Below, one piece after another: positions 1 through 34,943 of a stretch of DNA of 34,943 nucleotides; within the stretch, counting starts at the first letter, position 1, and the number at the start of each line of letters is the position of its first letter. The stretch comes from a virus, in the IMG/VR virus record IMGVR_UViG_3300036883_000007, positions 1 through 34,943 of that record; one strand, written 5' to 3'. Under the pieces are notes generated by a model. That model was given only the letters and a program-made list of their open reading frames with translations, had not been told where the DNA came from and ran no database searches. The translations under genes were made by a program, and so were the position numbers.

Positions 1-103
1 CATATTGAACCGTCGGATCGACAACTTGGAATACTTCTGAGCAATCCGCGCCGTCGATTTGCGTCGCTCCGACGCAAGTGGTGATTATGGTGACATCAGT
101 CAT
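1..103 (-). CDS. Hypothetical protein, 3' part cut by left edge
   Basis: An open frame starts at ATG 103 and runs off the left edge, giving 34 residues (MTDVTIITTCVGATQIDG...). The ATG overlaps the stop of the upstream coiled-coil gene in an ATGA junction, and a GAGG Shine-Dalgarno motif lies about 8 bases upstream. This is the same coupling used by its neighbours. The visible part is too short to assign a function. It would be the next gene after the tail and lysis region. Confidence 0.6.
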   Translation of the reverse strand, partial: MTDVTIITTCVGATQIDGADCSEVFQVVDPTVQY

Positions 104-579
104 GGTATGAACCTCGACGAAATAATAAATAGCATCGCCATTATCACCGTCAGCATAACCCCAATTAACCACGTTTTATTTGCGGATGCAAAGTCGGTGA
201 ATTGTTGAGAGAGCCCCGAAAGGTTTTTTTCAAACTTCTCACCAAGCAGAGCCATCTCCTTCGTGAGCGCCTCGTCAATGTGGTTTATCTTCTCATCAAG
301 ACTTTCGTCAATGCGGCTCATTCGGTCGTTGAGCACCCTAAGCATCCCTTCGCGGCTGTCAGTGATCTTTTCGACCTCTGTGTCGGTGCGTTTGTGTTGT
401 TGCTTGAGTGTCTCAAGCTGCTCTTTGACGAGTGCGTTGATTCCGTCCTGAGCCACTTTGTCGAGCCGGAGGCCGTCGAGGAGCTTCTCGTTCTCTTGGA
501 GCGCGTGTTCCGCCTGCGACATCCTAAACGCCATGCTATTTTCATATCTGTAAGAATTGTGTCCGTTCCTCGGCGTCAT
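100..579 (-). CDS. Coiled-coil protein with C-terminal membrane helix (XhlA/holin-like)
   Basis: This 159-residue protein has a long heptad-rich middle (about residues 20-125, rich in E, K, L and D) and one C-terminal hydrophobic segment, TWLIGVMLTVIMAMLFIISS, followed by a short basic tail. A coiled coil with a C-terminal membrane anchor just after the tailspike genes resembles XhlA-type accessory lysis proteins, but a structural membrane protein is also possible. I place the start at ATG 579 because GAGG sits 7 bases upstream. The frame remains open to a GTG at 639 that has no Shine-Dalgarno motif and overlaps the HNH gene. The stop overlaps the next gene (ATGA). Confidence 0.7.
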   Translation of the reverse strand: MTPRNGHNSYRYENSMAFRMSQAEHALQENEKLLDGLRLDKVAQDGINALVKEQLETLKQQHKRTDTEVEKITDSREGMLRVLNDRMSRIDESLDEKINHIDEALTKEMALLGEKFEKNLSGLSQQFTDFASANKTWLIGVMLTVIMAMLFIISSRFIP

Positions 580-623
580 GTTTTTTCCTCGCTCGCTTTT
601 TTCTAAGTCTTTTCCGCCCGTTG

Positions 624-1079
624 TTAATTTTGTAGCCACGTCTTATCGTGTAATATACTCCATACATTTGCTTGAGTAACGTCGAACCGCTTAGCGATTG
701 CACGTTGAGACAATCCGGTATCAGATAATCGTCGTATCTCAGTTACTTGCACCCAAGTCAGCTTGCTAAATTGACATGCTTCCCCGTTTTCAATGCACCA
801 CCGCCCTTTATTTACCGAATCAAATGCATTATCGCTTTTAGTTCCTAAGAACAAATGCTCGGGATTCACACACGCCGGATTGTCGCACGTATGACAAACG
901 AGCATATCATTAGGAATCTTACCAACCGTCAATTCATACGCCGTTCTGTGTGCGCTTTGTAACCGTCCACCACCCCAAATTCTGCCGTAACCTTTGCGAG
1001 TATTGCCAGTCCACAACCAACATGAACCCCTATGTCCTGTCACTTCGACCTTAGACCAAAATCGTTCTTCTAAAGACAT
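624..1079 (-). CDS. HNH homing endonuclease with C-terminal helix-turn-helix
   Basis: A 151-residue free-standing HNH nuclease of the phage homing type. The metal-binding core spans about residues 40-85: H63-x2-C66, C70, then N72-P-E-H75, in the typical order CHTC...ACVNPEHL. The C-terminal part (about 105-150, LSQRAIAKRFDVTQANVWSI) reads as a helix-turn-helix that would bind the target site. It is predicted to cut DNA and spread itself by recombination into virus genomes that lack it. Start ATG 1079 has GGAG about 6 bases upstream. It sits between tail and lysis genes and is not overlapped by either neighbour, as expected for an inserted mobile gene. Confidence 0.88.
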   Translation of the reverse strand: MSLEERFWSKVEVTGHRGSCWLWTGNTRKGYGRIWGGGRLQSAHRTAYELTVGKIPNDMLVCHTCDNPACVNPEHLFLGTKSDNAFDSVNKGRWCIENGEACQFSKLTWVQVTEIRRLSDTGLSQRAIAKRFDVTQANVWSILHDKTWLQN

Positions 1080-1098
1080 TTCAATCTCCGTTAGGCAA

Positions 1099-1191
1099 TT
1101 AGACTGAGCGTTGATTTACTTTTCTATTTCTACGTCGGCGTTTCTTCTTTCGACGTTCTGTCCCTCGGTGCTTCTTATCATTGCCTGCCAT
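1099..1191 (-). CDS. Very basic 30-residue peptide
   Basis: A short open frame (MAGNDKKHRGTERRKKKRR...) in which half or more of the residues are K or R. It lies in the gap between the tailspike stop (1196) and the HNH gene start (1079). There is no clear Shine-Dalgarno motif, and the ATG is 4 bases after the tailspike stop, so translation would depend on coupling. It could be a nucleic-acid-binding peptide or a chance frame. I favour a real small gene because it fills most of the gap, but the support is modest. Confidence 0.4.
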   Translation of the reverse strand: MAGNDKKHRGTERRKKKRRRRNRKVNQRSV

Positions 1192-1195
1192 GGTA

Positions 1196-2809
1196 TTATG
1201 CGTCGTAACTCGAGCCGTTCGGTGCGGAGCATTGGCTCCGGTTAAACCTGATCCAATTTGGATTTACGTTTGATCCGCCTGCAAATGTACATTTGATGTT
1301 TAACGCCGAGTTGCGTGCGGCATACCATGCCTCGTTGTTGGTGACTATATTGGCGTTGACAAGGTTGTCCATGTAGATCCCATAGTCCGGTTTTTGAGCC
1401 ACGCCGTTCTCAGTCCAAAAGTTATTTCCGGTGATAAAATTGCCCTGTGTCAACTGACCAAACATAAGGATATGTGCATGAGTGTTGTCGGCATCGATAC
1501 CGTTTGAATTAAAGTGGTTATTTTGGATATTATTACGATACACCGTGAGGCTTCCCGTTGTCGAGCTGCTCAGTTGCAGTCCATCCCACCAATTAAACCC
1601 GATCGTGTTATTGTTGATGACGTTTGCCGACGCCCCGATCGATCCCGTCGCTCCGACGAGTTGCATCCCGATCTTATTGTATTTGATCTGATTCTTGGTG
1701 ATGATTCCCTGTGAGCCGGACGTGCAAACTCCGACCGTACAGTTCCCGATATAGCACCGATCGATTCGATGGCCGAATGAGGTGTCGCCGGAGCTTATAC
1801 TATTGATAAAGATCCCTGTGTCCGAGCAGTCATTGATATAGAGGTCTTTGAACGTGTTTAAGATCCCATCATTGACGGTGATTGCATTTGAGCCCGCGAC
1901 AACTGCCGGGAATGAGCCCCGACCGGGAGCTGTCCCGCCGCCATCGATAAACATCTCGGCCACTGAGCACCAATTAACATGATCAAGCAGGATCGCCGGG
2001 TTTGCGCCTCCGGCCGAATAGATGCGCGTCCCCCAACCGAGCCCTTTGAGATTGGTCGACCCGGGCATATTGATCGGGCCGCCTGTGTAAAAGTCGCCCT
2101 CAGATAACGTAACCGTACCGCCTCCACGACCAAGACCACCATAGCTACCGCCCGGTGAGACTTCGACAAGAGCCGCGTTTATGATGTCCTCAGCATGCTT
2201 ATATCCTGCCGGTATGACTGCGTCAGCGTTCGCACGGACAAGCGGAGATGCGTTGTCGGCGGCGATGGTGTAGGTCGTTGACTTGGCTGTTCCGCCGTTG
2301 ACGAAGTTCCGCATGTCACGTATGTTCGCTTGCGTGAGCGTGGCGGCGTTATACGGAACTGTAACGCACGCGAGCGGGATTTGCCATTCCGACTGATACA
2401 CTTGGGTCGGAGTCGGCGGCATTGGCGTCCCGCTGAGTGACCCGTTGCCTGCGGGATAAACAGAGCCCGCAGTTCCGGGCATAATCTTCACTGTGATGGC
2501 TGCGCCAACCCCCCATTTTAGGTCAAGGACGATCAGGTCGGCTCGAGAGCCGTCCAAGCTAGTGTTCACTCCCGGATTGAGCGACAACTGTGGAATCCCA
2601 TCGTTTGAATAAAAGAACCCCTGAACCCACGCCGAACCGCTATCGATCAATATCTGTCGGTTTGCGCCTCCGGTCGTCGTAACTGCGAGTTGATTGACTA
2701 CATCCTGCGGGATCGCCATGACGCCGGTCGGCATCCAATAACGAGCCATTTGAGCCCACATATCCTCGTTCATTGCCGTTATATCGAATGGAAAAGAACT
2801 TTCTGTCAT
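1196..2809 (-). CDS. Right-handed beta-helix tailspike (pectate-lyase-like fold)
   Basis: A 537-residue protein. Residues 1-190 look like a virion-attachment part (repeated mentions of aligned baseplate-type motifs, MPPTPTQVYQSEWQIPLACV). About residues 195-530 show the short-strand, N/G-rich pattern of a parallel beta-helix (FKDLYINDCSDTGIFINS, VINNNTIGFNWWDGLQLSS, NANIVTNNEAWYAAR). Such proteins bind or degrade cell-surface polysaccharide. No catalytic residues can be assigned from sequence alone. It has a good Shine-Dalgarno (AGGAGG) before ATG 2809 and follows the DUF346 protein by only 2 bases, so both are probably tail-tip proteins made together. Confidence 0.8.
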   Translation of the reverse strand: MTESSFPFDITAMNEDMWAQMARYWMPTGVMAIPQDVVNQLAVTTTGGANRQILIDSGSAWVQGFFYSNDGIPQLSLNPGVNTSLDGSRADLIVLDLKWGVGAAITVKIMPGTAGSVYPAGNGSLSGTPMPPTPTQVYQSEWQIPLACVTVPYNAATLTQANIRDMRNFVNGGTAKSTTYTIAADNASPLVRANADAVIPAGYKHAEDIINAALVEVSPGGSYGGLGRGGGTVTLSEGDFYTGGPINMPGSTNLKGLGWGTRIYSAGGANPAILLDHVNWCSVAEMFIDGGGTAPGRGSFPAVVAGSNAITVNDGILNTFKDLYINDCSDTGIFINSISSGDTSFGHRIDRCYIGNCTVGVCTSGSQGIITKNQIKYNKIGMQLVGATGSIGASANVINNNTIGFNWWDGLQLSSSTTGSLTVYRNNIQNNHFNSNGIDADNTHAHILMFGQLTQGNFITGNNFWTENGVAQKPDYGIYMDNLVNANIVTNNEAWYAARNSALNIKCTFAGGSNVNPNWIRFNRSQCSAPNGSSYDA

Positions 2810-2811
2810 TT

Positions 2812-5013
2812 TTAAGTGCCTCCTGTCGGCGGTGCTTTTTTATGGTCGCGAAGTACGACGCTGATCCCGGCAGGCATCGCCGTCGGAACCGGAGTTATAG
2901 GAACGAGCGTTAGGTCTTGCGGTGACGGCGGAGTTGTTATCGGCCCCCCGGGTGCGCCGCCCGTCCCGGTTGGGATAATCCCACCTGATTGCGCTGCCGG
3001 TTCGCTCGCGTCGATCGAATCCTTGCCGCCGAGGTTCTCCCAAGCATACCACACTGAGCCGTTGCCGTATGTGTGATAGACCTGTGCGTCCGTTCCGGTG
3101 ACAAAGACATGATAGTTTGTCCCGTCGGAACACGCGCCCGGACCGGTTCCTGTTGCGAGCTGTCCACCTAACTCGAGCCATGCTGCGTCCCAAGCGCCGT
3201 CATTCCACTCGAGCATGTAGAGATGGCCGTTTGATCCCTGTGCAAAGACGGCGAGTTGCGTGCTTGACTGTGCGGCAGCTGCCGCCGATGCCGTCGTTTG
3301 GAATCCTCCGGCCGTGAGATCCTCCCATGTCGATGTCCAAACGCCGCCCGAGTAGGACTTATGGTAGACGGCCCCGTTTGTCCCCGTGACAAATACGTCG
3401 AATAGATTGGCTCCGCGTGAACACGCTGCCGGGCCGGTATTTGCGAGCATCCCTCCACCGAGGCTTATCCAATCGCCCCAAACGCTGCCATTCCATAGCT
3501 TATACCAACACGCGCCATCGCTGCCGCGTGCAAGCACCATGACATGATTTAATTGATCCGATACGGCACATACTGACGACGTGCTGATTGCGCCGATGCT
3601 TGTCCATATCCACCCGCTCGCGTTGTTGGCATAATATACCGTGTTGTTGTAGCCAGTGACAAACGCATCCATCCGACCCGCGCCCCATGATGCAACGCCA
3701 ACTCCGGCCCCGGAGTATGCCAAACCGCCGATGCCCCTCCAAACGCCCCAAACGCCCTTTTCTTGTTGTTTGAAATAGATCTTGCTATCGGTTCCGCGTA
3801 TAAAGACGGCGAGTTCGTTGGCGTCAGGAACGCAGGCCGCCGGAGTTGAACCTTCCCATCCTGCCGAGGTGAGGCTCACAATACCGCCCCAAGTTATAAC
3901 GATGTCGTGTCCCCAATTGCCCGAGGCTCCTTTTGCGTTATAGTGATACACGCCGGTCTTTTTGGGACTTGGAATTGTGGCGCTGAAATTGCCCTTAGCA
4001 TTCGGCTTGACCGTCCCGATTGTTGTGAGGTTCCCCGCCGGATCTTTTTGCACAATCGATATTGTGGTTGCGTCCGGTTTGTTTGCGATCCATCCTCCGG
4101 CTTGTGTGACCCACCCTTGCGCTCCGCTGATACTGACGGAATCGTTGACGTTGACTGTTTTCGAGTAGAGCGACGTTGTTGGTGCGCCCGTTACTCCACA
4201 CCATATATGTTTACATGGACACTTTACGACCGCTGCGACGGCTGCGTTTGGAGTCGCAGGCACGGCGCTCCCTGTCCAAAGTCCGACGTCATCCGCCCAG
4301 TTGCCGCCGCCTGCGAGATCGAGAACGGTGTTGTCCTCTCTCCACGAATAGATATACGCCCCGCACGGGAACCCGCCGCAATTTGATGCGTCGTTGCATC
4401 CCGGGCCTGTACAGTTCCCAATAACATAAGCGCCCGAAGTCGGCCCGTCGGAGGACACGGCGATCTGCATGTAGTAGTTAGTATTCAACTTTAAGCTCGC
4501 GTTGCTAAATCCCTGATACAATGCCCCCTCGTTGCCCGGAGAGTCGGGCTGTATCTTGACAGGTCGGTTCGCACCAACACCGAGGTAGAACTCAACATCC
4601 AAATAGCTCGCGCCTTGTATTTCAACGGTCAAAAAGTAGTAGCCAAGTTGAGTCAAGGTGCTTCCGTCCCAAGAACACCCCTCATGAATATAGCCATAAA
4701 ATTGATCGTCAGCGGCCGACCAAAGCTTGCCATCGTTACCAACGAGCATACCGTCCACGACACCGTTGACCGGCCACCAACGGGCGATATTTAATCCAAT
4801 TTGCCATGTGTGCTGATATGGATTGCTTATGCCGCTCGGAACGACTATCCCATCCTTTGCCCCGGTCATCGGCCCCCAAATAGGATGACCCTTTGAGTTC
4901 GTGCCGTATTGATTGCGAACGGCTTGTCCATCATACGAACCGGCAGCCGCCGCGCCATAGTTCTTTATCGTTGCCGAGTTTTGATTAAACAGGTAGTGAA
5001 GATACTGAGTCAT
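2812..5013 (-). CDS. Receptor-binding protein: LamG-like, Ig-like and DUF346 propeller domains
   Basis: A 733-residue modular adhesin. Residues 1-250 form a LamG/concanavalin-like domain, related to the N-terminus of the 643-residue protein at 20131-22062. Residues about 283-377 resemble an Ig-like domain. Residues about 380-665 contain roughly six repeats of the DUF346/PLL-lectin type, with recurring pieces such as LAVFIRGTDSKIYFK, DAFVTGYNNTVYYA and HVFVTGTDAQVYH followed by W-x-x-W-x-x-L/I-G-G, suggesting a beta-propeller lectin. The C-terminus is proline-rich. It probably recognises glycans on the host surface. ATG 5013 overlaps the previous stop (ATGA), placing it directly after the tail-tip genes. 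Confidence 0.8.
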   Translation of the reverse strand: MTQYLHYLFNQNSATIKNYGAAAAGSYDGQAVRNQYGTNSKGHPIWGPMTGAKDGIVVPSGISNPYQHTWQIGLNIARWWPVNGVVDGMLVGNDGKLWSAADDQFYGYIHEGCSWDGSTLTQLGYYFLTVEIQGASYLDVEFYLGVGANRPVKIQPDSPGNEGALYQGFSNASLKLNTNYYMQIAVSSDGPTSGAYVIGNCTGPGCNDASNCGGFPCGAYIYSWREDNTVLDLAGGGNWADDVGLWTGSAVPATPNAAVAAVVKCPCKHIWCGVTGAPTTSLYSKTVNVNDSVSISGAQGWVTQAGGWIANKPDATTISIVQKDPAGNLTTIGTVKPNAKGNFSATIPSPKKTGVYHYNAKGASGNWGHDIVITWGGIVSLTSAGWEGSTPAACVPDANELAVFIRGTDSKIYFKQQEKGVWGVWRGIGGLAYSGAGVGVASWGAGRMDAFVTGYNNTVYYANNASGWIWTSIGAISTSSVCAVSDQLNHVMVLARGSDGACWYKLWNGSVWGDWISLGGGMLANTGPAACSRGANLFDVFVTGTNGAVYHKSYSGGVWTSTWEDLTAGGFQTTASAAAAAQSSTQLAVFAQGSNGHLYMLEWNDGAWDAAWLELGGQLATGTGPGACSDGTNYHVFVTGTDAQVYHTYGNGSVWYAWENLGGKDSIDASEPAAQSGGIIPTGTGGAPGGPITTPPSPQDLTLVPITPVPTAMPAGISVVLRDHKKAPPTGGT

Positions 5014-5741
5014 GTGCCTCTCATCCCATATCTGACGCCGTAATGGTCAATAAGTCCCCGGAAGGTTATACCGAAATCGTTTTGCACAAGTGAGCAAATA
5101 TCGTATCCAACTCCGCAGTAATAGAGGACGTTATCGCACGGAACGCCCTGCGATCTTGCCGTGTCGATTAGATTGATGTACCACGCGAGGCCGAGGTTCA
5201 TGCACGACGTCATGTTAATAAGAATCCCGACTTCGTTCGCTCCCGCGTTATATGCATTTATCATTTGGTTAATCGTCGAGGCCGGTGTCGGATCACAGCC
5301 GTTGACACACGTTTGGATATAGTCAACGTGCTTCCCGTCTATCGGATGGCTCCAAGGTGCGGCGTACGCATTGATCTGACCGTTGCCAACGCCGTCGTAG
5401 TCGTCTCCGCCTATTCCGGCATAGTTACAAACCCACATATAGTTATTCAGCACGCGAGTTATGTCGCCGCTTAATCCTGCGCCTGCGATCAGATCCCATC
5501 CCAAGTTTTTAGCCGCAGCGATCACGCCGCCAAACTGATCGCCCGGTGTTAAGGCGCTGTTGCCTTCCGTGTTAAAAGGATTCCACGTTGCGGTCGTGAT
5601 CCCTGCGTTGTGGATAAACGAGGGATCGGGGATTGTCGATGTGTCATACGTGACGACGCCCGCTTCATCAACTCCGTGGCTCGCAAGCCATCCTATGTCG
5701 CTGATCGTCCCGCCCATGCAGATTATACGAAGTTCTGACAT
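5010..5741 (-). CDS. Tail-tip protein of unknown function, possible enzyme
   Basis: A 243-residue protein that I do not recognise. It alternates predicted strands and helices (LRIICMGGTISDIGWL, GWDLIAGAGLSG, NEVGILINMTSCMNLG, DNVLYYCGVGYDICSL), which reads more like a single alpha/beta or TIM-barrel enzyme than a fibre. It has several cysteines and acidic stretches (GGDDYDGVGNGQ, HPIDGKHVDYIQTC). It lies between the hub protein and the receptor-binding protein, where siphoviruses often place tail-tip hydrolases. A glycoside-hydrolase-like role is a guess. Start ATG 5741 has GAGGTGA 6 bases upstream. The upstream in-frame alternative at 5750 lacks a ribosome site. Confidence 0.7.
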   Translation of the reverse strand: MSELRIICMGGTISDIGWLASHGVDEAGVVTYDTSTIPDPSFIHNAGITTATWNPFNTEGNSALTPGDQFGGVIAAAKNLGWDLIAGAGLSGDITRVLNNYMWVCNYAGIGGDDYDGVGNGQINAYAAPWSHPIDGKHVDYIQTCVNGCDPTPASTINQMINAYNAGANEVGILINMTSCMNLGLAWYINLIDTARSQGVPCDNVLYYCGVGYDICSLVQNDFGITFRGLIDHYGVRYGMRGT

Positions 5742-5746
5742 TACTT

Positions 5747-7240
5747 TCACCTCGCGTTAAGCATAAGCTGTCGGATCAAATCGCCTTGCACTCCGATCTG
5801 TTGCATGACGCGGGTTTGTTGTCTCTTGCTAAATGCCAAGGCCGCCGATCCTGATGCGCTGCCGCTTCCGGCGGGAACTGAGTAATTGAGATTCGTGACG
5901 ACCTGATTAATCGGTTCGTCTCCGATCATAACGCAAACAGTGTCGCCGACATAGAAGTCTCGCGGGAAGCGGATCTGATCGGTCTCTTGTATCGTGAGCG
6001 TGAGCTGTGCATTATACGCCTCTGATAAAAGAGCGATCTGATTCGTCGCTGCCATGTTCGTGTTGATCTCCGCCGGAGTGTCGCTTGCCTGTCCTGTGGT
6101 TGCGCTCTCCCATCCTTCAAACCGGCCGTATTGTTTAATTGAGATCGGGTCGGCCGAGGGGAGCATGATCTTATCGACCCCTGCATTCGGCCCGACGCCG
6201 ATCACCATGTTCGCTGTCGGAAGCCCAATGGTGTATTCATATTCTGCGAGCGTGCCGGAGTCGGTCGAGAATATCACATCATTGGTAAGGTCGGCTCCGG
6301 TGTAAACTTCAAACTCGAGCTTCGTGCCGTTCTGTGTAACGTAGAAATAGACGCCGCCTGCGATCGCTGTGTCTTGTATCTGAGACAGTAAGTTCTCGCC
6401 CCGCGAGTTGACGACGACGTTGGCTCCCCGGCCGAAGTTCGTCTCGATGACAAGGTTTGGGATTGCCCGGGGGCCGAACTGATCCACGCATGCGCCCGCC
6501 GCGGCGTTGTAATTAACAAGCTCTTTCATGACGGTTTCGGCCGGGCCGCTCCGTGTATCGAATCCCAAGTATGCGGGATTGTCGACGATTGCGCCTTTCG
6601 TGTTGGTTTGCGTCACCAATGTTCCGGCGGGATGCGCCCTGCCGAAGTTTGTTGCCGCTATAAGTGTGTTGGTCGTGTAGTCAATCGCGGCGATCACGAA
6701 TGACGTTCCGGCGATTGTGCCTGCGGTTGCGACCGTCGCCGTCGCCCCGGGCAAGAATCCGCTCGCATCGGTGACAATAAGGTTCGGTTGTGCGACGACT
6801 GCGGTCGTGTCGATCGTCGTCGTCAGTCCTTCGGCGACGACCTTGTCAGTGAACCGATAACAGCCGTCAGTGTCGAGGATCATTCCCGAAACTCGGGGAT
6901 AGCACACTCTCGCGGCGAGATAGGCATTATCACAGCCTCCGAATATCGACGTCGTTCGCATCCCTGTGATATAGTGCGTCTTTGTGAGCATCACCGGCCC
7001 GGTCATTATCTGCACGTTGTCACGCAGGAACATAATGCCGTCGCCAAGGCTAAACGTGTGGCCGTTGGAGTTGAGCGCCATGTAGTCCTCAGTGTGCATA
7101 TCAATTTGCCAGCTCGAGACGTCGTTGAGTGTGATTGTACAGGTGAAGTCGACAAGGTTACGGATCTCGCCGTTGTCCTCGAGGTTTATATCCCGCACGA
7201 CTACTTGACAGTCAGCGTCGACGAGGTTGGAGATTCCCAT
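5747..7240 (-). CDS. Tail hub/tail-associated protein, Gp37-like
   Basis: A 497-residue protein following the distal tail protein with a TAATG junction. Its N-terminus (VRDINLEDNGEIRNLVDFTC...) and overall layout match the siphovirus ReqiPepy6 Gp37-like family, which forms the tail hub at the base of the fibre. There is an Ig-like or beta-rich insertion near residues 145-210 (NLIVTDASGFLPGATATV) and a C-terminal helix (RQQTRVMQQIGVQGDLIRQL). It is expected to close the tail tube and connect the tip proteins encoded next. Family assignment rests on recalled pattern and gene order, not on a search. Confidence 0.75.
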   Translation of the reverse strand: MGISNLVDADCQVVVRDINLEDNGEIRNLVDFTCTITLNDVSSWQIDMHTEDYMALNSNGHTFSLGDGIMFLRDNVQIMTGPVMLTKTHYITGMRTTSIFGGCDNAYLAARVCYPRVSGMILDTDGCYRFTDKVVAEGLTTTIDTTAVVAQPNLIVTDASGFLPGATATVATAGTIAGTSFVIAAIDYTTNTLIAATNFGRAHPAGTLVTQTNTKGAIVDNPAYLGFDTRSGPAETVMKELVNYNAAAGACVDQFGPRAIPNLVIETNFGRGANVVVNSRGENLLSQIQDTAIAGGVYFYVTQNGTKLEFEVYTGADLTNDVIFSTDSGTLAEYEYTIGLPTANMVIGVGPNAGVDKIMLPSADPISIKQYGRFEGWESATTGQASDTPAEINTNMAATNQIALLSEAYNAQLTLTIQETDQIRFPRDFYVGDTVCVMIGDEPINQVVTNLNYSVPAGSGSASGSAALAFSKRQQTRVMQQIGVQGDLIRQLMLNAR

Positions 7241-8178
7241 TAGATGCCCTCAAACCGCTGCAAGAATGTAAATGTGACAAGTGCCTCGCCTGCGCCTCCA
7301 TCCATCTCGAGGGAGATCTCGTTCGGCCCCGGAATGAGAGCCCACATATCGCGCTGATTTGCATCCATGAACTTGCGGAGGTTGGTCGTCGTGCCATCGG
7401 GCATAACTGACGTGACCGTGTGCGATGTCGCACCGTCCTCGCGCATATCGATCGTGACAACTTCGTCGACGGTGAGAGTGTAATTGAGTAGGAACGATTC
7501 GCCGGTCGTGACGTTCATAAGTGACGGGGCGACTCCCGGGCCTGCGATTGTCCAAACCGGGTATGCGTCGGCATCGCCATCATTAAAGACGACCCAATCC
7601 CGCGCAACCGCTGACGACGCGAGTCGCCACGGAGAACAGAACCACGGATTAGAATCAAAGAATAGATTGACCGGAGCCTCGTAAGCTGTCACATGCACGA
7701 TTGCGTTCCCGGCGATGTCATAGAAGTAAGGATCGAACGCAACCATCTTTAACGGGATATTCATCGATTGGAAGCTGCGGTTCGCATCATCGGGAGAGAG
7801 CTCGAATCCACTCTCATACTTACAGAAGCAACTCCGCGTCTCACCGAGTTCATTGGTGATCTGTAACTCAATAACGCTCTGAGCATAGGAGAGTGACTTT
7901 CGGAGTAGTTGCTTGTTGAGTTCCCGCTCGGCTGCCGTGTATCCTTGAATCCGTATCGGCATGTAGAGCTCTCGCTTCCCGATAAGTTCCTCGCGGAGCT
8001 CCTCGCCTGCGATGTTTGGGATCACATCGGATGTATATGTCCGCGGCATCCCGTGGTGTCCGTATGCGCCTTTGAGTAGATGATAGCGGGAATCGTAAGA
8101 CCAATCGCCCGGCGTGTTCTCAGTGTTGAACATATATTCCTGCGAGTCCCACGCCGTTTTAAGTATCCATTGCTCCAT
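7240..8178 (-). CDS. Distal tail protein (Dit, siphovirus tail component)
   Basis: A 312-residue protein between tape measure and hub, the usual place of Dit. The first half carries the typical pattern around PIRIQGYTAAERELNKQLL and the FDPYFYD motif near residue 150, both features of the Sipho_tail family. The second half (about 170-312) resembles the C-terminal galectin-like domain, ending in GEALVTFTFLQRFEGI. I choose ATG 8178, which overlaps the tape measure stop as TGATG, rather than the TTG one codon before. It forms the ring joining tail tube and tip. Confidence 0.85.
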   Translation of the reverse strand: MEQWILKTAWDSQEYMFNTENTPGDWSYDSRYHLLKGAYGHHGMPRTYTSDVIPNIAGEELREELIGKRELYMPIRIQGYTAAERELNKQLLRKSLSYAQSVIELQITNELGETRSCFCKYESGFELSPDDANRSFQSMNIPLKMVAFDPYFYDIAGNAIVHVTAYEAPVNLFFDSNPWFCSPWRLASSAVARDWVVFNDGDADAYPVWTIAGPGVAPSLMNVTTGESFLLNYTLTVDEVVTIDMREDGATSHTVTSVMPDGTTTNLRKFMDANQRDMWALIPGPNEISLEMDGGAGEALVTFTFLQRFEGI

Positions 8179-11100
8179 CAAATCGCCCCGATGTGATTAT
8201 AGTCCTCGAGATCTTGTATCGACTTGAAGATCTTGCGCGTGATGTTCTCCGAGTCGACTGAGACATACCACTTATGGTTATGCACTGTTTGAGGCTGTGA
8301 CGACGTTGCGGCCGAGGTGTTGACCGACCCAACCGGAAGGTTCACGCCTGTCGGTGTCGAAACCGGGCCGACTGAGCTGACTCCGAACGCAGCCAATACC
8401 GACGGGTCAACGCTGCCGAAGTATTTTCGCGGCAAGACCAGCTCATCGCCTTCCTCTCCAATGTTTGCATAATAACCGCCGGGCCTTCCCGGGAAGTATC
8501 CACCCTCCGCGAGATGAACGACACCTATACCGGGAATATGTGTGTCAAATGAGACTTGACCAAGTGCGGCCTCAAATGCGCCCGGAATCCCTCCAAAGAA
8601 TCCCTGTGCGCCGGTCATTAACCACGCACCAAGGCCGCTCACTGCGCCTTGAATTGCGCCGGGCAAGCCGCCGATAAACCCTTGCGCCGCGGTCATAAGC
8701 CACGCACCAAAGCCGCTTATTCCTGATTGTATCCAACTCCCGATCTGTGTCCCGATCGTGCTCAATCCGTTTATGAATCGGGCCGGGAGTCCGCTGATCC
8801 ATCCCCAAATTGAATTTCCGATGCCGCTCAGTCCTGATATGAATTGACCCGGAACTCCCTGCAACCACCCCCAAACCGAGGAACCAATGCCGCTCAGTCC
8901 GCTTATGAGTCGTCCCGGGATTCCTGACAACCACCCCCAAACCGAGGAACCAATGCCGCTCAGTCCGTTTATGAACTGTCCGGGAACACCTTGCAGCCAG
9001 CTCCACACTTTCGAGCCGATTGTCTCGAGTCCGTTTATAAACTGCATTGGCAACGGCGACAGCTTTGACCAAATGAAGTCTCCGATCGTGGTGAGGAGGT
9101 TAATCCACTTTTGCGGCAGGTCTTTTATAAGATTCCAAATGAAGTCGCCGATCGTGGTGAGGAGGTTAATCCACTTTTGCGGCAGGTCTTTTATAAGATT
9201 CCAAATGAAGTCGCCGATAGTTGCGAACCCTTGGATCTCTCTCAATGCCAGCCCCGAGATCCATCCCCAAATCTTGTCGCCGATCGTGCTCAATCCATCT
9301 ATGAACTTGCCCGGGATCTGTGTGAGCCATCCCCAAACCTTCGTTCCGATGTCCTTCATCCCGTCGACGATATTGCCCCCGAGTGTTGTCAATGCCGTGC
9401 CTAACTTGGAGAATGCCGAGCCCCAATCAATCGCCTTAAACGCATTGATGATCGCTTGTCCAAAGAACTTCAAGGTGACGAATATCAGTGTGAAGATCTG
9501 CAACCAATTGACCGCCTTGAGTGCGTTGAGTAGCGCCGTGCCGAGTGCAACCGCTGACGCGGCGAGAGTCTTGAATACTCCTCCGAGCACACTTCCCCAA
9601 TTAATGCCGCCGAATGCGCCCGCCAATGCGCCGCCTAACTTGCCGAATACCTGCCCCCAATCGACCTTTGATAATGCGGTGAATAATGCTATTGCGATCT
9701 TGGAGAATATCGTCGGGACAAGCTCGAGCAGTTTGATAAAGACGTCGCCGAGTTTGCCGAGGATGTCCGGGCCTGCCTTGGCAACCCCCGCCGATAATCC
9801 TTTGCTCATTCCGCCCGAGACTTTCGTCCCCGTCGGACTTGTAGCGGAACCGCCGCCGCCGCCGAACAGTGAATCGAATGCTGCGCCGATGCCGTTTATC
9901 AGGTTGTTAATCATTGAGGTCGGATCGAAGTTGAGCAAGCCGGTCAAGACGTTGTCGATCGCGGTGAGCAGTCCGTTCACCATTCCGCCCCAATCTATAT
10001 TTTTAATTGAATTGAACGCATTTGACAGCATGCCGCCGACCTTGTCCGCGATGCCGCCTATCGTCGTGACTGACTCCCCGATGGCCGTGACCATCATCGC
10101 GGGGAATCCCATGATGTCTTGCTTTATAATATTAAAACCACTTGAGAACCCGCTTGTCAGGTCACTTCCAAGCTTGCCGAAGTTCATGCTCGTCAGGTCA
10201 CCGACGAGTTCCTTGACCCATCCAACGAGGCCCATAAACTGACTCACAAGAGCGCCGACCGAAGTCCTAAACGTTTGCGACGTCGCATAAAGAACTCCAA
10301 AGAATGCCACGATCGGGGCGAGTATTGCCAAGACGGGAACCAACGCAGGCCCGATCAAACCCATCGCCGCCGCCATTAATCCGCCACTCTCCGCACCTCC
10401 GGCAACTCCGCCCGCGACGCCTTCCGCTGCGACACCTGCCTCGCCAAGTCCTGACCCGATCCCGGGGATCATCCCGGCGATTGATGACAGCGGCCCGGGC
10501 AAGTTGTCAAAGATTCCGCCCAATATCCCGGCGTGTGATCCTACATCCTCGACTGCGTCTCCGGTATCCTCAACGGCGGGAGTGATGTCACTCGCTGCGC
10601 CTTTAACATCGCCGAGTGCTGCCTTCTCGTCGTTCGTCTTTTGAAGCACCTTGTCGAAGCAAGCAGGATCGGGACATGCGGACGATGCGATCGACGGGAG
10701 ACTTGACTTCGGTGCGGTTTGTCCGGGGAGTGTGATCCCGGTCAATTTCTGAACGAGGGGGCCGACCATGTTCGACAGATCGCCAAGCGTCTTTTTCATC
10801 GAGTCGAATGTGGTCAGGACTTTGCTTGTGAGCATTAACAGCGGCCCGATCCCTGCGACTATCAAACCAACTATTAAAAGGATGTCTTGCAGCGGTGCGG
10901 GTATGTCCCCGAACTTCGATGCGAGGTCGCCGATGACGTTTAAAAGAGGCATAAAGAGGTTCATCAGTTGCATTGCCATCGCGATAAGTGCCTCACCGAT
11001 CGGGGCGAACGCGAGCGTCGCCTTCTGTTTCAATAGTTCAAACTTCTCGCTCAACGTTTGCGCCGCCTCCGCCGCTTTCGCGGTCGCGCCTGTGCTGTTC

Positions 11101-12017
11101 GCAATCGACGCCGTCAATTGATCGTTGCTTAGTTTGCCCGCCACGCCCGCGGCGGTGAACATCGTGGCGTTCTTGCCGAGTAGTGTCGACTCGGCTTCGG
11201 TGTATTTTCCGCCTTCCTTTGCGTCCGTGACCATGTGATTCCAAAAATCGCTTGAGCTTTCACCTGCCGCCTTCGCTGCCGGGCCTACTGCGGTCAATAT
11301 CGGAACGATCTGTCTCGCCTTTAATCCTGACTGCGTCATTCCATCGAGGAGTGCGATCTGAGCCGGGACGGTCATACCCATGGCCGACATTGCCGCCGTG
11401 CCTTTGTCAAACGCCGGGGCGATGTCACTGATTGACACGCCGGTCTTTTGGAATCCAACGGTCATCATGTCGGTGAGTTGTGGAATAGTCATGAGCGGCG
11501 CGTGTATTGCCGTGAGGCCCATGTTCGCGCCTGACAACGCCTTCGTGAATGTGTCCGTGTCGGACGCGGCATCCGTCCCCGTCACCTTGGCATAGTTGAC
11601 CATCGAGGTCGCGGCCTCAGTCATCGCCGGGCCTTGGAGGTGGAGAGAGTTGTTGAGTTTGTCAATGACACTCGTTAAAGTGTCAGCACTGACCGGGACG
11701 GACGCATAAACGGACTTCCAACTTCCTTCGAGACTTGTGAGTTGCGTCCCTTGCAGTCCTGTCGACTTCGCCATCGTGGAGAACGCGCTGTCGACGGTCA
11801 TTGCACTTTTAACTGCGAATGCGCCAATAGCGACAAGTGGCACGGTAACAGCGGCAGTCATTCCGGTTCCGACGCTGCTTAGTGTCGCGGCGTGGCTTTT
11901 AAGATTGCTCTCAAAGCCGCCCGCGTCTGACTCTGCCTGCTTGAACCCACTGCTCAAACCTGACATATCAGCGCCGATCTTGACAATTATGTCCGATCCT
12001 ACCGAGCCAAGTGTCAT
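8178..12017 (-). CDS. Tape measure protein
   Basis: The longest gene, 1279 residues, directly after the tail chaperones (TAATG junction). The N-terminus (IVKIGADMSGLSSGFKQAES) is the usual tape measure opening, followed by long helical and hydrophobic segments. Residues about 882-1097 hold ten tandem 22-residue units with the pattern GL-x-x-IG-x-x-I/V-W-x-W/L-I-x-x-x-P. The C-terminus has the familiar LAEGGYFPGRPGG...IGEEGDELVLPR motif. It sets tail length and is ejected with DNA. At about 0.15 nm per residue the length suggests a tail of roughly 190 nm, consistent with a siphovirus. No tail sheath gene is present. Confidence 0.93.
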   Translation of the reverse strand: MTLGSVGSDIIVKIGADMSGLSSGFKQAESDAGGFESNLKSHAATLSSVGTGMTAAVTVPLVAIGAFAVKSAMTVDSAFSTMAKSTGLQGTQLTSLEGSWKSVYASVPVSADTLTSVIDKLNNSLHLQGPAMTEAATSMVNYAKVTGTDAASDTDTFTKALSGANMGLTAIHAPLMTIPQLTDMMTVGFQKTGVSISDIAPAFDKGTAAMSAMGMTVPAQIALLDGMTQSGLKARQIVPILTAVGPAAKAAGESSSDFWNHMVTDAKEGGKYTEAESTLLGKNATMFTAAGVAGKLSNDQLTASIANSTGATAKAAEAAQTLSEKFELLKQKATLAFAPIGEALIAMAMQLMNLFMPLLNVIGDLASKFGDIPAPLQDILLIVGLIVAGIGPLLMLTSKVLTTFDSMKKTLGDLSNMVGPLVQKLTGITLPGQTAPKSSLPSIASSACPDPACFDKVLQKTNDEKAALGDVKGAASDITPAVEDTGDAVEDVGSHAGILGGIFDNLPGPLSSIAGMIPGIGSGLGEAGVAAEGVAGGVAGGAESGGLMAAAMGLIGPALVPVLAILAPIVAFFGVLYATSQTFRTSVGALVSQFMGLVGWVKELVGDLTSMNFGKLGSDLTSGFSSGFNIIKQDIMGFPAMMVTAIGESVTTIGGIADKVGGMLSNAFNSIKNIDWGGMVNGLLTAIDNVLTGLLNFDPTSMINNLINGIGAAFDSLFGGGGGSATSPTGTKVSGGMSKGLSAGVAKAGPDILGKLGDVFIKLLELVPTIFSKIAIALFTALSKVDWGQVFGKLGGALAGAFGGINWGSVLGGVFKTLAASAVALGTALLNALKAVNWLQIFTLIFVTLKFFGQAIINAFKAIDWGSAFSKLGTALTTLGGNIVDGMKDIGTKVWGWLTQIPGKFIDGLSTIGDKIWGWISGLALREIQGFATIGDFIWNLIKDLPQKWINLLTTIGDFIWNLIKDLPQKWINLLTTIGDFIWSKLSPLPMQFINGLETIGSKVWSWLQGVPGQFINGLSGIGSSVWGWLSGIPGRLISGLSGIGSSVWGWLQGVPGQFISGLSGIGNSIWGWISGLPARFINGLSTIGTQIGSWIQSGISGFGAWLMTAAQGFIGGLPGAIQGAVSGLGAWLMTGAQGFFGGIPGAFEAALGQVSFDTHIPGIGVVHLAEGGYFPGRPGGYYANIGEEGDELVLPRKYFGSVDPSVLAAFGVSSVGPVSTPTGVNLPVGSVNTSAATSSQPQTVHNHKWYVSVDSENITRKIFKSIQDLEDYNHIGAI
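8728..9373 (-). repeat. Tandem 66-bp repeat array inside the tape measure gene
   Basis: About ten 66-base units encode 22-residue repeats. Most have diverged, but units 9071-9136 and 9137-9202 differ at only one base (tct versus tcg near the start), which indicates a recent unit duplication. The array keeps frame throughout, so it can change tail length without breaking the gene. Confidence 0.85.
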
Positions 12018-12610
12018 TATTCGCCTCTTGCCTTCGCTGCTTTCTCGTCCTCAACTTCCCATGGCGGTTTGCCAGCTTCGCCCCAAACCGATTTGTCCGC
12101 CTTGTATATCACGACACCTTGTCCGACGACCATGCCGCCTTCGCCTGTGAGGTCAGTGCCACAACATAGTCGAGCGACTCGATTCGCTTCCTCCCATTCG
12201 GGAGACTCCGGCGAAGTCGTGTCAGGATCATGGCCCCACTGCTCGAGGAGTGACCTTGTCGTTTGAAGTAACAACTCCTCGGGAACGATGTCAACGGCCA
12301 ACGGTTGCGGGGTGAACTGCGGCTCTTCATAATAGTGTTGCCGACTGACTCCCTTGCCCTTGATATAATCGAGATACCACGGGAGTATATCCTCAATTCG
12401 CATCGGCTCTTGCTTCTCATCCCAACGATTGACGTTGTGAAGGGTCGCATAGAGTTCCGCCCGTTTTATAGCTTCATGTCGTTCTCTATCCTGCCATCCA
12501 AGGAACATTTGCCGAAATTGATATGGCGTCAGCGCAAAGATCTCGTCGTATGAGAGATTCAGAACGCCGAGGCCAACTGAGAGTATCTCGTCCCATTTAA
12601 AGGAGCTCAG
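12017..12610 (-). CDS. Tail assembly chaperone T domain, made by -1 frameshift from G
   Basis: This frame is open from the CTG at 12608-12610 to the TAA at 12017 (197 residues) and has no good start of its own. Its first residues, LSSFKWDEILSVGLGVLNLS followed by YDEIFALTPYQFRQMFLGWQ, match the typical start of a T domain (an LTP-x-x-F/E motif after a short helical stretch). It is exactly the -1 frame relative to the G gene at the slippery site 12610-12616. The product is probably a G-T fusion of about 348 residues that loads the tape measure protein. An ATG at 12508 lies inside the conserved part and is unlikely to be used. Confidence 0.85.
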   Translation of the reverse strand: MSSFKWDEILSVGLGVLNLSYDEIFALTPYQFRQMFLGWQDRERHEAIKRAELYATLHNVNRWDEKQEPMRIEDILPWYLDYIKGKGVSRQHYYEEPQFTPQPLAVDIVPEELLLQTTRSLLEQWGHDPDTTSPESPEWEEANRVARLCCGTDLTGEGGMVVGQGVVIYKADKSVWGEAGKPPWEVEDEKAAKARGE

Positions 12611-13062
12611 TTTTTTTCGTCTGCTTCCTCACCTTCCTCAAGACCTTCGACTTCGTCGAGCGGGTGCTGAAACTCATCACCGTCCTCTTTGACGTTGCCC
12701 GCGATCGTGCCTTCAAATGCAAGACCGATTGCTTCGCCTACCTTTTCGATGATGTATCCAAAGTCCTCAACATTGAGGATCTTGCCCGCGAGGGTCGTTG
12801 TCATCCCGCCGAACTGCGGTCGGAGTGCGAACGCTAAGAGCACTCGCATATCATGGAAGCTGACGTTCTCGGGATGTTCACCGCCGCTCTTGTTTAGAAC
12901 TGCAAGCAACGATTCGTTCCCGCGGAACTGCAACTCCGCATCGGCCATCGCGTTATAATCTAACTTGAGGTAGACAGTCCGATGATCTTTCGGTTTAATC
13001 AATTTCGCCGCGATTGACTTATGGAAATCGACCGCGACCTCGCCTTTATGAGGATTCGCCAT
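12607..13062 (-). CDS. Tail assembly chaperone G
   Basis: A 151-residue acidic-tailed protein (C-terminus EVEGLEEGEEADEKN) lying between tail structural genes and the tape measure gene, the standard place of the G chaperone. Its final codons GAA AAA AAC TGA contain an A-AAA-AAC slippery heptamer right before the stop. Most ribosomes would make G, and a minority would shift back one base to make the G-T fusion. It acts in the cytoplasm in tail assembly and is not expected in the virion. Confidence 0.82.
   Translation of the reverse strand: MANPHKGEVAVDFHKSIAAKLIKPKDHRTVYLKLDYNAMADAELQFRGNESLLAVLNKSGGEHPENVSFHDMRVLLAFALRPQFGGMTTTLAGKILNVEDFGYIIEKVGEAIGLAFEGTIAGNVKEDGDEFQHPLDEVEGLEEGEEADEKN
12610..12616 (-). 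promoter_or_regulatory. Slippery heptamer A-AAA-AAC for programmed -1 frameshift
   Basis: Seven T residues on the plus strand give A AAA AAC read in the zero frame of the G gene, followed at once by its TGA stop. Slipping both tRNAs back one base leads to CTG AGC TCC TTT AAA, which enters the long T frame. This is the canonical X-XXY-YYZ form. Confidence 0.85.
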
Positions 13063-13084
13063 AACGATTCTTTATTATACTCCT

Positions 13085-13531
13085 TTAATCCCCGATCAAC
13101 GGGGTCGACAATACTGCGATCTGAACGTTTGCCGTGTCGCCTGCGAAGTTGACAAGGACGCTATTTGCCGCAGGCGCTATCGAACCTACTGTTTGGTTAT
13201 ACCGGGACTTCTGAAACGGCCCGAGACTCTTAAATGTTGGCGTCACGTTGCCCGCTGCGAGCGAACCGATGACGTCGTGCTGCGGGGACTTATATCCTTG
13301 GCTGCAAGCCGTCCCGCATTGCGCGGTCACGGTCACAACTGAGGACGAAGTGCTCCGAACAAGCAACGCCTCACGGCCCGTATTGGGGAACGAGATCCCG
13401 TTCGCAAAGTCCGCCGCAATCAGCGTGTACCACGTCAGGTTTAATCCCGTTGTGGGGGGCTGTGGCGGAACGTGTGCTCCGGTGTCGACAATCGTCGATA
13501 CTTGCGGAGTTATAATATTTGGATCTACCAT
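13085..13531 (-). CDS. Phage decoration-like beta protein (paralog of next upstream gene)
   Basis: A 148-residue beta-rich protein with FPNTGREALLVRSTSSSVVT and later SLGPFQKSRYNQT. The pairing of NTGRE and a GPF segment is common to small phage structural proteins of the head-fibre/decoration kind, and also occurs in the 115-residue product of 13545-13892. Two Cys residues occur near the middle (QCGTACSQG). It follows the major tail protein, so a tail-tube decoration is possible. GGAGTGA precedes ATG 13531. Confidence 0.65.
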   Translation of the reverse strand: MVDPNIITPQVSTIVDTGAHVPPQPPTTGLNLTWYTLIAADFANGISFPNTGREALLVRSTSSSVVTVTAQCGTACSQGYKSPQHDVIGSLAAGNVTPTFKSLGPFQKSRYNQTVGSIAPAANSVLVNFAGDTANVQIAVLSTPLIGD

Positions 13532-13544
13532 CTTATTTCACTCC

Positions 13545-13892
13545 TTACACCGTCGGAACCTGTATGACCAAGACCTTGATGTTCGTTATCGAGTCGAATG
13601 CGACCGGGATTGAAGTCCCAAAGGCAGCGGGATCGAACGGCCCGTATGCCTTGGCGTCATTTGCCACGGTCGTCTCGAGGTTGTCGTGCTCGACTCCATA
13701 AGAACACTGACCCTCCGAGAACGTGACCGTGTGCGGTGATGCCGTGCCGTTGATATGCACAAAGAACTCGCGGCCAGTGTTGACGAACGAGTCTCCGGTC
13801 AGTCCTCCGGGCGTTTGCCCTGCGGCAAGCAACGCGGTCAGATCGAGCCCGGTAAGGCTCATCACTTGAGGCGTATAAACTGTCGCTGCCAT
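13545..13892 (-). CDS. Phage decoration-like beta protein
   Basis: A 115-residue protein with the same key elements as its downstream neighbour: FVNTGREFFVHINGTASPHT, then a Cys/Gly segment (GQCSYGVEH) and YGPFDPAAFG. The shared order suggests an old tandem duplication followed by divergence. A GGAGGCG ribosome site precedes ATG 13892. The location just after the major tail protein points to a minor virion protein. Its exact position in the particle cannot be told from sequence. Confidence 0.65.
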   Translation of the reverse strand: MAATVYTPQVMSLTGLDLTALLAAGQTPGGLTGDSFVNTGREFFVHINGTASPHTVTFSEGQCSYGVEHDNLETTVANDAKAYGPFDPAAFGTSIPVAFDSITNIKVLVIQVPTV

Positions 13893-13908
13893 TTTTCAAC
13901 GCCTCCGA

Positions 13909-14337
13909 TTACGCATATTGCAGGATTCCGCAGCCTGTCACGGTGAGGCTCAGTTTGGTCACGGCTCGGTTCGTTGCGTCGCTGTCCCACCCGATCGTCG
14001 AGTATCCGTAATAACCGACGGACGATCCGTTAGGCTTCCAAGATACACGCCGCATCTCGAGAGCGAGAGGCATGTTCCGCACTAGCATTTGACCGGGGTC
14101 AGTAAGGTTCCATTGACAATCAAGGGTCACTGACCAATCGTAACCGACCGCTATTGCCAACCCTGCCGCGCTGTCTTTGTTCGTTGCGTCGGCGGTTGCA
14201 GGTTTAACGCTCATCTTGGAGGTCGTTTCGCCCCCAATCGATACCCAAGACGAAGCTCCGCTTAGATTGGCGTCGACGTAGAACCTCGTCACCATTCCGT
14301 TCTCGAAGCTTGCCGGATAGCATGTAGGTACTGCCAT
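13909..14337 (-). CDS. Major tail protein
   Basis: A 142-residue protein, placed between the tail terminator genes and the chaperones. The pattern SSWVSIGGETTSKMS, DATNKDSAAG, VTLDCQWNLTDPGQ and the beta-rich end fit tail tube proteins of siphoviruses, which stack as hexamers to form the tube. GGAAGTGA lies upstream of ATG 14337. It is on the short side for the family but complete. I judge this from gene order and motif style. Confidence 0.78.
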   Translation of the reverse strand: MAVPTCYPASFENGMVTRFYVDANLSGASSWVSIGGETTSKMSVKPATADATNKDSAAGLAIAVGYDWSVTLDCQWNLTDPGQMLVRNMPLALEMRRVSWKPNGSSVGYYGYSTIGWDSDATNRAVTKLSLTVTGCGILQYA

Positions 14338-14344
14338 CTTTCTA

Positions 14345-14776
14345 TCACTTCCTTTGTTTATGTTCGACCTTTATTGCGACCGTGAGTTCCGACTTCCGAA
14401 CTCCGACCTCTCTTGTGTTGTGTTCGTTGACTACGACCGCCGAAACGGTGAAGTTCCGAATCGCAAGAGGTTCTTTCATCAATGCTGCTCTCACCGCGTT
14501 CTTTAAGATCTCGAGCCTTGTCTTTGTCTCATAGCCTTTTGCTACGACACAAGTCATCCGCACCGTGAAAGTCCACGGCGGGAAGTCAGGCGGCGAGAAC
14601 ACTGTTTGCGGGATCATCGCCATTCCGAAATTATCTATTTCGACTTTCGGGAGTGTGTCCACATTGACATTAATTCCCTCATCTACGAGCCGGTTGCCGA
14701 CCTCATAGTAAAGCGTCTCCATATCGCTCTGTGGCTCGGCCCGTTTCGCGTTCTCAGTATCTTTCTTTTTTGCCAT
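14345..14776 (-). CDS. Putative tail protein near tail terminator
   Basis: A 143-residue protein with a very basic N-terminus (MAKKKDTENAKRAE) and an alpha/beta body (PWTFTVRMTCVVAKGYETKT, FTVSAVVVNEHNTREVG). I do not recognise the family. Its place between the tail terminator and major tail protein genes suggests a role in the tail or the head-tail joint. Start ATG 14776 is supported by GGGAGGTG 7 bases upstream, whereas the earlier GTG in frame overlaps that site. Confidence 0.7.
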   Translation of the reverse strand: MAKKKDTENAKRAEPQSDMETLYYEVGNRLVDEGINVNVDTLPKVEIDNFGMAMIPQTVFSPPDFPPWTFTVRMTCVVAKGYETKTRLEILKNAVRAALMKEPLAIRNFTVSAVVVNEHNTREVGVRKSELTVAIKVEHKQRK

Positions 14777-14793
14777 GCAACGCACCTCCCGGT

Positions 14794-15270
14794 TTATCGC
14801 ACCTGTTCAATCCTAAACTGTAACTCGATTTTAGATTGCTCGAGCTCCTCTTTGACACGCTTTGCGAGTCCTTCCTCTGCAAGCAGCCGTGTCTCCTCGG
14901 CTCCGAACCAAAACATGCCGATGTTAAAATCACAAGGCGGCGTGAAATTCAATTCGCCCGTGTTGTAAGCTGTTGATAACACCTGATAGACCACATTGAG
15001 GATCGATAGGTTGTCCATCGTTCCGCCATAGTCGGTGAACACATAGATCTCGATGATATAGTCATCAATGAACGCCTGTTTGGTCTCCTCGTTCGTCGCT
15101 GTGCAATCGCCAAGGCATACATACGGGAGCGGCATCCCTTTCGGGATCGTCTCGAATACCGGGACAACTGACGAGGCTCCGTTCTTGGTGAACTGAATCG
15201 TGCCGTTTAAGAGCGTGGCGAGCATTACCCGCAGTTCCCATTGCGCCGTCTTTTTAGCGATCAGCGTCAT
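14794..15270 (-). CDS. Tail terminator protein (DUF3168-like)
   Basis: A 158-residue protein with an N-terminal helix (WELRVMLATLLNGTIQF), a PLPYVCLGDCTATNEETK segment and an IIEIYVFTDYGG strand, which is the usual layout of DUF3168/tail completion proteins: short helix, P-Y-V-x-x-G, then strand with I-x-V/I-x-F. It would cap the tail tube before attachment to the head. It overlaps the gp10-like gene in an ATGA-type junction (ATG 15270). The C-terminal helix (ETRLLAEEGLAKRVKEELEQ) is longer than usual. Confidence 0.75.
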   Translation of the reverse strand: MTLIAKKTAQWELRVMLATLLNGTIQFTKNGASSVVPVFETIPKGMPLPYVCLGDCTATNEETKQAFIDDYIIEIYVFTDYGGTMDNLSILNVVYQVLSTAYNTGELNFTPPCDFNIGMFWFGAEETRLLAEEGLAKRVKEELEQSKIELQFRIEQVR

Positions 15271-15770
15271 AGTGTCACCTGTCCGAGCGACTTGTTGATA
15301 ACCGATGCAACCTCGCGCTCTGCCGGGAGTAGTACCGGGTCAATAAAGTCCTGTGCTCTTGTTCCGCGCTTTGAGATTGCCCGTGCGATTAGGAATGCGC
15401 TCTGTTGTGGTGAGACTCCGGCCATTGGATGCCGTGTCGCCCATCCTACCAGCGCGGCCGACGGCGGGAAGTGTGGTGCGGTTCCTTTGTCGACTGCCAT
15501 CGTGTATGATGCACTTCCGCGGATCGTGATGACTGCAAGGTCGCCCGCGGCGAGCATTGGGTCAGAGTGAATCCCGGCCCGCAAGTTGCCTTGATCCTTC
15601 GGTGCTTTTGCGCGGAGTGCCGAGGCAATAACGACGCCGTATTTGTTTAGATCCGCCATTATCTTGATTCGGATCTTTGCCGGGGCCGCTGCAAACTTCG
15701 CTTGTAGTTCCGGCACGCCGCTGACCGAATAGGTCATCTTGCCCATGCCGCCTTGTTGCGTTGCGACCAC
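15267..15770 (-). CDS. Tail completion/neck protein, HK97 gp10-like
   Basis: A 167-residue protein with features of the HK97 gp10 family: ELQAKFAAAPAKIRIKIMAD, ASALRAKAPKDQGNLRAGIH, and YTMAVDKGTAPHFPPSAALV. The AP-x-x-x-G-x-L-R segment is characteristic. I choose the GTG at 15770, which overlaps the upstream TAG stop (TAGTG) and has GGAGG about 10 bases upstream. An ATG ten codons later is an alternative. It belongs to the neck set with its two upstream neighbours. Confidence 0.78.
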   Translation of the reverse strand: MVATQQGGMGKMTYSVSGVPELQAKFAAAPAKIRIKIMADLNKYGVVIASALRAKAPKDQGNLRAGIHSDPMLAAGDLAVITIRGSASYTMAVDKGTAPHFPPSAALVGWATRHPMAGVSPQQSAFLIARAISKRGTRAQDFIDPVLLPAEREVASVINKSLGQVTL

Positions 15771-16183
15771 TATTGATACGCCTCCGCCTGTGTTGTTTGC
15801 TCGACGCAACTGAGCAGATACCAAATGTGGCGATATTCGACGTCGGTGATACTGTGAATACGAGCATAGTGCGTGACGCCCTTCCAAACCCATGATACCT
15901 GCATATCTTCTTTGATCCTCGAATCATAGCGCACCTTGATCGAGTGCGTTATCCTCACGTTCTGTTCAAATGCGAGAATCGCATCCTGCGGCGTTGGTTG
16001 TTGGATCTCTGCATAAAGACCGTTCCCGTTGCCAACAAGATAATCCTCGAAGTCGGGCGGCGTGGCTCTCGCGGCGTCGACCGTGCCTTTTGGTTGTCGG
16101 ATTCGAACCTTGTTGCGCTGTGCGACATAGTTGTTCGCAAGGCCCGGGTTTTGTACAGTCCAATTCATTTTAGGAAAAGGCAT
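15770..16183 (-). CDS. Head closure / head-tail adaptor protein
   Basis: A 137-residue beta-rich protein with VRITHSIKVRYDSRIKEDMQ and a following VSWVWKGVTHYARIHSITDVE, the layout of SPP1 gp16-like head-tail joining proteins (H-x-I-x-x-R-Y, then W/I-x-x-x-G-x-x-Y-x-I-x-x-I-x-D). It would seal the portal exit and receive the tail. It starts 1 base after the connector stop, with GGAGTGTG as ribosome site, and ends in TAG overlapping the GTG of the next gene. Confidence 0.78.
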   Translation of the reverse strand: MPFPKMNWTVQNPGLANNYVAQRNKVRIRQPKGTVDAARATPPDFEDYLVGNGNGLYAEIQQPTPQDAILAFEQNVRITHSIKVRYDSRIKEDMQVSWVWKGVTHYARIHSITDVEYRHIWYLLSCVEQTTQAEAYQ

Positions 16184-16184
16184 A

Positions 16185-16823
16185 TCACACTCCGGTCAAA
16201 TCGCCGACGCTGATCGCATAGTCATCCACTAAGTCGACTGCCTGCGTTGGCAACGTATAATCTAAGTTCTCTCGAGAGGCATACCATTGAGCGACGGTTA
16301 TGCGGATTGCGTTTCTGATCTGAGCCGGAACATCTTTCGCGTTGTCGCCATATCCCGCGATAAATGTGATCTGATACCAACCGTGCAAGTAATACGGCCA
16401 CCATGCGCCGTAATTCAAACGAATAAGCGCCGGTTCTAAGCCCGTATTAATGTTGTAGGTGCTCGGGATAACTGAATGTAAGACGCCCTCTTGATCGACG
16501 ACCGATATGTCGAGCACTTGTTGGCACGGCGGTCGCCATATTGGGATCACCGGCGGGAACCCCTCATACGCCCATGTCGTGAGTCCTGCTTGCATCAACG
16601 GTTTAATCGTCGGCGTCATAATCATCTTGAGTGTTTGTGTGATGAATGCCCGGCCCGTGTAGTCACCGATCGCCTCTGTCGCTGCATAGATAAGATCCTC
16701 AACGAACACGATGTCCTCGATCATATCGGGATTCGTGCCGTCGATGTGGAGGAAGTTGAGCATCTCCGCCCGGGCGACGGGGAACTTCTCGGGCGGCGTG
16801 ATCGTTTGGATATTACATCTCAT
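16185..16823 (-). CDS. Head-tail connector, gp6/phiE125 gp8-like
   Basis: A 212-residue mostly helical N-terminal part (ARAEMLNFLHIDGTNPDM, VEDLIYAATEAIGDYTGRAF) followed by a beta segment and a C-terminal helix (DVPAQIRNAIRITVAQWYASRE). This is typical of phage gp6-like connector proteins that dock below the portal: A-x-x-x-I-x-x-Y-T-G-R and V-P-x-x-x-R-x-A-I-x-x-x-V-A-x-W-Y-x-x-R-E are clear. ATG 16823 overlaps the preceding stop (ATGA). Confidence 0.85.
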   Translation of the reverse strand: MRCNIQTITPPEKFPVARAEMLNFLHIDGTNPDMIEDIVFVEDLIYAATEAIGDYTGRAFITQTLKMIMTPTIKPLMQAGLTTWAYEGFPPVIPIWRPPCQQVLDISVVDQEGVLHSVIPSTYNINTGLEPALIRLNYGAWWPYYLHGWYQITFIAGYGDNAKDVPAQIRNAIRITVAQWYASRENLDYTLPTQAVDLVDDYAISVGDLTGV

Positions 16824-17896
16824 GCTGTCTCCTCGAGAATCCGGTTCGGCTCAACGGTGAGGTAGCCGGTCGCCTCGATGCTCGTCGTCGTGACGCCCGC
16901 GACGGTGATCGTCATCTCCAATATATACTCATAGATGAACGCCGGAATTGTCATCTCCGATGCAGAGAATAAGACCGCGATCTGCCCTTTTGATGGCGTC
17001 CCGAATGCGAGACCCGACCCGAGTGTTTTTTGCAGCACGTCACCTGTTACATTGTGGTACGCCGTAAAGTTGAACGTCGCGGTGCTTATGTCGCGGGCGA
17101 CTCCGTTGTCATCAGTTATGACGAAAAGAAGCTGGTCATCCGCGTCCTGATAAACCGTCTTGTTCGGGGACAGTGTGCCGCCCCACGTTAAAGGGTTCGG
17201 CGTATATATGAAACTACTTAGCACTACTTCGACCTGCGATAGTCCCGGGGGAAAATCCCCGCCGTTGAGTGTATTGCTTAGCATCAGCCGCACGAACATG
17301 CCATCCGTGTCTTTTGGTGACGTGCATGTAGTATCATTATAGTATGTCTTCTCAACATGGCCGGAGAGTCCGCCGTCTGCCTCCCATTTGACATACGAAG
17401 AGTCCCATGTCAGCGTGTGCGTCACGTTCGGCCCGGCAACATAAGGTCTCATTATTCTCCCGACCAAAGATGCGGGGTCGGTCGGCGAATTCTCCAGCCA
17501 TGACATAGGTTCGGACGTAGGATCGCCCCATTGACATGGTTCGATACCAATCTCGCCACGGAACGGTTTTACATTTTCATCACAAACGTACATAGCAAAC
17601 GCTAGATTTGGCATCCCCGGGGCAAATCCGGCGGCCGTTCCGAGTATCATCGCCGATATGTCCGTGGTCATTGTGCATTGAAACGTGCCATAGTGAACGG
17701 GTGCGGCGGATATTAGATCGACCCATGGCCAATACGGGCCGCCGGTAGAACTTCCCGTCGGGTCAAGTAATATAAACAGGTGAAGGGAGTCCGTTGTTGT
17801 ATCGATATATGCTCCGCTGATCTGCTCCGTGTGCATCACCCAATCCATGCCGTTCCACGTAAACGGCACACTATACTCTACATTCTCAATTGCCAC
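16820..17896 (-). CDS. Virion fibre-like beta protein with BppU-type Ig domain
   Basis: A 358-residue protein. The C-terminal 120 residues (NKTVYQDADDQLLFVITDDN, then GVARDISTATFNFTAY, GQIAVLFSASE, IYEYILEMTITVAG) follow the pattern of phage baseplate/fibre Ig-like domains of the BppU N-terminal kind. The first 230 residues are Trp- and Gly-rich beta sequence of unknown family. I choose the GTG at 17896, with AGGTG about 8 bases upstream and placed just after the preceding stop. A GTG at 17923 in the same frame is less likely. It is the last of the adhesin-like block before the connectors. Confidence 0.65.
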   Translation of the reverse strand: MAIENVEYSVPFTWNGMDWVMHTEQISGAYIDTTTDSLHLFILLDPTGSSTGGPYWPWVDLISAAPVHYGTFQCTMTTDISAMILGTAAGFAPGMPNLAFAMYVCDENVKPFRGEIGIEPCQWGDPTSEPMSWLENSPTDPASLVGRIMRPYVAGPNVTHTLTWDSSYVKWEADGGLSGHVEKTYYNDTTCTSPKDTDGMFVRLMLSNTLNGGDFPPGLSQVEVVLSSFIYTPNPLTWGGTLSPNKTVYQDADDQLLFVITDDNGVARDISTATFNFTAYHNVTGDVLQKTLGSGLAFGTPSKGQIAVLFSASEMTIPAFIYEYILEMTITVAGVTTTSIEATGYLTVEPNRILEETA

Positions 17897-17898
17897 GG

Positions 17899-18645
17899 TT
17901 AGAACACCTGCCCGAATCTCCACCTGTCTGCGAAGAAGTTAGTTAACAACGTCGCGGTGCTCAGTATTGCGTTGTAGATGCGTGCGAAGTAAACGGTTAT
18001 ACTTGGGCCACCACTACCCAGCCAGTCATTGTTTCCGATTATGAAATCATACGATGCGTCGGTGTGGTAGGTTGAGGCCGAGCCGGTGTTTGCCATTGTA
18101 GGTGTTTGTGGTACGCCGTTTATATGGACAACTGGTGCTGTTCCGAACACACCAAGCGCCTGCGTGAACTGTATGTCATAAAAGTTGCCTGCGGTAAAGC
18201 TGCCGTTCGGCATTATCCAGTTGATGTGTGATGTGCCGTTATTGTCAAAGCGTATAAGGCTGAGTGTATTTGTTGGGTATAGCGCGAGACACCAGCCTGC
18301 CGAACTTGCACCGCCTTTCGAGAGTAAGTACGTGTAGTCAGAGCGCGAGGTGAGGTATACTCCTATCTCGACCGTGATGTTTGCGATGTTCTCGACTGGA
18401 GCGGTCTGGCCTGGTATTCGTATGCCATCGGTGGCTCCGTCGTTGGTGAACGATGATGCGCCGGTCGATTGGAGCACGTAACGGTTCGCGTGGGGTATGG
18501 CGTCGTATGTAGGATAGTTCGGCGTTTCGTTCGGAATTACTGTTCCTGCCGACGGCCAATCCTGCAAATTGACTAAGCAGTTTGCGAGGTTAACGTGCGC
18601 GTTTTGAAACGGGTAGGCTGTCTGGCCAAAACTGTGAGCGCGCAT
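17899..18645 (-). CDS. LamG/concanavalin A-like lectin domain protein
   Basis: A 248-residue single-domain protein of the LamG (Laminin_G_3) type: NITVEIGVYLTSRSDYTYLL, SAGWCLALYPTNTLSLIRFD, NFYDIQFTQALG, VVHINGVPQTP and ITVYFARIYNAILSTATLLT are the expected strands, in order. It could bind glycans or decorate the capsid surface. It starts 3 bases after the stop of the repeat-bearing gene upstream, so its ribosome site lies in the shared 130-bp repeat. Confidence 0.78.
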   Translation of the reverse strand: MRAHSFGQTAYPFQNAHVNLANCLVNLQDWPSAGTVIPNETPNYPTYDAIPHANRYVLQSTGASSFTNDGATDGIRIPGQTAPVENIANITVEIGVYLTSRSDYTYLLSKGGASSAGWCLALYPTNTLSLIRFDNNGTSHINWIMPNGSFTAGNFYDIQFTQALGVFGTAPVVHINGVPQTPTMANTGSASTYHTDASYDFIIGNNDWLGSGGPSITVYFARIYNAILSTATLLTNFFADRWRFGQVF

Positions 18646-18647
18646 CG

Positions 18648-18777
18648 TTTATGCCCTCGCAATCCAATTCACCATTGGAGTCGTGTCTGAAGTTGAACTC
18701 TTAATGAAAATCTTGTTAACGTTTGAAACGGCAATCGTATAATCGCGTCCCGCCGCTAATTCCATATAGCATGTTGA
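18648..18777. repeat. Perfect 130-bp direct repeat, copy 1
   Basis: Identical to 19149-19278 at every base I compared. It covers the last 42 codons, the stop codon and one following base of the gene at 18649-19149. Flanking bases differ at both ends. Offset between the copies is 501 bp. Confidence 0.95.
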
Positions 18778-19149
18778 GGCCGACGAACCGAACAACACTA
18801 TAACGGTGTTTGTGGTGGGCGCTTGTATCGTGACTTCTGCACAAGCTTGAGTTGACGTCAACGCCACGCCTGCGCTTGCGCCGATGCTATAGGTGTGTTG
18901 TGTTGTTGGAGCCGTCGCGCCACTTGCTAACCCTGACGTCGTTGTGCCGTCGCCCCACGTAATCGACCACGTTCCTGAGTTCGTCGTAGCGCTAAATGCA
19001 TACGTGGCTTCCCCTAAGTCGCTTACTACCAGCTCAATATTACCTGCCGCACAATCCGTAATAGTCGGCCAACACGTCGGCCATGTCCAGCCCCCACCTG
19101 CCGGAGCAACGGTAGGACATATACGCGCCCCAAATCCCTGTGTTTTCAT
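18649..19149 (-). CDS. Phage beta-sandwich structural protein, copy 1
   Basis: A 166-residue protein. The C-terminal half (EVTIQAPTTNTVIVLFGSSA, CYMELAAGRDYTIAVSNVNK) matches a common phage virion domain of the pattern V-x-I-x-A-P-x-x-N-x-x-V-x-V-G followed by LaAG-x-x-x-x-I-x-V-x-N-x-N-K-I. A YP-like Ig/PKD segment (STTNSGTWSITWGDGTTTSG) precedes it. The last 43 codons are identical at DNA level to the neighbouring gene at 19150-19689. It starts at the stop of that gene (TAAATG). Confidence 0.7.
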   Translation of the reverse strand: MKTQGFGARICPTVAPAGGGWTWPTCWPTITDCAAGNIELVVSDLGEATYAFSATTNSGTWSITWGDGTTTSGLASGATAPTTQHTYSIGASAGVALTSTQACAEVTIQAPTTNTVIVLFGSSASTCYMELAAGRDYTIAVSNVNKIFIKSSTSDTTPMVNWIARA

Positions 19150-19278
19150 TTATGCCCTCGCAATCCAATTCACCATTGGAGTCGTGTCTGAAGTTGAACT
19201 CTTAATGAAAATCTTGTTAACGTTTGAAACGGCAATCGTATAATCGCGTCCCGCCGCTAATTCCATATAGCATGTTGA
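19149..19278. repeat. Perfect 130-bp direct repeat, copy 2
   Basis: Second copy of the repeat at 18648-18777, forming the 3' end of the gene at 19150-19689. Identity stops sharply at both ends, while the sequence further into the genes is clearly homologous only at protein level. Confidence 0.95.
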
Positions 19279-19689
19279 TGGCGAGGTGCCAAAAAGAACC
19301 GTGACTGTGTTTACCACCGGTGCTTGGATTGTTACCTCTGAACATGTTTGTGTCGTCATCGCCGCACCGTTTGTTGTAGCTGACCCGTATGCGGCTACGG
19401 AACCAATTTGACCACTGTAAACCGTTGTTGACCCTACTTGAGCAACCGCTATGAAATGAGCAAGCTGGTCTACCGTGGCTTCAAGTACTGCGTCCGTTAC
19501 GCTACCGTTAAAGCCCGGAATTGCGACTACTGCGGCTGTGATTGTATTTGCAAGAGCGACGAGGCCCGGATCAGTTGACAAGAGTGACACCGCGCCGCCG
19601 CTGCCGCCGCCGCTGCCGCCCGCTACGATATTAACTGGCACTCCTTGAGTGTTTGGATCATACCCTGCGTCTCCCGGATTCCCTGTCAT
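19150..19689 (-). CDS. Phage beta-sandwich structural protein, copy 2
   Basis: A 179-residue paralog of the next gene. The N-terminus is a Gly-rich linker (NIVAGGSGGGSGGAVSLLST), then a helix (AVLEATVDQLAHFIAV) and the same C-terminal domain (EVTIQAPVVNTVTVLFGTSP...). The domain has diverged from its paralog upstream of the perfect 130-bp repeat but is identical within it. I place the start at ATG 19689 because TAGGAGG is 9-10 bases upstream. The longer frame has no ribosome site. Confidence 0.7.
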   Translation of the reverse strand: MTGNPGDAGYDPNTQGVPVNIVAGGSGGGSGGAVSLLSTDPGLVALANTITAAVVAIPGFNGSVTDAVLEATVDQLAHFIAVAQVGSTTVYSGQIGSVAAYGSATTNGAAMTTQTCSEVTIQAPVVNTVTVLFGTSPSTCYMELAAGRDYTIAVSNVNKIFIKSSTSDTTPMVNWIARA

Positions 19690-19702
19690 CTTTTTATTCC
19701 TC

Positions 19703-20134
19703 CTATGTTTGTGACGGCATGATAAACAACCGCCCTCGTATCCCAATCCATGACTGACTTGTATACGTCAGTCGTCCTTCGTGGTCATAGATGATCGGCA
19801 CGCCGATCGTCTTAGTGTCCGGCAACGGCGTGTCAGTCGGTAAGAATGATATGCTGAACGTGTTGATTATCCCGTTGACCGGGTCGGCGAGAGTGATGTT
19901 CCCGGCATCGGTGCTTTTAGGTATCAGTATGTCCCCGTTGAACGTGGCATTCCACGTAATATCATAATCAGTGATGTCTCGGGGATCTCCGGCAGGTGTG
20001 AACAAATGGATGTTCACCGTCAGCGATGCCCGCTCATCGATGTTAATATCCACGCCGGTCGGCGTTGCGGCCATCGGCGTTGTAATTGGTAAGCCGCCGC
20101 TGTCCACTTCCGTCACTTTATAGCCTATGCTCAT
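19703..20134 (-). CDS. Virion beta protein with BppU-like Ig fold
   Basis: A 143-residue protein with IDERASLTVNIHLFTPAGDP, then RDITDYDITWNATFNG, ILIPKSTDAGNITLADPVNG and a beta-rich end. The layout resembles the C-terminal domain of the fibre-like protein at 16820-17896 and BppU-type domains. It probably belongs to the surface-protein block. It overlaps the upstream gene (ATGA) and ends in TAG, which forms part of the TAGGAGG ribosome site of the next gene. Confidence 0.65.
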   Translation of the reverse strand: MSIGYKVTEVDSGGLPITTPMAATPTGVDINIDERASLTVNIHLFTPAGDPRDITDYDITWNATFNGDILIPKSTDAGNITLADPVNGIINTFSISFLPTDTPLPDTKTIGVPIIYDHEGRLTYTSQSWIGIRGRLFIMPSQT

Positions 20135-22062
20135 TCGGTTGCTACCTCCCCAACAATATCAATTGAATCGGTCACGATACCCGTGAGATCCTCACTGTCG
20201 ATCACATACGTTGCGACATCGGCCTCATCTATGACCACGACGTCAAAGTCGAGGACTTTATTATAGGCAATCACGCCGTAAGCGTCGCAAACTTCCGCCT
20301 CCATCGCCGGGACAACAGTTGTCGTCGCCGTCTCCGATTGTTGCACGCTTGTGTAGTTCTCTGTCTCGACGACGCAATCGCCGACGACCTCAGTGTTGAC
20401 GTGCGTGCTAAGTTGACTGACGATCAGCGGTCTCGCTGTGAACTCGTTGCCTGTCGCAACTGCCGGGAATACAAACTCATAGAGGTGCATGACATCGCAA
20501 TATACGATGACAGTATCGATCTCCATTCCCACGACGGTCGTCGTGACGGTAAAACCGATCGTTATTGTCGGGTTTGCCCCCGCCGTTGCTTCCATTGCAG
20601 GCACGACCGCTGGCAATGCTATCCACGCGCCCGCAGTCCCGAGTGGCAAAGTTGCTATCGCCATATCGGGAGGAGAGATCGCATTCACTGTTTGACTAAC
20701 ACTCGCGCCTGTGATCGCAATTGCAGTCGGTGAACATGAGCATGTAAGGTGTGTCGCATCGCCGTCATAACTGACCCCGTACCACGTCACGCCCGCGACC
20801 GCAGTGACATCAATCGTATATTCACCGCTCGGGTCAGTCGTTGCGGCGATCGCCCCACCTGACGGAGTCCACGGCCCGGACTGAGACGTTCCTGTCCATA
20901 ATCTGATGCTTGCCGAGTCGAGGCCGACACCCATTCCGCTTAACACGCCGGAGAGTCCAAACAGTGAGCCGACCGCCGGAGTCGTGGTGCTCGCGGACAT
21001 CGTGATACTCATCGGCATCTTCTGTCCACGACTCTTAAAGATCGTACTCGTTGAACTTCCGTGGCCGGTGTCACCGGGAAAGACAACATACTCGTCCTCG
21101 AGTGCGATGGCCGTTTGTTCGTACGAATAATTGCCGTTTGCGTCGGTCGTGCAATACCCAACCTCCGCATGCCATGTCTCCTCGTCGGTCGTGTACCAAA
21201 CGTTGAGTGCTTTGCCTGCGAGTTTAACGCCTGCCGTTGTTTGGAGTGTGCCGGTGACTTCGTAGATCTGACCGAGGATTGGTGTCAGTGTGTTTGGAGT
21301 GGCCGAGATCGTTGTTGCGACCGAAGGATTCCATCGAACGGAATCCGCTGCGAAGTCCGAGAACGACGCCCAATTCTTAGCCTCGGCGCTGTACTCGCGG
21401 TACACAATCAAATCAAAGTTTATGTTGTAATTCGTGCATCCTGCGGAACAGTTGCCAATCGCTGCCTGATACCCGGAGTCGGTGTTATGCCACGATGAAT
21501 CGGAGCAGTTCTTTGTCATTGCGACCGACGTGGCCGTTGGTGCGACAGGCGTGCCGCCCGATGGAGTCGCCCCAACCCAAATGCTCACGTTACTAGCGGC
21601 GCACGACTGCGGATTCGCGGGGATGTTTACCGAAACTTGGATGTAGTAGGTCTTGCCCGCGGTGAGCGCCCGGTTCGATGACCAATAGACCGATGACCCG
21701 GCGGACGCGCCAGCACGGAGGAATAGGATATACCCGTTTTGGATATAGATCGAGTATGCGCCCCATGCCTTGTCGTAGATCTTGGAGATTGTTCCGTTGA
21801 CACCTGCGCCATTATAGTAGAAGCCGATCTCCCAAGAGTGAACGAATGCGCCCGTGCCTGCGGTGTTGTAGTCGGTGCTCGCAACTACAATCGCGTCGCC
21901 GCCCGCTGAGAACGGCCCGTAATAAGGATAAGGCGCACCGTTGGCGTTGGTCGCGTGCCAACCGGAGAAATTTGCTCCACCGTTGCCACTCGGGCCGCCG
22001 CTGCCATAGTTTGTTATGGTCTCCGAGTCCGCTGCGAACGTGTAGTAAATAGCAAGAGCCAC
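20131..22062 (-). CDS. Modular adhesin: LamG-like N-terminus plus Ig-like repeats
   Basis: A 643-residue protein. Residues 1-230 are a LamG-like domain related to the N-terminus of the tail receptor-binding protein (both open with a YY/YL-x-F segment and a TI-x-NYG motif). Residues about 255-350 and 355-460 are two Ig-like domains with the repeated pattern P-x-x-G-x-x-Y/F-x-x-x-G-x-L and ending in GHGSSTSTIFK or GDATHLTCSCS. The C-terminal 170 residues are acidic and beta-rich. It starts with GTG 22062, preceded by GGAG. It is the largest protein of the block between capsid and neck genes and is likely exposed on the particle. Confidence 0.75.
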   Translation of the reverse strand: MALAIYYTFAADSETITNYGSGGPSGNGGANFSGWHATNANGAPYPYYGPFSAGGDAIVVASTDYNTAGTGAFVHSWEIGFYYNGAGVNGTISKIYDKAWGAYSIYIQNGYILFLRAGASAGSSVYWSSNRALTAGKTYYIQVSVNIPANPQSCAASNVSIWVGATPSGGTPVAPTATSVAMTKNCSDSSWHNTDSGYQAAIGNCSAGCTNYNINFDLIVYREYSAEAKNWASFSDFAADSVRWNPSVATTISATPNTLTPILGQIYEVTGTLQTTAGVKLAGKALNVWYTTDEETWHAEVGYCTTDANGNYSYEQTAIALEDEYVVFPGDTGHGSSTSTIFKSRGQKMPMSITMSASTTTPAVGSLFGLSGVLSGMGVGLDSASIRLWTGTSQSGPWTPSGGAIAATTDPSGEYTIDVTAVAGVTWYGVSYDGDATHLTCSCSPTAIAITGASVSQTVNAISPPDMAIATLPLGTAGAWIALPAVVPAMEATAGANPTITIGFTVTTTVVGMEIDTVIVYCDVMHLYEFVFPAVATGNEFTARPLIVSQLSTHVNTEVVGDCVVETENYTSVQQSETATTTVVPAMEAEVCDAYGVIAYNKVLDFDVVVIDEADVATYVIDSEDLTGIVTDSIDIVGEVATE

Positions 22063-22077
22063 GATTCGTATCTCCGA

Positions 22078-22554
22078 TTAAACTACTTTCAGTCGACAGA
22101 TTCCATTCGCATCGAATACAACCGTCAGAGTTCCGGCAGTGACGTCTTTCTCAACTCCGAAGTCAAGATAACATATCAGCGGCTTGTTTGTCGCCGTGAA
22201 GTCGTAGACCACGCCGCCCTCAGTCACAAACGTCGATGATGTCCACGGGGCCGGTGCTGTCCCGTTGTATTTGAGATAGCGTAACCCGTCATCAGAATCC
22301 GTTATCATCCCGAGTGTTGGCGTTGCGACCGCTTGTCCGCCTGCCGTGTAACCTGCGCCCGCGCCGTTGGTCGTCTCCATTGCCGCCGCGATCGTGGTAT
22401 AACTGGTCTCAGTCTCGTTACTCGGGACATACGTCGGCGAGTTCGTTGATGATTTAGCGAGTGCGAGTTTGATCGTGTCCGTGAGCCAATTGATTCGCTC
22501 CGTCGGATGTCCGACCATTCTCAGCGGCCCGCCTTCATACATAGTTCCAACCAT
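22078..22554 (-). CDS. Putative phage structural protein
   Basis: A 158-residue protein with the opening RINWLTDTIKLALAKSSTNS and later ETTNGAGAGYTAGGQAVATP, a pattern common to small phage virion proteins (a W-x-x-D-T-I-K-x-x-L helix followed by a G-rich beta region). The C-terminal part (VYDFTATNKPLICYLDFGVE, then GTLTVVFDANGICRLKVV) is beta-sandwich-like. Start ATG 22554 has AAAGGAG upstream. The upstream in-frame extension overlaps the preceding gene and lacks a site. Confidence 0.72.
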   Translation of the reverse strand: MVGTMYEGGPLRMVGHPTERINWLTDTIKLALAKSSTNSPTYVPSNETETSYTTIAAAMETTNGAGAGYTAGGQAVATPTLGMITDSDDGLRYLKYNGTAPAPWTSSTFVTEGGVVYDFTATNKPLICYLDFGVEKDVTAGTLTVVFDANGICRLKVV

Positions 22555-22568
22555 GTTAATTTCTCCTT

Positions 22569-22847
22569 TTAGATGTCCGCCCTTGGGATCTTGCGAAGGT
22601 GTGCCGGACAACCGTTGTCAAATAGATCCTTGCGCTCCATTTGCCACTTCATCTTAAACCCGCACCACGATTGTACTCCTCGCGGCTGCGTTGTTTGACA
22701 ACTTGAACGCTTGCACGTTGAGCAATTGTGGTACTCATGCGGGAATGGGTGAGTATTGTTTTTAATGATGACCTTTGGGTCAAATACCTCATACTCATAT
22801 CCAATGCCGCCGCGTTCTTGCGGTTTGATATACTGAGTCTCGGGCAT
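22569..22847 (-). CDS. Cys-rich hypothetical protein
   Basis: A 92-residue protein with clustered cysteines (HNCSTCKRSSCQTTQPRG, SWCGFKMKWQ, NGCPAHLRKI) that probably bind zinc or an iron-sulfur centre. The family is not recognised. It starts at ATG 22847 in a TAATG junction with the previous gene. Among the surface-protein genes it is the only Cys-rich one, so its role is unclear. Confidence 0.7.
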   Translation of the reverse strand: MPETQYIKPQERGGIGYEYEVFDPKVIIKNNTHPFPHEYHNCSTCKRSSCQTTQPRGVQSWCGFKMKWQMERKDLFDNGCPAHLRKIPRADI

Positions 22848-23104
22848 TATCCCCCGACGAGTGGCGTTCCGGTTGCGTCAGTCCATGCCGTGCCGTTATA
22901 CCAAACTGGCTGATTACGCGTCGTGTCGTAGACCTGTTGCCCTGTCGTCGGTGTGAGCGCCTTTCGCTGTGCCGTTGTTACTATCAACGGGAGAACGCCG
23001 ACTATACTTGGATCTAACTTCGGGGCAGTTACCGCGCCGTCAAAGATCTGTTCCGTGTCGACGCAATTCGGCCCGAGTGTTGTTCGTGATGAAGTTCCGG
23101 GCAT
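22847..23104 (-). CDS. Small virion or fibre-like protein
   Basis: An 85-residue protein. The second half (TAQRKALTPTTGQQVYDTTR followed by NQPVWYNGTAWTDATG) is the short motif found near the ends of many phage fibre and structural proteins, P-x-x-G-x-x-V-Y-D-T-x-x-x-x-x-x-x-Y-N-G-x-x-W. The first half reads DTEQIFDGAVTAPKLDPSIV, another fibre-type motif. It is probably a small surface or fibre-tip protein. Confidence 0.7.
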   Translation of the reverse strand: MPGTSSRTTLGPNCVDTEQIFDGAVTAPKLDPSIVGVLPLIVTTAQRKALTPTTGQQVYDTTRNQPVWYNGTAWTDATGTPLVGG

Positions 23105-23110
23105 GACGCA

Positions 23111-23350
23111 TCACTTCTTTTTAACAGGTGAACGAACCATTTTGTTTTTCTTTGGTGCGTCAACTGCCTTCATTGCCTTTACTTCCTCGACTTCCTCTTC
23201 TTTCATTGGATTAACTGCCTTGAGGTATTCTTTGGTTGCGTCGACCGCTGTGCCGCCTTTAATCAAGTTGCCCGCCATAACTTCGTCGTACCATTGATAC
23301 GAGCCGCTTGTGTGACCGTTATATTCCTTTAGAAATCTGACTAATTGCAT
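23111..23350 (-). CDS. Small protein with charged tail
   Basis: A 79-residue protein with a Lys/Glu-rich C-terminal half ending in KKK. AAAAGGAGG lies just upstream of ATG 23350 but can pair with the sequence before it (see the hairpin at 23357-23374). It is the first gene after the terminator-like hairpin that follows the capsid genes. Its function is unknown. Confidence 0.65.
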   Translation of the reverse strand: MQLVRFLKEYNGHTSGSYQWYDEVMAGNLIKGGTAVDATKEYLKAVNPMKEEEVEEVKAMKAVDAPKKNKMVRSPVKKK

Positions 23351-23356
23351 TTTGAC

Positions 23357-23374
23357 CTCCTTTTAAAAAAGGAG
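23357..23374 (-). promoter_or_regulatory. Hairpin that would hide the ribosome site of the 79-residue gene
   Basis: On the minus strand CTCCTTT (23368-23374) can pair with AAAGGAG (23357-23363) across a 4-base loop. The second arm is the Shine-Dalgarno site of the gene starting at 23350, and the first arm overlaps the T-tract of the preceding terminator-like hairpin. Confidence 0.45.
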
Positions 23375-23391
23375 CGGGGACTATTGTCCCC
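23365..23391 (-). terminator. Hairpin plus T-tract after capsid genes
   Basis: On the minus strand GGGGAC (86-91 in complement) pairs with GTCCCC (76-81) around a 4-base loop, directly after the TAA of the 175-residue protein, followed by GCTCC and six T. Similar to the terminator after the histone gene. Confidence 0.65.
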
Positions 23392-23919
23392 TTATGCTGA
23401 CGTTGCCTCGGTTGTCGACGTAGGCGGTTCCTCTCGAGCGTTGAAGAACTCGAGCAAAGGTGTTCCGACCACTGCATCAACTGACGCGGCGACGAACGTT
23501 GCCGAGATCTTTATCTTGAGGTTCGCGTTGACCTTGACATTGTCAAGATCCCACATTGCTTCAACAACACCCGGCCCTGTCGTGGCGACGTATCCATGTG
23601 CCGCATCCGTGCCGACAGGCGTGATCGTTGGAGCGTTCGCCGTGCCTGCAACATACGAAGGCAACGAGACACTCTGATATGCGTTCGATGTCCCGCTGTC
23701 GGACTGCAACTCGAGTTGAACTGCAACCGCGCCGCCGCCTCCCGTTTTAATGAACGGGAATATCGCCCTGACTGCGTTAAACGCCTTGTTGGTTCCGATT
23801 GCGTATGCCGTCGGTGTTGAGGTGATCGTTGAACCGGCGCCGGACGCGGTGAGTGTCACCGGGCCGCTCTCGGGCTGCTTGATCCTCGCCTGTCCAATCA
23901 TTCCACTTTTCCATGCCAT
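23392..23919 (-). CDS. Capsid-associated or head decoration protein
   Basis: A 175-residue protein directly after the major capsid gene. It is beta-rich (AVAVQLELQSDSGTSNAYQS, VKVNANLKIKISATFVAAS), consistent with a head decoration, minor capsid or stabilising protein. No family was recognised. Start ATG 23919 has CGGAGGAAG upstream, while the earlier in-frame ATG lacks a site. A terminator-like hairpin follows its stop, so it ends the capsid transcript. Confidence 0.7.
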   Translation of the reverse strand: MAWKSGMIGQARIKQPESGPVTLTASGAGSTITSTPTAYAIGTNKAFNAVRAIFPFIKTGGGGAVAVQLELQSDSGTSNAYQSVSLPSYVAGTANAPTITPVGTDAAHGYVATTGPGVVEAMWDLDNVKVNANLKIKISATFVAASVDAVVGTPLLEFFNAREEPPTSTTEATSA

Positions 23920-23950
23920 GTTACTTCCTCCGTTTGATAACGCCATTCGA

Positions 23951-25204
23951 TTAGACGTTGCCCCATGTCACGCCGGTTAATGCAGCGGCGGATGCGGGAT
24001 GTCGCATTCCGAAGTCGTGCATTTGAATCGCACGAATAACTGCCTCGTCTCTGCTGAATGGCGAGAGTAAGGTTCCGCTCATATCGTAAGCGGCCTCGGT
24101 CGAAGCGTCGATTCTCATCGTCATGGCATCGCCGATAATCATCTCGGGGAACTCGGCAAGATAGATGTAGTTCGTTGTCGGTGCGTCCATGCTCAGTTGA
24201 GTCGTGGTTGCGATTGGGTGTCCCCAAAATGTGTTGTTCGCCTGTACTGTTGGGAACGCGAGCATGCCTGTTGCTTCCCTCACTTGTGCGAGCCAGTTCT
24301 TGTTTGACGGCCGCATTATCCAACCTCGCTTTGTGTTGGGTACGTTGGCGTTGTCGAGAACTGTCTCCATTCTCGCGGCGTCGGTTGTTGCCGTTACTGC
24401 CGATGGAGTTGCGGTCATTGCGATTGCATTTGCCGCAGTCATCTGATTCCGCATTCCGACAGGTGTGGCGAGTGCGCCGTTACCTTCGATGAATGCAAGA
24501 TCTTCTCTCAATGCCATTTGTTTTACGATGTCGTTGCGAACCATTTGGTCAACGTTCGGTTGTGAGAAGTCAAGGAGATCAGTTGAGATCGCCGTGATTG
24601 CTCCGAGTTTGTGACCTTGTAGGTTAATCTGTCCGACTTGTAGCTGCGAGTAGGTGATGTTCCCGCCTTCGCTGAGATACGCTGCCGTTGCGCCGCCGGT
24701 TTGCCGTGTGATGCTCAGTTGTCCGTTGACAAGAGGCATGATCGTGCATCCCATTGATCGCATGACCGTCGCGGCAAGCAAGAGTTCAATGACTTCGTCC
24801 GAGAGTATCTCGGGAACCATCATGCCGCCTGCGGTTGGAATAGCAACCTCGAGCGCCTTGGTGATCTTGGATTTGTCACCAAACTTCCGCTGCGCCCAAA
24901 AGTGAGCATCCCTGACGTTACCCTTGGCGTTCGCGTATGCGATTATAAGTCCGCCAAGTGGATCGACCTTTTCAAACTTGTTTGCTTCCGCATACTGTTC
25001 CTCGCCTGCGAGTGCCGTGCGGATCGCAAGGTTCTGTCGGTCAATTGCCTCATGGGTTTGACCCTTGAGTTCGTCTTTTGTTTGTCCAGTTCGCTTCAAG
25101 AACATATCTTGAAGCTGTTGCCGTGTGTACTTCGTCTCTCGTTTGATCCCATCTTTGCCCATGAGATCGTTCAACTGAGAACGAGTCATTCGTATTTCGC
25201 CCAT
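23951..25204 (-). CDS. Major capsid protein, HK97 fold
   Basis: A 417-residue protein. The N-terminal 130 residues are charged and helical (a delta-domain-like region removed or used in assembly, RSQLNDLMGKDGIKRETKYT). The body shows the HK97 pattern: PTAGGMMVPEILSDEVIELL near residue 140, then SEGGNITYSQLQ, an EDLAFIEGNGALATPVGMRN segment, and a closing SRDEAVIRAIQMHDFGMRHP. Start ATG 25204 is supported by GGAGG and lies just after the scaffold stop. The frame also runs upstream into the scaffold gene but without a ribosome site. It forms the icosahedral shell. Confidence 0.92.
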   Translation of the reverse strand: MGEIRMTRSQLNDLMGKDGIKRETKYTRQQLQDMFLKRTGQTKDELKGQTHEAIDRQNLAIRTALAGEEQYAEANKFEKVDPLGGLIIAYANAKGNVRDAHFWAQRKFGDKSKITKALEVAIPTAGGMMVPEILSDEVIELLLAATVMRSMGCTIMPLVNGQLSITRQTGGATAAYLSEGGNITYSQLQVGQINLQGHKLGAITAISTDLLDFSQPNVDQMVRNDIVKQMALREDLAFIEGNGALATPVGMRNQMTAANAIAMTATPSAVTATTDAARMETVLDNANVPNTKRGWIMRPSNKNWLAQVREATGMLAFPTVQANNTFWGHPIATTTQLSMDAPTTNYIYLAEFPEMIIGDAMTMRIDASTEAAYDMSGTLLSPFSRDEAVIRAIQMHDFGMRHPASAAALTGVTWGNV

Positions 25205-25205
25205 G

Positions 25206-26009
25206 TTATGCCTCCGCGCCGTTGCCTTCAAGGACTGCTCGTAGTTCGTCCTCGTCAACAACAACAATCTCGTCGTCAGATTCGTCTTTTACTTCGCCGC
25301 CCTCGCCTTGTAGAACGGCCCGCAACTCATCCTCATCGACGACTATAATGTCATCATCAGATTCCCCTTTATCAGTCTCGACGACAATCGGTTCCGTGTT
25401 CTCTGTCACTACTGCGGGGACAGTAGCAATCTCGCCCTTTGTTTCATCGGGCGACGCCGCGTTCGTGCCTGATGCCGGTGTCGCATCTCCCGCGTCGGGA
25501 TTCGGCGCAGGATTGTCGCCTTGATTTGGTTTCGATCCCGGCCCGCCCGGTCCGGGTGTACCTGTCACTTGGTTCAATACCCCGTTCGTCAATTTGACGC
25601 CGGAGTTGTGTGCCGCTACTGCGTCCCTAAGATCGCCTTCGTTCGCCGCACTCAGAACGCGCCCCGCTTTCAGTTCGGCAATCGTCGCCTCGAGTCCGGC
25701 GATCTTATCCTCATATACTTTCGTTTCTTGTTCGCTCATACTTGCCTCCGTTCCGCCGAATCCTTTTTTCCATTCTAGAGGAGAAGGATCGGCGCATTTA
25801 GTCGGCGGGTCGTCCTTCTTGTGCCACGCACACATCGCCGTTTCAACTCGAGAGTGAAGCCAATTCATATCGGCCTGTGTAAAACCTGTCATCAAATTGC
25901 CTTGCGCTGCAAATTGATGCAAGCGCCGGTGATATGCTGACAGATCCGACAAACTCTCCTTGTTGATTGCGGTTTGTAAATCACTCTTGTCAGTGTCCGT
26001 GATTGTCAT
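25206..26009 (-). CDS. Scaffold-like protein with two C-terminal acidic repeats
   Basis: A 267-residue protein between the prohead protease and the capsid gene, the standard scaffold position. Residues about 90-115 form a coiled coil (SEQETKVYEDKIAGLEATIA), residues 145-190 are Pro/Gly/Asn linker, and the C-terminus holds two copies of SDDDIIVVDEDELRAVL-type sequence. Cys residues sit near the N-terminus (CAWHKKDDPPTKC). It overlaps the protease by ATGA. It probably guides shell assembly and is cut or expelled. Confidence 0.72.
   Translation of the reverse strand: MTITDTDKSDLQTAINKESLSDLSAYHRRLHQFAAQGNLMTGFTQADMNWLHSRVETAMCAWHKKDDPPTKCADPSPLEWKKGFGGTEASMSEQETKVYEDKIAGLEATIAELKAGRVLSAANEGDLRDAVAAHNSGVKLTNGVLNQVTGTPGPGGPGSKPNQGDNPAPNPDAGDATPASGTNAASPDETKGEIATVPAVVTENTEPIVVETDKGESDDDIIVVDEDELRAVLQGEGGEVKDESDDEIVVVDEDELRAVLEGNGAEA
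25209..25364 (-). repeat. Two 25-27-codon repeats at the scaffold C-terminus
   Basis: Units 25284-25364 and 25209-25283 encode nearly the same peptide (SDD-D/E-I-x-VVDEDELRAVL), yet differ at many third positions. The duplication is therefore old, and the peptide has been kept by selection. Confidence 0.8.
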
Positions 26010-26749
26010 GTCTTTGCCTCCTCACGTTCCCGAATCCGCTCCGTGATCTCGGTGATGTGAGCGCACTTCGATTCCTTGAGGGGGCAATCATCGCCCGTAC
26101 AGAACTTGATTGCTTCCGGTGTCCACGCCTTGAGCATAGACTTGGCTTCGTCATAACCGAACGACTTTGACCTGTCAATCAATGCTTGCGGGTTCGCAGG
26201 TACCGGAACTGCGGAGAACTCTAATAGATCCCACTTTGTAAACCTTGTTCCGTCGTTAAATGCGATAATGGCGCTCTTGCCTTCGTCCTTTTCCTCGATG
26301 TCCTCCCATTCCATAGGATCAAAGCCTATTGAGACGGCATTGAGGAATCCTGTCAGATACATTCGACGAATCATTGACCCGCGAATGCCTGCATAAGATT
26401 CGTGGTAATTGGTATCAGGTTGGAATACGACCTTTGCCTGTATCGCGTTCTGTTCAACTGTTGCGCCGTCCTTGATTGCCTTGATCTTGGTCGCTACCAG
26501 CGATACAGATTTGCCGACAGGCATCTCGTCGTAGTTGTGCGCCCATTGCATCACCGGGTTTGTGGTGAAGTTCTCGACCATAACTCCGGCAGGATCAACG
26601 ATGTCACGATCCCTGTCGCGGACGTCCGTTGTTATAGTGAACGTGATCGGCCCGTTCTCGTCGTTAATATCGCCGAGTGGTTTAACGTCGTCGATCTTGT
26701 AGATCTTGTAGATCTTTTTGCCGTGTTTAACATCCTTTGCGAGTGTCAT
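26006..26749 (-). CDS. Prohead protease, HK97 family (peptidase S78)
   Basis: A 247-residue serine protease that matures the capsid. Expected elements appear in order: early DRDRDIVDPAGVMVENF, catalytic-type His H71 in WAHNYDEMPVG, Ser S140 in FLNAVSIGFDP, and the closing WDLLEFSAVPVPANPQAL motif. The C-terminus adds a Cys cluster (C217, C222, C229, H231) not typical of the family. ATG 26749 follows the HNH gene with AGGTGA as ribosome site. Confidence 0.9.
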   Translation of the reverse strand: MTLAKDVKHGKKIYKIYKIDDVKPLGDINDENGPITFTITTDVRDRDRDIVDPAGVMVENFTTNPVMQWAHNYDEMPVGKSVSLVATKIKAIKDGATVEQNAIQAKVVFQPDTNYHESYAGIRGSMIRRMYLTGFLNAVSIGFDPMEWEDIEEKDEGKSAIIAFNDGTRFTKWDLLEFSAVPVPANPQALIDRSKSFGYDEAKSMLKAWTPEAIKFCTGDDCPLKESKCAHITEITERIREREEAKT

Positions 26750-26757
26750 TCAATCAC

Positions 26758-27153
26758 CTACTCAACACAACTCGATCGTGCCGCAAGCATCAGTGCGGCG
26801 AGTTGCCGTATGTTCGGGTTATAATGCCAGCACTCGGGATCGCAACCATGAGCAAACCTGTGGTGTTCAAAATGATGCAGCATTATGAAGTTCGCCAAGA
26901 TGAAGTCATAGTCGTTCTGTTGTGCCGTTGTGAGTTTGTGGTACGGTAGAACATCGTGTGCCTCGAGTTGACACTGATCTCCGGTTGCGCCGTCCAACTT
27001 GGCATCAGGAACATTAAGCGAACCTTCCTTTGACCCGCACATCTCGCAAGTATCGTGTGCATTATGGAAGTCGGCTGCCGCCTGTGTCCACGCCACGGTT
27101 CTCGGTTGGCTACCTATCCCTTTGAACTGCTTGCGACGTGATAAGAAACTCAT
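26758..27153 (-). CDS. HNH-type nuclease-like protein in head module
   Basis: A 131-residue protein with two zinc knuckles, C36-x2-C39 and C104-x3-C108, around an HNH-like core: LEAHDVLPYH (H66), ANFIMLHHFEHHRFAHG (H93-H98). HNH proteins near terminase and portal genes help packaging in HK97-like phages. Here it sits between portal and protease, without a visible terminase nearby. Start ATG 27153 overlaps the stop of the membrane peptide (ATGA). A longer frame in the same register runs over that gene and is not likely used. Confidence 0.75.
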   Translation of the reverse strand: MSFLSRRKQFKGIGSQPRTVAWTQAAADFHNAHDTCEMCGSKEGSLNVPDAKLDGATGDQCQLEAHDVLPYHKLTTAQQNDYDFILANFIMLHHFEHHRFAHGCDPECWHYNPNIRQLAALMLAARSSCVE

Positions 27154-27248
27154 CCCGGGAACCTCGCATAAAGAACAGCGGCGATATACACGCCGATTAT
27201 GATTGCTACTATCTCGGTCAAGAATATAGTTGCCCAATCGCGGATCAT
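27150..27248 (-). CDS. 32-residue membrane peptide
   Basis: A short frame with an AGGAGG ribosome site before ATG 27248. It encodes one hydrophobic helix (ATIFLTEIVAIIIGVYIAAV) with short polar ends and ends in an ATGA overlap with the HNH gene. A single-pass peptide of this size may act in the host membrane, for example in lysis or superinfection control, but no function can be assigned. Confidence 0.65.
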   Translation of the reverse strand: MIRDWATIFLTEIVAIIIGVYIAAVLYARFPG

Positions 27249-27262
27249 GTGTGAATCCTCCT

Positions 27263-27532
27263 TTAGATAATCCCGGTCTTTTTCCGCTTCTCTAAGTCCG
27301 CATCCTCGGTCGACTTTGCCATTTCCTTGGCTTTCTTTTGATCGAGTCGGATCTTTAAGAACTCGTCAGAGTTGAGAAGTAGATGCTCCGCCTCCGTGAT
27401 ACACGTAGGACAGAGCCATTCTCGTTTCTTTGCGCCGCCAATGAGCCGCAGTTTGCGACTATGTTCACCACAGATGTCGCAGTGTTGCGGGACGCGAATC
27501 TCGATCCACTCTGTTAGAATATCTTTGTTCAT
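27263..27532 (-). CDS. Zinc-ribbon protein
   Basis: An 89-residue protein with two Cys pairs (HCDICGEHS and WLCPTCITEAEHLL) that form a typical C4 zinc ribbon, followed by a charged helical tail. ATG 27532 overlaps the previous TAA (TAATG) and a GGAGG site lies upstream in the preceding gene. Such small ribbons often bind nucleic acid or partner proteins in archaeal viruses. The exact role is unknown. Confidence 0.75.
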   Translation of the reverse strand: MNKDILTEWIEIRVPQHCDICGEHSRKLRLIGGAKKREWLCPTCITEAEHLLLNSDEFLKIRLDQKKAKEMAKSTEDADLEKRKKTGII

Positions 27533-27726
27533 TACCTATCGCCTCCTCGCATCGTCATTTGTAAATCATCAAGAAGTTGACGTTTCTCTGCCGGTGTTAG
27601 GTCTTTGATTAGATCTTTGAGTGTGACGGTTGTGACGGTTCCAGTGTTGTATATACATTCAAACTCGCCATTGCCATTATAACCACAATCATGCAACTTT
27701 CGCCCGTTGATCTCGCTGTTCATCAT
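27532..27726 (-). CDS. Small protein, possibly the 3' part of a TAG-interrupted gene
   Basis: A 64-residue frame (KLHDCGYNGNGEFECIYNTG then TVTLKDLIKDLTPAEKRQLL) with a helical end. There is no Shine-Dalgarno motif before ATG 27726. The frame stays open upstream without another ATG or GTG to a TAG at 27778-27780, beyond which a good start is found in the same frame (27855). Either this is translated from ATG 27726 by weak coupling, or it is the downstream half of one 107-codon gene with an internal TAG. No family was recognised. Confidence 0.6.
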   Translation of the reverse strand: MMNSEINGRKLHDCGYNGNGEFECIYNTGTVTTVTLKDLIKDLTPAEKRQLLDDLQMTMRGGDR

Positions 27727-27777
27727 CTTTACATCGTCATCGGAGACCGCAACTTTGTGATGTTTTGTTTGCAGGAT

Positions 27778-27855
27778 CTATCGCCACCGTTTAGTTATAT
27801 CGTCGTCTTTGTTTTTGCAATACTTCAGCACATCTTCAACTTCGATCTTTGCCAT
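27778..27855 (-). CDS. 25-codon frame ending in TAG, in frame with the next gene
   Basis: A short frame, MAKIEVEDVLKYCKNKDDD followed by ITKRWR and TAG, with GGTGA upstream of ATG 27855. It is in the same reading frame as 27532-27726, separated by TAG and 17 sense codons. It may be a small gene in its own right or the 5' part of the longer gene. Confidence 0.45.
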   Translation of the reverse strand: MAKIEVEDVLKYCKNKDDDITKRWR

Positions 27856-27865
27856 TCGCTCACCT

Positions 27866-28033
27866 TCATACCGTGCCGAATGCTCCGCCGTGGTTCTTGA
27901 TCTTGACCCCAATTGCGAGCAATTCCATCACCGCTTGATCTAAGGTCACGGTGACGTTGTCTTGTGCCAATCGTTCGGCTATGTATGCCGTCATTGCGGT
28001 ATCTGTCGTCCCTGCAACTGTCCATGAAACCAT
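27866..28033 (-). CDS. 55-residue small protein
   Basis: A frame starting at ATG 28033, with AGGAGG 9 bases upstream. The product (MVSWTVAGTTDTAMTAYIAE... ending NHGGAFGTV) is mostly helical and resembles small head-module proteins without a known family. It follows the portal stop; the TAG of the portal gene forms part of its ribosome site. Regular spacing and the strong site support a real gene. Confidence 0.65.
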   Translation of the reverse strand: MVSWTVAGTTDTAMTAYIAERLAQDNVTVTLDQAVMELLAIGVKIKNHGGAFGTV

Positions 28034-28045
28034 CTTATAAACCTC

Positions 28046-29536
28046 CTAATTGTAGCGCCGTCTTTGTCGCAACGTCACGACGTAACCCCGGCCCGTACGA
28101 ACCTTTCGTCCGCCTTTTCTGCGTTTGTTTTGTTGTGAGGACATTGAAGCAGCTTCGGGCATGAGAACGTTGGGTTCATTCGAGCCGGGTACATCGGTGA
28201 CTGCGGGATTCTCGGACGTATCTTGTCCGGTCGGATCAGGCAACGGTTCTGTCGTTGGTTGTGTTGGTTCCGTCGCCTCGGGTGTAAGTGGATTAAGATC
28301 GATGTTCATCGCCAACGGGAACCGTTGACCCATCTCGTCAGGTAAAGGTTCCTCATCTGCCGCCGCTCGAACTTCATCGATCAGGAATGCGTACGGTGCG
28401 GCGGTCATCACGGCGAGTTTGTAGTCTTTATCCTCTTGAATCGGCGAGACGAAGTCGATCTCAATAAGTCCGGTATCATCGAACTTAGGAACGAGTTGCT
28501 TTTGGAATGCCTCGCGCATTTGGTTTAAGATTGGTGTTAATGTGTATCGTGAGAAGAACAGATCAGCGGCCACGATCGTCGCCCGGTTACTGTTACTCAA
28601 TATGCCGATGATCTCAGGCGGTATACCGAACACTTGGATGATCGTGTCACGTTCATATTGCCGCAACGGGATGAACTGCATCGCTTGGAAGTCCTGTTGA
28701 AACGTGGTGACTTCGACCGCTTCACTCATGAAGTGCGGTTTAAATGCGTTCCAAAAACCTGATTGTTTCTCGATCCAATCCTCCTCGATCTTCTTTGTCT
28801 TTTCCGGGTTCAATCCTTTGCCGGTGATTAAGATGTCAGGTCGTGCTTGCTTCTCAAAGAATGCGCGGACAGTCTTTGCCGCTTCATCATCCGTTGATAG
28901 TTCATCGTCGAGAGATTGAGCAACGCCTGATCCGCGAGAATAAGGAACGACAGGATCAGGATCGATCATCCAAAAGACTTCCTCCATTGGGATCGGGAAC
29001 TGACCTGTTGGGAGTGAGATCATAAAGGCAGGTTCGGCAGGTGTTGGCAATTTGGTGATCGCATTCGGAGTGATCGGCCATATCTGCATTCCTTCGGGAG
29101 TTGAATCCCAAACGCCGAATGCTTCGCCAGTTGTCCGCAAGTGAACCGACCACAGGAACATAACCGTTTGCCAACTGAAAAACGGATTCGGTTTCGATAA
29201 GAAGATCTCGATCGGATGTTTATCGCCTTCGAGTATGTCCTCGAGAGGAACCATTTGCTCCGTCTCAGGATCTTCGGTCAATCCCAACCATTCGACGCCG
29301 CTGATTGAGTGTGAGATCTTGCCGACTGCGGCACGATACCACGGTAAGGTGTTATAAGCATTGAGAAATTGAGGAATGCCGCGCTTGACGCCGGTCGATT
29401 GTCGTGCGGCCCCAAGATACTGTGTGATAAAAGAGTTTGCCGTTGATCCACCTGTCACACTTGCGCCAACAGGTGTCGGTTGTCTTGTGACTGCCTTGCG
29501 AACTCGGGTTAATAATCCTTCGCTTGTCGTAGGCAC
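28046..29536 (-). CDS. Portal protein, HK97 type
   Basis: A 496-residue portal. The N-terminal part (AYNTLPWYRAAVGKISHSIS, then SGVEWLGL) and the central region with PNPFFSWQTVMFLWSVHLRT and the helical motif QVFGIPPEIIGILSNSNRAT followed by FSRYTLTPILNQMREAF are characteristic. The C-terminus adds a Pro/Thr-rich linker and a very basic tail (KRRKGGRKVRTGRG). It forms the DNA entry ring. The start is a GTG with no Shine-Dalgarno and an in-frame stop just upstream, which suits a gene at the start of a transcript. Confidence 0.92.
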   Translation of the reverse strand: MPTTSEGLLTRVRKAVTRQPTPVGASVTGGSTANSFITQYLGAARQSTGVKRGIPQFLNAYNTLPWYRAAVGKISHSISGVEWLGLTEDPETEQMVPLEDILEGDKHPIEIFLSKPNPFFSWQTVMFLWSVHLRTTGEAFGVWDSTPEGMQIWPITPNAITKLPTPAEPAFMISLPTGQFPIPMEEVFWMIDPDPVVPYSRGSGVAQSLDDELSTDDEAAKTVRAFFEKQARPDILITGKGLNPEKTKKIEEDWIEKQSGFWNAFKPHFMSEAVEVTTFQQDFQAMQFIPLRQYERDTIIQVFGIPPEIIGILSNSNRATIVAADLFFSRYTLTPILNQMREAFQKQLVPKFDDTGLIEIDFVSPIQEDKDYKLAVMTAAPYAFLIDEVRAAADEEPLPDEMGQRFPLAMNIDLNPLTPEATEPTQPTTEPLPDPTGQDTSENPAVTDVPGSNEPNVLMPEAASMSSQQNKRRKGGRKVRTGRGYVVTLRQRRRYN

Positions 29537-29568
29537 GGTTCAAATAAGGATCGCATCGCAAATAAAGG

Positions 29569-29576
29569 ATATTAAA
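29569..29576 (-). promoter_or_regulatory. TATA-like element upstream of the portal gene
   Basis: TTTAATAT on the minus strand, centred about 37 bases before the portal GTG. A start of transcription 26-27 bases downstream would leave a leader of about 10 bases, in line with the absence of a ribosome site. Confidence 0.4.
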
Positions 29577-29713
29577 TCTATTACAAAGGACTTTATCAAA
29601 AAGTATAGAGATTCAAGATTAGGGAGGAGAACGAAAGCATGTGCCGTATCCGGGGCCATACGTCCCGGACAAGCAACTCGCAGATTTAAGGAGGTGAAAA
29701 AAGGACTTAACTC

Positions 29714-29721
29714 TTTTATAT
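29714..29721 (-). promoter_or_regulatory. Second TATA-like element in the intergenic region
   Basis: ATATAAAA on the minus strand is closer to the archaeal TATA consensus. It would start a transcript near 29691 with a structured leader of about 150 bases before the portal gene. Confidence 0.35.
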
Positions 29722-29779
29722 GCTTCCGTTCTACGAGTCGAGTAATGCCACTAAACCGACTCGCGTTATATAGTTGACT

Positions 29780-29911
29780 TCACTCTTTATCTTTGTTTGC
29801 TTCTGATTCGATAATGCACTTACATCGTTTGCATATCGCATCTTGTGTCGTCATCTTCACGCCGCATCTTGCACAACGTGGCAAGTCAATCGAGTTCATC
29901 TTCTCATTCAT
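29780..29911 (-). CDS. 43-residue zinc ribbon
   Basis: The product (MNEKMNSIDLPRCARCGVKM...) has two Cys pairs, CARC and CKRC, with a further Cys two residues later, separated by a short loop, so a zinc ribbon is likely. ATG 29911 overlaps the upstream gene by 8 bases, with ATTAGATG-type coupling and GAGG nearby. It is the last gene before the intergenic region. Confidence 0.65.
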   Translation of the reverse strand: MNEKMNSIDLPRCARCGVKMTTQDAICKRCKCIIESEANKDKE

Positions 29912-30059
29912 CTAATCCTCTGATCTGAATCATACCAACTTTACAATTCGCACAGTTGTTCTCACAACTGCAAAGACGTTCGCCTTTGACAACCGTTAAG
30001 AACTGGCAACCTTTGACGAGTTCATAAACATACGGAGAGTTGCATCTTCTGTTCGTCAT
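29904..30059 (-). CDS. 51-residue Cys-rich protein
   Basis: The product starts MTNRRCNSPYVYELVKGCQF and has six cysteines (C6, C18, C30, C32, C36, C39). The pattern C-x-C-x3-C-x2-C plus two earlier Cys could bind zinc or an iron-sulfur cluster. I place the start at ATG 30059, one base after the previous stop. A longer frame in this register runs through the upstream gene and reads as noise there. Confidence 0.65.
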   Translation of the reverse strand: MTNRRCNSPYVYELVKGCQFLTVVKGERLCSCENNCANCKVGMIQIRGLDE

Positions 30060-30060
30060 G

Positions 30061-30330
30061 TTAATGGTGAATCCAATGTCCGCGAGTTGCGGTTCGTGTC
30101 TTTCGTTCTGTCGCACAGTCAGGACAATAGATCGGCGGTCGTCCGTTGGTCTTGATGATCTTGCCGTTCTTGTTTCTGACTCGGAACTCATGTTCGAACT
30201 GTTTGCCACACGGACACTCGATCGTCGCGGTCATTGGTTTGTATGTCATCTCAATTGATTCAACGAAACTATACATCGTCGGCCCTAAGACCGCGAACAG
30301 TGTGTCTTTATCCTGTTCGGTTAATGTCAC
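30061..30330 (-). CDS. Zinc-ribbon protein (GTG start)
   Basis: An 89-residue protein. After a helical N-terminus (TEQDKDTLFAVLGPTMYSFV) comes a four-Cys ribbon, CPCGKQFEHEFRV and later YCPDCATERKTRT. The start is GTG 30330, overlapping the preceding TGA (GTGA). A role in nucleic-acid binding is plausible; no family is assigned. Confidence 0.72.
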   Translation of the reverse strand: MTLTEQDKDTLFAVLGPTMYSFVESIEMTYKPMTATIECPCGKQFEHEFRVRNKNGKIIKTNGRPPIYCPDCATERKTRTATRGHWIHH

Positions 30331-30431
30331 GATCTTAACCTGCGTTCGATTCGCAAGAACGTCATGATAAAGATCGCAACCTCCATAAAGATCACGACCT
30401 TCGTATCAAATACAATCTGTTTAAGTCTCAT
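30327..30431 (-). CDS. 34-residue membrane peptide
   Basis: MRLKQIVFDTKVVIFMEVAI followed by FIMTFLRIERRLRS: one hydrophobic helix flanked by basic ends. It is coupled on both sides (ATGA upstream, GTGA downstream). It has no close ribosome site of its own. A small membrane protein of unknown role is the best reading. Confidence 0.5.
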   Translation of the reverse strand: MRLKQIVFDTKVVIFMEVAIFIMTFLRIERRLRS

Positions 30432-30472
30432 TCGCCGATCACCTTTTGCCCTTTGAATGTGGCGTATGTCAT
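30428..30472 (-). CDS. 14-residue mini-frame repeating the tail of the RHH-like gene
   Basis: ATG 30472 preceded by GGTGA opens MTYATFKGQKVIGE. This is the last 14 residues of the 58-residue protein at 30706-30882 with one change (T to K). It may be a remnant of a duplicated gene or a ribosome relay between neighbours. Confidence 0.35.
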   Translation of the reverse strand: MTYATFKGQKVIGE

Positions 30473-30475
30473 CGT
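30428..30475. repeat. 48-bp near-perfect repeat, copy 1
   Basis: Differs from 30706-30753 at 3 of 48 positions. Offset 278 bp. Confidence 0.9.
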
Positions 30476-30709
30476 TCACCATATCAATGAATCATCCCTT
30501 GTGTCCACCTTATGCGGAACGATCTGATCCACAGTTGAGTCAACGTCGATCTCGTTCTCCAATACACAATAATCGAAGTTGTCAAGCAACAAACAAAGCA
30601 ACTCGTCTCCCGACATATACTTGCCACGTTTGACGGCCATTTTGTGACGGAGATAATTGAACTGTGCATGTGTTTGCCTCTTGCAAGCGATACATGTTGT
30701 GTTCTTCAT
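30476..30709 (-). CDS. Small protein with CxxC
   Basis: A 77-residue protein with an N-terminal Cys pair (NTTCIACKRQTHAQF) followed by a basic helix and an acidic C-terminal half (ENEIDVDSTVDQIVPHKVDT). The layout of C-x2-C with later His could be half a zinc site. The family is unknown. It is joined to the RHH-like gene by an ATGA overlap (ATG 30709) and lies between the two 48-bp repeats, which makes an insertion between copies possible. Confidence 0.65.
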   Translation of the reverse strand: MKNTTCIACKRQTHAQFNYLRHKMAVKRGKYMSGDELLCLLLDNFDYCVLENEIDVDSTVDQIVPHKVDTRDDSLIW

Positions 30710-30753
30710 TCACCAATCACCGTTTGCCCTTTGAATGTGGCGTATGTCATCGT
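30706..30753. repeat. 48-bp near-perfect repeat, copy 2
   Basis: The 3' end of the RHH-like gene, repeated at 30428-30475. Confidence 0.9.
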
Positions 30754-30882
30754 GATTCTCTCGAGCATCTCGACTCGAGTAATGCCACGTTCATCGGCCC
30801 ACTTCATTATCAGATCACCATACGGATCTTTCTTAATCGTGAGATGCACATAGTTGAGTCTACTCGGTGAGTTCGCGCCCAT
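30706..30882 (-). CDS. 58-residue ribbon-helix-helix-like protein
   Basis: The product (MGANSPSRLNYVHLTIKKDP... ending TFKGQTVIGE) shows a short strand (NYVHLTIKK), a helix (PYGDLIMKWADERG) and a second helix (TRVEMLERITMTYA), matching the ribbon-helix-helix pattern of small DNA-binding regulators. The start ATG 30882 lies inside the end of the preceding gene (23-base overlap). It could regulate transcription of this accessory operon. The call is by pattern only. Confidence 0.6.
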   Translation of the reverse strand: MGANSPSRLNYVHLTIKKDPYGDLIMKWADERGITRVEMLERITMTYATFKGQTVIGE

Positions 30883-31255
30883 CGTTTGCCTCTTGATCTA
30901 AATGTATTGACTCATCGAGCAAAATGCCGTGCTTGACTAAGAACGCATACGGATAGACTGCCGATGCTCCGATTGTGTTTTGCATCGTGACAGGATTCGG
31001 GATAGATGCCGCGAGACTGTATCGCCACATTCCTTTAGGATCCTCCTTGTTGATCGGTTCTGATTCGATCGGACTTAACTTCAATGTGTTGAAGTCAATG
31101 TCTTTCTGTTTACAGAACAACCAAAGTTGTCGTCGTAGATCTTTCTCGATGAAGTTCAACTCTTTATCCTTGACCTCGCTGTCGTAGGTGACAACGGATC
31201 TCGGATCGATCTCAACGTCTTTCTCCATCGCTTGTCGTTTAGATAATAGATTCAT
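30860..31255 (-). CDS. Hypothetical protein, 131 residues
   Basis: A soluble, mixed alpha/beta protein (LNFIEKDLRRQLWLFCKQKD, SAVYPYAFLVKHGILLDESI). I do not recognise a family; a weak likeness of its PYAFL segment to a portal segment is not convincing. It has a strong AAAGGAGG site before ATG 31255, directly after the previous stop. It ends in TAG; reading through would add only 8 residues before TAA. Confidence 0.7.
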   Translation of the reverse strand: MNLLSKRQAMEKDVEIDPRSVVTYDSEVKDKELNFIEKDLRRQLWLFCKQKDIDFNTLKLSPIESEPINKEDPKGMWRYSLAASIPNPVTMQNTIGASAVYPYAFLVKHGILLDESIHLDQEANDGRELTE

Positions 31256-31450
31256 TTAGTCCTCCTTTGAATAATCCCTTGCCTTGATCTTGATCGCTCC
31301 GGGTCGATCTTTGCTCACCTCTGTATCTCGTCCATCAGATAGATATTCAATATCACCTCGATCAATCGCTTTCTTAAACTCGGATGATACGATATTCCCG
31401 AACGCTTTATTGAGCCACTCGATCGCATCATCGTACTTTAAGTATCTCAT
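31256..31450 (-). CDS. Small putative DNA-binding protein
   Basis: A 64-residue protein (YLKYDDAIEWLNKAFGNIVS, FKKAIDRGDIEYLSDGRDTE) whose layout of helix, helix, G-I/D-I-x-Y and short wing resembles small excisionase/MerR-like winged helices. It is the first gene after a 105-base gap. A TATA-like element lies about 26 bases before ATG 31450, so it may begin a transcript. The function is only suggested. Confidence 0.6.
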   Translation of the reverse strand: MRYLKYDDAIEWLNKAFGNIVSSEFKKAIDRGDIEYLSDGRDTEVSKDRPGAIKIKARDYSKED

Positions 31451-31471
31451 GGTTGCCTCTTGTCAACTAAA

Positions 31472-31479
31472 GTATAATT
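31472..31479 (-). promoter_or_regulatory. TATA-like element before the 64-residue gene
   Basis: AATTATAC on the minus strand is centred about 26 bases before ATG 31450, the distance expected for a leaderless archaeal transcript. A weak GAGG is also present, so it is not conclusive. Confidence 0.35.
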
Positions 31480-31555
31480 GCTCATAATCACCTTTGCTTT
31501 AAATCATCTCATTATTCGTTGTTAACATGTCGGGGGTTTTATTATTCCTAGGTTC

Positions 31556-31915
31556 TTAGAGTTCTACAAATTGTCGTCCGTCCCATCGGTATATGTTGTT
31601 CTCAAACATATCGGGGCCGAGATCGTAGATCCTGCGAACCCATTTAATCAAGATCCTGCGATAATCATAGTCAGTATCGCGGTTGTCTACGGGGAACGCA
31701 TTAAGGAATGATCCATGCGGCAAGTGACAACGATCGGTGACTTCAGTAACCGTAATATTATTGTTGATAAAATAGGCGAGACATCTCGATATAAGGATGC
31801 TCTCACCGAGTTTAACTCCCTGCAATCTGTGTATCCGATGCAGCATTTTAGGAATTCTATATAATGGTTTTAGAGTGTTGAGTGGGTACATCTCTTCGTT
31901 GATTGGTTTTATCAT
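31556..31915 (-). CDS. Hypothetical protein, 119 residues
   Basis: A helical protein (LGESILISRCLAYFINNNIT, YRRILIKWVRRIYDLGPDMF) with a possible helix-turn-helix near NITVTEVTDRCHLPHGSFLN. The family is not recognised. It overlaps the preceding gene by 4 bases (ATGA) and has AAAGGAGG upstream. A regulator or packaging-related role cannot be excluded. Confidence 0.7.
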   Translation of the reverse strand: MIKPINEEMYPLNTLKPLYRIPKMLHRIHRLQGVKLGESILISRCLAYFINNNITVTEVTDRCHLPHGSFLNAFPVDNRDTDYDYRRILIKWVRRIYDLGPDMFENNIYRWDGRQFVEL

Positions 31916-32385
31916 CGTAATACCTCCTTTCTTGGTGCGGGATTATCCCAACCTTCGTCGTGCGTGAGTCGATCGCCGAGCATCTCCTCAAGGTTTGACA
32001 TCGTTATGTCAATATCATTTGAATTCGCGGGACTTGCTCTGTGTGCGTGAAACTGTGTAAGATAAAACGCATAAGCGCCCTCGCGTTGTTTGTCGGTTGC
32101 GTAGTTGCCGTCTCTTGAATCGTCAATAATCTGGCCGCGCGCGTCTCTGATTGGTTTGTTTGAGTCCCAAAAAGACGGCGGCGGCGATATACTTGGCTTT
32201 GTGCGTCCTGTCGGCGGCTTTGATTCGTGTGCTCTTGCCCATGCTTGCCACTTGTGGTCTTGGAAAAAAAGATCGGACGGCTTTGAATAGTGCCGTCCGT
32301 AAACTATTCTCTTTAAGAGTTTCTCGATCGTGGCAAGTTCTGAGAAAGGTCGCCAATTCAATATCGAGAAATCGGGATTGAGCAT
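31912..32385 (-). CDS. Hypothetical protein, 157 residues
   Basis: The protein starts MLNPDFSILNWRPFSELATI and contains a Trp/Lys-rich middle (FFQDHKWQAWARAHESKPPT) and an Ala/His-rich helix (EGAYAFYLTQFHAHRASPAN). No family was recognised. ATG 32385 is 2 bases after the peptidase stop; the frame runs further upstream over the peptidase gene, where it is antisense-quality Arg-rich noise, so the shorter start is chosen. Confidence 0.68.
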   Translation of the reverse strand: MLNPDFSILNWRPFSELATIEKLLKRIVYGRHYSKPSDLFFQDHKWQAWARAHESKPPTGRTKPSISPPPSFWDSNKPIRDARGQIIDDSRDGNYATDKQREGAYAFYLTQFHAHRASPANSNDIDITMSNLEEMLGDRLTHDEGWDNPAPRKEVLR

Positions 32386-32387
32386 GT

Positions 32388-33290
32388 TTATCCCGTGTTG
32401 TTTTCGACCATCACTGACGGGTTTATTGGTTCTAATGTTCCGCCGTTGACGGTTGCGATCCTCCCGATCATTTTGGCGATGTGTGACTCGAGCGTTATGA
32501 CCCAATAGTCGGTCAATAATCCCATGTCGGCGTATTTCTTGGGTAAATAGCCGTATCCGTGATCGCCCCATGTTGTGTCCCACGAATTTTTGAACTTGTA
32601 TGCGCCTGTCGTTGTTGATCCATCGGTTTCGTTGGTGATGACTAAGTCAGGAAGCCATGCACAATATTCGAGTGCGTGTCCGCCGACAATTGCCTCGCCT
32701 TTAACCGGATACGGGAACCAACCTGTCTTTTCTCCTTGGTCGTAGGACGCGTAAACCGGAACGCCTGCGATAAACGGCAGTCCTGCGACGCTGAATGCGC
32801 CAAGAGAATCGAGGAATATTTGATTGAGCGATTTGCCGGGTACGTCGATATTGTAGTAGCCAATCGCCTCGGTCAACTTGGCAGTCGCTTTAACTGCCGC
32901 TGTCGGTTCTTTGTTGAGGTTCTTTGCAGTGTTCGGCCACGAAGTCGTCGGAGGACAGCCGTATTTATTCGCTGCCATCGTCACGGCTTTCAATGTTGCG
33001 CCGCTGTCGCCATGTAACCCTAACAGATCCCGCGCCATTTTGTAGATGAACATCGCACTGACATCGGTGTATTTGCCTGCGAAGTTCTTTTTCTGCCAAT
33101 ACTCGAAGGCTGACTTGCACGCCATGCCTGTACATTCGCCGAATCCGTTTTGATTATAAACTGGCGTGTCGCCTGCGCTTATGTCGATCGGTTTCGTCGG
33201 ATCAATTGTCGGCGCAAGCGATGGGAATATCTTGTTCCGCATATCAGGCTTGCTCGGGCCTATCCATCCAAACTTTCTTTCAACGGTCAT
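32388..33290 (-). CDS. C1A (papain-like) cysteine peptidase
   Basis: A 300-residue peptidase with all expected parts: Q47 and C53 in PVYNQNGFGECTGMA, H205 in GGHALEYCAW, and N235 in KFKNSWDTTWGDHGYGYLP, the classical oxyanion Gln, nucleophile, His and Asn. There is no clear signal peptide or long propeptide (the N-terminus reads MTVERKFGWIGPSKPDMRNK). Start ATG 33290 has GGAGG 5 bases away. Possible roles are degradation of host surface protein at entry or exit, or processing of virus or host proteins. It lies outside the tail and lysis clusters. Confidence 0.88.
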   Translation of the reverse strand: MTVERKFGWIGPSKPDMRNKIFPSLAPTIDPTKPIDISAGDTPVYNQNGFGECTGMACKSAFEYWQKKNFAGKYTDVSAMFIYKMARDLLGLHGDSGATLKAVTMAANKYGCPPTTSWPNTAKNLNKEPTAAVKATAKLTEAIGYYNIDVPGKSLNQIFLDSLGAFSVAGLPFIAGVPVYASYDQGEKTGWFPYPVKGEAIVGGHALEYCAWLPDLVITNETDGSTTTGAYKFKNSWDTTWGDHGYGYLPKKYADMGLLTDYWVITLESHIAKMIGRIATVNGGTLEPINPSVMVENNTG

Positions 33291-33579
33291 CTTTTCCTCC
33301 GTATATTCGTACATACGCTCCGGGCGGCCACGTCACAGGCGTTACAGTATACTGCGAACTGTTGCATTTGCAGGTTTCGACCTTATCAGGTTGTTCGCTG
33401 ACTCGAGACAATCGATCGGCCTGATTCTCGAGTCGTTCCGCGATGGTTTTTAACATCCTTCTCTCGCGGTCATCGGTGTGATTAGGCAACCATACCATGT
33501 CCTCAATCGTTCTTGCGAGTTGCCGGGCTGTTTGTTTAAGCGCCCATGCTTCGGTGTTTATCTCGTCCTCAAGACTCAT
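33280..33579 (-). CDS. Helical protein with Cys-x-Cys near its end
   Basis: A 99-residue protein, mostly amphipathic helix (LEDEINTEAWALKQTARQLA, RRMLKTIAERLENQADRLSR), ending in a short segment with CKC and a beta tail (YTVTPVTWPPGAYVRIYG). It overlaps the next gene by 11 bases and the preceding one by 11. The function is unknown. ATG 33579 is chosen over an earlier frame extension through the neighbouring gene. Confidence 0.65.
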   Translation of the reverse strand: MSLEDEINTEAWALKQTARQLARTIEDMVWLPNHTDDRERRMLKTIAERLENQADRLSRVSEQPDKVETCKCNSSQYTVTPVTWPPGAYVRIYGGKDDR

Positions 33580-33799
33580 TGTTATTAACTCCCGTCCGCC
33601 ATTCCTCGGCAAACTTGGCGACACTGGATGACGGCTCTCGATTCCATTGCCTGTAGAGAAGCGAAATAACCAAACTGAAAGATCTATCCGCCTCCTCCTT
33701 GACTGCTGTGTTCCTTAATCGTGCGATCGCCATTCCGTACAGTTTATTGACTTCTCGCTCGAGTATGACTTCCTCAGTGTTATACGTCGATTTACCCAT
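33569..33799 (-). CDS. Hypothetical helical protein, 76 residues
   Basis: A mostly helical, charged product (EEVILEREVNKLYGMAIARL, ADRSFSLVISLLYRQWNREP) of unknown family. ATG 33799 forms a TAATG junction with the preceding 57-residue gene. The compact coupling indicates that it belongs to the same transcript as its neighbours. Confidence 0.68.
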   Translation of the reverse strand: MGKSTYNTEEVILEREVNKLYGMAIARLRNTAVKEEADRSFSLVISLLYRQWNREPSSSVAKFAEEWRTGVNNNES

Positions 33800-33972
33800 T
33801 ACTCGCGCCTCGTTTCTTGTTCTCTGCTTGATGACGCTGTTGCACGTTCTAAAGTGCTATCTAATAAGGCCATAGCGGCTGTTATGCCTGTATTCATGTC
33901 CATGAACGGAGCGCCTGCGTCGTCCTCGACAGAGACGTATGCCAATCCTACAATATCCAATTCAATTTTCAT
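33799..33972 (-). CDS. 57-residue hypothetical protein
   Basis: The product (MKIELDIVGLAYVSVEDDAG...) has a strand-like start, an acidic turn and a helical, Ser/Arg/Glu-rich end. GGAG lies upstream of ATG 33972, directly after the terminator of the histone gene. The family is unknown. Good coupling with the next gene supports it. Confidence 0.6.
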   Translation of the reverse strand: MKIELDIVGLAYVSVEDDAGAPFMDMNTGITAAMALLDSTLERATASSSREQETRRE

Positions 33973-33984
33973 ATTTTCTCCAAT

Positions 33985-34015
33985 AAAAAAAAGAGGGACT
34001 TTTATTGTCCCTCTT
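33985..34015 (-). terminator. Hairpin terminator after the histone gene
   Basis: On the minus strand AAGAGGGAC pairs perfectly with GTCCCTCTT (9 bp) around a 7-base loop, followed by a run of eight T overlapping the stem end. The stem begins within the histone stop codon. Confidence 0.85.
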
Positions 34016-34199
34016 ATGCCGTTATGTCGGCCGGTTCTATACGAACACGCTTCGCTGCGGTCATTGATGCGACTGCGGCGGTTGCGATTGCGTTCATCTT
34101 GGCAGTCATCACCGCGTCGAATTCGTTGAGTGCTGCTTCGCTGACCTGCTTTGCGCCTGCGGCTTTGCAGGCTTTATCGAATGCTGCTTCACTTATCAT
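34014..34199 (-). CDS. Histone-fold protein (archaeal histone-like)
   Basis: A 61-residue protein. The segment AGAKQVSEAALNEFDAV and onward aligns without gaps to the HMfB type (AGAERVSDDAR...), about 14 of 48 identical by eye. It keeps the VS opening of helix 2, the I-A-x-x-A heart of helix 2, and the R51/D58 pair (R-x-x-I-x-x-x-D-I). The third helix is cut short right after DITA, and the charge is near neutral (7 basic, 7 acidic), so DNA wrapping as in normal histones is uncertain. It could pair with host histones or pack virus DNA. A strong AAAGGAGGTGA site and a terminator suggest high expression. Confidence 0.75.
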   Translation of the reverse strand: MISEAAFDKACKAAGAKQVSEAALNEFDAVMTAKMNAIATAAVASMTAAKRVRIEPADITA

Positions 34200-34220
34200 G
34201 TTGTTTTGTTGTCACCTCCT

Positions 34221-34364
34221 TTAACATTCGAGACTTGCTTGCGTCCATGACGTCTTATCGTTTGCCATGATGTCATCCGCACAACGCTGACAAATGCCGT
34301 TGTTCTGTTCTCTTGAGTTCAATGGGTGTTTGCATCGTCGGCAACACGGCGTATCATCGCTCAT
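34221..34364 (-). CDS. 47-residue zinc ribbon
   Basis: The product starts MSDDTPCCRRCKHPLNSREQ and has two Cys pairs (CRRC and CQRC). It overlaps the preceding coiled-coil gene (ATGA) and ends just before the ribosome site of the histone-like gene. The ribbon may bind nucleic acid or protein; no family is known. Confidence 0.65.
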   Translation of the reverse strand: MSDDTPCCRRCKHPLNSREQNNGICQRCADDIMANDKTSWTQASLEC

Positions 34365-34786
34365 GGACAGCCCTCCGCAAAACTAATCCCGGTTATCTTG
34401 GCGAACTCAATGTATGCCATCAAGTCACGGCGTTGTTCGTGGAGTCGTAGGATCGTCGCTTTGCGTTTCTCGATCAATGCCTTCTTTGTTCGATACTCGA
34501 TTTTATTCTCCCAATATACCGCGGCATGGTCAAGTCCGACGATTGTCGCCATATCCCGCGCTTTGTCGCTTGTGTACCTCGCTTTGTTGGTTTCGCCGTT
34601 CGTCTCGAGTGCGACGCCGACAAAAACCTTTGCCTCTTCAATCTCGAGGACTTCTTTGAGTCTCTCCGCCTCGTATGAGTCGTCGATCATGAGGTTCGTC
34701 TCGGCGAGAATCTTGTCAGCGGCTTCGGTCAAGCCATCACTCATCGCCTTTAAAATCTCGGTGGATGCGGTCATGCTTTCATCCAT
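34361..34786 (-). CDS. Helical phage protein, possibly linked to DNA recombination genes
   Basis: A 141-residue helical protein. The segment GVALETNGETNKARYTSDKA, then RDMATIVGLD and the long closing helix (EYRTKKALIEKRKATILRLH) follow a layout seen in uncharacterised phage proteins often found next to single-strand annealing genes (Y-S/T-x-x-x-x-R, then a D-x-x-Y-x-x-L stretch). That link is from memory and low in certainty. ATG 34786 overlaps the partial gene to the right by 16 bases. Confidence 0.65.
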   Translation of the reverse strand: MDESMTASTEILKAMSDGLTEAADKILAETNLMIDDSYEAERLKEVLEIEEAKVFVGVALETNGETNKARYTSDKARDMATIVGLDHAAVYWENKIEYRTKKALIEKRKATILRLHEQRRDLMAYIEFAKITGISFAEGCP

Positions 34787-34943
34787 TGCTCAACTCCCTC
34801 CGCTGCCATTGCGACTCGAAGTTCCTTGCTCAATGTGATCCGAACCGTTGCGCCGCTGTTCTCTTTCGTAAACTCAAGATACGTGCCGATGAATATGTTG
34901 TCCTCATAGGTCATCGTGTAATTGCATTCCTTGAGCCAACCGA
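34771..34943 (-). CDS. Partial hypothetical protein cut by right edge
   Basis: The last 56 residues are visible, from GWLKECNYTMTYEDNIFIGT to MAAEGVEQWMKA and TGA. It reads as a beta-then-helix domain (TYLEFTKENSGATVRITLSK, ELRVAMAAEG). The 5' end is outside the window. The overlap with the next gene suggests the same transcript. Confidence 0.6.
   Translation of the reverse strand, partial: GWLKECNYTMTYEDNIFIGTYLEFTKENSGATVRITLSKELRVAMAAEGVEQWMKA

Follow-up and report, generated by a model that had tools for sequence, protein, structure and literature searches.

The window, which is the whole 34,943-base IMG/VR record IMGVR_UViG_3300036883_000007, contains a 61-amino-acid open reading frame (P0001, variant A; 34014..34199, minus strand) that encodes a histone-fold protein. 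This identity is confirmed. It was settled through the relatives of the protein, because a profile of the family and one relative taken alone (P0002) match archaeal histones; the window sequence by itself stays under every threshold. The virus is tailed, as the original prediction had it. By Pfam, the window encodes a portal protein (PF04860, E=8e-39) and an HK97-type capsid protein (PF05065, E=3e-43).

The histone gene lies among other small genes on the minus strand. A strong Shine-Dalgarno sequence, AAAGGAGGTGA (34212..34222, minus strand), is located 12 nt 5' of its ATG and shares bases with the stop codon of the gene directly upstream. GGAGGTGA precedes the histone gene in the other five variants too. 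The upstream gene (34221..34364, minus strand) encodes a zinc-ribbon-like protein of 47 amino acids with a CxxC...CxxC arrangement, for which zf-FPG_IleRS was found under the cut-off (E=0.013). The next gene (34361..34786, minus strand) encodes 141 amino acids, has no assigned function and differs between the window and L001. The downstream gene (33799..33972, minus strand) encodes 57 amino acids with no Pfam or PHROGs match. A terminator-like hairpin of 9 pairs with a T run (33991..34015, minus strand) begins inside the histone stop codon and is the first in the list of such sites; window positions 23000-34943 contain 14 of them against a shuffle mean of 13.2, which is no excess.

Six distinct family sequences were retrieved from scans of viral contigs and from the records that these scans led to. 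Variant A is encoded in the window and L001, B in L002 and L003, C in L013, D in L014 and L015, E in L044, and F (P0002) in L045 to L047. Their pairwise identity is 34-97%. Of 20 IMG/VR virus records examined, 10 encode the family (8 of 18 in one search, plus G001 and the window). This fraction is not a prevalence, because the histone itself led to several of the records and several are no more than short fragments. Both C and F are encoded in one record, G002 (67.9 kb); the loci concerned are L047:1501-1689, with F, and L041.

Single-sequence searches gave no significant match for the window protein. It had 0 matches in PDB by phmmer at E<=10. In Pfam it reached PF00125 (Histone, E=0.016) and Bromo_TP (E=0.09), both under the cut-off, and in PHROGs nothing was significant (best E=0.24). 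P0001 was unmatched among INPHARED phages at E<=10, P0002 was unmatched among PLSDB plasmids, and variants B and C singly matched no Pfam family. Near-misses in Pfam across the six members were Histone, TAF, Bromo_TP and PF00808, together with the non-histone families NNH6 (0.048) and AAA_lid_2 (0.12), each in one member. The HMM search proposed with the original prediction succeeded in part. The histone fold was recovered by profile ranking. PF00808 was never significant; it was unmatched in the window record and 17 related records (18 virus records), and over the six family members it appeared in one member with E=0.095.

The profiles ranked histones first. A three-row profile retrieved 14 rows from PDB, of which the best six are archaeal histones (E=0.02-0.25) and the seventh is an antifreeze protein (0.31). 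A six-row profile, in which the aligner introduced gaps in row F, retrieved 14 rows from 177,635 PDB sequences. The best eight of these are histones (E=7e-4 to 0.23), and they include HPhA (7e-4, the top row), HMfA, HMfB, archaeal histone A and two viral H4-H3 doublets. They are followed by ribosomal L7/L12 (ninth, 0.61), an oxidoreductase, H4 and PmdC, with E of 0.6-2.5. P0002 alone matches HPhA with E=9e-4. Without gaps, 20 of 50 residues are identical between the two, which was equalled by 0 of 2000 shuffles. The gapless shuffle test took in five of the six variants. The score of the window protein was equalled by 2 of 2000 shuffles against HMfA, 8 of 2000 against HPhA and 0 of 2000 against archaeal histone A. 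The weakest variant against these three histones was E (23, 0 and 16 of 2000). By hand count, 11 family-invariant positions are invariant with the same residue in HMfA, HPhA and archaeal histone A; the family has 17 invariant positions, 14 of them inside the compared stretch. The gapless alignment to archaeal histones that had been claimed is borne out by the profile rows and the shuffle tests.

The predicted structures have the same layout. The AF2 model of A was built from 3 sequences (pLDDT 82.5, pTM 0.54), and the model of F was built from 4 (pLDDT 83.0, pTM 0.54). Both contain a helix at 4-13, a helix of 28 residues at 21-48 and then a three-residue stub of helix 3, so the early end of helix 3 that had been noticed in the window protein is seen in its model. 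Foldseek with model A returned 36 rows at E<=10, and all 36 are from entries titled with histones or TFIID/TAF histone folds (best E 0.18). With model F it returned 70 rows at E<=10, and all 50 of those listed are from histone-fold entries by title (best E 0.91). These E-values are weak, and the rows were assigned by entry title and not by chain. The listed titles cover histones and TFIID/TAF, NF-Y, CENP-T and Dpb4-type histone folds. VIA-align gave Z up to 6.0, a size that by the tool's own warning may alone reflect a mere common arrangement, with two rows at 2.5 A over 54 residues and 2.2 A over 53 residues. Foldseek against BFVD gave five matches with E of 5.4 or worse and no histone named among them. 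The histone-fold features found are thus the short-long-short helices, with the third rudimentary, and the profile similarity; the curated cut-offs of PF00808 and PF00125 were not reached. An outcome with no histone fold, or with best matches to an unrelated helical family, was looked for and was absent from the profile searches, the AF2 model and the Foldseek results.

The family keeps one set of histone residues and has lost another. HMfB numbering is used here unless stated, and viral residue n corresponds to HMfB residue n+1 in the gapless alignment. Residue roles were taken from the available part of PMC6136690, which gives L46, H49, D59 and L62 as the dimer-dimer residues of archaeal histones. 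The R52-D59 clamp (viral R51 and D58, with the Asp 7 residues past the L2 Arg) is kept in all six variants, as are the stacking glycine G16 and the core residues A24 and A43. The L1 motif AGA..VS is invariant. The window protein contains the AGAKQVS, R51 and D58 of the original prediction, and its I-A-x-x-A is present as IATAA. Core residues L28, L32 and I39 are mostly substituted, and I39 is Glu in C and D. Minor-groove residues R10 and R19 are kept in none of the six; the window protein has Lys in place of R10, and C and D have Lys in place of R19. Either Gln or Lys occupies viral position 18, and viral position 9 can be anything. Among the dimer-dimer residues, D59 is kept in 6/6 and L46, H49 and L62 in 0/6. 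The letters at L62 are shifted one place by the gap before the last residues, and under either reading Leu is absent from this position in every variant. At residue 49 the His is lost, and all variants have Ala. T54 is kept in C and D only. All six variants contain 61-62 amino acids and end 3-4 residues past viral D58. Net charge is -1 to +2 across the variants. In the window protein, 7 Lys and Arg residues balance 7 Asp and Glu residues (net 0), in agreement with the near-neutral charge first described. The span over helix 2 from the L1 Ser to the L2 Arg is 31 residues, the same as in HMfA and HMfB; in HBb it is 27.

The family was compared with the known histone classes. It shares with the archaeal nucleosomal histones (HMfA, HMfB and HPhA) the gapless alignment, the 31-residue span, the L1 AGAxxVS, the R-D clamp and the stacking Gly. 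Unlike them, it is near-neutral and lacks a full helix 3, the minor-groove arginines and L46, H49 and L62. A canonical nucleosomal histone was rejected on these grounds, with a helix 3 of 3 residues against about 10. The alpha3-truncated histones (face-to-face histones, the bacterial dimer HBb and others), as described in the available part of PMC11390915, have a helix 3 of 3-4 residues and a helix 2 shorter by 4-5 residues. The viral family has in common with them a helix 3 cut to about 3 residues, but its helix 2 is full length. Membership in this class was rejected on the full-length helix 2 and the span of 31 residues against 27 in HBb. The 'phage histones' of the same source also combine a small histone fold with tailed prokaryotic viruses. 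They are described there as having a C-terminal tetramerisation helix and no RxTxxxD, whereas the viral family ends after the helix 3 stub, 3-4 residues past D58, and its R...D is invariant. Because its helix 2 has the full nucleosomal span, the family is neither canonical nor a member of the published alpha3-truncated class or of the 'phage histones'.

Two smaller groups and one set of viral contigs were also compared. The Cluster 4 miniature histones, in the accessible text of PMC13260811, are acidic, contain 55 amino acids and have a helix 2 that is one turn shorter. They share the rudimentary helix 3 and the retained R-D clamp; the viral family differs in being neutral (net -1 to +2), with 61-62 amino acids and a 28-residue helix 2. 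Capstones are proposed in Methanobacteriales (Msp_0383 and Msm_1260) in the part of PMC7776873 that was available, with a residue 49 that is either hydrophobic or negatively charged as the marker. Like the viral family, they have lost the His of this tetramer residue, which is Ala in the viral family and Glu in Msp_0383. The marker is weak here because Ala is only mildly hydrophobic. As described there, capstones are cellular paralogs; the present protein is virus-encoded, its helix 3 is shortened and its DNA anchors are also lost. Each closest published class fails a tested feature, capstones excepted. Canonical-type histones were found on six other IMG/VR contigs (L066-L071), which are likewise classed as viral. 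All six contain HAGRKT, although the search patterns favoured HAGRKT. Five extend at least 7 residues past the clamp Asp, and that of L071 stops at D-I-Q and so, judged by sequence only, is also truncated. The contigs reach 152 kb, and these histones could be viral or belong to host flanks.

The reading that we tentatively favour is a capstone or dominant-negative histone, competent to dimerise and incompetent to form tetramers, that ends or dilutes a histone polymer, probably that of the host. The fold and clamp are kept and the tetramer interface, helix 3 and DNA anchors are lost, which is expected of a pairing, non-polymerising protein. The viral protein is predicted to form handshake dimers. 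It would form no tetramer or hypernucleosome, because helix 3 goes no further than the R-D clamp and the family has lost the dimer-dimer residues. Weak DNA binding alone is expected, because both minor-groove arginines are lost and the charge is near zero. It would heterodimerise with a polymerising histone, such as that of the host, or cap the end of a histone polymer. The capped or poisoned polymer would then leave DNA accessible to the virus, for transcription, replication or packaging. The protein may therefore stop or poison the packaging of host DNA instead of building it. The interference with host chromatin through heterodimers that was first suggested would fit this anatomy; the role in virus packaging that was suggested beside it is neither favoured nor disfavoured by the results. 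The original interpretation is thus supported in part, for the histone fold, the tailed virus, the neutral charge and the short helix 3.

The points counted for a capstone are the profile and P0002 matches, the two AF2 models with their Foldseek rows, the pattern of kept and lost residues, Ala at residue 49 as a weak case of the capstone marker, dN < dS, and the allele replacement, which fits plain recombination too. Counted against it are a possibly histone-free bacterial host and the substitutions at L28, L32 and I39, which could weaken pairing. The small alignments behind the AF2 models (3-4 sequences, pTM 0.54), Foldseek E-values of 0.18 or worse, the insignificance of the window protein alone and the non-histone Pfam near-misses NNH6 and AAA_lid_2 also count against it. 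A more specific version is doubtful. It holds that the protein is a viral anti-chromatin histone, a nucleosomal histone with its polymerising end and DNA anchors removed, which would poison or cap host polymers and whose alleles would be swapped to follow the host histones.

The protein may instead be a homodimeric DNA-bending nucleoid protein of the viral genome, similar to HBb and acting without a host histone, which we consider unlikely. HBb is among the structural matches of both AF2 models and has a similarly short helix 3, and the available text of PMC11390915 states that it bends DNA. The strong ribosome site suggests a plentiful product. Variants C, E and F beat most shuffles against HBb (equalled by 25, 7 and 48 of 2000), but A and B did no better than shuffles (802 and 1479 of 2000). 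The longer Ser-to-Arg span, the low net charge and the residues at viral positions 9 and 18 also argue against it.

A similarly low probability is given to a co-opted protein-protein module of the TAF or NF-Y type, with no direct role in chromatin and with a partner such as another viral copy or a regulator from virus or host. The fold is retained though the DNA-contact residues are gone, and Bromo_TP and TAF are among the Pfam near-misses. The divergent C and F copies in G002 could pair. A Cys-rich gene is found upstream of the histone in two virus types, but the two Cys-rich neighbours are unlike each other; that of L013 and L014 is a different ORF of 77 amino acids. In two other contexts it is not upstream, with L052 having its Cys-rich ORF downstream of the histone and L050 having a 165-amino-acid membrane protein as the upstream neighbour. 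None of the six variants departs from the L1 AGA..VS, the stacking Gly or the R-D clamp, which is more conservation than a mere scaffold would appear to need. That the protein is a small Ala-rich helical protein resembling histones by chance is very improbable, and a non-histone was rejected, for although the single-sequence matches of the window protein fall under all curated cut-offs, B and C singly have no Pfam family and the Foldseek E-values are weak, variants that are as little as 34% identical still align in a single register with 11 positions in common with three archaeal histones, and the profile ranking, the shuffle tests, the P0002 match and the two AF2 models all stand against it.

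The histone alleles appear to have been exchanged between near-identical viruses. Over the 2 kb compared between the window and L002, most 60-base bins are 100% identical, the histone-gene bins are 48-83% identical and the flanking bins are 90-98% identical. The L002 allele is 56% identical to that of the window (window 33900-34300), and the surrounding 2 kb is nearly the same. Some indels are present beyond the compared stretch. Between the window and L001 the histone gene is identical, part of the 141-amino-acid upstream gene is 66-70% identical, and a downstream stretch is absent from L001. These bin identities indicate that alleles were exchanged by recombination, and the variation in the L001 upstream gene indicates that exchange is not peculiar to the histone. 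Allele replacement in near-identical viruses fits antagonism, and it also fits plain recombination. The third codon position is the most variable in 15/15 variant pairs. dN is lower than dS in 10/15 pairs, those with a computable dS, with ratios of about 0.07-0.46 that are rough because dS is mostly >1.

The family is found in more than one virus type. The window type contains Phage_portal and an HK97 capsid, and the G003 type contains a Mu-like portal, capsid E and another terminase. The window capsid had no match in G002-G004. The window and G003 types have in common a tail protein (45% identical) and the histone. If the favoured capstone reading is true, this would be a natural dominant-negative histone, of a stripped nucleosomal type, carried by tailed viruses with two or more types of capsid. 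Conflict between virus and chromatin outside eukaryotes would then be directly testable with one small protein.

The best phage matches of the portal, capsid, terminase and tail proteins are bacterial phages, and Halogranum tailed virus 1 is the sole archaeal virus among the rows listed in the phage searches. The host may therefore be a bacterium without nucleosomal histones. Nucleosomal histones are confined to archaea according to the available part of PMC11390915, and an archaeal donor of the gene would be favoured for that reason. Genome contigs were scanned with short peptide patterns for relatives of the histone (350 stretches fitted, 0 confirmed) and of the tail protein (199 fitted, 0 confirmed). 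No tRNA was found in the eight loci scanned (L001, L002, L009, L010 and L020-L023). Codon use, Shine-Dalgarno context and promoter or terminator counts gave no decisive pointer to the host, and neither did the Ku, LmbU-like and C1-peptidase domains.

In cells, histones serve to wrap DNA; the best-known viral histones are those of giant viruses that infect amoebae. No description of the present family was found in the limited literature search. The terms histone and chromatin do not occur in the available parts of PMC8651126 and PMC9800368, and phage or archaeal-virus terms do not occur in that of PMC9145170. Further literature on histones was compared from the accessible portions of PMC12934983, PMC9501531 and PMC12494034.

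Several other features of these viruses were observed. The ATPase and nuclease halves of the terminase are encoded by two same-frame ORFs divided by a stop codon in both strains (L001:207-1019 and 1032-1811; L002:1-210 and 223-1002). Window 18649-19746 contains two adjacent ORFs with a common C-terminal end, and the related record has a 458-amino-acid leucine-rich-repeat version (L009:8302-9678); the difference looks like a tail-fibre rearrangement. P0002 in G002 follows a membrane-protein ORF that resembles a G009 ORF from a scan with one VIT1-matching member. The G003 terminase (L020:8629-11184) contains an intein with a homing endonuclease (Hint and LAGLIDADG), and its G002 counterpart is shorter, at 492 amino acids. 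Ku (PF02735) is encoded in G003- and G002-type viruses (L020:17594-18382 and L062:9789-10577), and G003 encodes a ParB-like gene. A single ORF (L020:4990-7041) gave two matches, one to a uracil-DNA glycosylase domain and the other to a phage serine protease.
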